This document shows positions 1 through 63,514 of a DNA stretch of 63,514 nt, in pieces. Both the position numbers and the translations under genes were made by a program. This DNA is from Candidatus Saccharibacteria bacterium GW2011_GWC2_48_9 (lineage in GTDB: Bacteria > Patescibacteriota > Saccharimonadia > Saccharimonadales > Saccharimonadaceae). The stretch is from NCBI GenBank assembly GCA_001003725.1, contig LCPR01000003.1, forward strand, positions 1 to 63,514, in the 5' to 3' direction. Below the pieces are notes generated by a model that was not told where the DNA came from, did not search any database, and saw only the letters and a program-made list of their open reading frames with translations. Position 1 is the stretch's first letter; every line of letters starts with the position of its first letter.

Positions 1-559
1 GCAACGTCTTAGTTTTCATCTGCAAAGCTGCATTTGCCAAAAAAGCATCGTGTCCTTTTTCGGCAATCGCTAGCTTAGCAAATTCGTAGATTGCCCGCGC
101 GTCATCGTACGCCCTATGCCTGTCTTCGACCGCTATGTTATGGCGATTGATAATTTTTTCGAGACTATGCCCCTTGTGCTCTGGATACATACCGCGAGAC
201 ATGCGCACAGTACAAAAAAGCTTCGGTTTGTAGTCATGGCCAAGAGCAGCGAAATGCGAGCGAAAAAACGAATAGTCAAACCGCACATTATGCGCCACAA
301 ATATAGCTCCGCCGAGAATATCGCGCAGCTCCTCGGCAATATCTTCAAAATACGGTGCACCCACTAAATCGCTATTACGTATACCAGTAAGTCGCTCAAT
401 CCACACAGGCACACCTGTTCCCGGATTTACCAAGCTTTTGTATTCTCGTACCACTTCGCCATCTTCGACACGAATTAGTCCAACTTCAATAATCCGACCC
501 TTCGGGCCGTTCCCACCATTAGTTTCTATATCCACAAAGACTGCAGGCTGCGAAAACAT
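1..559 (-). CDS. DnaQ-like 3'-5' exonuclease (DEDDh), partial
   Basis: The reading frame starts at the ATG at 559 and runs off the left edge without a stop, so the carboxyl end is missing. The N-terminal strand reads AVFVDIETNGG, the Exo I motif with the first catalytic Asp and Glu. HNVRFDYSFF is Exo II and HRAYDDA is Exo III of the DEDDh type. The family includes the DNA polymerase III epsilon subunit and free-standing proofreading or RNase T-like exonucleases. About 186 residues are visible. No polymerase or helicase domain is in view, so I cannot say whether this is a lone exonuclease or the start of a larger DinG- or UvrC-type fusion. Confidence 0.85.
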   Translation of the reverse strand, partial: MFSQPAVFVDIETNGGNGPKGRIIEVGLIRVEDGEVVREYKSLVNPGTGVPVWIERLTGIRNSDLVGAPYFEDIAEELRDILGGAIFVAHNVRFDYSFFRSHFAALGHDYKPKLFCTVRMSRGMYPEHKGHSLEKIINRHNIAVEDRHRAYDDARAIYEFAKLAIAEKGHDAFLANAALQMKTKTL

Positions 560-606
560 GTGTTTCTATAGTAGCAAGAAACGCTGAGATATACCTGAGC
601 CGTACA

Positions 607-1164
607 CTATGCGTTACTGACCTGCTGCAATGAATCGATCAATAGAGAAAAGTACGTGCTCCCCTGATCGACCAAGTTATGATCTTCCGGAGCTGCCGTG
701 ATTGTTTTGAAATTATCCAAAGAGCGCCACTCTACCGAATCCACTTCGCCGTCAAGGTAGACAAACTGCTCATCGCCACTCAGCTCGTAAAGATATACGT
801 TAGCCATGCTATTTGGGTTGAGATTTATGCGCCGCATTGCTCCTACGTAGTACAGCTTGTCCGCATCGATATGAATCCCCACTTCTTCTTGCGTCTCTCG
901 CACAGCCGCTTCGACAGCAGATTCCCCGACATTGATATGACCAGCTGCGGAGATGTGGTACATCCCGGGCTTATTGGACTTAGTAAGTGACCTTTTCTGG
1001 AGGAGTATCTCTATGTCGCCGGCGTGATCTTTTTTCCAAAACCAAACATGCGCATTACCCATCACCGCATCTGGATGATTGCTAAACTCAAGCGGGGAAT
1101 ACCCATCAGTACCCAACGGCGTGCCGTTCTGATTGTATACTTGCCATAGTTCATCGTTGTGCAT
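607..1164 (-). CDS. Nudix hydrolase, isopentenyl-diphosphate isomerase-like
   Basis: This 185-residue protein has a full Nudix box, GHINVGESAVEAAVRETQEEVGI at about residues 75-97, with the REtqEE metal-binding core intact. The N-terminal part (ELWQVYNQNGTPLGT, then HVWFW and LLQKRS) follows the layout of IDI-like Nudix proteins of the YfcD type. Many such proteins are not true IPP isomerases but hydrolyse unknown nucleotide or diphosphate substrates. The start at 1164 is supported by AAAGGAC about 8 bases upstream. It is one of three Nudix-type genes in this window. The substrate cannot be told from sequence. Confidence 0.85.
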   Translation of the reverse strand: MHNDELWQVYNQNGTPLGTDGYSPLEFSNHPDAVMGNAHVWFWKKDHAGDIEILLQKRSLTKSNKPGMYHISAAGHINVGESAVEAAVRETQEEVGIHIDADKLYYVGAMRRINLNPNSMANVYLYELSGDEQFVYLDGEVDSVEWRSLDNFKTITAAPEDHNLVDQGSTYFSLLIDSLQQVSNA

Positions 1165-1300
1165 ATCGGTAGTCCTTTAATTTATCTATATCAATTCTAT
1201 TTTATCACTTGGCATCTAATAGCACGGTACTGTTCCCGCGTGTAGGTGAGCATGACCACCGATCAAAGAAAAAACGACCACAATAGTGATCGTCTTATCC

Positions 1301-1377
1301 TGGTAGCAGCGACAAGAATTGAACTTGTGACCTCAGGCTTATGAGTCCTGCGCTCTAACCAACTGAGCTACGCTGCC
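1301..1377 (-). tRNA. tRNA-Met (CAT), elongator type
   Basis: The minus strand reads GGCAGCGTAGCTCAGTTGG, folds into a full cloverleaf, has the anticodon loop CTCATAA and ends with an encoded CCA. The D-arm and overall sequence are close to bacterial elongator Met tRNA (E. coli metT has GTAGCTCAGTTGGTTAGAGC), and position 1 is G paired with C72, so it is not the initiator. Two other CAT tRNAs lie within 9.2 kb. Confidence 0.93.
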
Positions 1378-1477
1378 ACATGAGAGTCGTATATAAATAC
1401 AACTGTTCGAGTATTAGCGAAGTGAGATAAGTTGGTTAGGGCGTTGTGCGGATTATATTTTACCGCCTTTGGCTTGG

Positions 1478-1496
1478 CCAACTGAGCTACGCTGCC
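1478..1496 (-). repeat. Remnant copy of the tRNA-Met 5' end
   Basis: Nineteen bases (CCAACTGAGCTACGCTGCC on the plus strand) repeat exactly the 5' acceptor strand and D-arm start of the tRNA at 1301-1377, 119 bases away. No matching anticodon, T-arm or CCA follows. A D-arm-like piece (GTTGGTTAGGGCG) also occurs in the opposite sense at about 1430. It is a decayed tRNA copy or a recombination scar. Confidence 0.6.
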
Positions 1497-1552
1497 GCAA
1501 ATACAAATGTTATTGTACCAGATAGCCAGTGGTTTTTCTAGAGCATCTCGCG

Positions 1553-1747
1553 CTATGCTGCGAGATCGTGTTCGCTTTGCGATAGCTCGTCTAGACCGGC
1601 GCCCAATATAATATTGTCCATCACGCCGCTACCGAGCTTTTTAGCTAAAAATAAGCGCTGACGAGCCTCGAGTCGGTCTGCGTCCATCAAGTCATTGACG
1701 TGCATCAGCTCTCCTTCTGCACGGGCAGGTGTCTCTACAAATTCCAT
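1553..1747 (-). CDS. Small hypothetical protein, 64 aa
   Basis: I do not recognise this protein. It is acidic, soluble and probably helical (MEFVETPARAEGELMHVNDL and a Glu/Leu-rich remainder), with no signal peptide or membrane segment. The start at 1747 is well supported by AAAGGAAAT about 5-8 bases upstream. It stands alone between the tRNA region and the promoter of the membrane-protein operon that runs the other way. Confidence 0.6.
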   Translation of the reverse strand: MEFVETPARAEGELMHVNDLMDADRLEARQRLFLAKKLGSGVMDNIILGAGLDELSQSEHDLAA

Positions 1748-1832
1748 GTTATTTCCTTTTGTTTGTGTTATGTTTTAATATATCTATATTAGCATAAAAG
1801 CTTTGATTTTGCAATACCTATTGGCTGTATTT

Positions 1833-1862
1833 TTGACTACTGTCGACCGCTTATGCTATAAC
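1833..1862 (+). promoter_or_regulatory. Sigma-70-type promoter for the 1895-4281 operon
   Basis: TTGACT at 1833-1838 and TATAAC at 1857-1862 are separated by 18 bases. Transcription would start near 1869, about 25 bases before the first gene. Confidence 0.6.
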
Positions 1863-1894
1863 TAGTCATGAGGCTTTATAAAAAATAGACACAT

Positions 1895-2623
1895 ATGACA
1901 GACATCATAGCGCTCTCGATCGTGTGCCTCGCAGCACTGATCCATGCTAGTTTTCAACTTAGTATCAGCACACTCACGCTCATGAGTGGGCATTCGCTCG
2001 GCCATGGCCGCTCTCACATGAGACTCTTAAGCCTACTGGGCGGATTTACACTTGGTGCCACCACAATGACTACACTACTACTGTGTACGCTTGGTCTTTT
2101 GCTGAGCTATCTTGTCACTTCGCAGCAGGTGCCATCGGTGTTATGGGCAGCAAGCTGCGGCATGCTATTCGGCGTGGGGCTAGCTGTATGGTTGTTTTAC
2201 TATCGCAAAGGTAAAGGCACGATGTTATGGCTACCCAGGCAGACCGCCGAGTTCTTAGCCGAGCGCAGCAAAAAAACAAAAAATACCGGCGAAGCGTTTG
2301 CACTAGGGCTCGCGAGCGTATTTGGCGAGCTGCTGTTTATCGCAGCACCGCTGCTTGTATCAGTACTTATCATCCTACCCTTGGCTCCAAGTGTACAACT
2401 ATCTGGCATATTGCTATACGTCGGTATATCGATGTCGTCCCTACTTATTGTCGCAATGCTCGTGAGTGGTGGACATAAGATAAGTGAAATTCAACGCTGG
2501 CGTGAAGCAAATAAGACTTTCTTGCAGTTTACTGCAGGCAGCGCCTTGTTTGTACTCGGCTTCTATCTCTACGTCAACGAAGTACTCACCATTCCGCTTG
2601 CGGCCGGAGGGCTTGCGTCATGA
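1895..2623 (+). CDS. Polytopic membrane protein of unknown function
   Basis: The 242 residues form about six hydrophobic segments (roughly 4-30, 42-68, 79-102, 128-155, 161-186, 205-230) with a basic cytoplasmic loop (RKGKG, RSKKTK) near residues 107-130. The two-times-three layout recalls CcdA/LysE-type transporters, but I see no diagnostic motif and do not assign a family. There is no clear Shine-Dalgarno. It is first in an apparent operon: its TGA stop overlaps the ATG of the ATP-cone gene (ATGA), and a flavoprotein follows. This suggests a redox or transport role, which is inference. Confidence 0.8.
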   Translation: MTDIIALSIVCLAALIHASFQLSISTLTLMSGHSLGHGRSHMRLLSLLGGFTLGATTMTTLLLCTLGLLLSYLVTSQQVPSVLWAASCGMLFGVGLAVWLFYYRKGKGTMLWLPRQTAEFLAERSKKTKNTGEAFALGLASVFGELLFIAAPLLVSVLIILPLAPSVQLSGILLYVGISMSSLLIVAMLVSGGHKISEIQRWREANKTFLQFTAGSALFVLGFYLYVNEVLTIPLAAGGLAS

Positions 2624-2910
2624 CGGGGGACAAAGCTATAGACATCGTGAAATCTAGTGGCAAACGCTCAACAGAATCGTTTAGCCGAGACAAGTTACAT
2701 CACAGCATCAAGGCAGCATGCCTCAGTGAGCGCAGTCACGACGGTGAAGCGACTAATACAGCAGATAAGGTATGCGATGCTGTCATCATATGGCTCGAGC
2801 AACGGCCGGTAGTGACGAGTCACGACATTAGACGCGTCGCTAGTAAGCACTTAACCCGCTATCATCCTGGCGCCGCCTACATATACGAACATCATAGGTA
2901 TACAATATAA
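2620..2910 (+). CDS. Stand-alone ATP-cone domain protein
   Basis: Almost the whole 96-residue protein is one ATP-cone: GKRSTESFSRDKLHHSIKAA at the start, the central helices, then VTSHDIRRVASKHL and a closing AAYIYEHHR. In known proteins the ATP-cone binds ATP or dATP and serves as an allosteric module of ribonucleotide reductase or of NrdR. Here there is no zinc ribbon (as in NrdR) and no reductase domain. It overlaps the upstream membrane-protein gene by 4 bases and is 18 bases from the flavoprotein gene, so the three are probably translated together. Nucleotide sensing for this operon is an inference. Confidence 0.8.
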   Translation: MTGDKAIDIVKSSGKRSTESFSRDKLHHSIKAACLSERSHDGEATNTADKVCDAVIIWLEQRPVVTSHDIRRVASKHLTRYHPGAAYIYEHHRYTI

Positions 2911-2928
2911 CAAGGGGACTATAACAAT

Positions 2929-4281
2929 ATGGCCAAAAAACAAAAATTTGACTTCGATCTTATCGTCATAGGAACCGGCGCCGGTGGTAGCGCAGCCGCT
3001 ACAATCGCAGCACGCGAAGGCAGACGCGTCGCTGTTGTAGAGGCAGACACTTTTGGCGGCGACTCGCCAAACTGGAGTGATGTGCCCACAAAAGCCCTCT
3101 TGCATGCCGCGCAGCTCTACGACGAAGCACGCCACGGTGCTCGTTTCGGACTTCGCTCAAGCACTATGAGCTATAACTACCCTAGTATTCGCACTTGGAA
3201 AGAGTTGGCCGTACGTCGTACTGGCGCCGGAGGCAACCGCAAATACTACGAAAACGAAAATATCACGACATTTCACGGACGCGCGCATTTTCTTTCGCCT
3301 CACGAAATCAGCATCAATCGCCGACACCTTTCTGCCGAGCATTTCCTGATTGCCACTGGCTCCAAATGGATTCTGCCAGATATTCAAGGTCTTGATCTTA
3401 TCGATTATCTTACTCCTCGCACTATCCTCGAAGCAATACGACCGCCCAAGACACTCTATATCATCGGCGGAGGCTCTGTGGGCATAGAGATTGCCCAGCT
3501 TATGGCTATATTTGGCACCAAGGTGTATGTCGCAGACATCGCGAGCCGCATGCTACCACATGAAGACGAAGATGTCGGAAAGCTCATGGAGCAGCTGCTG
3601 TCACAGCACAAAGGCGCGACCATACTGACACAAACTCGCACATTGGCTGTCGAAAAAGAAAATAGCGGGGTTGAGCACTCGGTGCGTGTCGACGAGGTGC
3701 TCGTGGCAGCTGGTCGTGTACCCGAGGTAGATCTAGGGCTTGAGAATGCCGGCATAGAATATACACCAAAAGGCATCGAGGTAAATGAGCACCTCCAAAC
3801 TACTGCAAAACATGTATTTGCCGCTGGCGACGTGCTAGGTCGAAGTAACAGCTTTACGCATACCGCTCTTCTCGAGAGTCGCATTGCCGCCCACAACATG
3901 CTCAACAAAAACAAAGTGACACCAGACTACACAGCGTCTCCTCGCCTCACCTTCACCTTCCCTGGTATCGCCTCGGTTGGACTTACGGAAAACGAGTGCA
4001 TCAAACGCGATCTTCAGGTCAAGACAGGACTTGCGCCGCTCAACATGATCGCTCGCAGCAACACCAGTGACTTCCGCGACGGCTTTGTGAAGATTATCGC
4101 AGACAAAAAAGGCGTCGTACTTGGGGCAACAGTGGTTGCACCACATGCGTCAGAAATAATCCACGAACTCGCGCTGGCCGTCAAATACGAACTTACTGCA
4201 AGTGAAGTAGCCAATACGCCGCATGCATTTTTGAGCTGGAGCGAAGCGGTGCGAGTAGCGGCATCGCGCATCAAACTGTAG
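2929..4281 (+). CDS. FAD/NAD(P)-dependent oxidoreductase, disulfide reductase fold without redox cysteines
   Basis: The 450 residues have the standard layout of the pyridine nucleotide-disulfide oxidoreductase family (dihydrolipoamide dehydrogenase, mercuric reductase). FAD binding is at VIGTGAGGSAA (about 12-22), NAD(P) binding at IIGGGSVGIEIAQ (about 182), the second FAD motif VFAAGDVLG is at about 302, and a C-terminal dimerisation domain follows. The redox site that normally reads GGxCxNxGCxPTK reads GGDSPNWSDVPTK, so both cysteines are replaced, by Ser and Asp. The His of the C-terminal active site may be kept in NTPHAFLSWSE. It can bind both cofactors but cannot use the usual dithiol chemistry. 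Operon partner of the membrane protein and ATP-cone upstream. Confidence 0.9.
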   Translation: MAKKQKFDFDLIVIGTGAGGSAAATIAAREGRRVAVVEADTFGGDSPNWSDVPTKALLHAAQLYDEARHGARFGLRSSTMSYNYPSIRTWKELAVRRTGAGGNRKYYENENITTFHGRAHFLSPHEISINRRHLSAEHFLIATGSKWILPDIQGLDLIDYLTPRTILEAIRPPKTLYIIGGGSVGIEIAQLMAIFGTKVYVADIASRMLPHEDEDVGKLMEQLLSQHKGATILTQTRTLAVEKENSGVEHSVRVDEVLVAAGRVPEVDLGLENAGIEYTPKGIEVNEHLQTTAKHVFAAGDVLGRSNSFTHTALLESRIAAHNMLNKNKVTPDYTASPRLTFTFPGIASVGLTENECIKRDLQVKTGLAPLNMIARSNTSDFRDGFVKIIADKKGVVLGATVVAPHASEIIHELALAVKYELTASEVANTPHAFLSWSEAVRVAASRIKL

Positions 4282-4383
4282 CAATTCTTCGCTGTTTTTA
4301 TCTACACTTTTAGCATATGTCTCTAATACTGTGCCAATGACGGTTGTATTCTCTGCATAAATTTGATAAGATATGCTATGTAT

Positions 4384-4460
4384 CGCGGGGTGGAGCAGTC
4401 CGGTAGCTCGCTGGGCTCATAACCCAGAGGTCGTTGGTTCAAATCCAACCCCCGCTACCA
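4384..4460 (+). tRNA. Initiator tRNA-fMet (CAT)
   Basis: The sequence starts CGCGGGGTGGAGCAG, has the loop CTCATAA, and ends with an encoded CCA. Two initiator hallmarks are visible: C1 is unpaired with A72, and the anticodon stem closes with three G-C pairs (GGG before and CCC after the loop). A rho-independent terminator follows at once. Confidence 0.97.
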
Positions 4461-4469
4461 AAATTATAG

Positions 4470-4506
4470 AAAAGAGAGATTTGCTATATACGCAAATCTC
4501 TCTTTT
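4470..4506 (+). terminator. Terminator after tRNA-fMet
   Basis: AAAAGAGAGATTTG pairs with CAAATCTCTCTTTT across a 7-base loop, and the run of T closes the plus-strand hairpin. The A/T-rich flanks would also serve the minus strand. Confidence 0.8.
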
Positions 4507-4576
4507 GTTGTATCGACTTTACCCAATCTTCCCTACTACACTATTCTCACGGGCAACTTTTCTAGACAAATGAAAG

Positions 4577-4625
4577 CACCCTCCGTAAAGGGGCTTCCAT
4601 GATAGGAGCGCTCCGCTGGAGGGTG
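4577..4625. terminator. Possible hairpin downstream of the lipoprotein gene
   Basis: CACCCTCC and GGAGGGTG form an 8-bp stem enclosing 33 bases that contain a second small hairpin (GGAGCGCTCC). It lies just after the lipoprotein stop. No long T run follows, so termination is uncertain. Confidence 0.35.
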
Positions 4626-4637
4626 TGATTGAAACGA

Positions 4638-4967
4638 CTACTTGGCGGGACTGTTGCCCACGATCGACAGGGACGAGACGAAATTCCGTGTGTTGCGGTA
4701 GACACCGTATCCGATCTCCACTTGGTCGCCCTCTTTGAGCAACATGCAGAGCAGAAACTGTGCCTTACGGCAATTGTAGATCGTTTCACTCCCCTGCAAA
4801 GCGAAGAGGGTTCCTTCGATGGTGCCGAAAACGTTTTCTTCTTCGTACTTCTCGATTCGCTCGATCGTACCCGTGGTGATCGTTTCTTGGTAAGGTGCAG
4901 GGTCGTCACCACATGCAGTAAGCATGAGTGCCCCGCACACAACAGCTATCGTACCTTTGATGCGCAC
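4638..4967 (-). CDS. Small lipoprotein, unknown function
   Basis: The 109-residue product begins with a lipoprotein signal (MRIKGTIAVVCGALMLTACG), so Cys19 would be lipid-anchored after signal peptidase II cleavage. The mature part is a small beta-rich domain with two further cysteines (YNCRKAQFLLCMLL) that could form a disulfide outside the membrane. I do not recognise the family. It is transcribed away from the gene at 5088, with an inverted repeat between them. Upstream of the start, GGAAGC gives a moderate ribosome site. Confidence 0.75.
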   Translation of the reverse strand: MRIKGTIAVVCGALMLTACGDDPAPYQETITTGTIERIEKYEEENVFGTIEGTLFALQGSETIYNCRKAQFLLCMLLKEGDQVEIGYGVYRNTRNFVSSLSIVGNSPAK

Positions 4968-5033
4968 AGCGCTTCCTTTCGTAGTCGGATAACTGTATAA
5001 TACTATAGCAGTTTATATAAATATTGTCAATAC

Positions 5034-5055
5034 TATACTTCTCGAGGGAAGTATA
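5034..5055. promoter_or_regulatory. 8-bp inverted repeat in a divergent promoter region
   Basis: TATACTTC and GAAGTATA are perfect arms around TCGAGG. The repeat lies between the divergent lipoprotein gene and the gene at 5088, and its left arm includes a -10-like TATACT. It could be an operator. No regulator gene adjoins it. Confidence 0.4.
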
Positions 5056-5087
5056 TGATAAAGCATAAGAAGTGATAAAATTATAAT

Positions 5088-5333
5088 ATGGCCTCTAAAG
5101 AACTAATGACCGAATGGAATAAGCACGACCTTGAAGGCGCTATTCAGCCCCCATTGTCGGAAGCCGAAGTGGACGCCTTGTCTCAAAAGGGTATCACGCC
5201 CGAAACTCAACTATCGTACTCAAATTATCGGTCGATGGCACGAAGCGCATTTATTGCCTGTACGCATTTTCGCACACAAGGCAGCCCAACAATTACCGCA
5301 GATACGGTAGCTGCATTTATACCAAATCGATAA
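5088..5333 (+). CDS. Small hypothetical protein, 81 aa
   Basis: Not recognised. It is soluble, starts MASKELMTEWNKHDLEGAI and contains an LSEAEVDAL helix and a closing TADTVAAFIPNR. A perfect TATAAT lies directly against the ATG at 5088. If that is the real -10 box, the transcript starts inside the gene and translation begins at the second Met (5106). It ends 15 bases before the next gene and is probably co-transcribed with it. Confidence 0.6.
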   Translation: MASKELMTEWNKHDLEGAIQPPLSEAEVDALSQKGITPETQLSYSNYRSMARSAFIACTHFRTQGSPTITADTVAAFIPNR

Positions 5334-5348
5334 ATGAAATAAGGGTGG

Positions 5349-6902
5349 ATGGAAAAAACATACATACAGCCGGAGTTGCCGGACGGCACTGAAATAGCCC
5401 CTGGCGCGCAAGAGTCTGAACCAATCTTTGATGAACGAGAATTGGTACTAGAACAATATGCCAACACCCCCATGGCCTACAGTATCAACGGAGAAACGTA
5501 CTATGCACAGGGTTCGCACCACGCAATTATGCTATGCGAATTTTTGCAAAATGAACGACTTCCCGCAGCATTTTTCGCAGTGAAATTCGGTGAAGCAGCA
5601 AACCTGTATACTACACTAGAAAAAGATATTTCTGAATCGCTAGAAGATGAGTTAAGCGAGTTAACTCAGTCGACAGATGCTGAAAAAGATTCTCAACCAC
5701 AAACTGAAAATACATCCGACTCTGCGGGTGTTATTGAGAGCGGCAAGTCAGAGGCACAAAAGGTGGACGAAAAGTCCATAACCTCGCCATGGATGCCACC
5801 CGAGTCCATTAGCAGCGCTGATTCAGCAGACAAGACACCTGAAACAAAACTCCCTGTGATGACACTGCGCATCGAGAATAACAACACGCCCGCAGACACA
5901 ACCCAAGATGTCACCATAACACCCGAGCAAACTGCCACTACTAGTGGTAGTGATGTTCGCGCGGAGGAGGCGCCAGCAGCACCAAGCGCGTTAGTCGAAG
6001 CAGCAGCCGAACTCGGCAAACAAGTGGTTGAAAGCGAATTGCAAGACCCCACGGAAAACGAAATGGTTGATACTGCGACTGAACTGCAGCCGCTCGAAAG
6101 TCAGATACTAGCGCTACCACTACTTGCTCCTGCGCAACACGACGGACACCACCAACCAGCTTTAGTGGAATCAAATACCGTAGTAGAAGAAGATGGCGAC
6201 ATCACCCCGACTATATGGCCGCACACCCTACCGAAAAGTGATCTAACCCAAGATGTCAAACCTCACGGAGCTACTAATGAAGCTCTAAGCGAAAATGTTA
6301 CAGAAGTCGCGCTCACAACACCGCCCAATCTCGACGAAACATTTATCCACTCAACCGAAGAGAATGATAGCGTTGCAGATTTCGACAACGAACCGCTGGT
6401 GTCGCATACGGTGACTGAAATGGAGATAGATACGGAGGTTAGCCCCATAGACCACGAGGAGTCGCTACATACCATCGACATGATACTCGAAGATCTGGAA
6501 ACATTTTCTCAGAACTCTAGTATGCTTACTGGCGATATACTAGATCAAACCAGTGAAGGTGCTCAGGAAGAAAAGATTGCATTATTATACAAGTGCTACG
6601 AAGCACAGGTTGCACTTCAAACCAAAGCAAATGCCCTAAGCGAAGAAACCTCTCGAAATGTGCACCACGCGCTAGCGCAGCTACTTGAAGAGATAGGATT
6701 TGAAGATCCCGAAATGCATGCAAGAATTTATTTGGAAAAATACGGTGCAAGTAACGCGTTCGATACGCATCACATAAACGGATATATGAGCGCAACACCC
6801 CAAGATTTTAACCTAGTAGAAAGGTACCGACAATTAGCCAGTCTTGCTGTCGGTCTTATTATCCACGGAAACAACCGCCATCTACTAACCAAAGTAGCAT
6901 AA
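5349..6902 (+). CDS. Large acidic protein with a Thr/Glu-rich middle, unknown
   Basis: The 517 residues divide into three parts. About 1-95 form a compact globular domain (YSINGETYYAQGSHHAIMLCEF). About 95-365 are low-complexity and rich in Glu, Thr, Ser and Pro, and probably disordered. About 370-517 are helical (LLYKCYEAQVALQTKANALS, then HHALAQLLEEIGFEDPEMHA). There is no signal peptide or membrane segment, so it is probably cytoplasmic. I do not know the family. It follows the 81-aa gene closely and is convergent with the large membrane protein downstream. Confidence 0.75.
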   Translation: MEKTYIQPELPDGTEIAPGAQESEPIFDERELVLEQYANTPMAYSINGETYYAQGSHHAIMLCEFLQNERLPAAFFAVKFGEAANLYTTLEKDISESLEDELSELTQSTDAEKDSQPQTENTSDSAGVIESGKSEAQKVDEKSITSPWMPPESISSADSADKTPETKLPVMTLRIENNNTPADTTQDVTITPEQTATTSGSDVRAEEAPAAPSALVEAAAELGKQVVESELQDPTENEMVDTATELQPLESQILALPLLAPAQHDGHHQPALVESNTVVEEDGDITPTIWPHTLPKSDLTQDVKPHGATNEALSENVTEVALTTPPNLDETFIHSTEENDSVADFDNEPLVSHTVTEMEIDTEVSPIDHEESLHTIDMILEDLETFSQNSSMLTGDILDQTSEGAQEEKIALLYKCYEAQVALQTKANALSEETSRNVHHALAQLLEEIGFEDPEMHARIYLEKYGASNAFDTHHINGYMSATPQDFNLVERYRQLASLAVGLIIHGNNRHLLTKVA

Positions 6903-6939
6903 GTAGCACGGTAGCATACGGCTGCATCTCGCTTTTGAT

Positions 6940-9873
6940 TTAACGCCTGGTCATTTTAGTTAGTCGCCAGATGACAAACAGTATCAACAAGAAGCCCAAG
7001 AATAGCAGCGCTAAGAATGTAAAGCCGCGCAAGAAGTATAATACCGCCACTATCACTGCGATAATTCCCCACCACATCACCCACTGTTGACGCAGCACGG
7101 CCCCGACAGTTAATACAATCAAATGCTCAATCAAGAACACCAGCGAATAGCCAGAAATACCCATGAGTGCGTACGCACCCGTTGAGCCTGTCACGAGTAC
7201 CATGGCTCCCATCAGTCGCACTTGGTAGTCTGCACCCTTGCGCCACCATGCTACGAGTGCAATCACCAGCGCCCACCAGTGACCATAAAACACGAAGTTA
7301 ATTTCTGGTAACAGCGTTGATGCTATTCGTTGCAACCCAAATGTTGCGAGATACGCAGCAATTTCAATATAATCTCGCTTTTTATGAAGATACCCGTGAA
7401 CCGCTAGTGTTGCAGCAATCAGCAATAGCGAACCGGCAGACATCATGATGTGCTGAGGGTCCACATCGAAAATTCCATATATCACACTCCAGCCAAGTAC
7501 GACCCATATCGACAAGAGCGATATCCACTGCCGTACTTCATCGCGTTTGTCGACCATAAGCCAATAGGTAGCATAAAACACTCCCATCGACAGCCATGCG
7601 ACTCCATATATTTGCCACATACTATCAAACTCAAGCCAGCTCCATGCTATATACAGTGCGCACACCAAAGCCGCGTTACCCACCGACAACAGCCAAGCCG
7701 TTTTCTCAATATACGAAGCAATCCAAGCTGTGACCGCAGCCACAATAAATACCAGCGCAGGCCATCCGTCACCCGCTTGTATCGACACAAGCAAAGCTAA
7801 GGTTGGGAAAACCGCGTAAGATATCTTGGCAATATTAGCGATGAGTGACTCGGGGTGCCGCAGCACAAGTCGCAAACAGAGTCCTGCGATACCCGCAACA
7901 AGAAGAAGTAGTGTGGCAGTACGAAGCACAGCAACACCCACAAAGCTGAGCCCAGAAAACACAATTGCCGCAAATACAACAGCACCGACACATAGCAGTC
8001 CATCACGTCGCTCTTGCTCAACACGAGCGTGGTGTGCCAATGCACCGCATACCAATAATGCAGCAGAGATTGTGGCGCTCACCAAGAGCCACCATTCGCT
8101 CGCAAGAGACGAATCGTATACCCATGCACCTACCGACACTACTCCGAGCGCTACGCCCACTATTTCAATAGCAGCAGATCTTAGTGGATACGACAGCAAG
8201 AGGAATATGCCACCGCTGAGTAAGGTTGTCCAGCCTATTGCAACCATACTGTCTGCCATCATGCCACTTAGTACAATGAGGCTACTATAGGCAACTACGG
8301 CTGCTGCCAACAGCGATGCAGCCGCCTGAGACCTGCCCAAAGACAGCGCGCGGTCTAGTGCTACGAGCGCAAGAAGAGCAAATACTGCAAATACACCTGC
8401 TATCACCTCGTACGAGACTACCGGTTCTATAACACCCCGACCGAGCACATACGGTAGCAATAACGATACGCCGAGACCCAGGTATGTCCACTCTGCTCGA
8501 CGTAGTTTTAGCGTCGCTGCAAGTGAAATTGCGCCAAGTACCACGAGACTCACACTCACCCATACCCACATGGCATCAAGCATAGTCCATAGAGACATAC
8601 CGACAAATATCGCCCCCAGTGCCGAAACAAGCCACATATTCTCTACACCTACACTTTTCGCATCAGCGGTTCGTACTCGCGCCAAGCTATACACCGCTTG
8701 AGCCGCCGCTAGCATGAGCCACCAGACACCAAATGAGGCTTCGTGCCAATTATAGACAGTGGCCAGGTCGTAGCCAATCAGGAGCAGTGCGATATGTCCG
8801 AGGCCACGTACCGCTGCTTCGTATATGTAATCTCGTTGCTGCAGCCACACCACCATGTAGTGTGCTGTCGCAACACCAAACAACACCTCGTACATGAACA
8901 AATCCATATATTCCATAGTGAAGAAACTTGCCGCAAGTGCTACAGGGGTAGTAAACTGTCCCGTTTGCTCAACAGGTGCCGCGAACAAAGCCGGTACACG
9001 TTTTGGCCATAGGTACTGTGCGGTATTGCAGACAATAGACACACCCATTAGTGCGATAAAATACCATACCATAGGGAGACTTAGCGTTGAGACTGCGGAC
9101 ATTGCAAGCGACAGGACAAACGCCATGGTGAGATACGACACCAGCTGGCTCTGGATACATATTGCTGCGTAGCCATAGGCGAGCAACCCCACTAGTGATG
9201 TGATGAGCCATGCGTTGGCGCCAGACAAGCCACCGAGTGACGTTAAAGCGAACCCTACAAATGGTATTACTGCTAGTCCCGTACCGATAAAAGCGGTTGC
9301 GGCTGGCTGCAAGCGAACAGAACGGCTATGAATCATAAGCCCTGATACATAGAATGCCACCATCACCAAGATAAGGCTTGTTAATTTTACGACCGGTGGC
9401 ATCACAAGTGTAACGAATAGTGCAGCAGCCGCTACAATCAGAAAACTGCCGACATAGAGTAGCGTGTTAAGATTTTGCAATGTACGCTTTTCTTTTTGCG
9501 CCTCAATATCTTCTTTGCTCAATGCAGGCTGCGCCGCAGCTTGTTGCATAAATATCTGCGGCTCGTCATCTGAGTACTCATCGATATCATCTGCAATGAT
9601 GCCGAGCTCTTCGGACATAGGCACAGCATCTGTCGCAACAGTATTCGTCTCTTTATTGCCCTCTTTTACGTAGTGAAGTAGCTTCCGCTTTGACAAACTA
9701 CCATCACGCAACATTGCTTCTACTTTGTCGCCGAACGCTCGGTAGCCATCCCAGTAGCCTTGACTATAGTCGGCATCTGTATGAGTAGGCGCGTCAGGTC
9801 GCGTGTTTTTCGAGCGAGCATCCAGCCATAATACAAAAAATACCAATGCTGCCAAAAACCACAAAAACTCCAC
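6940..9873 (-). CDS. Giant polytopic membrane protein, DUF2339/DUF2157-like
   Basis: The 977-residue protein starts with one membrane helix (FLWFLAALVFFVLWL), then a soluble stretch with a coiled-coil tail (KEDIEAQKEKRTLQNLNTLL) up to about residue 130. A continuous array of some 25 hydrophobic helices then runs to the end, and it finishes with a basic tail (RLTKMTRR). This layout is like the DUF2339/DUF2157 predicted membrane proteins, whose role is unknown, though no fingerprint motif is decisive. It is the longest non-island gene and is transcribed alone, 79 bases from the FtsB-like gene upstream. Confidence 0.8.
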   Translation of the reverse strand: MEFLWFLAALVFFVLWLDARSKNTRPDAPTHTDADYSQGYWDGYRAFGDKVEAMLRDGSLSKRKLLHYVKEGNKETNTVATDAVPMSEELGIIADDIDEYSDDEPQIFMQQAAAQPALSKEDIEAQKEKRTLQNLNTLLYVGSFLIVAAAALFVTLVMPPVVKLTSLILVMVAFYVSGLMIHSRSVRLQPAATAFIGTGLAVIPFVGFALTSLGGLSGANAWLITSLVGLLAYGYAAICIQSQLVSYLTMAFVLSLAMSAVSTLSLPMVWYFIALMGVSIVCNTAQYLWPKRVPALFAAPVEQTGQFTTPVALAASFFTMEYMDLFMYEVLFGVATAHYMVVWLQQRDYIYEAAVRGLGHIALLLIGYDLATVYNWHEASFGVWWLMLAAAQAVYSLARVRTADAKSVGVENMWLVSALGAIFVGMSLWTMLDAMWVWVSVSLVVLGAISLAATLKLRRAEWTYLGLGVSLLLPYVLGRGVIEPVVSYEVIAGVFAVFALLALVALDRALSLGRSQAAASLLAAAVVAYSSLIVLSGMMADSMVAIGWTTLLSGGIFLLLSYPLRSAAIEIVGVALGVVSVGAWVYDSSLASEWWLLVSATISAALLVCGALAHHARVEQERRDGLLCVGAVVFAAIVFSGLSFVGVAVLRTATLLLLVAGIAGLCLRLVLRHPESLIANIAKISYAVFPTLALLVSIQAGDGWPALVFIVAAVTAWIASYIEKTAWLLSVGNAALVCALYIAWSWLEFDSMWQIYGVAWLSMGVFYATYWLMVDKRDEVRQWISLLSIWVVLGWSVIYGIFDVDPQHIMMSAGSLLLIAATLAVHGYLHKKRDYIEIAAYLATFGLQRIASTLLPEINFVFYGHWWALVIALVAWWRKGADYQVRLMGAMVLVTGSTGAYALMGISGYSLVFLIEHLIVLTVGAVLRQQWVMWWGIIAVIVAVLYFLRGFTFLALLFLGFLLILFVIWRLTKMTRR

Positions 9874-9952
9874 GTCATCCTCCTCTTATTCTTACGCTTA
9901 TCTTAACGTGGTTTTGAGAAAATGACTATAGTGCTTTCGTATAAACAGTCGC

Positions 9953-10396
9953 TTAACTATCGCGATTGGCGTTTCCGCCAAACAAGAAGTTTCCCCATTG
10001 CGCCAAATTACTCGGCTTGGGCGTGTCAGAAACGGTGGCAGATTCTTCACCCCCCGCTTTGGTTGCCTCTGGAGAGTTTGGTGGCAGCAGAAGAAGCTTC
10101 TCACCGGGATCACCGTAGCCGAGACGCTCACGGACAGCGAGCTTCTTGTACTCTTCGCTCTGTAAATAGCGCTGTTCATATTCGAGCGTTTTGGTCTCAA
10201 GGTCCGTCAACTGCGCTTGTCTTGTCTTGTCTTCGACAACTTTTTTGAGCTCGTAATTTTTTTGCATGGCTTGCACGGAACCCCATATAAACCATGTAAT
10301 GGCGATACCCACAAGCAACACCGTAATCACCTCGCGGGTCGGGTAGCGATAGCGTATATGATAGACCGTGCGTCGAATGCGTGTAGTAATACCCAT
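9953..10396 (-). CDS. FtsB/DivIC-like septum formation initiator
   Basis: This 147-residue protein has a short basic N-terminus, one membrane helix (about 24-42), a coiled coil rich in Glu, Lys and Gln (about 44-90), and the family's closing motif ARERLGYGDPGEKLLLLP, where DivIC/FtsB proteins have a conserved LGY/pGE(k/v) segment. The C-terminal tail is Ser/Pro-rich and probably flexible. Known relatives bridge the divisome proteins FtsL and FtsQ. No other division genes are adjacent here. It is divergent from the tRNA-Ile2 gene. Confidence 0.8.
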   Translation of the reverse strand: MGITTRIRRTVYHIRYRYPTREVITVLLVGIAITWFIWGSVQAMQKNYELKKVVEDKTRQAQLTDLETKTLEYEQRYLQSEEYKKLAVRERLGYGDPGEKLLLLPPNSPEATKAGGEESATVSDTPKPSNLAQWGNFLFGGNANRDS

Positions 10397-10452
10397 TTCT
10401 ACTTCATATTATAGCCTAATCAATCTCTCTGCGCTATAATGTACGGAGACGT

Positions 10453-10528
10453 GGGGCTGTAGCTCATCGGTTAGAGCAGGCGGCTCATAACCACTTGGTA
10501 GTTGGTTCGATTCCAACCAGCCCCACCA
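10453..10528 (+). tRNA. tRNA with CAT anticodon, probable tRNA-Ile2
   Basis: It starts GGGGCTGTAGCTCATCGG, folds well and ends with encoded CCA. The middle section AGAGCAGGCGGCTCATAA followed by CTTGGT is much closer to bacterial tRNA-Ile2, read after lysidine modification (E. coli AGAGCAGGCGACTCATAAT), than to elongator Met. A TATAAT box lies at 10435-10440. Identity as Ile2 needs a TilS substrate check. Confidence 0.85.
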
Positions 10529-10530
10529 TA

Positions 10531-10561
10531 GAAAAAAGCAGACTTCGTTCTGCTTTTTTCT
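10531..10561 (+). terminator. Terminator after tRNA-Ile2
   Basis: AAAAAAGCAGA pairs with TCTGCTTTTTT around a short CTTCGT-type loop, and the T run ends the plus-strand transcript. The hairpin is nearly symmetric and could also act on the minus strand. Confidence 0.85.
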
Positions 10562-10630
10562 ATTCTTACATTAACTAGCCGTTAGCTATCTGTGCGACTC
10601 CTACCGTAAAGCAGAGCGAGTCGCAGATTC

Positions 10631-11227
10631 CTACGCACCCGCGGGTGGCGCTTCGTTGCAAGAGGTGATGTTTGATGCAGTAAATGAATATTTATAATAA
10701 TCATTTGTAGCTGCGTACGCACCACCGATAACACCGCCGATCGCAGCATGATTACACATATAGCTATTGGCACTCATGAATCCCATTTCACGAAAACCCA
10801 TTCTTTGGTATAGCGCCGAGTTTTGAGGTCCACCACTGGCCATATTCCAGGCGCTGATAATATACTGAGAGCCGTTGCTGGCATACATATAGCATCCCGT
10901 CATACCGCCCCTACCCTTACCGGTATTAGGGGTACTTTGGGGTAATGATTCCGGCACCCCCGGAACCCAATCTGTTTGTGCAGTACCGCCGTAGCAGTTT
11001 GCATCTGTCCTGACAGTCGATAGGTCGCCTGTAGACGGATACGTCGAGTTAATAGCATTGTATTTTTCAACGATTTTCTGCACGTTCTTAATATCACTTC
11101 TGGCCTGGGTATCCTTGGCTCTATTTTGTACACCATTAAACGCCACTATAGTAATAGCGGCTAGTATGCCGATGACGACAATCACGATAAGAAGTTCGAC
11201 AATGGTAAAACCGTGTGTTTTCTTCAT
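10631..11227 (-). CDS. Type IV pilin-like protein (prepilin)
   Basis: The 198 residues begin with a short leader MKKTHG followed by FTIVELLIVIVVIGILAAI, the classic prepilin peptidase site (cleavage after Gly6, then Phe, with Glu at mature position 5) and hydrophobic assembly helix. The globular part contains several cysteines (DANCYGG, TGCYMY, YMCNH, TSCNE) that may pair. Other members of this kind build type IV pili or pseudopili. It lies 57 bases downstream of a second prepilin gene in the same orientation, and a third is at 15007. No pilus motor or peptidase is in this window. Confidence 0.93.
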   Translation of the reverse strand: MKKTHGFTIVELLIVIVVIGILAAITIVAFNGVQNRAKDTQARSDIKNVQKIVEKYNAINSTYPSTGDLSTVRTDANCYGGTAQTDWVPGVPESLPQSTPNTGKGRGGMTGCYMYASNGSQYIISAWNMASGGPQNSALYQRMGFREMGFMSANSYMCNHAAIGGVIGGAYAATNDYYKYSFTASNITSCNEAPPAGA

Positions 11228-11284
11228 TTTTTCAGTATAGCGTAAGCGGTTTATAAATTATACAATTTTGTCAGATAGCTCGAC

Positions 11285-11869
11285 TTATTGCGACACAGTT
11301 TCAGATTGGACGGCATTTTTTGACTCACTCCACCACGCTACCAGGTATTTCGTGCACGTGTGTGTTCCAATAACAAAACAAACGGAGTTATCGTCGTTGA
11401 GCGCCCTAAACTGATACTGGGAGCCATTTGTCACTGCATTTTGCGTAAAAGAATTGGTAGTGCCAGCGGCTGCACCAGGGGCGATAATCATCTGGCGCGT
11501 TACTCCGTTGAGATTTGCAACAGGCCAGTCGCCAGATGGATCGTTAACTCCTTGTGGCTGTGACGTTATGTAGGTATACGGATATACGCCCTTGTCTGCT
11601 TTGTAGATAGCAAGCGACTTCTTAAACTGATTGATTGCTGACTGCCTCTGCGAATCTCTTGCTCGCTGCTGCACACCGTTAAACGCCACGATTGTAATGG
11701 CGGCTAAAATACCTATCACAACGATCACAATCAAAAGCTCTACAATAGTAAAGCCGTGCGTATTGCGCCGCGCGGGAAGCTTACTGCTTACCACGGGAGA
11801 AATAGCATTACCAGCTAGACCACACTTCGTCCAAAGCGTTTTGATTGTGATGGGTAGTAGGGAATGCAT
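11285..11869 (-). CDS. Type IV pilin-like protein with unusually long leader
   Basis: The helix FTIVELLIVIVVIGILAAI is the same as in the neighbouring prepilin, but about 38 residues precede the cleavage Gly when translation starts at the ATG at 11869. A GTG start at the second half of the leader (giving VVSSKLPARRNTHG before the helix) would give a more normal leader, though neither start has a clear Shine-Dalgarno. The body is a single pilin domain with a short C-terminal cysteine pair (NSVCFVIGTHTC). It is probably co-transcribed with the prepilin downstream. Confidence 0.9.
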   Translation of the reverse strand: MHSLLPITIKTLWTKCGLAGNAISPVVSSKLPARRNTHGFTIVELLIVIVVIGILAAITIVAFNGVQQRARDSQRQSAINQFKKSLAIYKADKGVYPYTYITSQPQGVNDPSGDWPVANLNGVTRQMIIAPGAAAGTTNSFTQNAVTNGSQYQFRALNDDNSVCFVIGTHTCTKYLVAWWSESKNAVQSETVSQ

Positions 11870-12003
11870 GACTTGCTATCAGTATACAACATTACGCTTG
11901 TGCTAAAAACTTCGTGTATCTGCATAGGCGTTCTGCGAAATGCGTAGTAAAAGGTCTCGAGTATGTTGAAAGACCATTTCTAGTAGCTCACGGCTGCAAC
12001 AAC

Positions 12004-12555
12004 TTATAATCCAGCAGCTTTTTGAACTCGCTTAAGCGCATGTGCACGTTTATTTGCGTCAGCGTTACTGTCTAAGAATTCTTTGTTAAGTTCATGCTTC
12101 ACGAGCACCTTCTCTAGGTCGATATCCTCTTCCGACATACCAGCCACCCTATGCTGGTCAACAGCGGCAAGGGTATCTATGCCTTTCATAAAAGCTGGAT
12201 AAAGCCTGTGCGTATTACCCTCTGCTCCTAGCTGAACAGATTCTGGATCTTTATAACGAACCCGAAAAGCACTACCGTCAATTGCAGTCTGTTGCTCACT
12301 ACCCCTTGTCATGTTGCGCTTATTGTAGAACTTCATAATTGCCTCCATTGCCATCGCTCTGTCAGTCAGCGATACGGCGACGCCGTGTTCCACGACTTCG
12401 CTGCCACCATCCATCTCAGCCTCAACCCAGGCATCTCGGACCCCCTCAGACTCATCGGTAACAGGTTCATCGGTAATATGGCCGAAATAATCGTCGTTGG
12501 GCAATATGTCGCCCTCAAGAGTTTCAACATCACGTGGATATTTTTCTGTGATCAT
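12004..12555 (-). CDS. Hypothetical protein, 183 aa
   Basis: Not recognised. It is an acidic N-terminal half (about 1-60, likely flexible) followed by a helical, more basic C-terminal half (MAMEAIMKFYNKRNM, then DIDLEKVLVKHELNKEFLDS and KRAHALKRVQKAAG). No signal peptide, membrane segment or catalytic motif is visible. It stands alone, with a terminator of the upstream small gene just before it. Confidence 0.65.
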   Translation of the reverse strand: MITEKYPRDVETLEGDILPNDDYFGHITDEPVTDESEGVRDAWVEAEMDGGSEVVEHGVAVSLTDRAMAMEAIMKFYNKRNMTRGSEQQTAIDGSAFRVRYKDPESVQLGAEGNTHRLYPAFMKGIDTLAAVDQHRVAGMSEEDIDLEKVLVKHELNKEFLDSNADANKRAHALKRVQKAAGL

Positions 12556-12616
12556 ACTGTTTTATATTATATCACTCTTATGCTTATAAATCAAGTATAT
12601 AATCGTGACAATCAAA

Positions 12617-12644
12617 AACCCCTGCCGCGAGTGGCAGGGGGTTG
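12617..12644 (-). terminator. Terminator of the 68-aa gene
   Basis: On the minus strand CCCCTGCC pairs with GGCAGGGG around a short loop and is followed by TTTTTG. It lies 58 bases downstream of the stop at 12702. Confidence 0.85.
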
Positions 12645-12701
12645 TTTGGCACCTGTTTGTGTTGCTATCACTATAGCATCATACAGGCAACGTGTTCAAG
12701 C

Positions 12702-12908
12702 TTATTTTTTCTTCGAAATTGTCAAGAAACCGTTTCGTGGGTTTTCCTTGACGACGCGATCTTCTGGAAGATCTGTTGGTTCACCTTTTTCGTTCACTTC
12801 TTTTTTCGCAAAGAAGTAGATTGTCTGCGTTTTTCCACCGCGGAGAGTTACGTCTGACTTGTGCAGGTAGTAAGTGACGCCTTTTGAGTTAGTGTGACTA
12901 TAAGCCAT
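12702..12908 (-). CDS. Small conserved protein, 68 aa
   Basis: The sequence starts MAYSHTNSKGVTYYLHKSDV and continues LRGGKTQTIYFFAKKE, ending in a basic ISKKK tail. From memory, short proteins with this opening and the TIYFFAK segment are common in Candidate Phyla Radiation genomes, with no known function. It is predicted to be beta-rich and basic. The ribosome site is very strong (AGGAGGT about 8 bases before the ATG) and the gene has its own terminator, so it is probably well expressed alone. Confidence 0.85.
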   Translation of the reverse strand: MAYSHTNSKGVTYYLHKSDVTLRGGKTQTIYFFAKKEVNEKGEPTDLPEDRVVKENPRNGFLTISKKK

Positions 12909-12981
12909 AAGAATGATACCTCCTATATTAGAACATCTTACATAAGTTAGCGTATCTCTAGTGTGCCTCTGTTGTCAACAC

Positions 12982-13611
12982 TTAGATATCTTGATACTTA
13001 CTCTTGAGAAGCAATTTGAGCACGACAAGTGTTATCATGCGGCCAAGAATAAGCAGTACTATGAAGACGCATGCGAAGATGGAAAATCCCGCAAAATCTG
13101 GCGACCATAGCGGCGACGCAAACACGAAACGGTACCGATCTGGGTCTGGCATCTTTACCTGCGATACGGGGTCGCTATCAGGGGCGTATTTGGCATATTC
13201 TCTTGCAAAACAGTCTACGTAGCCTTGGTTGTAACCAGAGAACTGGGGCTTACAGATTGCGTCAACCTGTTGGTTGATCACTGCTCCACTTTGATTGGCA
13301 GTAGCAGCTTGCTCGACTAGTGCCGCCTTGTCTCGTTCATACTGTGATGCTAAATATACATCGTTTTGTCCGGTATTCATATGTGCACTTACATAATGCT
13401 GTAAATCGAGCAGTCTATTGCGTGTTGTTTCAGACTTACCTTGTTCATCTGCCGAGATAACAGCATCTCTGCGTTGCGTCATGCCTACATTATTCAGACG
13501 TAAAAAAGTCGCCGCAACAAACGCCATCAACACCAGCAAAATCAATAGCTGCCAGGTTTTTATACGCTGGAGGTTTTTGATTGTTTTCTGGACTGTGCGT
13601 TGTTTAGCCAC
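12982..13611 (-). CDS. Membrane protein with two terminal helices and an outside domain
   Basis: The 209 residues have a basic N-terminus, a membrane helix at about 19-38, an extracytoplasmic helical domain of about 130 residues with two cysteines (AICKPQFSGYNQGYVDCFAREY) that could pair, and a second membrane helix at about 170-195 with a basic cytoplasmic tail. Family not recognised. It follows the MFS gene at 13652 in the same direction, 40 bases away, and may share its transcript. Confidence 0.75.
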   Translation of the reverse strand: MAKQRTVQKTIKNLQRIKTWQLLILLVLMAFVAATFLRLNNVGMTQRRDAVISADEQGKSETTRNRLLDLQHYVSAHMNTGQNDVYLASQYERDKAALVEQAATANQSGAVINQQVDAICKPQFSGYNQGYVDCFAREYAKYAPDSDPVSQVKMPDPDRYRFVFASPLWSPDFAGFSIFACVFIVLLILGRMITLVVLKLLLKSKYQDI

Positions 13612-13651
13612 GAATTTCCACCTTCTTAGACTTCTGACTTAGTATAGCAAA

Positions 13652-14875
13652 CTAACGAGAGTGTCGGTAGATAGGGAACCTTGCCGACATAATGAACAAT
13701 ATCGCTATCCCGGCAAAGATAAATGTCGCTCCGAGCGCTATCTGCGCATCTGTTGTAATGGTGAGGGCGAGAAATAGCACGAGGCTAGCGACTACGCCGC
13801 CGACATTGAGTGCTGCTTCGATGCACAACACGTAGACAATGCGATGACCGGTGCGGTCCGCCAAATCAAACATACCCCGCATAAACGCCATGGCGTAGCC
13901 AGCAGCAGCCACTTCGTTCAGTACGTTTGTCATCACCGCAGATACCGGCGTCACGACAAATGGGCGCATGAGATGCGTGAGCGACTTCAATGCAGTTGTG
14001 GAAATCAGTAGTTCACGCCCTCGCTTGCGGTCAATCAGCACACCGTATACATGCGATACAATAAGTCCTACAAACACCGCGATAGCCGAGAGTGCACCGA
14101 TTTGTGCATACACCACATCTCCAGATTGCATAAATACAACCGACGCAAGAAACAGTGGCCAAATAACCATCACCGCAGTACTGTCAATGCCAACTGCCAC
14201 CTCAGCGCGCATGCTACGCCACGCCATAGCCCAGGGGAATCCACGAAAATCCAATTTCTGCCCCAGTCGCACTGGCTCGGCCGTACGAAACAGCGGTACC
14301 GCCGCCAGAAGGAGCAGTACTGAAGCAACCCACATTGTCACTTCTGGATTTATCAACCAGGCTATCAAACCACCAACCAGCGGACTGATACCGGCGGCTA
14401 TCTTGTCGATAATATTCATGTAGCCAATCTCTTTGCCTGCATTGTCGTCGTGTTTTACTTTAGAAAAATCTACCAGGTGTGCAATTGAATACAGTGTCAT
14501 CGAGCTACCTTGGCATAGTGTATATGTTAACAGGGCCCATATACCGATTTCATCAAGGAACGAAAAAGCAATGAGCGATGGGATGCTGACGACATTGGCT
14601 ATCAGCATCGCATGCTTTGGTCCAACACGCGCTACTATCTGTGCGCCCGGATACGCCATCAGTGCCTTAAACAAGAAATAAATCACATAATAGCCAGCGA
14701 TAAAATGAAGTGAGTAGTCGTTTTTGAACATGTATATCGCTACAAATGTCGCAATCATGGCGTTTGCCGTCATACGCAACATGCGCGCAGTATACAGCTC
14801 GGCTATTTCACCAAATGTAGCATTACGCCAAAAATGTCGACGTACAAGTATACGATAGATAAATCCCTGAAACAT
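13652..14875 (-). CDS. Major facilitator superfamily transporter
   Basis: The 407 residues form about 12 membrane helices with the typical two-half layout. The loop between helices 2 and 3 has a weak form of the MFS signature (YPGAQIVARVGPKHAML), and a matching one is in the second half (YGVLIDRKRGRELL). The substrate cannot be told. It is the first gene of a possible pair with the membrane protein downstream, and it is divergent from the prepilin at 15007. Confidence 0.85.
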   Translation of the reverse strand: MFQGFIYRILVRRHFWRNATFGEIAELYTARMLRMTANAMIATFVAIYMFKNDYSLHFIAGYYVIYFLFKALMAYPGAQIVARVGPKHAMLIANVVSIPSLIAFSFLDEIGIWALLTYTLCQGSSMTLYSIAHLVDFSKVKHDDNAGKEIGYMNIIDKIAAGISPLVGGLIAWLINPEVTMWVASVLLLLAAVPLFRTAEPVRLGQKLDFRGFPWAMAWRSMRAEVAVGIDSTAVMVIWPLFLASVVFMQSGDVVYAQIGALSAIAVFVGLIVSHVYGVLIDRKRGRELLISTTALKSLTHLMRPFVVTPVSAVMTNVLNEVAAAGYAMAFMRGMFDLADRTGHRIVYVLCIEAALNVGGVVASLVLFLALTITTDAQIALGATFIFAGIAILFIMSARFPIYRHSR

Positions 14876-15006
14876 GTGTTTGTTTGCCCTTACCCTATAA
14901 TCTTACTTAGTATTTTGTCATAGTTTTTGCTTATGCACAATAAAATTGCTTATGCTGTCGTGATATACTAGCTACAACACTAGTCAACATTTAACGAGAT
15001 CCCTTG

Positions 15007-15558
15007 ATGAAACATCGAAACACAGGCTTCACTATCGTTGAACTACTCATAGTAATTGTGGTGATCGGCATACTAGCGGCCATTACTATAGTTGCTTTCA
15101 ATGGCGTTCAGCAACGAGCAGAAAACAACAAGACCGTCAGCGCAGTTAAAGAGTACGCGAAATTGGCTCAAGCCTATGCAGCCGAAAAAAGTGAATACCC
15201 TATTGTGAACTGGGCATGCCTGGCACCCCACACAACCCCGACTGCAGCGCGATGCGGCAATCTCACCGATGGCGTTAGCACTTGCGGGGGAGGTGGCGCA
15301 TCCTCCAATGCTACATTCGATACTGCACTAAAGACAGTGGCGAGCAAACTGCCCGAGTTAAGCTCTCAGCAAATGAATTGCGGGGGTAAAACTTACGCAG
15401 GGGCATGGTATCATTCTACCGACGGCCGAACCGCCACGATTCAGTATTATTTACGGGGAAATGTAGATACCTGCCCTAGCATTGGCTCTCTTAGGCATGT
15501 GTCGCGCGGCCAGACCAATGACACTACATGGTGCAACACGACACTTCCAGCCTTATAA
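15007..15558 (+). CDS. Type IV pilin-like protein (prepilin)
   Basis: Starting at the ATG at 15007 the leader is MKHRNTG, followed by FTIVELLIVIVVIGILAAI, a canonical prepilin cleavage site and assembly helix. A TTG directly before it could also serve. The C-terminal domain is rich in Cys, Gly and Ser, with at least six cysteines (NWACLA, ARCGN, STCGGG, QMNCGG, DTCPS, TWCNT), more than in the other two prepilins here, and is likely held by disulfides outside the cell. It is 14 bases upstream of the murC-like gene in the same direction. Confidence 0.92.
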   Translation: MKHRNTGFTIVELLIVIVVIGILAAITIVAFNGVQQRAENNKTVSAVKEYAKLAQAYAAEKSEYPIVNWACLAPHTTPTAARCGNLTDGVSTCGGGGASSNATFDTALKTVASKLPELSSQQMNCGGKTYAGAWYHSTDGRTATIQYYLRGNVDTCPSIGSLRHVSRGQTNDTTWCNTTLPAL

Positions 15559-15572
15559 CGTATAATAAATTC

Positions 15573-16829
15573 ATGAACATCTTTTTCTGTGGTATTGGCG
15601 GTGTCGGACTTGGCCCCCTCGCGCAAATGGCACTTGATGCCGGACATACCGTAGCTGGCTCCGACTTAGTCGACAGCCTCACCACCCAAGAACTCCGCGA
15701 GCTTGGAGTGCAGATGAAAATCGGCGAGCAAACTCCTGCATACTTACAGCAATTACACGCAGCAACACCGATAGACTGGTTTGTCTACACGGCAGGCCTC
15801 ACACCCGACCACCCCGAACTCATTGCGGCCGAAAAACTTAGCATCAAAACCAGCAAGCGAGATGGCCTACTACAGCAACTCATTGAAGATAGCGGACAAG
15901 AACTTATAGCCATAGCGGGTACACACGGTAAAACTACAACTACGGCTATGTTTGTGTGGGCGCTTGAACAGCTCGACATACCCATGAGCTATAGCATTGG
16001 TAGTCAAATCGGCTTTGGCCCCAGCGGTAAGTTCGACACAGACTCACGCTACTTTATATACGAATGTGATGAATTTGATCGCAATTTCCTCAAATTCAAC
16101 CCACACATCTCACTCGTCACTTCTATAGATTATGACCACCCCGACACCTACCCTACCGAAGAAGATTATAAGTCGGCTTTTCGTCAGTTCATTCATCAAT
16201 CTGAAGCCACGATTTTATGGCAACACGATGCAGATTACATACATACGCGCGAATCATCCGCCTGGAGCTTACATCCGGATGAGACGATTCAACTTACACT
16301 TGCCGGCGAGCACAATCGTCGCAATGCTACTCTTGTCCTAAAAGCGCTTGAGCGCATGAAGCTTGGTGAAAATATAAACAACCGTAATGCGCTGGCTACT
16401 TTTCCTGGCACCGCACGTCGCTTCGAAAAAATCGCAGACAATCTTTACAGCGACTACGGCCATCATCCTGCCGAGATAGCTGCAACGTTGCAAATGGCGC
16501 GCGAGTTAAACAACCATGTAGTACTCGTATATCAACCCCATCAAAATATCCGTCAACATGAAGTCCGCGAGCAATACACAGATACTATCGTGAAAAATGC
16601 CGACGATGTCTACTGGCTACCCACCTACTTAACCCGCGAAGACCCAGCTCTCGAAGTCTTGACAGCAGCGCAGCTAACACGCAACATTTCGAGTGATAAA
16701 GTCCATATTTCTGAACTCGACGACAATCTATGGCGCGAAATCACATTTCACCGCAACGAAGGCTACCTGGTACTTTGCATGGGGGCAGGCACTATCGATA
16801 GCTGGCTAAGAGCGCAAGACTTATCGTAA
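15573..16829 (+). CDS. murC: UDP-N-acetylmuramate--L-alanine ligase (MurC)
   Basis: From the ATG at 15573 the product has 418 residues. The N-terminal Rossmann part starts FFCGIGGVGLGPLAQMA and binds UDP-MurNAc. The ATP site is AGTHGKTTTTAMFV, the central domain has DYDHPDTYPT and GEHNRRNA, and the C-terminal domain has DYGHHPAEI and YQPHQN. These are MurC features rather than MurD/E/F ones. MurC adds the first alanine to the peptidoglycan precursor in the cytoplasm. It stands apart from any other mur gene, behind a prepilin gene. Confidence 0.92.
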   Translation: MNIFFCGIGGVGLGPLAQMALDAGHTVAGSDLVDSLTTQELRELGVQMKIGEQTPAYLQQLHAATPIDWFVYTAGLTPDHPELIAAEKLSIKTSKRDGLLQQLIEDSGQELIAIAGTHGKTTTTAMFVWALEQLDIPMSYSIGSQIGFGPSGKFDTDSRYFIYECDEFDRNFLKFNPHISLVTSIDYDHPDTYPTEEDYKSAFRQFIHQSEATILWQHDADYIHTRESSAWSLHPDETIQLTLAGEHNRRNATLVLKALERMKLGENINNRNALATFPGTARRFEKIADNLYSDYGHHPAEIAATLQMARELNNHVVLVYQPHQNIRQHEVREQYTDTIVKNADDVYWLPTYLTREDPALEVLTAAQLTRNISSDKVHISELDDNLWREITFHRNEGYLVLCMGAGTIDSWLRAQDLS

Positions 16830-16838
16830 CGCGTGTAT

Positions 16839-17507
16839 TTATAAGTCAACAGTGTACTCTTCAAAGAAAAACGTATCACCAAAAAAACTCCGCGTAACAA
16901 TAGATTCTACTGCTGGCGCCAATTCATAGCGCCCCAACTTAAGTGGCGCGCACCACCGCACGTACTCCGTTTCGCTATAGTCTTCAAGCTCAAATCGGCA
17001 CACGTGTGCCAAAGTTGAGGACAAGATCATACCATCTGCTCTGACCCGAATATATGCGTCACCCACATGACGAGGTGCAACTATCTCTAGTCCAAGTTTT
17101 TCAACAACTTCTCGCACCGCGCCATCGAATACCGAATTATCGTCTATGTGAACTTTGCCATATGGCAGCGTCCATGTATCTATATATGGTTGTTTGGTGC
17201 GCCTTTGTAGCAGTATATTGCCGTATCCATCTTGAACGAGCAGCATAGTTATGATCTTGGGCTGGCGCCGGACAAAAAGCTTGTCCGCGTTGACCCTGTC
17301 GACATAGCTCAGGCCACGCGGAGAAAGCGTGTAGCCGCGTTCAATCTTTTCAACGAACGTATTCTTTTGCAGTAATTTAAGATGATAACTAAATAAATTA
17401 GTGTCAGTACGCGGCGGTCTGAGTTCGCTAAAGCGTGCTATTTTTTGGTATAGCAGCACGGAAATAATGTGTTTTTGGATATGATGGTTGATTTCTTGCT
17501 CAAACAT
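16839..17507 (-). CDS. Winged-helix/Nudix domain protein
   Basis: Residues 1-70 look like a winged helix-turn-helix (IISVLLYQKIARFSEL, then FSYHLKLLQKNTFVEKI and a wing GYTLSPRG). Residues 80-222 are a Nudix domain. The Nudix box is degraded: in GKVHIDDNSVFDGAVREVVEK the first Glu is Asp and the second Glu of the EE pair is Lys. This suggests weak or lost hydrolysis and a sensor role, as in Nudix-related transcription regulators, though in NrtR the Nudix domain comes first. It is divergent from the CYTH-kinase gene, which it might control. Confidence 0.8.
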   Translation of the reverse strand: MFEQEINHHIQKHIISVLLYQKIARFSELRPPRTDTNLFSYHLKLLQKNTFVEKIERGYTLSPRGLSYVDRVNADKLFVRRQPKIITMLLVQDGYGNILLQRRTKQPYIDTWTLPYGKVHIDDNSVFDGAVREVVEKLGLEIVAPRHVGDAYIRVRADGMILSSTLAHVCRFELEDYSETEYVRWCAPLKLGRYELAPAVESIVTRSFFGDTFFFEEYTVDL

Positions 17508-17600
17508 ATTTGACTCAATATAAACTTTCTATACGTTCTTACTATACAGCAGTATTATCAATATATTATCTGTAATACAGTAGAACGGAGATATAATAGC

Positions 17601-18758
17601 ATGGTAGAAAAATTTAATGCTACAAAAGGTTTTGACCAAAAACATAATGAAACTGAAAAAACATACCTACCGAGTAGTGCGCAACTACTTGATAGATTTC
17701 GAGATCACGCCGCAAAGACTATACAGCAACCCTACCTTAGTCACCCAAGCGAAGATTACAGCTTACGTCTGCGACACACCACAAGTGCCAGCAAGCCAGA
17801 CAAAATAGATGCCACGCTTAAAAGTCGCGGCGAGATAGTCGAGACAGGGCTATCCCGCGACGAGTTTACCGCCCCTGTAACAGTGAATAAATATCAGTTT
17901 TACAATGCAAACCTTCCGACAGTTCACAAGCAACGCAGCAGTCCATTGGAAGCGATTGACATTGACTTCTACGCAGACGGATACACCCACGTAGAAAGCG
18001 AAGAGCCAGTCGCATGGCGACGATTCCTCAACGAGTTCGACTTGTCGGACACAGACTTCGAAGACGTGACCGGAGAAGTATTCACCGATAATGAGTGGCG
18101 AGCACACCAGCAATATCGTCGCGAACATGGCGGACGCGAAGCATTTTCGCCACATCGAGAATTCGAGACAGACATTGCACTCGGGACCATCTTGCAGTAC
18201 GCCAAGAGCCGTGTCAATATTTCTCGCGGGCGCATACCAGTCGTTAGGCTCTACGGCAGGTCAGGATCTGGTAAATCACACCAGCTCGATCTCTTGCGGA
18301 CTGGCCTTCGCGAGCACGACGTACCATCGCAAGTAATCTCAACAGATGATTACAACGTCGGCACAACAGAGCTCACTCGTCAAAATGGAGGACTCCACCC
18401 AGCCAATTTTGATCACGCAGGCGTGTACGATCTAGCTGCTGCGAGCCGTGACACTGCACGACTACTTAACGGCGAATCAATCCGTGACAGGAGATTTGAC
18501 TTTGCAACTAGCGAGCCGGCATACGGCAATGAACGAGTGGCTCCACCCGACAATACAGTACTCTTCGTCGAAGGGCTCTGGGCACGCCACGACACGTTCG
18601 ACTTCGCCGACCTAACATTTGAAATAGAGACGCCCCTTGCAACAGCTATTGGCAGACGTATCACTCGTGACCTTATAGATAGACCAGAATTTGCAGACCC
18701 TTCAAGTAATCTAGGTTACTACCTTGAGTGCGCAGAGCCAGAATATCGCGGTGTTTAG
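17601..18758 (+). CDS. CYTH-like/uridine kinase-like fusion protein
   Basis: The 385-residue protein appears to have two parts. About 20-165 resemble a CYTH (triphosphate tunnel) domain: QQPYLSHPSEDYSLRLRH matches the YLs...lRlR strand pair, and later DIDFYADGYTHVESE fits the acidic barrel strands, although the usual first ExExK motif is not obvious. About 190-385 are a uridine-kinase/PRK-type P-loop domain with GRSGSGKS at 209-216, STDDYNVG at 237-244 and a closing region with ARHDTFDFADLTFEIETP. In plant TTM proteins the order is kinase then CYTH; here it is reversed. GGAG lies 11 bases before the start. Its stop overlaps the stop of a convergent Nudix gene. Confidence 0.75.
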   Translation: MVEKFNATKGFDQKHNETEKTYLPSSAQLLDRFRDHAAKTIQQPYLSHPSEDYSLRLRHTTSASKPDKIDATLKSRGEIVETGLSRDEFTAPVTVNKYQFYNANLPTVHKQRSSPLEAIDIDFYADGYTHVESEEPVAWRRFLNEFDLSDTDFEDVTGEVFTDNEWRAHQQYRREHGGREAFSPHREFETDIALGTILQYAKSRVNISRGRIPVVRLYGRSGSGKSHQLDLLRTGLREHDVPSQVISTDDYNVGTTELTRQNGGLHPANFDHAGVYDLAAASRDTARLLNGESIRDRRFDFATSEPAYGNERVAPPDNTVLFVEGLWARHDTFDFADLTFEIETPLATAIGRRITRDLIDRPEFADPSSNLGYYLECAEPEYRGV

Positions 18759-19306
18759 CTTGCCACTTCGAGGCCCTTTGAATACTCCGTAGTTGCAACT
18801 GGCTGCCACTCATCAAGAAAACGATCGAATATTTCTAAGCACGACTGGCGTGTGCCTGGCCAGATTTGCGCATCCGTCAAACTTACGACACCTGCACGCG
18901 TAAGCCACCGAATATCATCTGACTCTCCTTCTGCCACATGGCGAGTCGGATGTGCCTGTGCAACAAGAATGTACCCCATGTCTGTATGATAATGACTTGA
19001 CCCTACCTCGTGAGTTTGTACCACGAATGGCTGCGGATGCACTATGAGATTCGTAAGCATATCAATTCTTAGTAACGGCTGCAGCACCTCGAGATCTCCC
19101 ATGGAATAACCCGACTCTTCCTCTAGCTCATGCGCCAGCGCGCCCCATGGTGTTTCGTTCAGCTCGATATGCCCGCCAACGGGTAGCAACATGCCAAGCT
19201 TTTTATGCGTGTGCAGCATGATGTATGTATCGTCTCCGTCGCGACGGACTATGTACGCCGAAACCGTCTGGTCTATCTGACCAGCTTTAGTGTGTATGTG
19301 TCCCAT
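18755..19306 (-). CDS. Nudix hydrolase
   Basis: The 183-residue protein has a Nudix box (GGHIELNETPWGALAHELEEESGY) in which the REx2EE core has His instead of Arg but both glutamates kept, so it is probably active. Around it are the usual strands (VSAYIVRRDGDDTYIML, LLPVGGH). It is convergent with the CYTH-kinase gene, and the two stops share three bases. With the winged-helix Nudix gene on the other side, the kinase is flanked by two Nudix proteins. Substrate unknown. Confidence 0.88.
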   Translation of the reverse strand: MGHIHTKAGQIDQTVSAYIVRRDGDDTYIMLHTHKKLGMLLPVGGHIELNETPWGALAHELEEESGYSMGDLEVLQPLLRIDMLTNLIVHPQPFVVQTHEVGSSHYHTDMGYILVAQAHPTRHVAEGESDDIRWLTRAGVVSLTDAQIWPGTRQSCLEIFDRFLDEWQPVATTEYSKGLEVAS

Positions 19307-19430
19307 ATTTTCCTCTCCCGCTCTCTCACAAGCAGAATTTGTTTATTTTGCGCTGTTTGCACTATCATTATACCATGAGCATTTTATACTACTCAAGCGA
19401 TAGTGTATACATGTCTTAAGACAACTGGCG

Positions 19431-20066
19431 TCAACGTCTTGCGTTTACAAAGTTGGTTACTAAACCTTCGCGTATCCAGCGCTGCTCGTAGGTAGTCTGA
19501 ATTTTATATTCATCAGACAGCAACGATTCGTGCAAATCGAACGAAAGCTCGGTGATGCGCCACTCCTGCGCGACGAGCTGTTCAAGACTCCAATGGAAAA
19601 AATCTCGGTTATCGTGCTTAATCAGCAACTCGCCGTCCGCTCGGAGCAAGTCACAGTATCGTGCCAAAAACGCTGGATGCGTCAGGCGTCGTCCGGCGGA
19701 GTTTTTGCGCGGAAAAGGATCCGCAAACGTTACCCAAATTTGACGTACTTTGTGTGCAGAAAACAGTTCTGCAATCTGGTCTGCTCTCGCCCGCAAAAAA
19801 CGCACATTAGAGATTCCTCTTGCTTCAGCTTCGTAAGCGCCCTTTTGCAATCTGTCACCTTTGACATCGAGTGCGACGAATTGCATATGCGGGCGACGCG
19901 CAGCTAGCTCCACGCAAAAAAGACCGTTACCCGCGCCAATCTCGACTACGTCGACAGCCTGCAGTTGCCAGTCTTCAAATTCAAAGCACGAGGATGAATT
20001 AGCAAACTTAGCAAACTTATATTTTTTACGCTTACGCGTGATGATAAAATCGTCTGGATTTAACAC
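19431..20066 (-). CDS. trmB: tRNA (guanine-N7-)-methyltransferase TrmB
   Basis: The 211-residue protein has the SAM-binding motif VEIGAGNGLFCVELA at about 40-54 and the TrmB signature VTFADPFPRKNSAGRRLTHP, which corresponds to the family's PDPWPK..H..RRL. The enzyme methylates G46 of tRNA. The start is a GTG at 20066 that shares its G with the TAG stop of the gene before (TAGTG), so translation is coupled. It is the last gene of an apparent operon mutY-like, secreted protein, membrane protein, trmB. Confidence 0.92.
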   Translation of the reverse strand: MLNPDDFIITRKRKKYKFAKFANSSSCFEFEDWQLQAVDVVEIGAGNGLFCVELAARRPHMQFVALDVKGDRLQKGAYEAEARGISNVRFLRARADQIAELFSAHKVRQIWVTFADPFPRKNSAGRRLTHPAFLARYCDLLRADGELLIKHDNRDFFHWSLEQLVAQEWRITELSFDLHESLLSDEYKIQTTYEQRWIREGLVTNFVNARR

Positions 20067-20446
20067 TATTCTACCTTGATATCTAGCGCATCATCGCGCA
20101 TGACAGCAGGCGCAAAGCCATCTTTTTGTTTCAGGATTTTAGCTTGCTGCTCGCTATATAATTCATCGAAACGCTCCAACGTACGGTCGTTGACTTCACC
20201 CGCAGAATCAATGCCGTCGAATCGCTCCGTCACTTGCGCTTGTGAGCGAACGTCTTGGTAGCCTGGTCGACTCAGGTCTAACTGTGCTGCGCCACTTTCG
20301 TTGTACAGGTACATACTCACTATCACAAGCAGCATTGAGAGAACTATAGATCCAGCAATAAGTACCGCAAACTGCGGCTTCATCTGCGGTCGTTTTACCG
20401 ACTCTACCACCGACGGAGTGGCTATTTCAGTATCATGCTTCATCAT
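20066..20446 (-). CDS. Single-pass membrane protein, 126 aa
   Basis: I start at the ATG at 20446 (MMKHDTEIATPSVVESVKRP), because the longer frame upstream lies inside the preceding gene. A short basic cytoplasmic part is followed by one membrane helix (FAVLIAGSIVLSMLLVIVSM) and an outside tail with a helical segment (LERFDELYSEQQAKILKQKDG). Family unknown. It overlaps the secreted-protein gene upstream by 14 bases and is coupled to trmB downstream, so the pair may work together at the cell surface. Confidence 0.75.
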   Translation of the reverse strand: MMKHDTEIATPSVVESVKRPQMKPQFAVLIAGSIVLSMLLVIVSMYLYNESGAAQLDLSRPGYQDVRSQAQVTERFDGIDSAGEVNDRTLERFDELYSEQQAKILKQKDGFAPAVMRDDALDIKVE

Positions 20447-21011
20447 TGGACTTCTGCTCCTGATCGTCTTTGATGGACGTACGGAACTCTCCAAACGCAT
20501 CGTAGTACTCACCGAGGATTTTATTGAGATTTTGCACATCGGCGTTCACTTGGTTGCGCAGTTGCCTGGTGGAATCGATAGACAGATAATACGTCTGACG
20601 TTGCGATTGGCAATCCGCTTTCATGAGTGAATTCATTTCAATTTCGTACTTCTGATAATTATCACGAAAGGTATCGAGTGCGTTTTCGTAATCTGCTGCG
20701 ATACCAATCAGCTCTGCGCCGTCTAAGCGATTTTCTACGATACGTGCATTGAAGCGCGCCATAAGTTTCGACGACGTTGTTTCGTATGTCTGGCCAAGTG
20801 TGACTCGCAGCAAGCCATCTTCCTGGTGAATTTTACTAAGTTTAAACTTCACTGCGAGACAATCCATTCGCACAAGATTATAAATAGAGGTGTCGCCAGG
20901 CTTGAGCTGACCCTGTTCGCTGTCTACCGCACGGGCAGGTGCGCCGGATACACCAGCAAACACAGACAGACTTACAACAGCGGCTACAATCAGGAGAGAG
21001 ATTCGTTTCAT
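20433..21011 (-). CDS. Secreted helical protein, unknown
   Basis: The 192 residues start with a signal peptide (MKRISLLIVAAVVSLSVFAG, cleavage likely near APARA at 25-29). The mature protein is helical and has two cysteines (MDCLAVKF, ADCQSQ) that could pair. No catalytic motif is seen. It overlaps the next gene by 14 bases and is 26 bases downstream of the mutY-like gene. Confidence 0.75.
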   Translation of the reverse strand: MKRISLLIVAAVVSLSVFAGVSGAPARAVDSEQGQLKPGDTSIYNLVRMDCLAVKFKLSKIHQEDGLLRVTLGQTYETTSSKLMARFNARIVENRLDGAELIGIAADYENALDTFRDNYQKYEIEMNSLMKADCQSQRQTYYLSIDSTRQLRNQVNADVQNLNKILGEYYDAFGEFRTSIKDDQEQKSNDEA

Positions 21012-21037
21012 CTTATATGTATTATCGCGGAATATCT

Positions 21038-21841
21038 CTATTGAGTCAAACGAACTTGCTCGCCCTGCTGCTGAATCAGCCGCTCCAGCAGCAGTTGCTC
21101 ATACGCTTTCTCAAATCTACCATCACCGCTATCTACAGCCTTTTGTAATGCGTCCAGAGAACACTCACCAAGCGTGAGTGCGCGTACGATTCGACCTCGC
21201 ACCTGACGCACACTACCTTCCAGCGGTGCCTGCTTTCGGTAGTGTTTGCTGCGAGCTATGTTCTTCACACCATTACGCTTCAACCACGATCCGTAATCCA
21301 TTAATGCCCAGTAGAACAATCTTGGCTCGTTGCGATCGAGTGTAGCTTCGACCTTTTCCCGAATCATCGCATCGCTCACGTCCGAATTATTCTCGAAGAA
21401 ATGCTGTAAGTACACCGTTCGCACATTTGTTTCTATGTAGACGACAGGCTGATTAAAGGCATATGTTACTATTGCGCCCGCCGTGTTCACACCCACTCCA
21501 GGTAGACGCGTGAGTTCAGCTTGGGAGCTGGGCAATTCGCCCTCAAATTCACGCACAATCATCTTGGCAGCTTCGTGTAGAAACTTCGCCCGACGATTAT
21601 AGCCGAGCCCGCTCCACAATACCAGCACATCTGAGAGCGGTGATGACGCGAGCGCGGCTACGTTGGGAAACCGCGCCATAAACGCTTCAAACTTCGGCAG
21701 CACTCTATCGACCTGTGTTTGCTGCAGCATAATCTCGCTTACCAATATGTTATACGCGTCGGTATCACGCCTCCACGGCATGTCACGAAACAGCGCCGTG
21801 CCGCGCTCGTGTACAAAAAGTGTGAATTCTTCTGGCTGCAT
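21038..21841 (-). CDS. MutY-like HhH-GPD DNA glycosylase without Fe-S cluster
   Basis: The 267 residues follow the A/G-specific adenine glycosylase fold: MPWRR and SEIMLQQTQVDRV near the start, and the helix-hairpin-helix LPGVGVNTAGAI at about 110-121. Where MutY and EndoIII carry the catalytic Asp (LDGNV or VDTHI), this protein has IETNV, so Glu stands in for Asp. The four-cysteine cluster loop is absent: the region SKHYRKQAPLEGSVRQVRG is followed by a winged-helix-like tail and the whole protein has a single Cys. The 8-oxoG-reading MutY C-terminal domain is also absent. It heads the operon that ends with trmB. Whether it acts on A:oxoG is uncertain. Confidence 0.88.
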   Translation of the reverse strand: MQPEEFTLFVHERGTALFRDMPWRRDTDAYNILVSEIMLQQTQVDRVLPKFEAFMARFPNVAALASSPLSDVLVLWSGLGYNRRAKFLHEAAKMIVREFEGELPSSQAELTRLPGVGVNTAGAIVTYAFNQPVVYIETNVRTVYLQHFFENNSDVSDAMIREKVEATLDRNEPRLFYWALMDYGSWLKRNGVKNIARSKHYRKQAPLEGSVRQVRGRIVRALTLGECSLDALQKAVDSGDGRFEKAYEQLLLERLIQQQGEQVRLTQ

Positions 21842-21900
21842 ATACTATACAAACCAAGTACGGCGAGCACTCGGCCCGCCGTACTTGATGAGTAAGATCT

Positions 21901-22275
21901 TTATTTAAGCTTATTTACGCTCTGAGAAACATCTTTTGTCGTTTTGTTTGCCGTATCTGCGGCGCGACCGAGGCTACGCTTTGCTTGCGAGCCAAGCTGT
22001 GAAGCTTCTTTTGACATGCGAGACGCAGAGGTGCTCGCTTTTTTACTAAATTCAGCAGCTTCTCCGCTGATTTCAGATGCACCTTTTTTAACTTTTTCTG
22101 CGCTTTCGTCAAATACTTCTTTTGCCTGAGCTTTTTTCTCATTTGCTTTTGCTTCAAGCTCAGACTTCTTCTGCTTTAGCTCAAGTCGGGTCTGTTCACC
22201 ACTTTTGGGTGCAAACAATACACCAGCGACGTATCCTACTGCTGCAGCTGCAGCGACACCAAGTAATTTTTTCAT
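21901..22275 (-). CDS. YtxH-like membrane-anchored stress protein
   Basis: The 124-residue protein has an N-terminal glycine-rich membrane helix (LLGVAAAAAVGYVAGVLFAP followed by KSGEQTR), the hallmark of YtxH (general-stress-protein-like) proteins. The rest is a Lys/Glu/Ala/Ser-rich helix similar in style to the tail of the PRC-barrel protein at 40658. No enzymatic role is known for the family. It follows the 74-aa membrane protein gene by 12 bases, with a good ribosome site (GGAGG). Confidence 0.85.
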   Translation of the reverse strand: MKKLLGVAAAAAVGYVAGVLFAPKSGEQTRLELKQKKSELEAKANEKKAQAKEVFDESAEKVKKGASEISGEAAEFSKKASTSASRMSKEASQLGSQAKRSLGRAADTANKTTKDVSQSVNKLK

Positions 22276-22287
22276 TTTATGCCTCCT

Positions 22288-22512
22288 TTATTTATTGCTA
22301 CGAAACGCACGAACTGCGGCTGAAAATACGGTCGTCGGTGAAAGCCATGCTGTCGCAGAAGATATATTTTCAGTGATTGATCTTGCCTCATTCGTGAGCT
22401 TGTTTAGTTTTGTTAGGACAATCACTACTAGCACCAGAAGCGCAATCAAGACTGCTGAGATGACAGTGATGAGTATTGTAAGTAATATAATTGCTACTTC
22501 GATTTGTTCCAT
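22288..22512 (-). CDS. Small membrane protein, DUF948-like
   Basis: The 74 residues hold one long hydrophobic segment (about 5-35, with ILLTILITVISAVLIALLVL), then a helix (LNKLTNEARSITENISSAT) and a basic end (RAFRSNK). The pairing of such a protein with a YtxH gene is common in DUF948 loci, and this supports the assignment. The ribosome site AAGGAG lies 6 bases before the ATG. Confidence 0.7.
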   Translation of the reverse strand: MEQIEVAIILLTILITVISAVLIALLVLVVIVLTKLNKLTNEARSITENISSATAWLSPTTVFSAAVRAFRSNK

Positions 22513-22584
22513 AGTTCTCCTTTTTCAAAGGTTACTACTCTATGTTATCACATCTTCTGAAGTGGTGTCGAATCATTCCAGGCG

Positions 22585-23514
22585 TTATACACGAAGCTCA
22601 TCGTCGGGAGTTTCAACCTCCACCTGGATATGTCGCACTATTGGGACATTCTTTCGTACATCACGCTTTATCTCGTCGATAATATGCTCTATTTGATCGG
22701 TGGTGAAAGAATCTTGTAAGTGCACCTCAACCACAACAAATAGCTTCGAAGAACCGACAAACATGGTCTTAAGATCTAACACAGCATTGACACCTTTGAC
22801 AGACAAGGTTGATTTGGTGATTTTCCGAAGTGTCTCATCGTCAACGCCGCGCCCCACTATCAGGTCGCGAATATCATTGATGAGCATGGCTGCCGCTGCC
22901 ATCATAGTGAGGCCTATAACAATGCTGCCTACTCCGTCAAACTGCGCAAACCCAGTCGCTACATATGACACGATTGCAAGCAGACCAAGTATCGCGGCGG
23001 ACGTACCTAGAAAATCTATCGCAAATGTCGCCTTTGTTTCTATGAGGCTTGAATGTGCGAGCTGACGCCACCATTTTTCACCTTGCAAATCACCCTGCTC
23101 CCGTAATCGTCGCAAACTCAAAGAAAAAGCATAGCCGTTTGTCGCAAGCCCAAACACCAGCATAGTCAGTGCGAGCCATATATTATCGAGCTCGGATGGA
23201 TACACCACTTGCTGATAGCCGAAATATACAGACATTGCGCCCGTACCAACAAACATGATGATGCTTGCAATTAGCACCCAAAAGAATATTTCACGTCCAT
23301 AGCCAAATTGAAATTTCGCATCTGCCTTGCGCTTAGAACGCTTTACTCCTACGAATAGTAATCCGCCAGTTACGAGGTCGGAAAGCCCCTGCAATGCCTG
23401 AGAGAGCATGACGGTACTGCCAGTAAATATAGCGACGACCAAGTTCAGCACAACGTCCGATACGCTAACCAGTACAGATGTGGCGACTACCCGCACGTCA
23501 GAGAGTTTTGTCAT
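22585..23514 (-). CDS. Cation diffusion facilitator transporter
   Basis: The 309-residue protein has about six membrane helices and a C-terminal cytoplasmic ferredoxin-like domain (VKGVNAVLDLKTMFVGSSKL, DQIEHIIDEIKRDVRKN) typical of CDF exporters of Zn, Mn or Fe. In TM2 the segment is LSQALQGLSDLVTGG, where the first metal ligand is Gln and only the second Asp is kept. In TM5 the segment is ETKATFAIDFLGTS, as in ZnT9-like CDFs. The metal cannot be told. Transcribed alone. Confidence 0.88.
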   Translation of the reverse strand: MTKLSDVRVVATSVLVSVSDVVLNLVVAIFTGSTVMLSQALQGLSDLVTGGLLFVGVKRSKRKADAKFQFGYGREIFFWVLIASIIMFVGTGAMSVYFGYQQVVYPSELDNIWLALTMLVFGLATNGYAFSLSLRRLREQGDLQGEKWWRQLAHSSLIETKATFAIDFLGTSAAILGLLAIVSYVATGFAQFDGVGSIVIGLTMMAAAAMLINDIRDLIVGRGVDDETLRKITKSTLSVKGVNAVLDLKTMFVGSSKLFVVVEVHLQDSFTTDQIEHIIDEIKRDVRKNVPIVRHIQVEVETPDDELRV

Positions 23515-23535
23515 TAGCTTTATTGTAGCAGATTA

Positions 23536-24436
23536 TTATTCTGTGGTGTGCATCATAGTCTCGTAGGCATGTGCACTAAGTCGCTGCATAGTGTCTTTGG
23601 TCGCTTGGTCGCCACCGCCACGCTGCATCATGATAGCAACGGCATACTCTATGCTTCCGTCCTCGCGGTACACGTAGCCAACACTATTGTACGTACCGTC
23701 GAGATCGGGAATCCAGCCATTCTTATTTTCAACATGCATATCTTCAGCCTGGACACCGCTTCCCACTCCCCATGTTTGAGTTGGGTCAACGTGTCGTAGC
23801 AGATTGCGTGCCGCCTCGACGTACTGCGCGTCCAGCACATTTCCCGGCTCGACAGCCGCACGCATCACTTTCAGCTGATCACTTGCAGTGGTGAGTGTTA
23901 AACCCCAACTTGTACTGGTGGTTGTATCGGATGCACCTATACGATCAAAAAAAGACTGCATGGCTGACGGTGATCATAGGATATGCCATGTCGAGTGCTT
24001 GACATTGGTCGAGCCACTGATTGGCGTCGTCATAACATATATCCACAGGCATTCCTTGTTCCTGATATTGCCTGAGAGTCTCGACAAGAATCGATAGCTT
24101 CATAACACTTGCAGCATAAAAGCGGTCGGGCGTCTCGCCGCTACTAGCCTGCATCATCTCGCCAGTATGTAAGTCCACAATTGCCGCATCAATCTCACCA
24201 ACATCGTGACTGAGTTCAGCTTTCCACTCATACTCGAGACTTTCGAAGTCAGGCAGTGGCTGCACAGGAGGTATTTCCGATGTAGGCGTATCGATACTAC
24301 TTGCCACAGGACTTGGCGAATCAATCGCGCTGCCGTGAGCTTCTACCCCACACGAAACGACGGCAAGCATCGATAGTCCTGCTACGGCTCGCTTACCATA
24401 TCGCTCAACACTCTTCAGCTTTGCACGTTCTCGCAT
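23536..24436 (-). pseudogene. Beta-lactamase-like serine hydrolase, frameshifted
   Basis: Two reading frames together make one class A beta-lactamase-like protein. The 5' frame (from 24436) has a lipoprotein signal (LAVVSC) and the SxxK motif in AASVMKLSILVETL, and it stops just after a run of seven T at about 23946-23952. The 3' frame continues TTASDQLKVMRAAV, then the KTG-equivalent NKNGWIPD and NSVGYVYREDG. One T less in the run would join the frames. Even then the SDN-type motif reads SHA, and the segment seems a few residues short, so the catalytic Asn is missing. I read this as a broken gene; a base-call error, transcript slippage or recoding at the homopolymer are alternatives. Confidence 0.75.
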
Positions 24437-24523
24437 ATTTGCACCTGTTTATGAAGCGTATTGTACCCTCAATCTGCACAATAGCAAGCATGAGCACATT
24501 CAGGCTATGCTAGATAAATGCTG

Positions 24524-26314
24524 CTACTCTAGTACTTTGAGCGAAAGGTCGCTCATCTGTGCAGCGTCAACGACACTCGGCGAGCTCATCATCGTATCGA
24601 CACCCGAACCATTTTTCGGAAATGCCACAACTTCGCGAATGTTATCTTCACCGATAAGCACCATAAAGATGCGATCGATACCGAAAGCACAACCGGCGTG
24701 AGGTGGTGCACCAAATTTAAACGCGTTTATCATCGCGCCAAATTTTGCGTCTACATATTCATGGTCGTAGCCTAGTAAGCCAAATGCCTCATACATCACT
24801 TCTGGATTGTGGTTACGCACTGCGCCAGAGCATATTTCATAGCCGTTCATCACCATGTCGTATTGATCTGCAACAACTGCGAGCTTTTTCTCGTCGGTGT
24901 CGGCTGCGCGGAGTGCTTCTACGCCGCCACGTGGCATACTAAAGGGGTTGTGGCCAAAGTCAACTTTTCGAGCGCTCTGGTCGTATTCGTAGAACGGAAA
25001 GTCCACAATCCATGCGAGCGCTACTTTGTTTGGATCTTTAAGTGCAAAGTGGTCTGCAAATTCGCTTCTCAGACGACCAAGTACCTTGTTGACCGTCGCA
25101 CGCTGGTCGGTGCCGAAAAACACCGCGTCGCCATCTTGTGCGCCAAGTTTTTGTCGAATAGTGTGTAGTTCGACTTCACTGAGAAACTTAGCAATCGGTG
25201 AAACAGATTCACCGTTTTCATACTTAATATACGCAAGCCCTCCCGCACCTTCGCTCTTCGCGATATCGGTAAATGTATCGATTTGTTTGCGACTCAAACT
25301 TGCGCCGCCTTTGACACAAATTGCTTTCACGACGCCGCCAGCCTGTAAGGTGTTTTTAAATACACCAAACTCCGTACTTTGCAGATCTTCAGATAAATCT
25401 ATAAGCTCCATATCAAAGCGCAAGTCTGGCTTATCGGAACCGAACCGGTCCATGGCTTCTTGGTATGGAATGCGGGGGACTTCTTCGCTCACGAGCGTTT
25501 TGCCTCCAAACGTCGTCGCCAACTGCTTGATCAGCGGTTCCATAGTGCTCCGCACGACTTCTCCATCATCGACAAAGGCCATCTCTAAATCCAGCTGGTA
25601 AAAGTCGCCATATAATCTGTCAGCGCGAGGATCTTCGTCGCGGAAGCAGGTAGCAATTTGGTAATAACGCTCAACACCACCAACCATTAATAGCTGCTTG
25701 AACTGTTGTGGCGCTTGGGGCAGGGCATAAAATTTGCCTGGATGTACACGGCTTGGTACCAAAAAGTCTCGGGCGCCTTCTGGGCTTGAGTTTGCGAGGA
25801 TAGGCGTTGTTACTTCTGTGAAGTCGTGCTCATCCATATACTGGCGCAGTGCTTTATAATACGCCGAGCGTTTTTTGAGATTCGCCTGCATGCTAGGACG
25901 ACGTAAGTCTAGATAGCGATACTTCAGTCGCAAATCCTCGTTGGACTGCTGGCCTTCGTCTCGCGTCGCAACGGGTAGTGGTTCAGATTTGTTTAGAATC
26001 TCTAGAGTCTCTACTGTCACTTCGATATCGCCTGTGGCGATGTTTGGATTTTTAAGCCCTGCGTCGCGCTCTTTGACAGCACCTATTACACGTAGTACAT
26101 ATTCGTCGCGGATATGCTCTGCAAGCCCAAAAGCTTCGGCCTGCTCCGGGTTGATGACGAGCTGCACAATACCCGTGTGGTCGCGCAGATCTATAAATAT
26201 CAGGCCACCATGGTCGCGCCGACTATTAACCCAGCCGCTCACCTGTACTTGTTGACCAATTTGAGAGATTGCCTCATGGGCTGTTGTTCGTTGCATATAA
26301 TATTCCTTGTTCAT
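24524..26314 (-). CDS. aspS: Aspartyl-tRNA synthetase
   Basis: The 596 residues are a full bacterial-type class II AspRS. The N-terminal OB fold is at VQVSGWVNSRRDHGG, motif 2 includes FRDEDPRADRL and FYQLDLEMAF, the inserted GAD domain lies in the middle, and motif 3 is GIDRIFMVLIGEDNIREVVA. It charges tRNA-Asp, and possibly tRNA-Asn if this genome lacks AsnRS and has GatCAB. Translation may start at 26314 or at the second Met (26296). Single gene. Confidence 0.97.
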   Translation of the reverse strand: MNKEYYMQRTTAHEAISQIGQQVQVSGWVNSRRDHGGLIFIDLRDHTGIVQLVINPEQAEAFGLAEHIRDEYVLRVIGAVKERDAGLKNPNIATGDIEVTVETLEILNKSEPLPVATRDEGQQSNEDLRLKYRYLDLRRPSMQANLKKRSAYYKALRQYMDEHDFTEVTTPILANSSPEGARDFLVPSRVHPGKFYALPQAPQQFKQLLMVGGVERYYQIATCFRDEDPRADRLYGDFYQLDLEMAFVDDGEVVRSTMEPLIKQLATTFGGKTLVSEEVPRIPYQEAMDRFGSDKPDLRFDMELIDLSEDLQSTEFGVFKNTLQAGGVVKAICVKGGASLSRKQIDTFTDIAKSEGAGGLAYIKYENGESVSPIAKFLSEVELHTIRQKLGAQDGDAVFFGTDQRATVNKVLGRLRSEFADHFALKDPNKVALAWIVDFPFYEYDQSARKVDFGHNPFSMPRGGVEALRAADTDEKKLAVVADQYDMVMNGYEICSGAVRNHNPEVMYEAFGLLGYDHEYVDAKFGAMINAFKFGAPPHAGCAFGIDRIFMVLIGEDNIREVVAFPKNGSGVDTMMSSPSVVDAAQMSDLSLKVLE

Positions 26315-26449
26315 GGGCTAGTATTGATCTGGCTCGAGTGGGTCGCTCACAAATAGCACGCCAGGCTATTTGCCGACCCGCTGATTACTATTTTGATTGC
26401 CAAATCGTGTCATCTTGAGGTATATTTTACCATGTCTAACAGAGATGCG

Positions 26450-27466
26450 CTAGACGTCTGTATGTTTGGCAGGATGGTTATTGCCACGAGGATTTCGAGC
26501 AGCCACAGTACGCAGATCTTCATGCGTATCAAACTCATCGACTATTTTACGGCCAAGTAACGCCTCGATAGTGTCTTCGAGCGTCAAGATACCAACTGTT
26601 TCGCGGTATTCGTTGACCACTACAAATAGGTGATGGTGGGTTCGCAAAAATGCTGCCAACGCGTGATCGAGCGTCTGGTCTTCTTTGATGTAATATACCG
26701 GCGTCGACATGAGTTCGGACGCTTTGTGTGTTTTTTTGTCGTGCAGCTGCAAAAGATTGTGGATATACAAGACTCCGACAATATGATCTACGTCGCCGTC
26801 TATAACAGGAAAACGACTGTGGCCTGTTTTGTGCAGTTCATCTATAAGAAGTGGGCCAAGCAGATCATTTCGCTTGACAGTATCCATCACACTGCGGGGG
26901 GTCATGATTGAGCCAACCACGCGCTCTCCAAACTTCAATCCGTTTTTGATGAGCAATACTTCTGATTTGTTCAGCACATGCGGTGACTGCTCTGCAATAT
27001 GTACAAACTCCTCACGAGAATCTACTTGTGTCTTCATTTCGCTAGACCGCGGTACACCCCGGAAAAAGCTTAGTATTCTGTGATGCTGTCCGACAAAGCT
27101 GAGTACGGCTGGTTCGTATCGATCGTACAACCGCTGTGCTGCGTCATGTATCGGCGATACTCGCGCAAGTGTCCCGTAAAACACCACGCCCGTGACAGCC
27201 AAGAGCGCTCCGGCTAGCCAATCGAAAGTGGTGAGTGCGAGCAATATAAACACCACGAGCGCAAGTGCGCCGACAACTCGTAAAATACCAGACACATCGT
27301 CTGCAGCGTCCTCGCGCGCTATGTCCTTCGCGATCTCGGCGTCACCCTGCTTTTGGCGACGAGCGCGTTCATACCTACTATACTGCGAGCGCCTCGGCAC
27401 AATACTCTCAGCCATCACTACGACGACAAACACACAAATGGTAAAAATGAGTTGAAACATAAACAT
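26450..27466 (-). CDS. Membrane protein with CBS-domain pair, CorC/hemolysin-like
   Basis: The 338 residues begin with a membrane helix (FQLIFTICVFVVVVMAES), then a basic stretch, two further helices at about 58-98, and a cytoplasmic half with two CBS domains (GSIMTPRSVMDTV and SRFPVIDGDVDHIVGVLYIH; ELMSTPVYYIKEDQ and FVVVNEYRETVGILTLED). The full CNNM/DUF21 membrane domain and the CorC_HlyC end domain are absent, so it is shorter than usual. Family members take part in Mg/Co homeostasis. CorA at 31638 is a neighbour on the Mg theme. Confidence 0.85.
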   Translation of the reverse strand: MFMFQLIFTICVFVVVVMAESIVPRRSQYSRYERARRQKQGDAEIAKDIAREDAADDVSGILRVVGALALVVFILLALTTFDWLAGALLAVTGVVFYGTLARVSPIHDAAQRLYDRYEPAVLSFVGQHHRILSFFRGVPRSSEMKTQVDSREEFVHIAEQSPHVLNKSEVLLIKNGLKFGERVVGSIMTPRSVMDTVKRNDLLGPLLIDELHKTGHSRFPVIDGDVDHIVGVLYIHNLLQLHDKKTHKASELMSTPVYYIKEDQTLDHALAAFLRTHHHLFVVVNEYRETVGILTLEDTIEALLGRKIVDEFDTHEDLRTVAARNPRGNNHPAKHTDV

Positions 27467-27492
27467 ATTATGGCTATTGTATCATCGCTTGG

Positions 27493-27522
27493 TTGCATGG
27501 AAGCGAATTTTCGTACTATACT
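27493..27522 (+). promoter_or_regulatory. Promoter of the DsbA-like gene
   Basis: TTGCAT (27493-27498) and TATACT (27517-27522) with an 18-base spacer; transcription would begin near 27529, and AAGGAG at 27537-27542 precedes the ATG at 27552. Confidence 0.65.
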
Positions 27523-27551
27523 AGCCATAGTAGCATAAGGAGTTTTACAGT

Positions 27552-28253
27552 ATGGACAAACGCACATGGATTATTTTTGCCGTCGCTGTGGTCGCCATAT
27601 TGACTGGTCTCGTACTATTTTCTCGTCAGAGTTCAGTCAATGTCGATAACGTCAACAACGCAGATATACAATCAGCAACCGAAGCATCCGGCAACATTGC
27701 CGATCATGTATACGGCAAACCCGATAGCAAAGTAACGGTCATCGAATACGGAGATTTTCAATGTCCTGGCTGTGGCACGTTCCACACCAACTTTGCCCCA
27801 CTCATGGAAGAATACGAAGATAAAATTGCATTTGTATTCCGTAACTTCCCTATCACTCAGATTCACCCAAATGCCCGTGTAGCTGCCGCATCAGCAGAAG
27901 CAGCCGCTAAACAAGATAAATACTGGGAGATGTGGGATCTTCTCTACAAGGAGCAAGATGCTTGGAGCAACCTTTCTATCGATGAGCGCGATCGACAATT
28001 TGAGACGTACGCACAAGAACTAAAGCTCGACATTAACAAATTCCGCGAAGATGTCACAAGTAGCAGCGTGTCTCAGAAAATAAACTTCGACCAGTCGCTC
28101 GGTAAAGACAATGGTGTCACCGGTACGCCTTCGATGTTTATCAACGGCGAGATGATCGCTACCGATAAATACAACTCGACAGAAGCAATTCGCGGCACAC
28201 TAGACGCCGCGCTTAAAGAATCTGGCGTTTCTACTGACAAAGAAGACGAATAG
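27552..28253 (+). CDS. DsbA-family thiol-disulfide oxidoreductase
   Basis: The 233-residue protein has an N-terminal membrane anchor (about 6-25), a Ser/Asn-rich linker, and a DsbA/DSBA-like thioredoxin domain with CPGC in the context YGDFQCPGCGTFHTNFAP, and the cis-proline loop GVTGTPSMFINGE. It would form or reshuffle disulfides outside the membrane, and the Cys-rich prepilins nearby are natural clients (inference). Its start, ribosome site, promoter and terminator are all clear, so it is a single-gene unit. No VKOR-type or DsbB partner is in this window. Confidence 0.93.
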   Translation: MDKRTWIIFAVAVVAILTGLVLFSRQSSVNVDNVNNADIQSATEASGNIADHVYGKPDSKVTVIEYGDFQCPGCGTFHTNFAPLMEEYEDKIAFVFRNFPITQIHPNARVAAASAEAAAKQDKYWEMWDLLYKEQDAWSNLSIDERDRQFETYAQELKLDINKFREDVTSSSVSQKINFDQSLGKDNGVTGTPSMFINGEMIATDKYNSTEAIRGTLDAALKESGVSTDKEDE

Positions 28254-28280
28254 CACTACGACCGAACAAGCTTGCTATAA

Positions 28281-28313
28281 AATAACCCCCTCTCGGATGA
28301 GAGGGGGTTATTT
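28281..28313 (+). terminator. Terminator of the DsbA-like gene
   Basis: AATAACCCCCTCTC and GAGAGGGGGTTATT form a near-perfect 14-bp stem around a 4-base loop, followed by T. It lies 28 bases after the stop. Confidence 0.9.
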
Positions 28314-28322
28314 AGCCCACGC

Positions 28323-28415
28323 CTAGTGCGCTATGTAGATCTGCCATTGGGCGGGTTCTACTGTCACTGCGATCTTTTTGGTTCTAGACGAAACAAAATC
28401 GACTGCGATTGGCAT
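28323..28415 (-). CDS. Very small protein, 30 aa
   Basis: From the ATG at 28415 the product is 30 residues, beginning MPIAVDFVSSRTKKIAVTVE and ending QWQIYIAH. It is preceded at the right distance by AAGGAG (8 bases) and by a sigma-70 promoter about 85 bases upstream, so I prefer this start to the longer 70-codon frame, which begins with TTG inside the promoter itself. It is amphipathic and beta-like, with no recognised family. A short regulatory peptide or a fragment is possible. Confidence 0.55.
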   Translation of the reverse strand: MPIAVDFVSSRTKKIAVTVEPAQWQIYIAH

Positions 28416-28506
28416 GTGTAATCTCCTTGTTAAGTGCAGCTCCGCGCATTCGACCTTTAGGTTGCCATAAAGTTTCTGTGTTGTTTTGGCACGGAACACA
28501 AAATCT

Positions 28507-28535
28507 ATAGTATCAAGGAGGAAGTAATGTGTCAA
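28507..28535 (-). promoter_or_regulatory. Sigma-70 promoter for the 30-aa gene
   Basis: On the minus strand TTGACA (28535-28530) and TACTAT (28512-28507) are 17 bases apart, an excellent spacing with a perfect -35. It predicts a transcript starting near 28500 with an untranslated leader of about 85 bases. Confidence 0.65.
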
Positions 28536-28622
28536 TAATTACTTAATAAACACATTGCTTCTGCTTATTTCTAGCATACCCTACCCTTACCTAAAGCGCA
28601 AGCGAAATATACCACAAATACC

Positions 28623-30311
28623 TTACTCTGCCCCGGGAGTTTGCTCGGGTGAAGCAGCACGCAGGGGCTTTTCCTTTATCATAAAGACAAGTACTGCAGC
28701 AACAAGCATAAGTACGGCCGATATACGGAAAATATGCTGCAAGCTATCGCTAAATGCGTGCGTAACCTCGTATGAGAAGTCAGACTGCGCGTCGTCAAAA
28801 CGCTGCTGCGCGCGGTCTCGCTCCGCGGGTGGTAGCTGTTCAATGTTCTTTTCAAAACCAGCGGTAATTTGCTCTTTTGTCTGCGGCATATTAAGACTCA
28901 GGAGTGTGTCAGATTTTGAGAGGTCACCGTATTGCCGTACCTGCTCGTTGCCGCTCAACATTTTTATGTATGGATCGTTACCCACGCCATTTAAACCGCT
29001 CGCTAAACCTGCCGTTAACATAGCCCCAAACACCGCGACGCCCACTGTAGAACCAAGACTGCGAAACAGCTGACTTGAACTAGTAGCGACGCCAAGGTCG
29101 TGCTGCTTGAACTCATTTTGCACTGCGAGGTTCATCACCGGCATGACAACACCAAGTCCGGCACCGAGCAACACCATTAATATCGCTTCGAACAGATAGG
29201 TGCTTTCCGGAGTAAGCGTCGACATTGCAAATACCATGATTGTCGCGACCACTATACCCACTTGCATGAATATCTTGTAGTGCCCCGTCCTAGAGATGAT
29301 CTGCCCAGAGGTAATGGATGTTACCATCAAGCCAGCGATCATTGGTAGCAGCATCAAGCCAGAGTCGGTCGGAGAGGCACCGAACACCTGTTGGTTGAAC
29401 TGTGTCAGATACAAGATCGACCCCATGAACGCCGCACCAAACAACGTGGCGATGCCCATGATGAGCACGAAGTTGCGGTTCTGGAAAAACCTGAGTGGCA
29501 AGATTGGCTCTCGCACCCGACGCTGCACATATACGAACAGGCCTGTTGCCACTACAACAATGGTAGCCATGATGACACGCAGCACCTCTAGCGACATGCC
29601 AGTTGTGTCGAGCAGACCAGCAAATATCTTATCTGTGTTGTCGACTGCCAGTACCAGCGTACCCAGCGCGACGGTAAGCAATATAGCTCCGACATAGTCA
29701 ACCACTGGCTTCTTATCATGGCGAAGCAGCGGACAGAACATCGCTATCAACACAAACGCAGCAATCGCAATTGGCACGTTAATATAGAAGGTCCAGCGCC
29801 AGTCGGTCGTTAGTCCAAACAACATATTACTATCTGTTAGCCAGCCACCAAGCAGTGGGCCAACAATAGAACTCAGGCCGAATACCGCGCCGAATAGCCC
29901 CTGCCATTTGCCACGTTCTCGAGCCGCAAATAAGTCGCCAATTATGGTGAACGCGTTGGCCGTGATGATACCACCACCAATACCCTGCACCGCACGCCAT
30001 AGTATCAACTGGTTGACGTCACCGGCGAGTCCGCTCATCAAAGAGGCCGCACCGAAAATACCAACACCTATCAGTAGCAGCATCTTGCGGCCGTACATGT
30101 CCGAGAGCTTACCTGCTATCGGCACAGTCACAGTAGTCGTGAGTAAATAGGCGGTTACTATCCAGCTGAGCGAGCTGTAGGCATTAAACTCATCGACAAT
30201 CGTACTTAGTGCTGTCGAGATAATAGTCTGGTCGAGTGCCACCAAAAAAAGACTGGCCATCACACTGAACATGATGATCAGTTTGTTACGCAGCGGAAGA
30301 TGGTGCTGCAT
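28623..30311 (-). CDS. MFS drug exporter of the EmrB/QacA (DHA2) type
   Basis: The 562 residues form 14 membrane helices. The DHA2 signatures are clear: FLVALDQTIISTALSTIVDE in TM1, GKLSDMYGRKMLLL in loop 2-3, and WRAVQGIGGGIITANAFTII. A large outside loop near the end (about 455-520) precedes the last helix. It probably exports lipophilic compounds by proton antiport. Its ATG overlaps the TAA of the AbrB-type gene (TAATG), so that small DNA-binding protein is probably its regulator. Confidence 0.93.
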   Translation of the reverse strand: MQHHLPLRNKLIIMFSVMASLFLVALDQTIISTALSTIVDEFNAYSSLSWIVTAYLLTTTVTVPIAGKLSDMYGRKMLLLIGVGIFGAASLMSGLAGDVNQLILWRAVQGIGGGIITANAFTIIGDLFAARERGKWQGLFGAVFGLSSIVGPLLGGWLTDSNMLFGLTTDWRWTFYINVPIAIAAFVLIAMFCPLLRHDKKPVVDYVGAILLTVALGTLVLAVDNTDKIFAGLLDTTGMSLEVLRVIMATIVVVATGLFVYVQRRVREPILPLRFFQNRNFVLIMGIATLFGAAFMGSILYLTQFNQQVFGASPTDSGLMLLPMIAGLMVTSITSGQIISRTGHYKIFMQVGIVVATIMVFAMSTLTPESTYLFEAILMVLLGAGLGVVMPVMNLAVQNEFKQHDLGVATSSSQLFRSLGSTVGVAVFGAMLTAGLASGLNGVGNDPYIKMLSGNEQVRQYGDLSKSDTLLSLNMPQTKEQITAGFEKNIEQLPPAERDRAQQRFDDAQSDFSYEVTHAFSDSLQHIFRISAVLMLVAAVLVFMIKEKPLRAASPEQTPGAE

Positions 30312-30565
30312 TACTTTACACTCTCAGTCTCGTCGTTTTCAGCAAGCGCACGAATCTCATCTATTTGCTCTGTCATGCGAGCCACCATTTCTTGCAAACG
30401 CTCTTCTTTGAGCAGTACGACACCACTGCCACTCATCGCATCTACTACATAGAGGCGATCTCCTGGTTTAATATCTAACTCTTCGCGAGCTTCAGATGGT
30501 ATAACAACCTGGCCTTTTGAACCCACGGTAGCCGTACCATACAATTTTTTTGTATGTATTCCCAT
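30311..30565 (-). CDS. AbrB/SpoVT-type transcription regulator
   Basis: The 84-residue protein has the swapped-hairpin AbrB fold near the start (GTATVGSKGQVVIPSEARE and LDIKPGDRLYVVDA), and a helical, acidic C-terminus (RLQEMVARMTEQIDEIRALA) that may form a coiled coil. AbrB-type proteins bind DNA as dimers or tetramers. It is transcribed with the DHA2 exporter, overlapping by one base, a layout typical of a self-regulated drug pump. The start is backed by AAAGGAA upstream. Confidence 0.9.
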   Translation of the reverse strand: MGIHTKKLYGTATVGSKGQVVIPSEAREELDIKPGDRLYVVDAMSGSGVVLLKEERLQEMVARMTEQIDEIRALAENDETESVK

Positions 30566-30668
30566 AACAAGATTCCTTTCGTTACTACTATAGTATCAAA
30601 AGTATGAAATGTATGTCAAGTATGTCGAGACCCACCACCTTCTTGTTCAAAAGTATTACACTTACAGC

Positions 30669-31616
30669 TTATTTAAATCGAAGACCGGTGTGCCGCTCAA
30701 GCCTGACATTGATATGTCCGCCTATGAGTAGCGCAGTTGCGCTGAGGTTAAACCATATCATCAGCACTACAATACCTGCGAACAACGTGTACGATTCGCT
30801 GAACGAAGGAAAATAACGTGTATATGCGTAAAGAATAGAAGTAATTACAAGCCACAGCAACGTCGCCACCACAGCGCCCCAGCTCGCCCATCGCCACCTG
30901 GCCTTGGGGCGATTTGGCCCATAGCGATATAGTGATGCGAACGCGAAACTCATTATCACAAATAGAAGTGGCCAGCGGAGCGTACCAACAAGATCTACCA
31001 ACCATACCGGAACTCCCCAGGCGATCATATAATCGTCGACAACCAATAGACCAGCAATGAGCCCCATTAGCACGAGTCCACATAGTAGCAGCGCAAGACT
31101 GATAATACGCATCTTCACGATATTACGTGATTCCACGACGCCGTACACAGCGTTTAACGAGCGGATTGTGTTCTCAACCGCCGCAGACGCACCTATGAGC
31201 GAGATAGTGATGGCAATGACAGCTATGATTACGTTGCTACCGTAACGACCCGCCTGAGCCTCCAGCTGCGAAGACACGAGACCCGCAATATCACGCGGAA
31301 GGTACTGGTTGACCGTCTCGATTGCAGTAGTCGCCTGCTCTGGTGATATAGCAATGGTTGCGATTGCCAACGAGGCGGCAAAGATAGGGAAAAACGCAAG
31401 TGATGCATTGTACGAAATACCTGCCGCCAACACGCCAGTATTGTGCGTATTCATGTCATCCATCAGACCAAAGATTGTACGGCGCACACCCGACCACGAA
31501 AAATTCACTTGCGGCCACTTGTAGTGACGAGTCTTTTTTTTGCGTGCATAGCCTATAGTCGCGGCTATCGCCGACACTATCCCGATGAACAATATACCTA
31601 GTTTACTGCGCTTCAT
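30669..31616 (-). CDS. YihY/BrkB-family membrane protein
   Basis: The 315 residues contain six membrane helices with the family motifs: GISYNASLAFFPIFAA (usually AaLsYyallslfP), then IGASAAVENTIRSLNAVYGV, YRYGPNRPKARWRWASWGAV, and LFAGIVVLMIWFNLSATALL close to the end. The family was once called 'ribonuclease BN', but this was an error; its function is unclear (lipid or solute transport has been suggested). The N-terminus has its own helix and a very basic stretch. It lies 21 bases downstream of corA. Confidence 0.9.
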   Translation of the reverse strand: MKRSKLGILFIGIVSAIAATIGYARKKKTRHYKWPQVNFSWSGVRRTIFGLMDDMNTHNTGVLAAGISYNASLAFFPIFAASLAIATIAISPEQATTAIETVNQYLPRDIAGLVSSQLEAQAGRYGSNVIIAVIAITISLIGASAAVENTIRSLNAVYGVVESRNIVKMRIISLALLLCGLVLMGLIAGLLVVDDYMIAWGVPVWLVDLVGTLRWPLLFVIMSFAFASLYRYGPNRPKARWRWASWGAVVATLLWLVITSILYAYTRYFPSFSESYTLFAGIVVLMIWFNLSATALLIGGHINVRLERHTGLRFK

Positions 31617-31637
31617 TCTGTGCTCGATTGTATCATC

Positions 31638-32555
31638 TTAACGCTTACGCAGGAAATACACACCCAACACCAATGAAATAGTAAGACTAATAGCGATAAT
31701 CACCCAAAACATATACGGCGAGGCTTCGTCGCCGGGCAAATCTACGTTCATACCGTACAGCCCCGCAAACATGGTTGGAATAGTAAATGTCAATGTGATG
31801 ACAGTGAGCAAGCGAATAGTCTCGTTGAGGCGCGTATCCATGACTGCACGATACGAGTCGCGCAAGTTGGTGATAGTTCGCAGCAGGCTCTTACACCGCG
31901 CGATAAGCTGCTCGAAATCAATCGACAAATCTTCTACTTGGTCTCGGTCGTCCTCGTAAAGCTTAAGCATTTTTCCGCTCAGGATTTTCTCGAGAGCAGT
32001 ATTGGTGGGCAGCAACGCATCGAGATAGTCGTTGAGTTTACGCTCATATTCCGTGATTGTAGCGATATCACTCGCTTTGAGCGCATGGACGCTGCTGTTT
32101 GTAGCGCGCATTTGGCGATTGATAGCAGCGATACGAGTCTGATACTGACGAGAGATTGCCTCGAGCATGTGCATGAAGAGTTTTGTCTTTTGGGTGGTTG
32201 GGGCGAGCGTACGATCGATAAACGGTTGCCACAAACGACCCAAGCTATCGCGGCTGACCGTCACGATATATTTGTCACCGAGGCCAAACAAGATAGGTGT
32301 CGTATAATCATTGAACTCGTCGTCGGTATCTGGCAACCGTGTGATGAAATACGTCCAGCCATCTTCCAGCTGCACGCGCGGCACTTCGTGTGGATCGAGT
32401 GCATCGGCGAGTACGTCGGCATCGATACCCAACTTTAATAGCTGCTGTTTCTCGTCTTCGTTTGGTCGCTCGGAGCGTATCCAGCTGCCCGGCTGCAGCT
32501 CATCTATTTGTTTGATCGCAGGGCGATAATGTGTGGCGCGCAGATATGAAATCAT
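31638..32555 (-). CDS. corA: CorA-family magnesium/cobalt transporter
   Basis: The protein ends in two membrane helices with the required YGMN motif between them (AGLYGMNVDLPGDEAS), preceded by the long cytoplasmic alpha-beta domain and stalk helix (RYQTRIAAINRQMRATNSSV). I choose the ATG at 32555 (MISYLRATHY), which has AGAGGTGG 8 bases upstream, over the ATG at 32573. The product then has 305 residues. It mediates uptake of Mg2+ as a pentamer. Probably co-transcribed with the YihY-type gene downstream. Confidence 0.93.
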   Translation of the reverse strand: MISYLRATHYRPAIKQIDELQPGSWIRSERPNEDEKQQLLKLGIDADVLADALDPHEVPRVQLEDGWTYFITRLPDTDDEFNDYTTPILFGLGDKYIVTVSRDSLGRLWQPFIDRTLAPTTQKTKLFMHMLEAISRQYQTRIAAINRQMRATNSSVHALKASDIATITEYERKLNDYLDALLPTNTALEKILSGKMLKLYEDDRDQVEDLSIDFEQLIARCKSLLRTITNLRDSYRAVMDTRLNETIRLLTVITLTFTIPTMFAGLYGMNVDLPGDEASPYMFWVIIAISLTISLVLGVYFLRKR

Positions 32556-32631
32556 GACTGACCCACCTCTCATGTTAATTGCTATTTATACTTATATATG
32601 TTTTATCATTTTTTGCATATATTTGCAAGGA

Positions 32632-33210
32632 TTAGAGCTTCATGATGGCTAGCGAAGCCTCCACTTGAAACGCTCGCAGCTCGTGAGTTCGGCGCCATTC
32701 GTCTACTGCTTTTGCGGCGCCGGGCAGTGCTTCGTTTGCATAATCATCGACAACCACTACGGCGCAGGCAGAGAGATATGGCCATATCAGACGCAGCGGG
32801 TCACGCACTGAATCGTAATAATCTCCGTCCAAAAACGCAAACGAAATCTCGTGCGGAACTTCGTCGCTCGTCAGCTCAGAAAACCATGCTTTTTTGATGC
32901 GCGGCATCGGCACGCCGGTCTGCTTAAGGTTGCGTATCAGTTCTTTCTTAGATGCCAGAAGTTCACCCGTCTTAAACTGTTCACCCGCCGGACTCATGTC
33001 TTCGGTTCTTTTTTCCGGCAAACCAGCAAAAGAATCATACAGATACAGCCGCTTCTGGCTAGACTGCAGGGCTTTCGCCAGATGTACGCTTGTAGTACCC
33101 ACGTAGCAGCCAAACTCCACCACGTCACCCTCTACAGCAGTAGTAGTTGCAAGCTCACGTAGTATAATCTGAATCTCGCGCTCACTCACCTGGTCGGATA
33201 AAAGTTTCAT
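32632..33210 (-). CDS. TylF/MycF-like SAM-dependent methyltransferase
   Basis: From the ATG at 33210 (MKLLSDQVSEREIQI) the protein has 192 residues. The SAM motif is VVEFGCYVGTTSVHLA at about 27-42; LYLYDSFAGLPEK follows, and the metal-binding Asp pair appears in FAFLDGDYYDSV and VVVVDDYANE, as in macrocin-O-methyltransferase-type enzymes (TylF/MycF). These methylate sugars on antibiotics, but related proteins occur in cell-surface polysaccharide loci. The acceptor is unknown. Divergent from the OmdA-type gene. Confidence 0.85.
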   Translation of the reverse strand: MKLLSDQVSEREIQIILRELATTTAVEGDVVEFGCYVGTTSVHLAKALQSSQKRLYLYDSFAGLPEKRTEDMSPAGEQFKTGELLASKKELIRNLKQTGVPMPRIKKAWFSELTSDEVPHEISFAFLDGDYYDSVRDPLRLIWPYLSACAVVVVDDYANEALPGAAKAVDEWRRTHELRAFQVEASLAIMKL

Positions 33211-33280
33211 ATTCGTATTGTACCGTATTCGCTGCCTCACAGCAGGACTACTTCTCCGCGCATGCGCTATACTGTTCATC

Positions 33281-33547
33281 ATGACACATACGAACATACC
33301 AGCCGGCACCGTTCATACTATGCCTCGCGACCTACACGATGCTCTCCTCGCAGACACAGACTCACTTGCTGCATGGCAGGATATCACGCCACTCGCCCGA
33401 AACGAATGGATATGCTGGGTTGAGTCTGCGAAACTCATAGAGACACGTGCTCGACGCGTCTCGCGCACGCATACCGAACTCGCAGAGGGCAAACGACGAC
33501 CATGCTGCTGGCCTGGTTGTATCCACCGCGAGCGAAACGGCACGTAA
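33281..33547 (+). CDS. YdeI/OmdA-domain protein
   Basis: From the ATG at 33281 the protein has 88 residues. The segment MPRDLHDALLADTDSLAAW followed by LARNEWICWVESAKLIETRA and RRV...ELAEGKR matches the C-terminal bacteriocin-protection (YdeI/OmdA) domain. The usual DUF1905 partner domain is absent. A short C-terminal addition (RRPCCWPGCIHR) has three cysteines and could bind metal. Followed at once by a strong terminator, so it is a single-gene unit. Confidence 0.8.
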   Translation: MTHTNIPAGTVHTMPRDLHDALLADTDSLAAWQDITPLARNEWICWVESAKLIETRARRVSRTHTELAEGKRRPCCWPGCIHRERNGT

Positions 33548-33577
33548 GTAACCACCAAACCCTTAATTTTTTGCAAT

Positions 33578-33610
33578 AAATAGCCACCCTTAGCGAAGGG
33601 TGGCTATTTT
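33578..33610. terminator. Bidirectional terminator
   Basis: AAATAGCCACCCTT and AAGGGTGGCTATTT form a 14-bp stem with a short loop between convergent genes. Both flanks are A/T-rich, so it can stop transcription from either side. Confidence 0.9.
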
Positions 33611-33627
33611 GTACAGAACAGTCAGGT

Positions 33628-34521
33628 CTATCGACCGACGCCGCGAGTATGGCTTTTGCGAGCCTGATGATTTTTGCGTTTACGCATCACTAGCCAGACA
33701 ACAAGTGCGATGATGCCGACCACTAGCAGCACTCCTGCGATTGCCGCGAGTATGAAGCTCATCGGAATAACCCAGAATGTTTTCGAGACTTCGATAGTCT
33801 GATTTTGCGTACCATAGGTAAATGTACTCATGACAGTATACTTGCCGAATCTATCTATTCCCTTAAGCGGTACATCCCATTTGCGCGCACTGTCTGGAAG
33901 TATCATATCTTTGATCTCTTTATCATTGAAATCAACATCATAGACTACATCGTTACCACGAAGTACAGATACTTTTCCAAATGGCGCAAGTTGCAAGTTG
34001 CCGGTGTTTTCAAAGCGAACTCCTGCAATCATATCTTTTCCATCGTAGTAAAACGGCTTGGTAGTACCGTCTTGCGTGATGTTAAAATCTGTCAGCTGAA
34101 GTTTTTCAACAATATCACCAGGAACAGTTAATAGTATGAGTGATGCGACGCTTGCATTAAGGTTGACCTGGCTACCGTCTTCTGTGCCAGCAGGGGCAAA
34201 GCGGACAGCACCGAAATAGCCACCGGCTTGAGCATCTGCTGGCACTTCAATAAGTACTTCCACTTTCGCAGCCTCACCTGCCGGAATTGTGACATTCTCA
34301 AGTGGAGCCATAAAACGCTTCAAGCTATGAGTTGGGGCAAATTCGTTTTCATCGAGGATAAGTGCCGGTGTACCGTTCTCATCTCCGGCAATGAAGTCAT
34401 TGGTAGTAGGGCGTATCTCAATTGCCTCTTCCGTGAGGTTAGAGACCGTCATCTCAACAATCTGACTCTCCCCTGGTTTGATACTAATGTCAGACCGTAT
34501 ATACTGTGGTCGACCTATGGA
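33628..34521 (-). pseudogene. DUF916-like surface protein, 5' end missing
   Basis: The open frame runs from 34521 but the first ATG is at 34452, inside the first beta-sandwich domain. The visible part reads RSDISIKPGESQIVEMTVSN, a typical domain opening seen after a signal peptide. A second Ig-like domain follows, then a membrane helix (FILAAIAGVLLVVGIIALVV) and a basic tail (RKRKNHQARK), the pattern of DUF916/WxL-associated cell-wall proteins. No signal peptide or start codon exists upstream because a TAG at 34522-34524 and the photolyase fragment follow. So the gene has lost its 5' end. The ATG at 34452 could still give a shortened, non-exported product. Confidence 0.7.
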
Positions 34522-34641
34522 CTACACGATAGGCCATGGTTTGAGCGCCCGGTATATGGAAAAGTACGCTATATGAACAGTTCGGGTTTGCGTAAAAAAT
34601 TCGACGTTGACACGTATATACAGCGCATCAACTCTTTGTAG
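34498..34641 (+). pseudogene. Class II CPD photolyase, C-terminal fragment only
   Basis: The last 47 residues of the frame ending at 34641 match the C-terminal end of class II DNA photolyases: WSTYGLHDRPWFERPVYGK, then VRYMNSSGLRKKFDVDTYI, where known proteins have WSI.G.HD..W.ERPVFGKIRYMN..G..RKFDVD.YI. Upstream the same frame has no further similarity, because it reads through the DUF916-like gene on the other strand. The FAD-binding core and antenna domain are missing. It is a relic of a larger gene deleted at its 5' side. Confidence 0.75.
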
Positions 34642-34647
34642 CATTCG

Positions 34648-34851
34648 CTAGCTTGTTTGCATGCGGTCTTTGCTACCGACGCCCCTCTGGGATCGCAGCT
34701 CGTTACGGAACGGCGTTTCTATATACCACTCATCTACTCTGAGTGCTTTTTCGTATCTGTCGCGCAATGACGAAAGCTTCCAGCGCCTATACGGCTTTAA
34801 GCCATTCTTTATTTTGTCTGCTGACTTTTGAAATCGTAATGTTCGTGACAT
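34648..34851 (-). CDS. Small basic protein, 67 aa
   Basis: Starting at the ATG at 34851 (MSRTLRFQKSADKIKNGLKP) the protein is very basic (many Arg and Lys) and probably helical. I do not recognise it. It follows the 54-aa gene by 4 bases, and the GAGGG in the end of that gene lies about 11 bases before this start. The pair could be a small DNA- or RNA-binding unit, but no fold is clear. Confidence 0.55.
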   Translation of the reverse strand: MSRTLRFQKSADKIKNGLKPYRRWKLSSLRDRYEKALRVDEWYIETPFRNELRSQRGVGSKDRMQTS

Positions 34852-34855
34852 CAAC

Positions 34856-35020
34856 TTATACCCTCTTTGTAAATTTAGTTACTAGGTTTTCGAAGAAGTA
34901 TCCTCGCTGGACGTCCCATACTGCAGGACCATACTTCTGTTTCAGTTCTGGAAATTCTGTCATTTTCTTGCGCATAAAACCTTTGATGCGGACATCAACG
35001 CTGCGTGAACTTTGTTTCAT
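34856..35020 (-). CDS. Small basic protein, 54 aa
   Basis: The frame begins MKQSSRSVDVRIKGFMRKKM and continues with GPAVWDVQRGYFFENLVTKF, ending KRV. It is preceded by a strong ribosome site (GGAGGGG, 7 bases) and reads without interruption. Basic and soluble, family unknown. It is the first of two overlapping-spaced small genes and is divergent from the Crp/Fnr regulator, so both may share its control region. Confidence 0.6.
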   Translation of the reverse strand: MKQSSRSVDVRIKGFMRKKMTEFPELKQKYGPAVWDVQRGYFFENLVTKFTKRV

Positions 35021-35084
35021 AATTTTGCCCCTCCACCATTAATTCTTTTGTACTCTAATTGTAAAACGAAGCTCAAGACGCTTA

Positions 35085-35123
35085 TGTGTTGGTGTTCACA
35101 CATATACTGTGATAAATTTCACA
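35085..35123. promoter_or_regulatory. Two CRP-like sites in front of the Crp/Fnr gene
   Basis: TGTGATAAATTTCACA at 35108-35123 has the perfect E. coli CRP half-sites TGTGA and TCACA with 6 bases between. TGTGTTGGTGTTCACA at 35085-35100 differs by one base. They lie just upstream of a TATACT -10 box (35136-35141), and the sites overlap the -35 region. Autoregulation is the likely role. Confidence 0.65.
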
Positions 35124-35147
35124 CTCACAGAGTGGTATACTAGTAGC

Positions 35148-35813
35148 ATGACTTCGCCGCACAAAAAAATCAGGCCGTTTTCTCAGCCGCGCGCCTACAA
35201 AAAAGGCGCGAATGTGTTTTTCCAAGGCGAAGCACCCCGCAGAGGAGTTATGGTTTCCGACGGTATCATTCGCTCATACACTATCACTACATCTGGCGAA
35301 GAGCGTACAATAGCCTTTTTTACAAAAGGCGACATCTTACCGCTATCTTGGCTCATGGGCACCACCTCCAACTCTCTGTTTTACTATGAGGCGGTGACAG
35401 ACGTACGAACACTACAGTTTAGCCGCGAAGATTTTGAAACTCATGTCCTCAAAGATCCAGAGGCCCTACTCTCAATGTTTCACACACTTAGTACCGACCA
35501 TACCGCAGCAATGCTCAGAGTTAACGGACTTGAGCAGTCGCGAGCAGAAGAAAAAGTTGCCTTTACGCTCTACTATCTTGTGTTCCGCTACGGCACTAAA
35601 GCCGATAACGATTCATTTCATACGATAGACATCCCCCTCAAGCATAATCTTATCGCTGGACTCGTAGGCCTGAGCCGTGAAAGCACTACAAAGATACTCC
35701 TACACCTTCAAAAGCAAGGCATCATCAAATACAGCGGCTCAAACTACAAAGTGTGCAAGGACATGCTCGAGAACTACATTGGCGAAGACGCGTTTCGTGA
35801 CGTCACACTGTAG
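35148..35813 (+). CDS. Crp/Fnr-family transcription regulator
   Basis: I start at the ATG at 35148 because the predicted transcript also starts about there; the mRNA is probably leaderless. The 221-residue product has an N-terminal cyclic-nucleotide-binding-like beta barrel (KGANVFFQGEAPRRGVMV, FTKGDILPLSWLMG), a dimer helix, and a C-terminal winged helix with recognition helix GLSRESTTKILLHLQK. The SRE core is the one CRP uses to read TGTGA, in agreement with the sites upstream. No N-terminal FNR-type cysteine cluster is present. The ligand (cAMP or other) is unknown: the PBC motif RxA is not clear. Confidence 0.9.
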   Translation: MTSPHKKIRPFSQPRAYKKGANVFFQGEAPRRGVMVSDGIIRSYTITTSGEERTIAFFTKGDILPLSWLMGTTSNSLFYYEAVTDVRTLQFSREDFETHVLKDPEALLSMFHTLSTDHTAAMLRVNGLEQSRAEEKVAFTLYYLVFRYGTKADNDSFHTIDIPLKHNLIAGLVGLSRESTTKILLHLQKQGIIKYSGSNYKVCKDMLENYIGEDAFRDVTL

Positions 35814-35816
35814 ATG

Positions 35817-36188
35817 CTACGCTAAAATAGTTCGTACGATTCGAATAAGCTCTTTTGGTGCAGCCCTAGCCTTGAGCACATATCGCTCCGCCCCTAGGTC
35901 GTACGCATCGTCGATTTCTTTCTTGGCATCATAGTTGGAAAAGACCACCACGTGAGTGTCTTCATGCAGCTCAGGCTTATAGGCTTCGAGAAACTCAATT
36001 CCGTTCATGACTGGCATGCGAAGATCTAAAAATATTATGCCGGGGTCGCCTTTTTCGGCCAATAGGTCGAGGGCCACTTTTCCATTTTCAGCAGCATGCA
36101 CATCAATGTTCTCAGACTCAAGAATCATGACATACGCCTCTCGTAAATCGACGTCGTCTTCTACAATTAACACAGATTTTTTATTCAT
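35817..36188 (-). CDS. Single-domain response regulator
   Basis: The 123 residues are a lone receiver domain: acid pocket VEDDVDL at the start, phosphoryl Asp in IIFLDLRMPVMNG, the Ser/Thr-like position VVFSNYDA, and Lys in RYVLKARAAP. There is no output domain, so it would work as a phosphorelay shuttle or through protein contact. Third response regulator-type gene of the cluster, separated by 44 bases from the hybrid kinase upstream. Confidence 0.93.
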   Translation of the reverse strand: MNKKSVLIVEDDVDLREAYVMILESENIDVHAAENGKVALDLLAEKGDPGIIFLDLRMPVMNGIEFLEAYKPELHEDTHVVVFSNYDAKKEIDDAYDLGAERYVLKARAAPKELIRIVRTILA

Positions 36189-36232
36189 ATCATCATTTAT
36201 AATACATGAAGTATTAAAGACTAAGATGTAAT

Positions 36233-37345
36233 TTATTTCACACTTGGCAATAATAGCTTAAACTTCGACCCAGTATCATGCGCCTCGTATACCAAGTCAC
36301 CGCCGTGGAGTCGTGCTACAGATTGTGCCCAATACAGCCCTAGTCCTGTACCACCGACTTCTGTTGAAAGTTCGTTTTCGATACGAGAAAACTTCTTAAA
36401 CAGTTTGTCGGGCTCACTCACACCGACGCCGTGGTCCTCTATGCTCACTTCTATCATGCCGAAATTCAGCGCAACTGCTATATGTGTATTCGACTGTGGC
36501 CTAGAATACTTACACGCATTTTCTAGCAAATTATCGATAATCATACGAATAGCGCTTTCATCTACCATTCCCTCTGCTTTTATATCGTAGCTACTGGAGA
36601 TTGCTTGATTGTTACTCGCAAATATTGGAGTAAAATCTTCTGCTGCGCTTTTCACTATCTCCGACACATCGATGCGCTGCCTAGCAAGATTATACGCGCC
36701 AGAATCCACTTGCGCCACCTTAAGCAAGTTATTAATGATCGACAATTGCCGTTCGTTGCTTTTATACGCCTTGTCCAAAAACCGTTGTTGCTTCTCGCTC
36801 AGGTCGCCCGCATGTCCATCGAGCACCATAGCTATGTATTGCTTCACGGTGGTTACCGGTGTTCGCAACTGGTGAGAAGCGATGGATATAAACTCATCTT
36901 TGCTTCTGTTGATTTCAAGTAGGTGATTGATCTTCTGTTTTTCTTGCTCTTTACGGCCAAGCGCATAATACAACGCTCGAGCAAGGCTTTCACTTGTGAG
37001 GTTTTTCTTCACCAGATAGTCAGACGCCGCTAGTTGCAGCGACTCTCGTTCAATATCCAAATCTCCTACTCCCGTAAGTAGTATAAATGGCTCAAGCCTC
37101 TCTATTGCGCGAACTTCTTGCAGTACATCGAGGCCAGTACGACCATCGATACGGTAATCTATCAAGTAGATATCGTGTGCTGCAGCGCAAATCTTTTCGA
37201 TAGCCTCGTCGCTCGACGACACCCACTCAAGCTTGCTGTCGATAGATTTCATCGACGCAAAAAGATGTTTAATAATAAGATAGTCTTCTTCGTCGTCGTC
37301 TACCAGCAGTACACGAATAACATCGGGGATGCTATTTGGTATCAT
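36233..37345 (-). CDS. Receiver-histidine kinase hybrid (REC-HisKA-HATPase)
   Basis: The 370 residues start with a receiver domain (VLLVDDDEEDYLIIKHLF, phosphoryl Asp in IYLIDYRIDG), then HisKA with ISIASHQLRTPVTTVKQYIA as the phospho-His site, and a HATPase domain (IDNLLENACKYSRPQ, ISIEDHGVGVSEPDK, GGTGLGLYWAQSV). No membrane segment, so it is cytoplasmic. It overlaps the gene before it by 14 bases. It probably takes a signal from the response regulators nearby and phosphorylates another. Confidence 0.95.
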   Translation of the reverse strand: MIPNSIPDVIRVLLVDDDEEDYLIIKHLFASMKSIDSKLEWVSSSDEAIEKICAAAHDIYLIDYRIDGRTGLDVLQEVRAIERLEPFILLTGVGDLDIERESLQLAASDYLVKKNLTSESLARALYYALGRKEQEKQKINHLLEINRSKDEFISIASHQLRTPVTTVKQYIAMVLDGHAGDLSEKQQRFLDKAYKSNERQLSIINNLLKVAQVDSGAYNLARQRIDVSEIVKSAAEDFTPIFASNNQAISSSYDIKAEGMVDESAIRMIIDNLLENACKYSRPQSNTHIAVALNFGMIEVSIEDHGVGVSEPDKLFKKFSRIENELSTEVGGTGLGLYWAQSVARLHGGDLVYEAHDTGSKFKLLLPSVK

Positions 37346-37799
37346 GCTTTGGCAGCTCTACTATTTCAAACCAGTATCGGCCAAGCGAATTCATGACATC
37401 AAGCAGGCTATTGAAGGTGACTGGTTTCGTCACAAACGAATTGACACCAAGCTTGTACGAACGGTATATATCCTCTTCTGCCTTAGAGGTCGTAAACACC
37501 ACCACTGGTATATCACGAAGTGCTTCATGCTCTTTAATCTCTTTGAGTGCTTCACGTCCATCTTTTCGCGGCATATTGAGATCGAGCAAGATAATACCAG
37601 GGCGTGGTGTTGGCTTATGTTCGTACTCACCTCGCTTCAACAAGTAGTCTAGCAATTCTTCGCCGTCGCTCACGCGCACCAAGTCGTTAAGCAGCTTGCT
37701 TTCTTTAAGCGCTTTTTTTGTCAGCATATAGTCATCATCGTCGTCGTCTGCCATCAAGATAACCATTGGGTCGTTGTATGTGCTCATATAATACCTCAA
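37332..37799 (-). CDS. Rcp1-like response regulator
   Basis: This 155-residue receiver-only protein has ILMADDDDDDYMLTKKALKE at the start, the Asp site in GIILLDLNMPRKDGREAL, and VVFTTSKAEEDIYRSY with the Lys in NSFVTKPV. The pattern is that of response regulators that pair with phytochrome-type or multi-PAS kinases (Rcp1 type). It overlaps the multi-PAS kinase upstream by 4 bases and the hybrid kinase downstream by 14 bases, so the three are translated as one operon. Confidence 0.94.
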   Translation of the reverse strand: MRYYMSTYNDPMVILMADDDDDDYMLTKKALKESKLLNDLVRVSDGEELLDYLLKRGEYEHKPTPRPGIILLDLNMPRKDGREALKEIKEHEALRDIPVVVFTTSKAEEDIYRSYKLGVNSFVTKPVTFNSLLDVMNSLGRYWFEIVELPKHDTK

Positions 37800-39829
37800 T
37801 CTCCTTTCGGTAAGTTTACCGTAAAGATTGTTCCTTTGTTAAGTTTGCTAGTTACCTCAATATTTCCATTATATCGCTCTACGATTTTTTTGCATACCGC
37901 CAGTCCGATACCTGTGCCTTCGAATGCTTGCTTCGCATGAAGACGTTGAAACACTGCGAATATTTTCTGTTGGTATTTATCATCGATACCGATACCATTA
38001 TCTTTGACGGAAATCTTATGATATTTATCGTCACTTGTGTAGTCAATCTCGATCACTGGGTCACGGTCTGGTGCATGAAACTTGAGGGCGTTTGATATGA
38101 CGTTTTGAAACAATTGGCGCATGTGTGTTTCGTCGGCGCACACTACAGGAAGCGTAGATTTAATCACCACTTTTCCGTGCTCGCGTTTGATACGCTCTTC
38201 GATATCCGCAGTAGTGTCGGCCAGTACTTCATTAAGATCGACGTTAGACGTGACAGCCGGCTTAGTTGTCACGCGAGAAAACGCCAATAGATCTTCAATC
38301 AGTTTGCTCATTCTGCTAGCCGAACTCTGGATGCGAGACAGGTATTCATTACCATCGCCAAGCCCTTCAGAATACTCGCTGACAAGTAGGTCGCCAAACG
38401 CTTGAATCTTGCGGAGTGGCTCTTGCAAATCGTGCGAAGAAACATATGCAAATTCCTCAAGCTCTTTGTTACTACGCTTGAGCTCATCGCCATACTGTCG
38501 TAGCTTCTGCTCGACATCTTGACGCTTTTTTATCTCGTCTCTCAGACCTTCGTTTGTCAGCTTGAGTTGCGAAGTACGTTCAGCCACACGGGATTCAAGC
38601 CGCTCTTTTTCCAGCTGCAGCTGTGTTTCTAGTTTTTTCCTTTTTTCAATCTCTTTGATAGAGTCGTCTATGTCGGTACACGTACCGTACCATTTCACGA
38701 TTTCATTTTTATCGTTCTTGTAGGGGAGTGCCCGACCAATAACCCAGCGATACTGATTCGTCTTCGCATTGTATAGTCGATATTTCATCTCGTACGGCTC
38801 GCCCGTCTTAAGAGATTTTAGCCACGTCTTGCGTGCCTCGGCTTGATCATCTGCGTGAAAGAGATTGTTCCATCCTTCGCCGTCAGTGTCACCTTCCTGG
38901 GTACCAGTGTATTCGTACCAGTGCCGGTTATAGTATTCGTGATAGCCATCGGGTCGCGTAATCCACACGAGTTGCGGCATGGTATCTGCCATAAATCGGA
39001 GTCGCTCTTCGCTATCTTTTAGTTTTTCTTCGGCGTGTTTACGTGACGATATGTCAATCATCACACCAGGAAACTGTACGGCCGCACCCTCAGCATTTCG
39101 CTCTACGCGCCCGCGGGCAATAACCCAGCGGATATTCCCTTCGCTGTCGATGGTGCGGTACTCGCTTTCAAAATCTTTGCCGTTTTTTAGTGTCTCCTCT
39201 ATAAGGGCAGAAACATGTGTGCGATCTTCTTTATAGATAGAGTCGATAAATGTCTTAAGCGGCAAACCTTCTAGTGCCTTACTCTGCGAAACCCCAAAAA
39301 GATTTGCGAGCCCCTTGTCTGCAGTCACCACATCTTTTTGTATATCCCACGACCACGATCCAATCAGACCCGTCACCATAGCTTCTTCAAGCTTTAGGTT
39401 GGCGAGTTTGAGTTGTTCGTTTGATTTAACGAGCTCAGTGACATCTGCCGTAGACTGGATAATCGCTACACATTTGCCCCCCTTAATAATAGGGTAGTGC
39501 GTTGCGCGCCAGAAACGTACCTGCATATCACCTGTTTTGTCAGCCAAATCATAACGGATCAAACCAGTACTATCAGGCTCGTGAGTCCGCAGTACGGCTT
39601 CCAGCGATTTCGAGAGTTCACCTTGCCCCGTCTTGACGGCGAGCTCGGATGTATCGGGAAATACGTCGAATAATTTTTTGCCAATAACGTCTTTGCGTCG
39701 CTTACCTGTTATATGCAGGTATTCGTTACTTGCCGCCACCATCACAAAATCACGATCTTTTGGATCAAATACAACATACTGCTCGGGCAATATATTGAAG
39801 ATTGAGGCGTAATCTAATGTTTCTGGCAT
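37796..39829 (-). CDS. Multi-PAS sensor histidine kinase
   Basis: The 677 residues contain three PAS regions (about 6-135, 145-270 and 275-400, with PAC ends such as QFPGVMIDISSRKHAEEKLK), a coiled coil (about 400-450), a HisKA domain with FAYVSSHDLQEPLRKIQAFG, and a HATPase end (QNVISNALKFHAPD, ISVKDNGIGIDDKYQQKIF, EGTGIGLAVCKKIVE). No membrane helix is present, so it senses an internal cue such as redox state, light-bound cofactor or a small molecule. First gene of the signalling operon. Confidence 0.95.
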   Translation of the reverse strand: MPETLDYASIFNILPEQYVVFDPKDRDFVMVAASNEYLHITGKRRKDVIGKKLFDVFPDTSELAVKTGQGELSKSLEAVLRTHEPDSTGLIRYDLADKTGDMQVRFWRATHYPIIKGGKCVAIIQSTADVTELVKSNEQLKLANLKLEEAMVTGLIGSWSWDIQKDVVTADKGLANLFGVSQSKALEGLPLKTFIDSIYKEDRTHVSALIEETLKNGKDFESEYRTIDSEGNIRWVIARGRVERNAEGAAVQFPGVMIDISSRKHAEEKLKDSEERLRFMADTMPQLVWITRPDGYHEYYNRHWYEYTGTQEGDTDGEGWNNLFHADDQAEARKTWLKSLKTGEPYEMKYRLYNAKTNQYRWVIGRALPYKNDKNEIVKWYGTCTDIDDSIKEIEKRKKLETQLQLEKERLESRVAERTSQLKLTNEGLRDEIKKRQDVEQKLRQYGDELKRSNKELEEFAYVSSHDLQEPLRKIQAFGDLLVSEYSEGLGDGNEYLSRIQSSASRMSKLIEDLLAFSRVTTKPAVTSNVDLNEVLADTTADIEERIKREHGKVVIKSTLPVVCADETHMRQLFQNVISNALKFHAPDRDPVIEIDYTSDDKYHKISVKDNGIGIDDKYQQKIFAVFQRLHAKQAFEGTGIGLAVCKKIVERYNGNIEVTSKLNKGTIFTVNLPKGD

Positions 39830-39836
39830 AGTAAGT

Positions 39837-39855
39837 TGTGACTTTCATTATCACA
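39837..39855. promoter_or_regulatory. Wide CRP-like inverted repeat before the kinase operon
   Basis: TGTGA and TCACA half-sites occur with 9 instead of 6 bases between them, 8 bases upstream of the kinase ATG. The spacing is not standard for a Crp site, so I treat it as doubtful. Confidence 0.3.
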
Positions 39856-39932
39856 GCAGCTACCATCTTTTTGGCTGTCCGGTCAAGCTGTTGATACTTA
39901 GTTTCATTGTTAATTATATAATCATATGTGCA

Positions 39933-39964
39933 AAAAATACAGGAGCCGTCGCTAGCTCCTGTAT
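39933..39964 (-). terminator. Terminator of the GlsB-type gene
   Basis: TACAGGAGC pairs with GCTCCTGTA around an 8-base loop, and on the minus strand a run of six T follows. It lies about 30 bases after the stop. Confidence 0.85.
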
Positions 39965-39994
39965 TGTGCACATTGGTGCACCAGCGTAACTAAA

Positions 39995-40252
39995 CTACTT
40001 GCGTCCAGTTAATGCTTTTACGATTGCAAGCAAGATAACTGAACCGAGAATAGCGGTTACGAAACCACCGATGCTAAAGAGCTCAGGATCGGCATCGAGT
40101 AGGAAACTTACGACCCACCCACCGATTACTGCACCAATAACACCCACTATGATATTGAGGCCGACACCCATAGATGCATCAGTTTTCATAATCTTTGATG
40201 CGATCCATCCGGCAAGTCCACCAACTACGATCCATGCAATGAAATTTAACAT
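39995..40252 (-). CDS. GlsB/YeaQ/YmgE-family stress membrane protein
   Basis: The 85-residue protein has three membrane segments (about 2-20, 27-50, 57-80) with the family's glycine-rich helices WIVVGGLAGWIASKIM and NIIVGVIGAVIGGWVVSF. Members are induced by general stress (transglycosylase-associated proteins). It is divergent from the PRC-barrel operon, and the region between carries two CRP-like sites. Strong start (AAAGGAT). Confidence 0.93.
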   Translation of the reverse strand: MLNFIAWIVVGGLAGWIASKIMKTDASMGVGLNIIVGVIGAVIGGWVVSFLLDADPELFSIGGFVTAILGSVILLAIVKALTGRK

Positions 40253-40309
40253 ATATTTAATCCTTTCTTACGTTATGTCACTACAATAAAGCTTTGAAAA
40301 CTATCTTGC

Positions 40310-40325
40310 TGTGAAAAATGTCACA
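40310..40325. promoter_or_regulatory. CRP-like site for the GlsB-type gene
   Basis: TGTGAAAAATGTCACA has perfect TGTGA and TCACA half-sites. If TATTGT at 40288-40283 (minus strand) is the -10 box, transcription starts near 40276 and the site is centred at about -41.5, the classic position for class II activation. That start is a prediction. Confidence 0.6.
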
Positions 40326-40393
40326 AAATAAATGATTTTGTAATACTAGCATGCATATCTGAAAATTAACCAACTTAACAATCTATTGATTTA

Positions 40394-40409
40394 TGTGAAA
40401 TATGTTACA
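40394..40409. promoter_or_regulatory. CRP-like site before the PRC-barrel operon
   Basis: TGTGAAATATGTTACA has one perfect and one near-perfect half-site. It overlaps the likely -35 region of the plus-strand promoter with TATACT at 40419-40424. The orientation suggests control of the operon at 40473, and the direction of the effect cannot be told. Confidence 0.5.
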
Positions 40410-40472
40410 GAGTTACAATATACTGTCGTCTTATAGTGAGTATGTGCTAAACAAAGAAAGGAATATGATAGC

Positions 40473-40655
40473 GTGCAAAATAATTTTATTCAGGTAAAAG
40501 GCGATCAGGTAATCATCGACATAAACGACCTTATGACTCTTGCTCTTGTAGCCGCTGTTGTGATAGTTGCGCTGATCGTTGTCACCGTCGCGTTGAAAAA
40601 ACGCAAAAAGAACTTTATTAAAACACTCCCCACAAACCTAAAGGAGGATGCGTAA
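40473..40655 (+). CDS. Small single-pass membrane protein, 60 aa
   Basis: From the GTG at 40473 (AAAGGAAT about 11 bases upstream) the product has a short N-terminus (MQNNFIQVKGDQVIIDINDL), a membrane helix (LALVAAVVIVALIVVTVALK) and a basic, cytoplasmic tail. Function unknown. The stop is 2 bases before the next gene, whose strong ribosome site AAAGGAGG lies within this gene. First in the operon with the PRC-barrel protein. Confidence 0.75.
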   Translation: MQNNFIQVKGDQVIIDINDLMTLALVAAVVIVALIVVTVALKKRKKNFIKTLPTNLKEDA

Positions 40656-40657
40656 AT

Positions 40658-41773
40658 ATGATTATCAAAGGAAAAGACGTCATAGGCCTAAATGTAGTGA
40701 CCGTCGACACTGGAAGGATCGTCGAAACAGTCGATGACATAGCCTACGACCCTACAAACCACCGCATAGTAGCACTGCTTGTAGATAGCGGCGGAATATT
40801 TTCCTCAGCGAAGGCAATCCACATGGACGACGTTCGTAATATTGGCGAAGACGCGGTGATTATACCAAGCATCAGTGCCATTCAATCTATCAACGACCTA
40901 GGCGACGACGTTCGATCAATCTCTAACTCCAACAAGCATCTCGTGAAGACAAATGTACTAACAGTCGACGGAAAAGAACTTGGGCGAGTGACCGATATAC
41001 ATTTTGAATCTACGGATGGTATGGTCGATTCGATGGAAGTTTCACAGGGTGGTCTCAAAACACTAGCCGAAGGTAAAAAGTCGATTAAACCCTCTGACAT
41101 TGTCACAATTGGCGCAGATACAACAATAGTCAGCACCTACATCGAAATGGAGCTCGAAGAACAAGGCGAAGAAGGTGGACTTAAGGGCGTATTTAATAAT
41201 GCCAAAGAAAATGTCCAAGAAGCGGCCGAAAAAACAGCAGCTACTGCAAAAGAGGCTTCGGCAACTGCAAAAGAAAAGGCAATTGAGTTTCGCGATAACG
41301 CGACAGACAAAGCAGAAGAAGCTCGAGATACACTAGTCGAGAAAAGCGCTGAAACACGTGAAGCAGCAATCGATGCGGCGGAAACTGTCAGACAGAAATC
41401 GAACGATTTTTCCGATCAGGCAAAGCTCAAGGCGAGCGAAATCCGCAAAGAAGCTCGCGAACAAGCCGAAGAAACTCGTGATACGATTGAGCAGAAGACC
41501 GACGAAGTTCGCACCACAGCAAATGAACTAAAGCATGACGTAGCAAAGAAGGCCGATGAGCTAGAATCTGCAGCACACTCAAAAGCTCATGAGGTTCAGC
41601 AGAGTTCACAAAAGTCTCGTCAATCTGTTCACCAAAAAGCCGAGGAACTTGCAAGTGAAGTGCGACACAAAGCTCAAGATGAACAGCTAACAGCCGAGCA
41701 TAAAGTAGCCGAAACCCAACAGAAAGTCTCAGAATTAACAGATAAAACACGGGGAGATCTAAAGCATGGCTAA
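40658..41773 (+). CDS. PRC-barrel protein with a long repetitive helical tail
   Basis: The 371 residues start with two PRC-barrel domains (about 1-75, GKDVIGLNVVTVDTGRIVE; about 90-165, KHLVKTNVLTVDGKELGRV). After a short linker, residues about 175-371 are one long, highly charged helical region with repeating Lys/Glu/Ala blocks (KEKAIEFRDNATDKAEEARD and KASEIRKEAREQAEETRD), resembling LEA or apolipoprotein-like proteins. Such tails can shield membranes or proteins under stress (inference). It is in the putative Crp regulon. Confidence 0.88.
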   Translation: MIIKGKDVIGLNVVTVDTGRIVETVDDIAYDPTNHRIVALLVDSGGIFSSAKAIHMDDVRNIGEDAVIIPSISAIQSINDLGDDVRSISNSNKHLVKTNVLTVDGKELGRVTDIHFESTDGMVDSMEVSQGGLKTLAEGKKSIKPSDIVTIGADTTIVSTYIEMELEEQGEEGGLKGVFNNAKENVQEAAEKTAATAKEASATAKEKAIEFRDNATDKAEEARDTLVEKSAETREAAIDAAETVRQKSNDFSDQAKLKASEIRKEAREQAEETRDTIEQKTDEVRTTANELKHDVAKKADELESAAHSKAHEVQQSSQKSRQSVHQKAEELASEVRHKAQDEQLTAEHKVAETQQKVSELTDKTRGDLKHG

Positions 41774-41876
41774 AAATAAATCTAAATTCATGATGCTACT
41801 TAAAGCGTTGCCGTTCATACTACAAGCTATTAGATGGTTTAGGGCGTCACGAAGCACTTCAAAAGCAAGGAAATAG
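41766..41876 (+). CDS. Small cationic peptide, 36 aa
   Basis: The ATG overlaps the end of the PRC-barrel gene by 8 bases, and GGGGAGA lies about 8 bases upstream. The peptide starts MAKNKSKFMMLLKALPFILQ and continues with AIRWFRASRSTS. It has a net positive charge and a hydrophobic middle that would lie on or in the membrane. Very likely the third gene of the operon. Function unknown. Confidence 0.6.
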   Translation: MAKNKSKFMMLLKALPFILQAIRWFRASRSTSKARK

Positions 41877-41887
41877 AGTGTATACGG

Positions 41888-42898
41888 CTACCGCGCCGTG
41901 GTTTCACTGGGCAAGTATTTGAGCAGCGAGTCCACAGACCGACTAAGCGTAAATTCATGTACGGCGGCTTTTCGCTCTTTTGTAGTTGAAAGCCCGAGTG
42001 CTACCGCCTCTCCAATAGCGGTGATGAGCGCCTGCGGATTGCGCTCTTCGACCAACGTAAGGAGCCCACAATTTGTCTCGGGAAGCCCACCGAGACTACT
42101 TGCGATAACGCGACACCCGCTGTGTTGGGCTTCGACAGACAGCATACCGAATGGTTCGGCAAATACAGATGGCATCAATAATATATCGGTACGAGCAAGC
42201 AAGTCCGCCATAGACCCGACGGTTTTTTGCGAGCCTATCAGTTCGGCGTGTTGATAATCCCGCAGCATATGTGCAATTGTGCGTCCCTCTTCGACATGGA
42301 GGCCTGCCATCACGATGCTCATATGAACATCGAGCATCTTCATTCGGTAGTGCTGGAGCATCTCGAGTATCGTGTAAATACCTTTTTCTGGATGCAACCT
42401 GCCCGCATAAAGAACTCTCACTTTTTGCGTTGGCATAGAGCGTGCAGTAACACCATAGCGAGGGTCGGCAAACGGCATCACAACATCAATGTCGCTACTA
42501 GGAATTTTTAGATACAGTGCCCATTGCTGCGCGTTATATACACTAGTAGCGATGATGGTTTTGCCAACGGTATCTTTTTTTCTTTCTCTTTGCTCAAGCC
42601 TGGAGGGAACAGCGCAGTGCAATATAATAACTGCTTTGTTTTTGGTCGGCACATCGTACGCCTGATTAACAAACACTACAGTACCCGGTAGGTCACTGAG
42701 CTCTTTCTCATGCAACAAACCAACAATTGGCAGACCAGGAAAGTCTTGCCGAGTTTGAGTGGCCGCAGTACCGATAATAACAACCTGCGCGTCAATCCCC
42801 CTGCTCACAAGTTCACGTACGTGACCTGCGGTGAATGTTTCCGATCCTCCCGTGCCAGCCAGCATCGCCTCGCCAGATGGCCATACAAATGAAATCAT
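41888..42898 (-). CDS. Glycosyltransferase of the GT4 type
   Basis: I start at the ATG at 42898 (MISFVWPSGEAMLAGTGGSE), which has AAAGGAG 7 bases upstream. The 336 residues have the GT-B features: N-terminal acceptor half with GTGGSETFTAGH, the sugar-nucleotide half with VLYAGRLHPEKGIYTILEML, and the EX7E-like region PSVFAEPFGMLSVEAQHSG. GT4 enzymes retain the sugar configuration and take part in cell-surface polysaccharide or glycolipid synthesis. Donor and acceptor unknown. Confidence 0.9.
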   Translation of the reverse strand: MISFVWPSGEAMLAGTGGSETFTAGHVRELVSRGIDAQVVIIGTAATQTRQDFPGLPIVGLLHEKELSDLPGTVVFVNQAYDVPTKNKAVIILHCAVPSRLEQRERKKDTVGKTIIATSVYNAQQWALYLKIPSSDIDVVMPFADPRYGVTARSMPTQKVRVLYAGRLHPEKGIYTILEMLQHYRMKMLDVHMSIVMAGLHVEEGRTIAHMLRDYQHAELIGSQKTVGSMADLLARTDILLMPSVFAEPFGMLSVEAQHSGCRVIASSLGGLPETNCGLLTLVEERNPQALITAIGEAVALGLSTTKERKAAVHEFTLSRSVDSLLKYLPSETTAR

Positions 42899-43094
42899 GC
42901 AATACTCCTTTGTTATGGAGCTAAAAAATAAGAGTAAGCAAATTGCCAAAAGATGTATCTATAATGATTTAGCTAATATAATTATATCATATTTTGTTCA
43001 TTTTAAAAAGTTACCAGACTCTCCCGCGCCACAATACAAAAGCCGTGAAGCAACATGGCGGCACTCTCATTTTCAGAGTATACTGTGTAGTACT

Positions 43095-44066
43095 ATGTCC
43101 ACACACGCAACACACGAATCCAACAGCGATAAAAGCAGAATACGCTTATTTTTTACCGGCGTAACCATGGGAATTGCCGATCTAATACCAGGAGTGTCTG
43201 GCGGCACGATAGCGTTTTTGTTCGGTATTTACGACGAGCTACTATACTCTATCAAGCTCATGACGGGGCGTGTTCCGAAGTTACTGCTGAGCGGTAAATT
43301 CACACAAGCATTTGGCTTAATACCTTTCGGCTTCCTCCTGCCCCTCGGTGCGGGCATCGCGGGTGCAATCTTTGGTTTAGTGCATATCGTATCGTACCTG
43401 CTCGATACGCAGGCAGTGCTTGTGTGGTCGCTATTCTTTGGCTTAGTGCTGGGCTCCGCCTACGTGGTATCGCGGCGCATTACCACATGGACACTCAACC
43501 GTACATTACTATTATTGATAGGGTTTGTACTCACCTTTATAATAGTCGGCCTGCCCGCTATTGGCGGTAGTGCGGCACCACTCGCTGTATTCGGTACGGG
43601 CGTCATCGCCATCACTGCCATGATACTTCCTGGCATATCGGGCTCGCTCATTATGGTGCTGCTCGGTCAATACGAAATCATCATCAAAGCTGTCGCAGAC
43701 CGTGATATTGCGCTCTTGGCGATATTTGCCGCAGGAGCTATCATCGGACTTGCCTTGTTCGTTCGCCTACTCACATGGTTGCTCAAGCATTATCATTTTG
43801 CGGTTATCGCATTTTTGATAGGCGTGATGGCCGGTTCACTGCGCAAGATATGGCCATGGCAGTCTACCGACGCCAGTGGCGCTACGGCCAACATGCTGCC
43901 CGCACTCGAGCTTTCACTCGTGTGGGCAATCTTGCTTGGCCTCATCGGCTTTGTTATCGTCTTGATGTTGGAGCGGCGAGGTGTCGCACAAGAACATAGC
44001 GATATCCATACACGGGAGTTCGAGCAAGAGTTTAAAGAACTCGAAGGACGCAACACAAAGAAGTAG
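43095..44066 (+). CDS. DUF368 membrane protein
   Basis: From the ATG at 43095 the product has 323 residues. TGVTMGIADLIPGVSGGTIA near the start is the DUF368 signature, repeated as a second half in ITAMILPGISGSLIMVLLGQ, so the protein is an inverted-repeat membrane protein of about ten helices. DUF368 members are now known or suspected to flip undecaprenyl phosphate across the membrane (with DedA proteins). That fits wall synthesis here. A TATACT box at 43079-43084 predicts a leader of only a few bases. Confidence 0.92.
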   Translation: MSTHATHESNSDKSRIRLFFTGVTMGIADLIPGVSGGTIAFLFGIYDELLYSIKLMTGRVPKLLLSGKFTQAFGLIPFGFLLPLGAGIAGAIFGLVHIVSYLLDTQAVLVWSLFFGLVLGSAYVVSRRITTWTLNRTLLLLIGFVLTFIIVGLPAIGGSAAPLAVFGTGVIAITAMILPGISGSLIMVLLGQYEIIIKAVADRDIALLAIFAAGAIIGLALFVRLLTWLLKHYHFAVIAFLIGVMAGSLRKIWPWQSTDASGATANMLPALELSLVWAILLGLIGFVIVLMLERRGVAQEHSDIHTREFEQEFKELEGRNTKK

Positions 44067-44168
44067 AGAAATTATACAAACAATAGTATAGTATACCTAC
44101 TGATTAAGTTGAGTTTCTCATCCTGATCCACACTAATTACTAATCTCTTAAATTATAAGGAGACTTCT

Positions 44169-44537
44169 ATGTCAACATCTAGAAGAAGCGTTACTAGTGA
44201 GGATCAAAAGAACGACGTGCTCGCTAAAATTGATCACTACACGCAGCACGGCTTTCCCGAGGCCACTCGCCTACACGAACTCATCATGCAGGCAAATCCA
44301 GCGCTATATCCTCGTCTGTGGTACGGCATGCCCGGATACGCAAAAACGAAAGATAGCGCTGTGCTATGTTTTTTCAGAAAAGACACCCTAATATCGTTTG
44401 GCATCACAGAATCCGTAGACGTTGCATCACTCGCAGAGGAAAATCAGTCTATTTTCCCAAGCGCTTGGTATATCACCGAGCTTAAAGGTAGTGCGGAGCA
44501 AGCTATTCGCACCGTTGTAGCCAAAGCTACTTTGTAG
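44169..44537 (+). CDS. DUF1801 (YdhG-like) protein
   Basis: The 122-residue protein has the YdhG/DUF1801 fold: an N-terminal helix (NDVLAKIDHYTQHGFPE), LYPRLWYGMPGYAKT around the conserved W.G, and FFRKDTLISFGITE. The biochemical role of the family is unknown; relatives of the frataxin-like YdhG group may bind iron. AAGGAG precedes the start. Convergent with a second DUF1801 gene. Confidence 0.85.
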   Translation: MSTSRRSVTSEDQKNDVLAKIDHYTQHGFPEATRLHELIMQANPALYPRLWYGMPGYAKTKDSAVLCFFRKDTLISFGITESVDVASLAEENQSIFPSAWYITELKGSAEQAIRTVVAKATL

Positions 44538-44545
44538 TACAGCAC

Positions 44546-44585
44546 TGTGCGTCCAGCTGCACTCTACCGAGTACGCTGGACACAC
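44546..44585. terminator. Hairpin between convergent DUF1801 genes
   Basis: TGTGCGTCCAGC and GCTGGACACACG flank a second short stem (ACTC/GAGT). No T run is visible; it may still act as a two-way terminator or processing site. Confidence 0.4.
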
Positions 44586-44608
44586 GCCATACTACATCGA
44601 CACGACTG

Positions 44609-45031
44609 CTACTTACTCGCATCAAAATCAGTGGTGTGCTCATATGCATAGCGTACGATTTCTTCTAATAATTGAATATCGATATCTTCCAATTTATTCA
44701 CGTATACGCAACCCTTACCTCTAGTGTGTTTGCCGAGTCTTTGTAGCTGCTCGTCAAATTCGTCCGCATCGCACGAAACGTAGAGTGAAATCTTCGCAGC
44801 GCGAGGACTAAACCCTATCTTGAACCAATCCGCCTCAATCTTGCTTTTGCTCACATAGTGGTAGGTGCCGAAGCCTATCATACTCGGGCCCCACATGCCG
44901 GGAAGCTCACCCGACACGCGCTCCATCATCTCTATGAGCCGATTCGCCTCATCGCGTCGCTTCGGTCCTATCGATGCCAAAAATTCGTCGACGCGTTGGT
45001 TCGTTTTTTTCGTCTTTGGAATATATGTCAT
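44609..45031 (-). CDS. DUF1801 protein
   Basis: From the ATG at 45031 (AGGAAG 7 bases upstream; a GTG two codons before is also possible) the product has 140 residues. It starts MTYIPKTKKTNQRVDEFLAS and carries the family features MWGPSMIGFGTYHYVSKS and FKIGFSPRAAKISLYV. It differs from the convergent DUF1801 gene more than duplicates would, so the pair is an old one. Function unknown. Confidence 0.85.
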   Translation of the reverse strand: MTYIPKTKKTNQRVDEFLASIGPKRRDEANRLIEMMERVSGELPGMWGPSMIGFGTYHYVSKSKIEADWFKIGFSPRAAKISLYVSCDADEFDEQLQRLGKHTRGKGCVYVNKLEDIDIQLLEEIVRYAYEHTTDFDASK

Positions 45032-45054
45032 ATGCACTTCCTAGAAATATATCC

Positions 45055-45339
45055 TTACTTATTATATTTCTTTTCAACCTGACCAGCATTAAGGCCATTC
45101 ACGAGGTTCGTAAACCCTAGGTTTTGAAGAATCTGGATACCTACATTAGACCGGCTTCCCGTCTTACAATAAAGCACGAGTTCTGCGTCTTTTGCCACAC
45201 CATCAAGCTGCCTCGCTCCAGCCAGTAGCTCAGCGGGAGGAATATTTAATGCGCCATCTACATGACCTGCTTCATACTCATAGGGCTCACGCACATCGAT
45301 GATTATTCTATTCATACTCATATTATACTGCGAAGTCAT
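45055..45339 (-). CDS. Rhodanese-like domain protein
   Basis: This 94-residue single-domain rhodanese has DVREPYEYEAGHVDGALNIP and the active-site loop LYCKTGSRS with the catalytic Cys. It would transfer sulfane sulfur. Translation may start at the first Met (45339) or at MSMNRIIID (45321). The 6-residue active loop CKTGSR is of the GlpE/PspE type for thiosulfate. Likely cytoplasmic, as no signal peptide is present. Confidence 0.92.
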   Translation of the reverse strand: MTSQYNMSMNRIIIDVREPYEYEAGHVDGALNIPPAELLAGARQLDGVAKDAELVLYCKTGSRSNVGIQILQNLGFTNLVNGLNAGQVEKKYNK

Positions 45340-45381
45340 ATATAAAGTAGCTTGCTGTCAACCAAGTGCTATACCGGGCCT

Positions 45382-45990
45382 CTAGCTCAGTTCCTCTCTG
45401 AGCTCATCTATCGTCCACTTTGTCCCACCGTATGCTGGGTGACTCTCCATCAAACCGCGGTAAATAGCTTCATGGTCACCATCTGCGTACGCGCCATTGA
45501 TCGCCATAGTATATCGCAGTGCCTTCGCTTCACGCGCTAGATTTGCTTGGTCTTTGTTTTCTCCAACGCGTAGTATCTCCCAGTCATAGTTCTGCCCAAA
45601 GATCTTTTGCAAGAGATACGCTATTCGCTCTGTCGTTTGATTCTGCGTGGGGATAACAAGAAAACTGCGCCACTCGTGGTGCATAATTATATTCATCTTT
45701 GCAAACAAGAAGTTTCCTAGCGTTTCTTGTGATTCGGACTCAAGGTATATGTCATCACTTGCAACACCCTTGCCTTCTAGGTAGTTCGCATACGCCCGTG
45801 CCTCACTTATCACCGGCCGCACGGTGCCCTTGTAGCCATGTGATCCGCACACCACAATCGGTTGCGCGTCCCCCATATCATACAGCTGGATAGCCTTATC
45901 CAGCCTATCTTCCGCCGCCGCATCTATACTACCGTCTAATCTCACCCCGCCACCGGGTAAAATAATTGCGTCATAGTGAAGGTGTTTCAT
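45382..45990 (-). CDS. YdcF-like DUF218 protein
   Basis: The 202-residue protein has the DUF218 layout: DAIILPGGGVRLDGSID at the start, then AIQLYDMGDAQPIVVCGSHG, EARAYANYLEGKGV, YLESESQETLGNFLFAK and FLVIPTQNQTTERIAYLL. DUF218 members (SanA, ElyC, YdcF) take part in envelope barrier function or bind SAM. This one has no membrane anchor, so it is YdcF-like and cytoplasmic. Followed by the rhodanese gene 42 bases on. Confidence 0.88.
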   Translation of the reverse strand: MKHLHYDAIILPGGGVRLDGSIDAAAEDRLDKAIQLYDMGDAQPIVVCGSHGYKGTVRPVISEARAYANYLEGKGVASDDIYLESESQETLGNFLFAKMNIIMHHEWRSFLVIPTQNQTTERIAYLLQKIFGQNYDWEILRVGENKDQANLAREAKALRYTMAINGAYADGDHEAIYRGLMESHPAYGGTKWTIDELREELS

Positions 45991-46000
45991 GTCGCTATCG

Positions 46001-46288
46001 TTATCCGAGTGACACTAACGTAATGAGAAACACGGCGTACACCATTAGCCCTAGGCATAACAACACCGTCGACCACCTGTTCGTGCCCCTGAGCGCCCAG
46101 ATTAAGCCCGCTCCACTCAATAAAAACCAACAAAGAGAATGTCCATACATTAGCACAATTTTTTGCACCTCACTTGCTCCCGATACCTCTATCGGTACAA
46201 CAAAAAGATACATAATCGCAACCCCGAGCGAGATCACTGTCGCCACCAGACCTATGGCCACATGATATCTAGTGAGATAGTTCTTCAT
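46001..46288 (-). CDS. Small membrane protein, 95 aa
   Basis: Three hydrophobic segments are visible (VAIGLVATVISLGVAIMYLF, LCWFLLSGAGLIWAL, TVLLCLGLMVYAVFLITLVS). Family unknown. It starts 2 bases after the stop of the DUF4287 gene, so the two are in one transcript, and the DUF218 gene follows after 10 bases. Confidence 0.7.
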   Translation of the reverse strand: MKNYLTRYHVAIGLVATVISLGVAIMYLFVVPIEVSGASEVQKIVLMYGHSLCWFLLSGAGLIWALRGTNRWSTVLLCLGLMVYAVFLITLVSLG

Positions 46289-46290
46289 AT

Positions 46291-46833
46291 CTACGCCAAT
46301 CTATCTGCAATATCGCGCCAAAAATCTTTCCATTCATCGGCCTCCGACTTACTAGGAATAGCGGTATGTGAAAGAATCAGTTTTGATTTTTCTCCACTCG
46401 CTTCAACAGTTGCAGAAAACTTGCTCCCATCGACAAAATTACATCTCCATGTGCTGCGTTTCGGCGTTGAGCTACTACGCGGCTTCATGGGGATTTGTCC
46501 GTTCAATTCGCACTGTTTTTCGAACCACTCTACCGCTTTTTTGAACATAGAGTCTCGCGGCAAAGCTACCGTCTTCGATACAGCCAGCTCGAATAGCCCA
46601 TTAGACAGCTGGCCGGGTACACGCTTACCGATATGCTGCTCGTACGCCACTGTAATACCCTGCGCCCACCATCCGTGGTTTTCAAGTTTGCCACTCAGCT
46701 GATCGTACAGCTTGCGAGCTAAATCGGTATGAGAAAGAGCCCTTGCCCCACTTTCGTCGAGCTCGCGCACCCATTGCTCCCAAGGTTTGTTTGTTGCCTT
46801 CTCAATTGATGCGATATTCATCGGTTTCGTCAT
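46291..46833 (-). CDS. DUF4287 domain protein
   Basis: From the ATG at 46833 (MTKPMNIASIEKATNKPWEQ) the product has 180 residues. The first 70 are a DUF4287 domain (KPWEQWVRELDESGARALSH, then LENHGWWAQGITVAYEQHIG). The remaining part (ELAVSKTVALPRDSMFKKAV, STWRCNFVDGSKFSATVEAS) fits an SRPBCC/START-like (Ahsa1-type) beta domain, often joined to DUF4287. The function is not known. First gene of a three-gene run ending with the DUF218 gene. Confidence 0.8.
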   Translation of the reverse strand: MTKPMNIASIEKATNKPWEQWVRELDESGARALSHTDLARKLYDQLSGKLENHGWWAQGITVAYEQHIGKRVPGQLSNGLFELAVSKTVALPRDSMFKKAVEWFEKQCELNGQIPMKPRSSSTPKRSTWRCNFVDGSKFSATVEASGEKSKLILSHTAIPSKSEADEWKDFWRDIADRLA

Positions 46834-46951
46834 ACTGTGATTATAACCCAAACATAAGTAGCGCAGCAGAGTGAATCGATATCGGAGATCGGATATTTGT
46901 TTGTGTATAATTTTGCTCGTAAGGTTCGATTGAATGTAGTTTTAGCTTTTT

Positions 46952-47137
46952 CTATTTGTTCGTACGCCGATTGACGCTCCGAGAACTGCACTTGCAGTAA
47001 TTATTTAAAATAATACCCAATATCTGGAAGATACGACCACCGTCGAATACAGTTGCCAAAAATATACCCGGTAGCAGCAGGGCAAAGCCAGGCATTAAGA
47101 GGCTGGAGCTGATGTTTTCGCGTTGCTTTTTACTCAT
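46952..47137 (-). CDS. Possible small membrane protein, 61 aa
   Basis: The frame has a basic start (MSKKQRENISSS), one membrane segment (LLMPGFALLLPGIFLATVF) and a basic Cys/Ser/Arg tail. No Shine-Dalgarno is seen and the C-terminal part looks like random coding, so it could be a degraded gene or a chance frame. Confidence 0.35.
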   Translation of the reverse strand: MSKKQRENISSSLLMPGFALLLPGIFLATVFDGGRIFQILGIILNNYCKCSSRSVNRRTNK

Positions 47138-47488
47138 AGGCTTATTATCAAAGGTCTAAAGTTAAGCTGAACTACTTTACTTAGCCTACCAGCTCTGAGC
47201 TTGACTACCGTAAGCCAACCTTCTTTGCAAGCAATCTGGTTGTCATAGCCGAGTAAATAGTTTGATAGTAGAAATCAGTTTTTTGCCTTACAATATTTTT
47301 ATAGGTAGTTAAGCGAATATTATTATGTCATCAAAAAAGAAGTCTAGTTATCCTGGACTTCTTTTTAGATATAATTTTGGCTCCGCTTACAGGTCACGAA
47401 CTCTTTAATAAGGGTAGAACGCTACAAATCGGACACGGTGTGTATAGAATTGGATCGTACCAATAATGAGCCACGAGGAGGTGAAGTT
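47138..47488. other. Gene-poor stretch at the left border of the island
   Basis: About 350 bases without a supported gene. They hold the terminator-like hairpin at 47333-47366 and the leader of the zinc-ribbon gene, with the ribosome site GAGGTGAAG. The base composition turns more A/T-rich from here to about 51 kb, which may mark the left edge of inserted DNA. No tRNA or clear attachment repeat was found at this edge. Confidence 0.4.
47333..47366. terminator. Terminator-like hairpin at the island border
   Basis: AAAAAAGAAGTC and GACTTCTTTTT form a stem around an 11-base centre, with A and T runs on both sides. No gene ends closely on either strand. Confidence 0.7.
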
Positions 47489-47959
47489 ATGAGCGATAAT
47501 GAGCAGTTAAAGCGCGAATTTACGGATGACGAGCGCCGTAGGTTAGTTGATTACTTTAGCTTACTAACTGAGATAGATCAACGAGAAAAAGCACGCTTTG
47601 CCAAGCTTAAAGACTTCCCCAAAGGATTTGCTATGGACGGCGAAAGCCGCCAATGTGGGCTATGTTTCAAATCCGTATATGATACACCTGGCTTGTTCGA
47701 TAAATGGGGTTTTAAATGCTCAAATTGCCAAGATGCGGTCAATAAGCGAAAGATACCGGGGTCATTATGTGGAGATTATCGGCACGAAAGGTCTATACCC
47801 GACACGATTCTTGCCTCGAAGCTTAATGTAAGCGTACGAACAATTCGCAAGAAGATTAAGGATAGTGAGATTATTGGAAGAAGAATCCCTAATGGGCCTT
47901 ATATGATACTACTGAAGGACAATCCAGAATTAACTTTTAACCACGACATCGTTGTATAA
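47489..47959 (+). CDS. Zinc-ribbon/helix-turn-helix-like protein
   Basis: I start at the ATG at 47489, which has GAGGTGAAG directly upstream. The 156 residues have an acidic helix, then a four-cysteine site (QCGLCFKSVYD and FKCSNCQDAV) that would bind zinc, and a C-terminal part with an HTH-like segment (ILASKLNVSVRTIRKKIKDS) followed by a wing-like end. A DNA-binding regulator is the simplest reading. It is 10 bases upstream of the HNH-WYL gene, so the two form an operon. Confidence 0.7.
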   Translation: MSDNEQLKREFTDDERRRLVDYFSLLTEIDQREKARFAKLKDFPKGFAMDGESRQCGLCFKSVYDTPGLFDKWGFKCSNCQDAVNKRKIPGSLCGDYRHERSIPDTILASKLNVSVRTIRKKIKDSEIIGRRIPNGPYMILLKDNPELTFNHDIVV

Positions 47960-47969
47960 TTAGCACTAC

Positions 47970-48566
47970 ATGGAGTGGTTAGCGTTACTAATAGGTATTG
48001 GAATAATTTCCTCACTTTTTGACAAAAAGCCTATCGGTTCTTCGCAGTCCACAAAAGCTGTTTCACCGAAAAAGACAAACGAATGGGACGGCGAGATCCA
48101 AGGAAAAGGAATTGCCTCTGGAAGTGGTTGGGATCGAATCCGAAAAGCAGTGCTCGCTCGTGATAATTATACTTGTCGTTCATGCAGGAGAAAAGATAAC
48201 CTTACAGTTGATCATATTGTTCAGCTTTCTAAGGGCGGCACCAACAGCATGGAGAACCTGCAGACCCTTTGCAAATACTGTCACGAGAAAAAAGATAACC
48301 GAAAGATTTTTGATAAATCATTCAATCACGACAGCAACTACGGCTCGCAAACTACATCAAATCCGACAGTACAAGCTATAGAGCGTGCTATTCGTGGACA
48401 TACACGAATTAGAATAACTTACACTGACATAAATCAGAAAATTACATATAGAGAAATTACACCGTCTCACTTTACAAAAGAACATGGCATTGCATATTTA
48501 GTAGCCTTCTGTCATCTAAGAAATGAAAAAAGAACATTTAGACTTTCCAGAATTGTACTTAGGTAG
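47970..48566 (+). CDS. Membrane-anchored HNH endonuclease with a WYL-like C-terminal domain
   Basis: The 198 residues hold a short N-terminal membrane helix (WLALLIGIGIISSLFD), a linker, an HNH nuclease domain (VLARDNYTCRSCRRKDNLTV, then DHIVQLSKGG, and LQTLCKYCHEKK with the zinc and catalytic residues in place), and a C-terminal part (RITYTDINQKITYREITPSH, then YLVAFCHLRNEKRTFRLSRI) that fits a WYL domain. WYL domains bind nucleotides or nucleic acid and are common in defence systems. This combination is unusual. Convergent with the AAA_13 gene, 18 bases apart. Confidence 0.8.
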   Translation: MEWLALLIGIGIISSLFDKKPIGSSQSTKAVSPKKTNEWDGEIQGKGIASGSGWDRIRKAVLARDNYTCRSCRRKDNLTVDHIVQLSKGGTNSMENLQTLCKYCHEKKDNRKIFDKSFNHDSNYGSQTTSNPTVQAIERAIRGHTRIRITYTDINQKITYREITPSHFTKEHGIAYLVAFCHLRNEKRTFRLSRIVLR

Positions 48567-48584
48567 CTAACTTATCACACCCAC

Positions 48585-50750
48585 CTACTTCATACCCGAA
48601 TTAGAGCTGTACCAGTAACTATTGAAATGTTCCCTTGCGTTGTTATGCTCAAATAGACCGTAGAGGATAGTCTTTATCTCTTCTCTAGTTCTGCCGTTAA
48701 GATCCGCCTCCAAATCATCAATTGAATGCTGGTTCACATCGAACAGTTTCTTTGCGTTTGTGTTATTGCCGTAAAAAGAAACTTGATCCTTTTTTGTGAA
48801 GGTCATGTATGTCTCACATATCTTCCGGCAGCTACTTAACATTAGGTCTGGTTTGTTTTGCTCGTATAAAAATACGAGTTCCTTCCAAAGCATTTCGTAA
48901 CTAGTCTTAAAGTCATCGTTGCTACTCACTATTGGTTTAATAGTGGTGTATTTGCCGTTTGAATACAGATGGAAGGTTCCGTGTTTATTGTAAGAATTAT
49001 ATCTAGCACCTTTATTGTTGCGAACGTTAAGGTAGAAGTGAGTGTGGTGGGTCAGCAAGACAAACCATTGATTGGTCTGTTCTATGTTTTCGTAAAACTT
49101 CTGCACCTCTCCGATCATTAGATATTGCATCGTATCATCGTTACTTGTCATCGGATCGTCTAGAACGATGATTTTTGGCTTATTATCATTATCCGTGGAT
49201 TCAAGGTTCAGCATGAAATACAGAAAAGCTATGATATTCTTCTCGCCCCTACTGAGGTCAGTAATGGGACGTATTTTCCCATCATGACCCTCGATCTGGT
49301 ATTGGCCCTTCTGTCCCGCAAAACCGTCATCAACTAATTTCAGAGAGAATGATTCTACCCCCATACCTTTCAGTAGCTTACTTATACTGGTGGCTATCTT
49401 TTCTTCATCCTTAGTTTTAAGTATTAAGTCGGTTCGTATCCTAGTTTTTGTGTCCAATTCAGCCTTCTTGATGTCAAGATCAGCTTGAGCTTTATCGTTT
49501 AATGTGCGTAAATTTTCTAATTTCTTAGTTTCTTCTTCATAATTAAAGCCATTCAGCTGCTTCTTGATTTCATGATAGCGCAGTGCGTCTCTAGCTTCGT
49601 CCTGTTCAAACCTGAGATTCTTGGACAGTTCATTGTGCTCACTGATCAAACGGTCGGAATCCGTCTTTATGCCACTAAAGTTTTCCGGCAAATCTATGCA
49701 TAATGCAGGGGTTTTTGTGAATAATTCCTTGTTTTTCTCCTCTAACGCAGTCTTTAGGCTGTCAAGAAATTTTTTGTACTCCCCAATAGTCAGTTTTATT
49801 TTCGAATTTAGCGCATACACCTTATCAGCGTACTTACTGTAAAATGTATCTGTATCTAGCTCTTTTATATCATCTAATTCGGATATCACGTGTTCAATTT
49901 TAGTGATACCGCTCTTGATGCGGTCTTCTAGGCTCTTTACTTCGGTATTAAAGTAGTCGCCGAGAGCAGCCCATCGTTCTTCACTAATACTATTTCCGCA
50001 AAAAGCACAAATCTCCGTCGCTCTGTGCTTATGAATCCGCACCCCCTCTTTTGCAAAGTTCTGTTTAAGAGGATCGTCTTTTAGTTCCGGTATAGATTGG
50101 TGTGGTTTCACTCTTGAGTCGAGTACTTCATTTGTTGACTTTAAGTATGAGCCGAGATCAATAGCGGGAAATGTAATTCTACTTATATCAGCCTTTTTGT
50201 CGGAATTGATCGTATTCTTGTGTTTTCTGATATCATCAGCGGCAAGGAGGCTAGCTTTCGGTATCTCACCATTGAAGTCGCTCCTATTGTAGGTTGTTTT
50301 TGACACTGGTGGATTGTTTATGTTTTTTATGTGCTGGGCGGCACTAGCATGAAAGTTATTGATTTTTGTATTATGAGCGTCGAAGCTCTTTTTAGCTTTC
50401 GTAGTATTTGTAAATAAGTTCTCAAAGGCCTTATCTTCTGGTTGCTCCACCTGTTTTCTAATTTCAGATATATCCTCATTTATTTTATCTATATCTATTT
50501 GAATTTTTGCGTTTTCCACACCTAATGCTACTGCGTTCAATCTATTATTCTCGGCTACTCCGTCAAAATCCCTGAAAATACAAACATTGTAATTATCAGA
50601 AAATTGTTTAGCGATTTCGTCTGCGAGCGTACTCTTGCCTGTACCGTTTTTTCCAAATATAAAATTTACTTTCTTTGTCAACAAAAGCTCGCGGCTACCT
50701 GCTGAAAAACAATACGAGTTAGAGGATTGGTCTATCTTTATATCTGCCAT
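48585..50750 (-). CDS. RloC/PrrC-like AAA_13 ATPase, possible anticodon nuclease
   Basis: The 721 residues have an ABC/SMC-type ATPase split by a coiled-coil insertion. Walker A FGKNGTGKS is at 32-40, the signature LSRGEKNIIAFL is at about 498, and Walker B IIVLDDPMTSND at about 525. In the middle a CxxC (EICAFCGNSI, about 247) recalls the zinc hook of RloC. Near the end RKICE (about 639-643) and a His in VNQHSIDD (about 672) match in order and spacing the Arg-Glu-His triad of PrrC/RloC anticodon nucleases. Family knowledge: such proteins cut tRNA in response to phage or DNA damage. The tRNase role here is inferred. Confidence 0.75.
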   Translation of the reverse strand: MADIKIDQSSNSYCFSAGSRELLLTKKVNFIFGKNGTGKSTLADEIAKQFSDNYNVCIFRDFDGVAENNRLNAVALGVENAKIQIDIDKINEDISEIRKQVEQPEDKAFENLFTNTTKAKKSFDAHNTKINNFHASAAQHIKNINNPPVSKTTYNRSDFNGEIPKASLLAADDIRKHKNTINSDKKADISRITFPAIDLGSYLKSTNEVLDSRVKPHQSIPELKDDPLKQNFAKEGVRIHKHRATEICAFCGNSISEERWAALGDYFNTEVKSLEDRIKSGITKIEHVISELDDIKELDTDTFYSKYADKVYALNSKIKLTIGEYKKFLDSLKTALEEKNKELFTKTPALCIDLPENFSGIKTDSDRLISEHNELSKNLRFEQDEARDALRYHEIKKQLNGFNYEEETKKLENLRTLNDKAQADLDIKKAELDTKTRIRTDLILKTKDEEKIATSISKLLKGMGVESFSLKLVDDGFAGQKGQYQIEGHDGKIRPITDLSRGEKNIIAFLYFMLNLESTDNDNKPKIIVLDDPMTSNDDTMQYLMIGEVQKFYENIEQTNQWFVLLTHHTHFYLNVRNNKGARYNSYNKHGTFHLYSNGKYTTIKPIVSSNDDFKTSYEMLWKELVFLYEQNKPDLMLSSCRKICETYMTFTKKDQVSFYGNNTNAKKLFDVNQHSIDDLEADLNGRTREEIKTILYGLFEHNNAREHFNSYWYSSNSGMK

Positions 50751-50778
50751 GTGCTGCCTTAATTAAAATTAAATTTAA

Positions 50779-52146
50779 TCATTTTGTTTCTATCTTAATT
50801 TTAATTAACAGCTCCTGCCATATCCTCACCATCGCCCAGGTGTCCATTTTGCAATATTCAGTCAGGTCGGCAAGTATCTGATCCTTCTGGTCCGCTCGTG
50901 TTTCATCGAGCACCGCCTCCATCCAGAGCCGTTGAGCCGAGTTGCCGTCTTGAATGCCAAGGTCTTTGTAGCTTAGCTCAGGGCACACGACTGGCAACAC
51001 TTTTTTGATGCTTGCGCTTCCCTCGCAGCGCGGATCGTCATACCACTTTGTCTTAAATGGAATCATGAGGTCGACGACACGTTCGTTGATAGCCTTAATT
51101 TGCTTAGCATATTCCGGATACATCCGCCCTAGCTCCTCGTTGACCGATTTTTCGAAGCGCATATTCCAGGTAATAATTGAGCCGGAATCACCCATATCTT
51201 CTACTAGCTGCTTGGCTAAGTCTGGCGCTGGATTAGTATTTTCTCTGTGAAGATACTCTCTATGTTCTACTTCACCGCCAGGTTCACGGATGATATGCAG
51301 AGAATACTGAAACGGCACTTGCTGGTACGGTCGCTGTCCATCGAAGTACGGCACGAGGCCCTGCATTGTTTCGTAATCAAAGAAGTAGAGTGGATACTGT
51401 AGTTCGCCCAAAAAGCGTTCAATTTCTTGCTTGTTGATTTCGGCTCGAGTATCTGCTGGCCACACCATAGGCTCGGGCGGAAAGATATTTTCATAAACCT
51501 TCATCCATTCCGACCTAGAACCAAGCTTAGCCAGTTTCGGATTTGGATCGGGCATTTCTGCTTGCGCGGCGGCTTTCTTTGCCGCTTCCATGTATTCTGG
51601 CGTTTTCACGGCAATTTCATTCACCTCATCCGTCACATAAGCAAACATCGTAAGCTCTTTTGGATTAACGTCGCCCTCGCGAACATACTGATTATTTACA
51701 TGGATCACCGATACATTCCGAACAGTAAAGCCATTGCCCTCAAGTACTGTCTTCTGAAACGCAAGGTCATACAGATGATCCGACTTAACGCGTGTGCTGG
51801 ATTTAATTTCGTAGAGGTCGACTGTCTTACCCTCTACGACTGAAACTATGTCTGATATACAAGTAAATCCGTTCCATTCAAAACGAGGCTGGAATACAAC
51901 CTGAGCACCCGATTCAAGTGCTTGCTGGGTTCGTAGTGGTAGCGAGCGGTATTCATCGAAATCAGAGAAGCCGAGTGTCACGCCTTCTGGAAATAAAGAC
52001 TCAACATATGGTTCAAACGCATGTCCAGCGTCGAACATTGCTTGTGTTGCTGCGTCGACAGGTGGAAGTTTGCTCGGGTCATTCTTTTTCAGCCAAAGCC
52101 AGGCTGGCTGACGGAGAAAGAGCATGTAATCGGATTTAGAAATCAT
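50779..52146 (-). CDS. DUF2779 protein, PD-(D/E)XK plus RNase H-like exonuclease
   Basis: The 455-residue protein has an N-terminal Cas4-like nuclease part (DIVSVVEGKTVDLYEIKSST gives the D...ExK motif) and a C-terminal DUF2779 domain of the RNase H/DEDD type (YFFDYETMQ, ITWNMRFEKS, and CKMDTWAMVRIW as the final Asp site). Family members are linked to DNA or RNA processing and defence islands. It overlaps the upstream gene by 4 bases (ATGA) and leads into the AAA_13 gene 28 bases on, so the three are one transcript. Confidence 0.85.
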   Translation of the reverse strand: MISKSDYMLFLRQPAWLWLKKNDPSKLPPVDAATQAMFDAGHAFEPYVESLFPEGVTLGFSDFDEYRSLPLRTQQALESGAQVVFQPRFEWNGFTCISDIVSVVEGKTVDLYEIKSSTRVKSDHLYDLAFQKTVLEGNGFTVRNVSVIHVNNQYVREGDVNPKELTMFAYVTDEVNEIAVKTPEYMEAAKKAAAQAEMPDPNPKLAKLGSRSEWMKVYENIFPPEPMVWPADTRAEINKQEIERFLGELQYPLYFFDYETMQGLVPYFDGQRPYQQVPFQYSLHIIREPGGEVEHREYLHRENTNPAPDLAKQLVEDMGDSGSIITWNMRFEKSVNEELGRMYPEYAKQIKAINERVVDLMIPFKTKWYDDPRCEGSASIKKVLPVVCPELSYKDLGIQDGNSAQRLWMEAVLDETRADQKDQILADLTEYCKMDTWAMVRIWQELLIKIKIETK

Positions 52147-53147
52147 TTTGTTCTTTCCGCCTGATCGAGAAGTTTTACAAATAGAATTGCCTTACCAGCT
52201 TCCCAGTCCATCACTTTGGAGTATCTTCCGCTATGGTTTAGCGGGCTATTCATGCGGCAGCCTTCACACTCAATTTTTATTTTCTGCGGCTTCTCGGCTT
52301 GTATGAGTAGTAGCTGATCTTTTGACACCTCGTCCGGCTTTTGTATCGTCTGCCTGCACGACAATGGTATTACATATTTCAACCCGTCCATTTGCCAGAT
52401 ATTCCAACTGATTATCTCGGCGAAATGTTCTAGCTGCTCGTCGGTGAGGCTCTGTTTAGATTTTAGCTCTAGCTTATTGGAACAAAAGTCTTTATAGAAA
52501 TCGTCGATAGTCAGAAGTATATTCTCGCGCGCAATTAACAGGTTGTCGCCCTGCCATTCGTAGCCATAGGTGGCTTTGAGCGCCAGTTCGGCATATTTAA
52601 GCCACTCCTTCTTGCTACTCGCGAACTCACCTACTACTTGAAGTTTGCGGTCAAAGAACCCAACACGATTCTTTGGGGTGATAACAACACCCGTGTTGGC
52701 GGTAGGGTTGTAACGGCCAGCAATGAACGGCGCTTCACCACAAGTTATTTCGAGTCGACGTTCGGATATGTAATCTACCCAATTATCTTGGCCAACGGGC
52801 CAGTTTTTACTCGCCCAATCTATGGCCATGTTCATTTCTTTCACTACTTTGAGTGGCGTGAAGACTTCTGCCTTGTCTCTGGTGCGGTATTTTTGCTCTT
52901 CTTTGCTTTTAGCGGCACGTGGCTGGATAAGCTTGCCGTTGCCACCTGTAATTTGCTCACGTTTGATTTGCTTTTTGGGCGCATAATCTTTGCCGTATTT
53001 TTTGTAACTGTCTGTAGCCCAGATGATATTTCGTCGCGTAGTCCTGTCACCCAAAAGGATATCCAAAACACGCCCGCGATTGCGCAGGGTGTTTTCGCTG
53101 ATATCAATCTCGCTTCTCGGCCTCATCCTGCTCTCATTATACGTCAT
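52143..53147 (-). CDS. 'Restriction subunit M'-like protein
   Basis: The 334 residues contain the features of a phage/prophage family called 'restriction endonuclease subunit M': KAEVFTPLKVVKEMNMAIDW, RRLEITCGEAPFIAGRYNPT, VGFFDRKLQVVGEF, YGYEWQGDNLLIARENILLT and ISWNIWQMDGLKYVIP. An NPPY catalytic motif is missing, so methyltransferase activity is doubtful. A C-terminal CEGCRMN pair of cysteines could bind metal. It overlaps the DUF2779 gene by 4 bases. The plus-strand RNA gene lies just upstream. Confidence 0.8.
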   Translation of the reverse strand: MTYNESRMRPRSEIDISENTLRNRGRVLDILLGDRTTRRNIIWATDSYKKYGKDYAPKKQIKREQITGGNGKLIQPRAAKSKEEQKYRTRDKAEVFTPLKVVKEMNMAIDWASKNWPVGQDNWVDYISERRLEITCGEAPFIAGRYNPTANTGVVITPKNRVGFFDRKLQVVGEFASSKKEWLKYAELALKATYGYEWQGDNLLIARENILLTIDDFYKDFCSNKLELKSKQSLTDEQLEHFAEIISWNIWQMDGLKYVIPLSCRQTIQKPDEVSKDQLLLIQAEKPQKIKIECEGCRMNSPLNHSGRYSKVMDWEAGKAILFVKLLDQAERTK

Positions 53148-53173
53148 CTACCTCTTTAAAACTTCTGCATATA

Positions 53174-53202
53174 TTGACAATCGGGGAGATTTTTGCTAAG
53201 AT
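53174..53202 (+). promoter_or_regulatory. Sigma-70 promoter for a small RNA
   Basis: TTGACA (53174-53179) and TAAGAT (53197-53202) are exactly 17 bases apart, with a perfect -35 and a 5/6 match at -10. It points away from the gene at 53147 and towards the terminator at 53257. Confidence 0.7.
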
Positions 53203-53208
53203 TCAGAT

Positions 53209-53283
53209 ATCCAATGGTTGATTTTCTCAAACCGTCGGGGAATTACATCCAAGAGCAGCCCTCCTAACCGAGGGCTGTTTTTA
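53209..53283 (+). ncRNA. Candidate small RNA of about 75 nt
   Basis: A consensus promoter at 53174-53202 and a strong rho-independent terminator at 53257-53283, both on the plus strand, delimit a transcript of about 75 bases between two minus-strand genes. No sensible small reading frame is within it. The terminator's T run exists only for this direction. The RNA would end just before the NYN gene's 3' end and does not overlap it. Family unknown. It may regulate the island genes or be a guide-like or antisense RNA. Confidence 0.55.
53257..53283 (+). terminator. Terminator of the candidate small RNA
   Basis: CAGCCCTC and GAGGGCTG form an 8-bp stem with a 6-base loop followed by TTTTT on the plus strand. 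The minus strand lacks a T run, so it works in the plus direction only. Confidence 0.8.
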
Positions 53284-53294
53284 TGTAGTAAAAA

Positions 53295-53846
53295 CTATCG
53301 TTCACGTCGCCTCAGGTCGCCACGCCATATGTCTGCTTGGATCTTCAAAATGTCAGTATAGCCGTCACCACCAGTGCGCAGCTCTGTGGATATATTATTT
53401 CGAGAAGAGTATACGTATACTTTTTTGTCGCGACTATGGATAAATCGAATCAATGCAAGAAAGTCTGAATCACCCGAGAACAAAACTGCCTCGTGGTACT
53501 TCTTTGCTTGATTGACAACATCTATCGCCAGCTCGACGTCCATGTTTCCTTTTTCTTCGACAACAGTTCCGCGTTCAGTTTCGACTCTAATTTGCTTTAA
53601 CGGCTTCTTGCGTACGACAAACTTCAGCGCCTTCTCTAAATAGACGTAAAACCTATGCTTATTGCCGACGTCATGATCCCGTGTGCCAGGCTTGGGGTAG
53701 GCATCGTAGTAGTACACCTTCATCTTGCTGGCTTCATGGGTAGATTTCAGATAATTCTTTAGCTTTTCGAGATCTAATATCTTAGCCTTTGCTTTTTGCA
53801 CCTCCCACAAGTTTGCAGCATCGATAAATACAAATACGGTTTTCAT
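53295..53846 (-). CDS. NYN-domain (PIN-like) RNase, LabA/DUF88 type
   Basis: The 183 residues are one NYN domain: TVFVFIDAANLWEVQK at the start with the first acidic residue, MKVYYYDAYPKPGTRD, then GNMDVELAIDVVNQA and AVLFSGDSDFLALIRFIHSR with the remaining acidic residues of the PIN-like site. These proteins are predicted metal-dependent ribonucleases. It overlaps the LexA-like regulator gene by 4 bases (ATGA), so it is translated together with its presumed repressor. Confidence 0.9.
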   Translation of the reverse strand: MKTVFVFIDAANLWEVQKAKAKILDLEKLKNYLKSTHEASKMKVYYYDAYPKPGTRDHDVGNKHRFYVYLEKALKFVVRKKPLKQIRVETERGTVVEEKGNMDVELAIDVVNQAKKYHEAVLFSGDSDFLALIRFIHSRDKKVYVYSSRNNISTELRTGGDGYTDILKIQADIWRGDLRRRER

Positions 53847-54463
53847 AGCGGTTTTTTAATAACCCCCACTACACGACCCTCGACAGCAAAGTCATCGCTT
53901 GCATCGATAAATATCGGGAAATAATCGTCACGCATAGAATCGGGCTTTAGGACGATGCGATCACTCTCTCGTTGAAATCGCTTTATATTTGCCAGCCCGC
54001 CAATTATAGAAACGATAATTTCGTTTGGCTTTGGCTCATATGATTCAGTCTTCTCCACCAACACGAAGTCGCCATTCTCAATCGTAGAGCCGTCTATATC
54101 TGCCTTGTTCATAGAATCACCCCTAGCTATAAGAGCATATACTTTACTGATATCTTTATTCTTTACGATCGATGGAGATACGATGATATTATCTACCACG
54201 CGACCATCGGCAAATTTCGTAGCTTCGCCGCAGTCGGCTTCGCCCATCACGGGGACGGTATAAAAGCCAGCTTTCGTTCGCAGCGATGGCACGTAGCGTC
54301 CCTCTTTGCTAACTAAATCACCGCGCTTCAATAGTTGATTCAGGTGATGAGTGATCTGAGATGGATACTCGCAGCCAACCAGCTCTTTTAGATCTACCCT
54401 CCTCATACCCCTGATGTCATGTACCTTTGCCAGGTCCATCAACCTCTGTTGTATCTCGTTCAT
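53843..54463 (-). CDS. LexA/S24-family self-cleaving repressor
   Basis: The 206 residues have a helix-turn-helix-like N-terminus (about 5-60, with RRVDLKELVGCEYPSQITHH) and a peptidase S24 domain. Cleavage would fall at Cys78-Gly79 in GEADCGEATK (as Cys-Gly in UmuD), the catalytic Ser is Ser117 in ARGDSMNKAD and the Lys is Lys161 in GLANIKRF. Such repressors release their genes after DNA damage through RecA-ssDNA. A perfect inverted repeat lies just upstream of its start, so it should repress itself and the genes behind it. Confidence 0.9.
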   Translation of the reverse strand: MNEIQQRLMDLAKVHDIRGMRRVDLKELVGCEYPSQITHHLNQLLKRGDLVSKEGRYVPSLRTKAGFYTVPVMGEADCGEATKFADGRVVDNIIVSPSIVKNKDISKVYALIARGDSMNKADIDGSTIENGDFVLVEKTESYEPKPNEIIVSIIGGLANIKRFQRESDRIVLKPDSMRDDYFPIFIDASDDFAVEGRVVGVIKKPL

Positions 54464-54470
54464 AGTATAA

Positions 54471-54491
54471 TTGTATCATAGGATGATACAA
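54471..54491. promoter_or_regulatory. Operator of the S24 repressor
   Basis: The 9-base arms TTGTATCAT and ATGATACAA are exact reverse complements, separated by AGG, and centred about 18 bases upstream of the repressor ATG where they overlap the -10/-35 area. No other full copy was found in the window, so the regulon is probably local. Confidence 0.75.
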
Positions 54492-54519
54492 AATAGATAT
54501 GTTTTCTGTCTTTTTTCTG

Positions 54520-54548
54520 TTTACATAGTTTCAAAGCAGTGATAGTAT
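54520..54548 (+). promoter_or_regulatory. Promoter of the Cys-rich small protein
   Basis: TTTACA (54520-54525) and TAGTAT (54543-54548) with a 17-base spacer. Transcription would start near 54555. Confidence 0.5.
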
Positions 54549-54554
54549 AGGGGT

Positions 54555-54661
54555 AGCGCGATTCCCCGAGGTGGGATCGGAGGTCTCGAGCATCTCTTTT
54601 CGTGGCTAAGTTTCCGCGTTGCGACTGGAGGGTAGAATGCGGGACAGGAAGGCAAGATGCT
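54555..54661 (+). promoter_or_regulatory. G/C-rich structured 5' leader of the Cys-rich gene
   Basis: Roughly 107 bases lie between the predicted start and the ATG. They are more G/C-rich than the flanks and contain pairing segments (GGGG and CCCC around TAGCGCGATT; TCGAG near CGGAGGTC). No known riboswitch class is recognised; it may be a leader that controls translation. Confidence 0.35.
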
Positions 54662-54901
54662 ATGCAAAAACAAACGTACTACATGAATAAGAATATGCAG
54701 GAAAAAAGCGGTGACTACGAGGTTCATACTAACAATTGTGCACATGGTGCTCATGAGGATAACAAGTTATATCTCGGCGACTATTATAGTTGCGGTCCAG
54801 CTGTTCAAGAAGCAATTCGTCTGTATTCCGACCAGGTTACAAAACTTGGTGGTAAAATAAACGGCTGCTACTGGTGTTGTAATCCTTGCCATACAGGATA
54901 A
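54662..54901 (+). CDS. Cys-rich small protein, 79 aa
   Basis: From the ATG at 54662 (AGGAAGG about 9 bases upstream) the product starts MQKQTYYMNKNMQEKSGDYE and has HTNNCAHGAHEDNKLYLGDY, YSCGPAVQEAIRLY and a closing GCYWCCNPCHTG. From memory, short proteins ending INGCYYCC..CHT are common, unstudied mobile-island genes. The 6 Cys and several His could bind zinc or iron-sulfur. It is divergent from the S24 repressor, with the operator between. Confidence 0.75.
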   Translation: MQKQTYYMNKNMQEKSGDYEVHTNNCAHGAHEDNKLYLGDYYSCGPAVQEAIRLYSDQVTKLGGKINGCYWCCNPCHTG

Positions 54902-54919
54902 GTAAAACTATTCTGCGAG

Positions 54920-54955
54920 TATAGACCAGCCTGAGACAGGTTGGTCTATTTCTTA
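54920..54955. terminator. Bidirectional terminator
   Basis: ATAGACCAGCCTG and CAGGTTGGTCTAT form a 13-bp stem (one G-T pair) with a 3-base loop between the convergent Cys-rich gene and the large restriction protein gene. T-rich flank on the plus side. Confidence 0.8.
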
Positions 54956-57900
54956 TTCCATGGCCTTGACGCGGGTTTCGATGAAGTCGATTTCTTCGGG
55001 CGAGAGGTTGTATTTGCGGTAGAGTTGTTGGTCGATTTCGGGGATTGATTTTGACCAGTTAATGTCGGAATTTGGAGTAAAGTCTTGAAGTGGAACGCAC
55101 TTCCATTTAGGTGCCGGATTGTCTTGAGTGATTTTAAGAATTCCAAGCATGGCGCGTGTGAATTTTGATTTTATATACTTCATACAGGCGTCCGCCTCGT
55201 CTCTCGAATCAAACTTACCGATAGATACATACGTTTGGGTATGTCCAACTAGAGGCTCAGCGATTAGAGGAGTGCTCAAGACTTCACCGAGCCTTCCTGA
55301 GCCATTTGCTTTAGGTATAAAAACTTTCCATTTATTGAGATTTTCATGCGCTTTGATATAGCTAGATTTTATAAACTTATTCTTGCGCACGTTATTCAAA
55401 CGGCCGGCAATCTGAATATATGACTCATCGTCATTAGGCTTCTGGTCGTAAAAGACATATGAGAGTGTTTCAAATGCATTAGTAATAACGTCCCGCTCAT
55501 GCCCTTTGCTCATATTGCTTTTGGCTGTAGGATTTTCGTCATGTAGAGTTTTTGTAAACTGATAAGCATTTTGTCCGTATATAATCTCACTGAGCGAGCG
55601 CTCGCTTACAGATTCCACCTTCTTCAATATAGAATTTAGTTCGGGAAAACTAGTATAGACTCCAATTGAACCAAAGTCACTATTTGCATCACGGAAGGTA
55701 ACCACTACTCCTCCCTTAATATCCGTGGAAGGGAAAACCTTGGAGCTGTCCTGCTCGAAAGATAAGACCTTCAAGTGATTATCATTAAGCATCTTTTTAT
55801 TCCAGGCAGAAGGCGTCGCCCCTGCATTGAACAAAAACCGAGCAGGACTAATCAAGCATGCACTATAAGCAAGCTGATAGGCGGAGTCTAGAAATAAATG
55901 ATATATAGGAGGTGCTTGTGTACTATCTCCCGTGGCCACATCCTGATACGGCGGATTACCCACCACAGCGTCAAATTTCATCATACTTCCTCCATTTCCA
56001 AATAATTGTGCGAGTTTTGTTGTTGCGGTTCCATCTTTTGCCTGTGGTAATAAGTCATGCTGGATAAAATTATTGCTACTTATAGTATGTTCCGTATCAA
56101 ACCCAAATATATAACTCGTCGTGATTCCGTGCAGTACACTGGTTGGCGCTAAGCCATACACCTGATTTTCGAGTATGTGTTTCAGACATTCGGCATCACT
56201 ACTGTAATTATGGCGCGTATTTGTGAAAAGTTTCTTAACTATTTCAGTAATATACATGCCAGACTTCATATACAGGTCGATGAACGTACTGTCTGTGCGG
56301 CGGAATAGTTCTGGCTGTTCTTTTTCTAGCCCATCGACCATCATCTTAACGACTTTTCGGGGGGTGAAGATCTGGTTGTTTTTTTGGTTCGGTATCAACT
56401 CAAAAATATCTTCATCGGTTTCAAAATAGTTGGCACGCTTTTGCTTTTCTGCCACAAACTCTGCAATGGACGCATTGAACTTGTACTTATGGAACACACC
56501 CTCGAAGCGCTGGCGCTCGCCATTGTCGTCAGTGTATTCAAAACCATCTCGGAGTTTATGGAACTCCTCCTTAGTTATGTTCGTTAGGTCGATGAAATCT
56601 TCATCACTGATCTGATCGTCAAAATTATCGATAGTAATAACTTCGCGTGATGAATTGGCCATGACAAACATAGGAATCGTGCGCGTAAAGGCGCGAAGGT
56701 GCTCACGAACCTCCTCCTCCTTGGACTTTTGAACAGTTTCAACGACTTTAGTTTCTTGCTGTTCAACTTTCGCTTGCACTAGATCCTGTTCGATGACGGA
56801 GGCAAGACTTTGCTTCAGAGCTTCTGGGTCTTTATCTTCACTGTTTTCAAACTCGGCAACGACGAGCTTAATTTTCTCAGTCGCCTCTTTGCGTGCTTCA
56901 TCCGCTTCGGCAGCGGTCCACTTATACTGCTCTTTTAGCTTGGCTATCGGCGCCTCTACGAGTGCTTCTACCTTCGCGGGCAGCATATCAATCGTCTCTT
57001 CTGGAGTGGCTTGGTCGAGTACATTATCTACCACGCGGTCAATATTGGCTCGGTATATCTTTTCGCCCAATATGACACCGGTATTTTCATTGATCTTGGT
57101 TTGCTTTTCCTGCTCTAGCTTGCGGGCATCATCAAGGTCGAGCGTCTGCTTGGTCGATTCGGCTCGTTTATTCTTTTCAACAGGCATTTTATCGAGTATT
57201 TCTTCGACTTCTTTCGGAAAGTGGAACACGCCCTTAATATTGTCGTTAAATAACAGGTTGGTCATGAATCGTGCCTGGACGATTTCGGTAGCCGCCAGAG
57301 CGTTCGGGAATGTTAATACCTTTTCAGCGTCGAGCTCAACCATCTTGCCATCAACGTCTTCAGAGATGACCGGGAAGTAGTTAAGGAGTTCTTTGATGTT
57401 GTCTTTGCGCTCCGCCTCAGTAATTTCGCCGTTTGCCGCACTAGGATTAAGTGCGTTCGCGAAGGTATCGTAAATTTCGAGTACACGCGTAGGTGCGAAA
57501 TCGAACAGGTATGCTGACTTTTTTGCCTTAACCTCACCGTCTTCAGTGAATCTGTACGGGTTTTGGGCACGAAAAGCCGCCTGCATGTACTGCGATGGAG
57601 TCTTGATGTCGGTTAACATCAAAACAGCACTCCATTCCTTGATAGTTACGCCAGTAGTGAGCTGGCCGCAAGAAAGTGTAATAGTGCGTGAATTTTCAGC
57701 AATAGCTTTTTTGACCTTATCGAACGACCTCTCATTTCCTTTGAAGTCGGCCTCTTCTTCGTCGAATGACCGGCCGTCACCAGCCGCTACAACGACTTTG
57801 TAGTCTTTGAATACTTCGTCTTGTTTTAATAGCTGCTCGAGAGCTTTGACTGACTCGACTCGGTTGCCGACATACCAAAACGTATGACGAAGTTGGTCTC

Positions 57901-59185
57901 TAAGCTCCGGTGTAGAAAACGGATACTTTTCATTTGTTGAAAGGTTACGGAGAAACTCACGTACATCGTCTTCATGAACGAATTTTTGGTTTTTTGTAGC
58001 AAAAAACTCGTTAAGGTCGAAGGCGTAGTCACGAGTTTCATCATCAATATCAATACCCTCGTTCACCTCGTCAGCTATCATCTGTGAGATGCGGTAGGTG
58101 TAAAGTCGTAGGTCTGGCAGGTCTGTGTGAGGACCACTTTCACCTTCAGCTAGTTCTTTCTGTTTTTCTTTTTGTTCGTCAAGGTAGGTCCAGTTATATA
58201 TCGCATCACGAGGGAACTTTTGGTTTGCGATAGCCTTGAATGGTGTTCCGGATAAGTGTAGCGTGTGGCTTCGCTTAACAATAGTAAAGGCATCGTCAGT
58301 ACGACCCGTATCTACACCCTCGTGAGCCTCATCGATCACCAGTAAATCCCATTCAAGGTCGGCAACCCAGCGAAGCTTATCATGGCTGCCGCCGAAATAT
58401 TTCGAACCCTTAAGATCCTGTAGTGACAAGAAGGTGATCATTGGCTTGTCGCTACCTTCGATCACATTGAACTGTTCTCGCGTTAGTGATTTACGATCGG
58501 CAAGAGACGCTGTATCAGAGATAAAGTAATAGCCATCGATAAACGTGTCGAAATCGTCGAACCATGAATTCGCGATTGCTGGGCGGTTAGTAACAATTAG
58601 GACCTTTTTAGCATCAAGTCGCTTAGCAAGGTCATAGCTTGCAAGTGTCTTACCAAAACGAGGCTTGGCATTCCAGAGAAACTCGCCGTTTTCGTGAGCC
58701 TGAAAATACTCAATGGCTTTTTCAACTGCCTCTTGCTGTTCACTGCGGAGTTCATAAGGAATCTTCTTACCGCCATCTTGAAGGGCTGCAAAACCGTGCT
58801 GACGGAATGTGTCGAACAGCTGTTTGGATTTTTCAGGTGTACCATTGAAATAGAACCACTCTTTGCCTAGGTCGGGACGGTGCCGAACATCACTCTTGAC
58901 TAGGAATTTGTGAAAATCTGTGTCTTTGAAGTCATTTTGCTGATCAGCGTAAAATGCCGGTGCACTCCATTGCTTTTCGAACCTTAATCGTTTCGCGGCA
59001 GTGTGAGTTTGTTCATAAATTCGCTTATCAACATCCTTACGCTCGGTGTAGCCAATCTTCTGAGAGCCCTCATTATCTGCTTCGTCAGGAAGAATGTATG
59101 AATAAATCTGCGGATAAACAACTTTCGTGGTTTTTATTTTTGGTATACCAGTTAGCTGTGAGTTATCCGTAGTATTATCATGCAT
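54953..59185 (-). CDS. Single-chain restriction-modification protein: GIY-YIG-like, helicase, methyltransferase
   Basis: About 1410 residues. I prefer the ATG at 59185, because the one at 59197 lies inside the TATAAT (59196-59201) of the likely promoter. The N-terminal part (about 25-115, QIYSYILPDEADNEGSQKIG) looks like a GIY-YIG (T5orf172) nuclease. A SF2 helicase follows with KPRFGKT at about 164-170 and VIDEAH at about 283-288. After a long helical linker comes an Eco57I-like methyltransferase (QIFTPRKVVKMM, FIDLYMKSGMYITEI and VGNPPYQD at about 1080) and a C-terminal target-recognition-like part. Such all-in-one proteins cut foreign DNA that lacks their mark. Motif I is odd (YMKSG instead of CGSG). 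Confidence 0.85.
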   Translation of the reverse strand: MHDNTTDNSQLTGIPKIKTTKVVYPQIYSYILPDEADNEGSQKIGYTERKDVDKRIYEQTHTAAKRLRFEKQWSAPAFYADQQNDFKDTDFHKFLVKSDVRHRPDLGKEWFYFNGTPEKSKQLFDTFRQHGFAALQDGGKKIPYELRSEQQEAVEKAIEYFQAHENGEFLWNAKPRFGKTLASYDLAKRLDAKKVLIVTNRPAIANSWFDDFDTFIDGYYFISDTASLADRKSLTREQFNVIEGSDKPMITFLSLQDLKGSKYFGGSHDKLRWVADLEWDLLVIDEAHEGVDTGRTDDAFTIVKRSHTLHLSGTPFKAIANQKFPRDAIYNWTYLDEQKEKQKELAEGESGPHTDLPDLRLYTYRISQMIADEVNEGIDIDDETRDYAFDLNEFFATKNQKFVHEDDVREFLRNLSTNEKYPFSTPELRDQLRHTFWYVGNRVESVKALEQLLKQDEVFKDYKVVVAAGDGRSFDEEEADFKGNERSFDKVKKAIAENSRTITLSCGQLTTGVTIKEWSAVLMLTDIKTPSQYMQAAFRAQNPYRFTEDGEVKAKKSAYLFDFAPTRVLEIYDTFANALNPSAANGEITEAERKDNIKELLNYFPVISEDVDGKMVELDAEKVLTFPNALAATEIVQARFMTNLLFNDNIKGVFHFPKEVEEILDKMPVEKNKRAESTKQTLDLDDARKLEQEKQTKINENTGVILGEKIYRANIDRVVDNVLDQATPEETIDMLPAKVEALVEAPIAKLKEQYKWTAAEADEARKEATEKIKLVVAEFENSEDKDPEALKQSLASVIEQDLVQAKVEQQETKVVETVQKSKEEEVREHLRAFTRTIPMFVMANSSREVITIDNFDDQISDEDFIDLTNITKEEFHKLRDGFEYTDDNGERQRFEGVFHKYKFNASIAEFVAEKQKRANYFETDEDIFELIPNQKNNQIFTPRKVVKMMVDGLEKEQPELFRRTDSTFIDLYMKSGMYITEIVKKLFTNTRHNYSSDAECLKHILENQVYGLAPTSVLHGITTSYIFGFDTEHTISSNNFIQHDLLPQAKDGTATTKLAQLFGNGGSMMKFDAVVGNPPYQDVATGDSTQAPPIYHLFLDSAYQLAYSACLISPARFLFNAGATPSAWNKKMLNDNHLKVLSFEQDSSKVFPSTDIKGGVVVTFRDANSDFGSIGVYTSFPELNSILKKVESVSERSLSEIIYGQNAYQFTKTLHDENPTAKSNMSKGHERDVITNAFETLSYVFYDQKPNDDESYIQIAGRLNNVRKNKFIKSSYIKAHENLNKWKVFIPKANGSGRLGEVLSTPLIAEPLVGHTQTYVSIGKFDSRDEADACMKYIKSKFTRAMLGILKITQDNPAPKWKCVPLQDFTPNSDINWSKSIPEIDQQLYRKYNLSPEEIDFIETRVKAME

Positions 59186-59211
59186 ATTACACAACATTAT
59201 ACTCTATTTAC

Positions 59212-59273
59212 CTCGAGAATTCATCCATCGCTGTCGAGAATGTACGAGAATTGTCAAGAATTGACGAGAATTG
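59212..59273. repeat. 10-bp tandem repeats between divergent promoters
   Basis: Four consecutive 10-base units occupy 59234-59273: TCGAGAATGT, ACGAGAATTG, TCAAGAATTG, ACGAGAATTG; a further copy, CTCGAGAATT, lies at 59212-59221. The 10-base period equals one helical turn, so a protein could bind all units on the same DNA face. The array lies between the restriction gene's promoter and that of the ParB-methyltransferase. Confidence 0.75.
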
Positions 59274-59290
59274 AAAATAGTTTTTTAATA

Positions 59291-59320
59291 TTGACTCTTC
59301 ACATCGCGCGGTGCTATTCT
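59291..59320 (+). promoter_or_regulatory. Promoter of the ParB-methyltransferase operon
   Basis: TTGACT (59291-59296) and TATTCT (59315-59320) with an 18-base spacer. The leader up to the ATG at 59513 is about 185 bases long and holds no gene I can support. Confidence 0.6.
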
Positions 59321-59512
59321 AGGTATAGCCGCATGGCTAGCACCTTACCGGATCACAAGTCCCAATTCATTCAAAGCTATATACGGCATAGAAAGAGTTG
59401 ATAGAAAGGAGGCGAACCTTTTATCTCAACTGAGGTAAATTGTTTGTGCTTCCGCTTCTAACAACTTAATCTATGCTCTTTTATTTGGAGAGCATGAGAA
59501 AGGAAGCGTCTT

Positions 59513-60883
59513 ATGACCTCCCCAACCGCACAGCTGCAAGTGCAGCACATCAATATCAACGAACTGAAAGCGAGCGAGTTCAACCCGCGGACATGGTCGG
59601 ATCACCAGCTCGAGAAGCTGCGTGAAAGTATTGAAAAGTTCGGCGTCGTAGACCCGCTCATCATCAACACCCACCCATCACGCAAGAATATCGTGATCGG
59701 TGGCAATATGCGGCTCCAGGTGCTTCAGGAAATGAAATACACTGATGTGCCCGTGGTCGAGCTTCACCTCACCGAGCGCAAAGAGCGCGAGCTCAACCTA
59801 CGGCTTAATAAAACTGGAGGCGACTGGGATTACGCTCTACTAAAAGAGTTCGATGAAGACCTGCTGGCAGACGTCGGCTTCGAATCCGAAGAGCTCGATG
59901 ACGTATTCGCTATCGAGGATACCGAAGAGAAGAATTCGTTTGATCTCAAGAAGGAGCTGAAGAAGCTCGATATCAAGAAAATTACCGTCCAAAAGGGTGA
60001 TATTTACCAGCTCGGCGAGTCGCGTCTAATGTGCGGCGACTCTACCATCGAAGCTGACTTCGACAAACTCATGAACGGCGAAAAAGCCGATATGTGTATG
60101 ACCGACGAACCATATATCCTCGACTACTTGCACGCCAAGCGGGGCGGTAAGCCAGTTAAAGGCTTCGGTGCCAAGCGCGACCGCATCTACCTGGAGACAG
60201 AAAGCCTGCCCGATAACTTTATCGAGCTCTGGATGGCAAATGTCGCCAAACATGCCAAGCCAGACTTCAGCATCATCTCGTACGAAAACTGGAAGAACCT
60301 GCGCGAAATGTGGAATGCCATGGAAAAGTATTGGAAGGTCAAGAATATGATCGTCTGGCATCTACCGAACCGGCACCAGGGCTTCTCATCGAAGTACAAG
60401 TTTTTCTCTAAGCACGACATCGCAATCGTTGGTGGCTCAGGTGATGTGCCATACAATACCGACGAAGAAGAGGGTCCGCTACAGGAAATGTACGAAACTG
60501 CCCTGTTCGCTACCTCCGGCAAACCGCAATGGGAAGGCTACGAAAAAGGCAAGAAATATATGCCAACCGACTTCATCGAGTTTAATGCCGATGACCTCAA
60601 AGGCTCCGGCCAGGGCGTTGTGTTCGGCACGAAGCCACTAGACATCCTTATTCCCTACATCAAGGTGCTGACGCGGCGTGGTGACCTCTTAGTGGAACCC
60701 TTTGGTGGGTCGGGGAGCACACTGATTGCCTCCGTCAAGCTGAACCGGCGCTGTTACATTATGGAAAAAGTACCGACCTACGCCGAAGTGATTATGCGGC
60801 GCTGGGAAAATGAGACTGGCCTTAAACGCCAGTTGATCGTACGAGGTAACGATGACGAAGTTCAGCCGAGCGAACAGGAATAA
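59513..60883 (+). CDS. ParB-like/DNA methyltransferase fusion
   Basis: The 456 residues start with a ParB/Spo0J-like domain (about 8-95, ELKASEFNPRTWSDHQLEKL, FGVVDPLIIN, IVIGGNMRLQVLQEM) and continue with a beta-class DNA methyltransferase: motif IV MCMTDEPYILDYL, and motif I VEPFGGSGSTLIASVKL near the end. Motif IV is DEPY rather than DPPY, a change at a catalytic position. Such ParB-methyltransferases are typical of phages and mobile elements. It has AAAGGAAG before the start. Overlaps the small-terminase-like gene by 32 bases. Confidence 0.88.
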   Translation: MTSPTAQLQVQHININELKASEFNPRTWSDHQLEKLRESIEKFGVVDPLIINTHPSRKNIVIGGNMRLQVLQEMKYTDVPVVELHLTERKERELNLRLNKTGGDWDYALLKEFDEDLLADVGFESEELDDVFAIEDTEEKNSFDLKKELKKLDIKKITVQKGDIYQLGESRLMCGDSTIEADFDKLMNGEKADMCMTDEPYILDYLHAKRGGKPVKGFGAKRDRIYLETESLPDNFIELWMANVAKHAKPDFSIISYENWKNLREMWNAMEKYWKVKNMIVWHLPNRHQGFSSKYKFFSKHDIAIVGGSGDVPYNTDEEEGPLQEMYETALFATSGKPQWEGYEKGKKYMPTDFIEFNADDLKGSGQGVVFGTKPLDILIPYIKVLTRRGDLLVEPFGGSGSTLIASVKLNRRCYIMEKVPTYAEVIMRRWENETGLKRQLIVRGNDDEVQPSEQE

Positions 60884-61463
60884 AGTCCTCGGGCTCCTTC
60901 GCGAGAACCCAAACCTTCAGCGTGCCTGCAAAAAAGCAGGCATCGCTCGGAGTACGCTTTACCGATGGATGGAGGATGACACCAGTTTTCGTGATGACGT
61001 GCGTGATGCCCAGGAAATCGGCCAAGACACCATGAACGACTACGTTGAAGCCAAGCTAATGGAAAATATCCAGAATAACATGCAGAAATCGATCGAGTTT
61101 TATCTCCGACACAACAACCCTAAATATGCTTCTACGCGTGTCGAGACGGAGTACTTCGACAAGCGTGGTGCTGGGCGAATCAATCACCTACCTATTGGCA
61201 TTGACCCAATGTACTATAGCGGCGAAATCGATATGCTCGACAAGCTAGCCGAAAGAGTTGAGCTGCGTAGACAGATGCATGAAGCGAAAATGGAGACTGG
61301 CGATTACGACCCTCATCGGCCCATTCGCCCAGAGCAGCTTGGTGCCATGTTTGCTGAAGAGTTTTACAAGGCGTTTCCAAACGCCAAAGATATAATCGAT
61401 GACCAAATGTACGAATATGATAAGAAAAAGCGACAAGAAAACCCCGATCCGGATGATTACTAG
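60852..61463 (+). CDS. Small-terminase-like DNA-binding protein
   Basis: The 203 residues begin with a helix-turn-helix (NRNKVLGLLRENPNLQRACK, AGIARSTLYRWME) followed by a helical part (DVRDAQEIGQDTMNDYVEAK, SIEFYLRHNNPKYA), an arrangement seen in phage terminase small subunits of the phBC6A51 type. No large terminase or structural phage gene is in view. The C-terminal end is acidic. It overlaps the methyltransferase gene, so the two are translationally coupled. Confidence 0.75.
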   Translation: MTKFSRANRNKVLGLLRENPNLQRACKKAGIARSTLYRWMEDDTSFRDDVRDAQEIGQDTMNDYVEAKLMENIQNNMQKSIEFYLRHNNPKYASTRVETEYFDKRGAGRINHLPIGIDPMYYSGEIDMLDKLAERVELRRQMHEAKMETGDYDPHRPIRPEQLGAMFAEEFYKAFPNAKDIIDDQMYEYDKKKRQENPDPDDY

Positions 61464-61477
61464 ACTTAATCTCCGTC

Positions 61478-61491
61478 TGGCGGTATGTTGT
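61478..61491. repeat. 14-bp direct repeat, left copy
   Basis: TGGCGGTATGTTGT occurs here and again at 62775-62788, just upstream of the serine recombinase. The repeats flank a segment of about 1.28 kb that holds the phage-type small gene and the nuclease gene. Confidence 0.55.
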
Positions 61492-61514
61492 GTTGCTGAA
61501 GAAAGGAACTACTT

Positions 61515-61820
61515 ATGAAAATGACTCATGGTGCGATGAAGATGCGAAATGGCACCAGCTTCCAGGGCTACGTCAAAGCCCAATACGATCATCTTGTCAG
61601 GATATTTGGCGAGCCGTACACTAATTCAGACAATCATAAAACGGACGTTGAGTGGATCGTCTCGACTCCCTATGGACCAGCCACTATTTATAACTATAAA
61701 AATGGCTATTCGTATTTAGGACTAAGCGGGCTCAAGCTCGATGAGATGGATGAGTGGCACGTCGGTGGCAAAAACGCGAAAAGCTACGAGTGGATCATAC
61801 AGCACGTAACTACTGGTTGA
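61515..61820 (+). CDS. Phage-type hypothetical protein, 101 aa
   Basis: The protein (GTSFQGYVKAQYDHLVRIFG, then DVEWIVSTPYGPATIYNYKN, DEWHVGGKNAKSYEWI) matches, from memory, a family of small phage or plasmid proteins with the FGEP and WHIGG motifs and unknown role. AAAGGAA precedes the start. Its end overlaps the 3' end of the convergent nuclease gene by 11 bases. Confidence 0.7.
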   Translation: MKMTHGAMKMRNGTSFQGYVKAQYDHLVRIFGEPYTNSDNHKTDVEWIVSTPYGPATIYNYKNGYSYLGLSGLKLDEMDEWHVGGKNAKSYEWIIQHVTTG

Positions 61821-62730
61821 TGTCGTAACTCTGCTGGATGAGATCCATCACATACTCTAAGTCGGTACCAGATGTAACTTCAACTTCGTAGTCACCATTC
61901 CCCCAGTGGCCAATATGCACAGGCGACTCGACATCACGAGCAAGTCCCCGCGGGTCGTCTAGTGTGCCCGTCTTCATGTTGATATAAAGTTTTAACTTAG
62001 ACTTCTTGAAGACGACATCGACGAAGTTGCGTGTCGTTTTGTAGGCAACATACATCTTCTTTGGATCCTCAATAATTTCCGTATCAATAGCCAAGATCCG
62101 CTCTTTAAGCGATTCGAATAGTGCCTTGATATCATCATTCGCCATCGCTAAGTGGTACTCAAGTGTGAACGTTTCCTGCAACTTTTCAGCCTTGCCAGAA
62201 TCCACAGTGAACTTCGGTGCATCTTGTAATTTCACCTTCTGATAGTTTTCAGTATCTAGTGTTAGCAAACCATCCTCATATAGCTTGTATCGATATAGCT
62301 CGATGTTAATTGGCAATAAGTCGGCCGTATCTGTGTCGAACTTATTATAACTCTCGGCAACACAAATCACTCGCGGCGCCGCCCACTGAATCGCAATCGT
62401 AATTTTCTTTTCATTGCAAAGCTTCTCAAAACTATCTTTATGGTCAAGGAGCCAGCGAAGATACGACAAGCCTTGGTTGATTACGTTCTCGTTATGTCCC
62501 TTTTTGTACTCGATAATGCACGGATTACCTTCATCATCGATGCCAAGCGTATCCATACGCCCACCAAAGCTGGTAGAGTATTCGCTTGCGAGAAAGTGGA
62601 CACCAAGCAGTTCGTGAAGGCTCGCTTCAAAAATTCGCTGCACGTCACGCTCGAGAATCTTCTTACCATTTAGGTTTGTGATTGGTTTTAGTCGAGAGGC
62701 GTTACTGCCAGATACTTTGAATAAACTCAT
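61810..62730 (-). CDS. DUF5655 nuclease, PD-(D/E)XK (NucS/DUF91-like)
   Basis: The 306 residues have an N-terminal nuclease domain (RDVQRIFEASLHELLGVHFL, then GGRMDTLGIDDEGNPCIIEY-KKG, giving D...ExK) and a C-terminal DUF5655 domain (EDPKKMYVAYKTTRNFVDVV, LKLYINMKTGTLDDPRGLAR, GHWGNGDYEVEV). The family is common in prokaryotes as a lone gene, often in islands, and is a probable DNase. Convergent with the phage-type small gene. Confidence 0.88.
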   Translation of the reverse strand: MSLFKVSGSNASRLKPITNLNGKKILERDVQRIFEASLHELLGVHFLASEYSTSFGGRMDTLGIDDEGNPCIIEYKKGHNENVINQGLSYLRWLLDHKDSFEKLCNEKKITIAIQWAAPRVICVAESYNKFDTDTADLLPINIELYRYKLYEDGLLTLDTENYQKVKLQDAPKFTVDSGKAEKLQETFTLEYHLAMANDDIKALFESLKERILAIDTEIIEDPKKMYVAYKTTRNFVDVVFKKSKLKLYINMKTGTLDDPRGLARDVESPVHIGHWGNGDYEVEVTSGTDLEYVMDLIQQSYDINQ

Positions 62731-62767
62731 GATTTCGTATATTATCTCACTTTTCGCTAGACTTTAC

Positions 62768-62782
62768 TACCGCATGGCGGTA
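62768..62782. promoter_or_regulatory. Perfect 6-bp inverted repeat upstream of the recombinase
   Basis: TACCGC and GCGGTA flank ATG. It overlaps the right copy of the 14-bp direct repeat and adjoins the recombinase start, where serine integrases often have their attachment site. Operator or att site. Confidence 0.4.
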
Positions 62783-62788
62783 TGTTGT
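62775..62788. repeat. 14-bp direct repeat, right copy
   Basis: Second copy of TGGCGGTATGTTGT, overlapping an inverted repeat and the possible first ATG of the recombinase. Confidence 0.55.
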
Positions 62789-62796
62789 TGCTTGCA

Positions 62797-63273
62797 ATGG
62801 AAACACAAGTACCTCAACTAAAATATTGTCTCTACGCACGAAAATCGTCTGAATCGGACGAACGTCAGGCTATGAGCATTGATTCGCAGCTAGCTGAAAT
62901 GCGAGCCTTGGCAGTAAACGAAGGCTTAAATGTCGTATGTGAACTACAAGAAAGTCACTCGGCAAAAGACTCGGGTAAGCGTCCAGTATATAATCAGATG
63001 CTCGCCGGTATCGCAAACGAAGAATACAATGCCGTACTTACATGGGCACCAGATCGATTAAGTAGGAATGCTGGCGACCTTGGGTCAGTTGTTGACCTCA
63101 TGGATCAGGGTAGACTACTGCACATCCGAACCTACTCACAAACATTCACGAATAATCCAAATGAGAAATTCCTGCTGATGATACTCGGCAGTCAAGCTAA
63201 GCTGGAAAACGATAATAAGGCGGTAAATGTAAAGCGAGGGCTTGTGACTTGTTTTCCACTTCTTTCCAGGTGA
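62797..63273 (+). pseudogene. Serine recombinase, C-terminal part missing
   Basis: The N-terminal catalytic domain of a resolvase/large serine recombinase is clear: YCLYARKSSESDERQAMSID with the catalytic Ser, then LNVVCELQESHSAKDSGKRP, AVLTWAPDRLSRNAGDLGSV and LGSQAKLENDNKAVNVKRG. Translation may start at 62797 or 62782. After KRGL (about 63240) the similarity ends and a few unrelated residues lead to a stop. The DNA-binding recombinase, zinc-ribbon and coiled-coil domains are absent. At this exact spot an AMP-ligase gene, running the other way, also begins or ends, so the gene was cut by a rearrangement or by a faulty join. Confidence 0.75.
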
Positions 63274-63415
63274 GACGGGCGTAAGGATCTACAATGCCGA
63301 CCTTATCAGGGAACTGCTCGGCTATACGGCTCAGATAATCGACGATAGTGTCGCCTTTCCAATAACCTTTAGCTTTGAAGTATTCCGCCCTTGCCGGCAT
63401 CCGATAATCTTGCAT
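63197..63415 (-). pseudogene. AMP-ligase (EntE/DhbE-like), N-terminal fragment
   Basis: The frame starts at the ATG at 63415 with the strong ribosome site GGGAGG about 11 bases upstream, and reads MQDYRMPARAEYFKAKGYWK, then IVDYLSRIAEQFPDKVGIVD and RLTWKEVENKSQALALHL, the usual opening of acyl/aryl-AMP ligases of the 2,3-dihydroxybenzoate-AMP ligase type. The similarity ends at about 63240, well before any catalytic motif, and the frame then runs into the recombinase gene. Upstream to the window edge is only its promoter-like region. A siderophore-type ligase would be unexpected in a Saccharibacterium. Confidence 0.65.
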
Positions 63416-63514
63416 AGGCTTTTTCCTCCCGGGAGAAATAATTTAGATTACCCGATCATTTTGAAAAAGGGTCTCATTTTTCTTGTTATTTTCCGATTTG
63501 ATCATTATAATGCA

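What the first reader, a model, noticed from the sequence alone, without database searches (positions are those of the whole stretch)
48585..54491. SOS-type repressor heading a nuclease/ATPase series: candidate defence system
A self-cleaving LexA/S24 repressor with its own palindromic operator is followed, on one strand and with 4-base overlaps at two joints, by an NYN ribonuclease, a 'subunit M'-like protein without NPPY, a DUF2779 protein (Cas4-like plus RNase H-like) and a RloC/PrrC-like ATPase. The parts suggest a unit held silent and released on DNA damage or phage attack, with several RNA- and DNA-cutting proteins. I know the separate families but not this combination. A break of about 147 bases (53148-53294), holding a plus-strand RNA, divides the series in two.
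Basis: partly seen in the sequence, partly recalled or inferred. Interest (0 to 1): 0.78.

Follow-up and report, generated by a model that had tools for sequence, protein, structure and literature searches.

The report
RNase paired with dedicated small RNA
Inside a patchwork of anti-virus genes in a tiny Saccharibacteria-type bacterium, an RNA-cutting enzyme gene sits head-on to a small structured RNA gene that accompanies nearly every close copy of that enzyme across the Candidate Phyla Radiation, which points to an undescribed RNase-plus-RNA partnership, possibly a toxin and its RNA restraint.

Summary
The 'subunit M' protein belongs with the unmentioned helicase-methyltransferase gene next door (54953-59197): the two lie together in all 10 relatives examined. 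The AAA_13 gene is a stand-alone RloC/PrrC-like candidate (PADLOC PDC-S06). In the closest relative the NYN and DUF2779 genes both lie in a type I restriction operon. The locus is a mosaic defence island.

The real find is the plus-strand RNA in the 'break'. It is a roughly 75-nt, two-hairpin RNA with its own promoter, convergent to NYN and absent from Rfam. It follows NYN in 80/80 loci found by NYN alone, and in 11/11 genomes of a separate sample. Its stems covary (189 double changes against 54±6 shuffled). Found by RNA alone, 15/22 loci have NYN and 3 keep NYN remnants. More distant NYN subfamilies carry a different convergent RNA gene (promoter in 13/17 against 9% of controls); common NYNs do not (2/24).

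I think the RNA restrains NYN, as in a toxin-antitoxin pair often parked in restriction operons; here a self-cleaving S24 repressor probably controls NYN. The pairing is well shown; the mechanism is inferred.

The parts
53174..53202 (+). promoter of the small RNA, TTGACA-17-TAAGAT
   Evidence: conserved position in the related loci
53203..53288 (+). small RNA: hairpin 1, conserved linker GGGGAAUUACAUCCAAG, terminator hairpin (RNA 5' end probably near 53209)
53295..53846 (-). NYN ribonuclease, convergent with the RNA; conserved D9, N12, D103, D126, D128
53843..54463 (-). S24/LexA-like self-cleaving repressor, overlaps NYN by 4 bases
54471..54491 (.). palindromic operator TTGTATCAT-AGG-ATGATACAA, overlapping the -10-like box of the S24 gene
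52143..53147 (-). MTase_II-like 'subunit M' protein, partner of the RM gene 54953-59197
50779..52146 (-). DUF2779 protein, accessory gene in R-M/BREX loci of relatives
48585..50750 (-). AAA_13 ATPase (PDC-S06), RloC/PrrC-like
54602..54901 (+). small Cys-rich ORF divergent from S24; a relative lies beside S24 in L112

Best explanation
The core is a two-gene unit: an NYN ribonuclease and a dedicated two-hairpin small RNA transcribed head-on to it from its own promoter. Most likely the RNA binds the NYN protein and holds it inactive (RNA antitoxin), and NYN cuts cellular or phage RNA when that hold is lost, for example when phage infection upsets the cell's RNA pool. Shown: the RNA gene, its strand, its structure, its near-obligate pairing with this NYN family, its co-divergence with NYN, and frequent placement behind R-M methyltransferase genes. 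Inferred: binding, inhibition, toxicity and trigger. In this window the unit lies behind an S24 repressor, so NYN transcription should be released by DNA damage (RecA-type self-cleavage), and it sits in a mosaic island between the two genes of an R-M pair and beside DUF2779 and a RloC/PrrC-like nuclease.
For: RNA convergent to NYN in 80/80 NYN-selected loci. In a separate class sample all 11 genomes with close-family NYN are RNA-positive. RNA-selected: 15/22 loci with NYN, 3 with NYN remnants, 4 without, i.e. the RNA outlasts the nuclease. Covariation 189 against 54±6 cells, 97.6% paired, slid controls at most 61%. Strand: 249 G-U against 4 A-C cells; promoter in 68/77 against 7% of shuffles. 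NYN and RNA distances correlate, rho 0.63, permutation p 2e-4. More distant NYN subfamilies: convergent promoter of at least 10/12 in 13/17 against 9% of control genes (p 6.6e-10), followed by other hairpin-plus-terminator RNAs such as L288 and L290; common NYNs 2/24. Gene just upstream of NYN is a DNA methyltransferase in about 10-11/66 against 2/80 control genes. Sporadic: close-family NYN in 11/276 class and 3/287 phylum genomes.
Against: No toxicity, binding or expression data. The anatomy is not that of type III toxin-antitoxin systems: single copy rather than tandem repeats, convergent rather than upstream and co-transcribed. One intact NYN at 49% identity (G019, L101) has no detectable RNA nearby or elsewhere in its genome; in G046 a weak RNA lies on the other side of a frameshifted NYN. 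RNA surviving next to NYN remnants could reflect recent loss rather than an antitoxin. None found in viral contigs or phages. Most NYN copies are not in R-M operons.
Confidence: 0.45

Rival explanations
1. The RNA is a cofactor or guide: NYN and the RNA form a ribonucleoprotein in which the RNA gives specificity or activates cleavage, as a defence effector.
For: Invariant unpaired linker ACAUC..AG and near-invariant inner stem CUCC/GGAG; co-divergence; R-M neighbourhoods.
Against: No variable guide-like stretch in 77 RNAs; the RNA survives where NYN is only a remnant, which a pure cofactor would not explain well.
Confidence: 0.2
2. The RNA is a substrate or an antisense regulator: NYN matures or degrades the small RNA, or the RNA pairs with the 3' end of the NYN mRNA, so that the pair is a feedback loop rather than a toxin and antitoxin.
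For: Convergent, abutting 3' ends; CRISPR-associated NYN trims small RNAs (PMC11346440); convergent antisense control is known in type I toxin-antitoxin pairs (from memory).
Against: Compensatory changes and an invariant linker are not needed for simple antisense.
Confidence: 0.2
3. One reading: one SOS-controlled defence unit of S24, NYN, subM, DUF2779 and AAA_13.
For: Same strand, 4-base overlaps, perfect operator; S24-led defence genes elsewhere.
Against: No co-occurrence of the set; each part has a different regular partner; divergent RNA promoter in the break.
Confidence: 0.08
4. Chance: a common Patescibacterial small RNA or terminator happens to lie next to NYN.
For: 4/22 RNA copies have no NYN trace.
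Against: 80/80 and 11/11 pairing, remnants of NYN, separate RNA type in other NYN subfamilies, background rates in controls and in common NYNs.
Confidence: 0.02

Closest known systems
Type III toxin-antitoxin systems (ToxIN and kin)
   Same: An RNase paired with a structured small RNA; abortive-infection role for ToxIN (PMC5772629)
   Different: The RNA here is single copy, has its own promoter and is convergent; the nuclease is NYN/PIN-like, not the ToxN fold
PrrC guarding a type I R-M system
   Same: RNase gene lodged in an hsd operon; PrrC is silenced by the R-M protein and turned on by a phage anti-restriction peptide (PMC3874168)
   Different: NYN instead of a PrrC-type ATPase/nuclease; an RNA partner; only a minority of NYN copies sit in R-M operons
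Type I toxin-antitoxin pairs with convergent antisense RNA (e.g. TxpA/RatA, BsrG/SR4; from memory)
   Same: Convergent small RNA at the 3' end of the toxin gene
   Different: The toxin there is a small hydrophobic peptide, not an enzyme; here the RNA has conserved internal structure
CRISPR-associated NYN ribonuclease (B. fragilis Cmr, PMC11346440)
   Same: NYN RNase in a defence locus; Mn2+-dependent ssRNA cleavage
   Different: Proposed role there is crRNA trimming; no dedicated convergent RNA mentioned in the abstract
REase_MTase_IIG plus MTase_II pairs of Firmicutes plasmids
   Same: The window's 54953-59197 and 52143-53147 are this pair
   Different: In the window the two genes are separated by S24, NYN and the RNA
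RloC / PADLOC PDC-S06 (AAA_13)
   Same: 48585-50750 matches PDC-S06 at 8e-234 and has a zinc-hook-like CxxC
   Different: No membership in a joint cassette found

Membership tests
Type III toxin-antitoxin | RNA antitoxin made of tandem repeats | tested here: not met
   one copy per locus in 77 aligned sequences
Type III toxin-antitoxin | RNA encoded upstream of and co-transcribed with the toxin | tested here: not met
   convergent with its own promoter
Type III toxin-antitoxin | toxin of the ToxN/AbiQ fold | tested here: not met
   Pfam NYN; fold matches 2qip and the MARF1 NYN domain
Type III toxin-antitoxin | RNA binds and neutralises the toxin protein | not testable with these tools
   needs a bench assay
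NYN-domain ribonucleases | NYN fold with conserved acidic residues | tested here: met
LexA/S24 self-cleaving repressors | scissile Ala/Cys-Gly pair and Ser-Lys dyad | tested here: met
LexA/S24 self-cleaving repressors | palindromic operator at its own promoter | tested here: met
   clear palindromes are not seen in most relatives
PrrC-like guard of type I R-M | invariable linkage to an hsd locus (PMC3874168) | tested here: not met
   R-M methyltransferase directly upstream in only about 10-11/66
IIG-type R-M with MTase_II partner | neighbouring partner genes | tested here: met
   the window order is interrupted by S24, NYN and the RNA
RloC | ABC ATPase with zinc hook and C-terminal anticodon nuclease triad | tested here: inconclusive
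   GKS38, CAFC248, R642xxxE646 and later His residues present; exact triad and activity not tested
Known RNA families (Rfam 15) | match above gathering score | tested here: not met
   best sub-threshold match E 0.007 to BTnc231, far below its cut-off

The most novel reading that the evidence does not exclude
A Patescibacteria/CPR-wide superfamily of RNase-RNA units: several NYN subfamilies, each with its own convergent small RNA gene of the hairpin-plus-terminator kind, forming a new class of RNA-controlled nuclease used as a toxin-antitoxin or as a second-line guard of restriction systems, sometimes under SOS-type control.
Probability: 0.45. Interest if true: 0.88.

Novelty: categorically new. 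Interest (0 to 1): 0.8.

Why it matters
CPR/Patescibacteria hold a large share of bacterial diversity, yet few of their non-coding RNAs have been described. A conserved structured RNA tied to one RNase family across many candidate phyla, absent from Rfam, gives a compact two-gene system that can be tested in E. coli. If the RNA restrains the nuclease, this is a new architecture of RNA antitoxin and would explain why such units lodge in R-M operons. The S24-led version links RNA cleavage to DNA damage. The rating 'categorically new' refers to the anatomy of the NYN-RNA pair, which fails the membership tests of the known kinds; the surrounding island is ordinary.

Tried and rejected
One five-gene cassette: rejected after co-occurrence searches. 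S24 as a simple prophage repressor: some relatives neighbour ParB-methylase, TerS-like and resolvase genes (G072, G067), as in the window, but others head CBASS or lie before HsdR; left open. S24 palindromes as a general feature: weak in most relatives. Genome-wide regulon of the operator: 9 places at up to 3 mismatches against 4 for the reversed control, nothing else at 0-1. RNA in viral contigs and NYN in phages: none. Alphaproteobacterial NYN homologues (30%): no RNA-model match. PDB relatives of AAA_13 by sequence: none. Literature searches found no description of the pair.

Full report
What is there. The window is a whole 63.5-kb contig of a ~1.07-Mb genome whose closest relatives by sequence are Candidatus Saccharibacteria. 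All five genes, both 4-base overlaps, the operator and the 147-base break exist as described. One neighbour was left out: 54953-59197, on the same strand, a 1414-aa protein with a ResIII helicase, an Eco57I methyltransferase with NPPY and a weak T5orf172 (GIY-YIG-like) stretch.

The cassette is a mosaic. In all 10 relatives examined that carry the whole subM region (four genomes of the order; Enterococcus, Lactiplantibacillus, Pediococcus and Bifidobacterium plasmids; two phages) a relative of all or part of the helicase-methyltransferase lies beside it or within a few kilobases; one contig-edge fragment (L012) is uninformative. So subM is the partner of 54953-59197, and S24, NYN and the RNA sit between the two. 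NYN, S24, DUF2779 and AAA_13 relatives in 149 genomes of the order do not share neighbourhoods as a set. In the closest relative of NYN (L134, 78%) the order reads HsdM-NYN-(RNA)-...-HsdS-HsdR-a small gene-DUF2779, with DUF2779 94.6% identical to the window's over the 112 residues available (HsdM by Pfam, the other Hsd names there by sequence reading and length). In G136 NYN overlaps hsdM by 4 bases. Close DUF2779 relatives sit beside type III R-M and PglZ/BrxL genes. The AAA_13 protein is PADLOC's PDC-S06 with zinc-hook-like CAFC and R-x3-E motifs.

The RNA. The break holds a plus-strand promoter (TTGACA-17-TAAGAT) and an RNA that folds with z = -4.66. Reading the DNA 3' of NYN in G136 and G069 showed the same element. 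One scan of 84,980 species genomes with a four-sequence NYN alignment returned 80 loci, nearly all labelled CPR/Patescibacteria or unclassified (a few labelled Niastella, Flavobacteriaceae, Sulfurimonas or Acidobacteria; two of these are identical to a CPR contig around the gene, so probably contamination). Every one has the element convergent to NYN (78 distinct sequences). The alignment of 77 gives hairpin 1, a linker with invariant ACNUC..AG, and a terminator hairpin. 12 of 22 pairs show double compensatory changes, with 189 such cells against 54±6 in shuffles and 97.6% of cells paired against at most 61% for slid structures. G-U cells outnumber A-C cells 249 to 4, and 68/77 have a promoter of at least 9/12 whose -10 box ends 8 nt before the hairpin in 69/77; both say that the strand convergent to NYN is transcribed. 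No Rfam family matches.

Pairing tested both ways. RNA-first: in 287 phylum and 381 class genomes there are 22 distinct strong matches; 15 have NYN (one cut by a contig edge), 3 have NYN remnants (L256, L216 and, by eye, L215), 4 have none. NYN-first: in 276 class genomes 11 have the close NYN family (clear score gap, at least 150 bits against at most 105) and all 11 are RNA-positive. Exceptions: G019 (49% NYN, no RNA) and G046 (frameshifted NYN, weak RNA upstream on the same strand). NYN and RNA distances correlate (Mantel rho 0.63, p 2e-4, n = 41), as expected for a linked pair.

Wider than one RNA family. NYNs of the next score tier have a convergent promoter of at least 10/12 in 13/17 cases against 9.4% of 329 control genes with a downstream gap of at least 120 nt (Fisher p 6.6e-10; at least 11/12: 65% against 1.8%, p 8e-13). 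The predicted transcripts read as hairpin(s) plus terminator but differ in sequence; two (L288, L290) share hairpin-GGAACCAAA-terminator. The common NYN group of the order shows background (2/24). The scan rule was chosen after seeing the close family, but the second tier and both control sets are separate data.

Context and control. The gene just upstream of NYN is a DNA methyltransferase in about 10-11/66 same-strand cases against 2/80 genes about 6.5 kb away; ResIII genes follow in 6/71 (this set also contains a few upstream genes of the other strand). S24 domains occur immediately upstream twice: a LexA-like protein 5 bp away (L169) and a helicase-S24 fusion 18 bp away (L158) (the GIY-YIG label of its N-terminus is from reading the sequence). 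Relatives of the window's S24 lead a cyclase plus 2TM effector (CBASS, G067) or directly precede HsdR (G115). In 12 relatives the scissile Gly, the Ser and the Lys are invariant. So S24 proteins recur as likely switches of defence genes in these bacteria, and S24-NYN is a recurrent though minor arrangement.

Mechanism. Shown: a dedicated RNA gene, a NYN fold with intact conserved acidic residues, near-obligate pairing, and more RNA-without-NYN than NYN-without-RNA. Inferred: the RNA restrains NYN, NYN is harmful when released, and placement in R-M operons makes it a guard as PrrC is for type I R-M (PMC3874168). Cofactor or guide, and substrate or antisense, readings remain open. The unit fails three defining features of type III toxin-antitoxin systems, so I do not file it there, although it may work like one.

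Limits. No expression or biochemical data; many relatives are metagenome assemblies; host names of whole-genome handles are hidden; the literature search covers open-licence papers only.

Noticed in passing
window 59513-63273: ParB-methylase, Sf6-like small terminase and resolvase genes next to the island; their relatives flank S24 genes in G072 and G067, hinting that S24 came with a phage-like or integrative element. The contig ends there.
   Followed up: partly
L110 (G067) 5942-9847: S24 gene directly heading a CBASS operon: CD-NTase with AGS_C sensor, 2TM effector and a 390-aa protein of unknown family shared with G072, G013 and G051.
   Followed up: partly
L158:3525-5543: Fusion of a GIY-YIG-like N-terminus, a Schlafen-group-3-type helicase and a C-terminal S24 domain, 18 bp upstream of NYN.
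   Followed up: no
L288 and L290, 3' of NYN: A second small RNA family (hairpin-GGAACCAAA-terminator) convergent to a more distant NYN subfamily.
   Followed up: partly
RNA alignment A2 columns 64-67 and 74-77 (window about 53264-53276): Inner terminator stem is nearly invariant CUCC/GGAG, the anti-Shine-Dalgarno/Shine-Dalgarno core, while the outer stem covaries freely; a terminator alone would not need this.
   Followed up: no
window 47438-48566: Plus-strand HNH-WYL protein (IscB-like HNH) and a small HTH protein convergent to the AAA_13 gene.
   Followed up: no
L218 / L245 (G259): Copy of the RNA beside a gene that reads as DUF3800 in a type I R-M locus, with no NYN; possibly a different partner.
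   Followed up: partly
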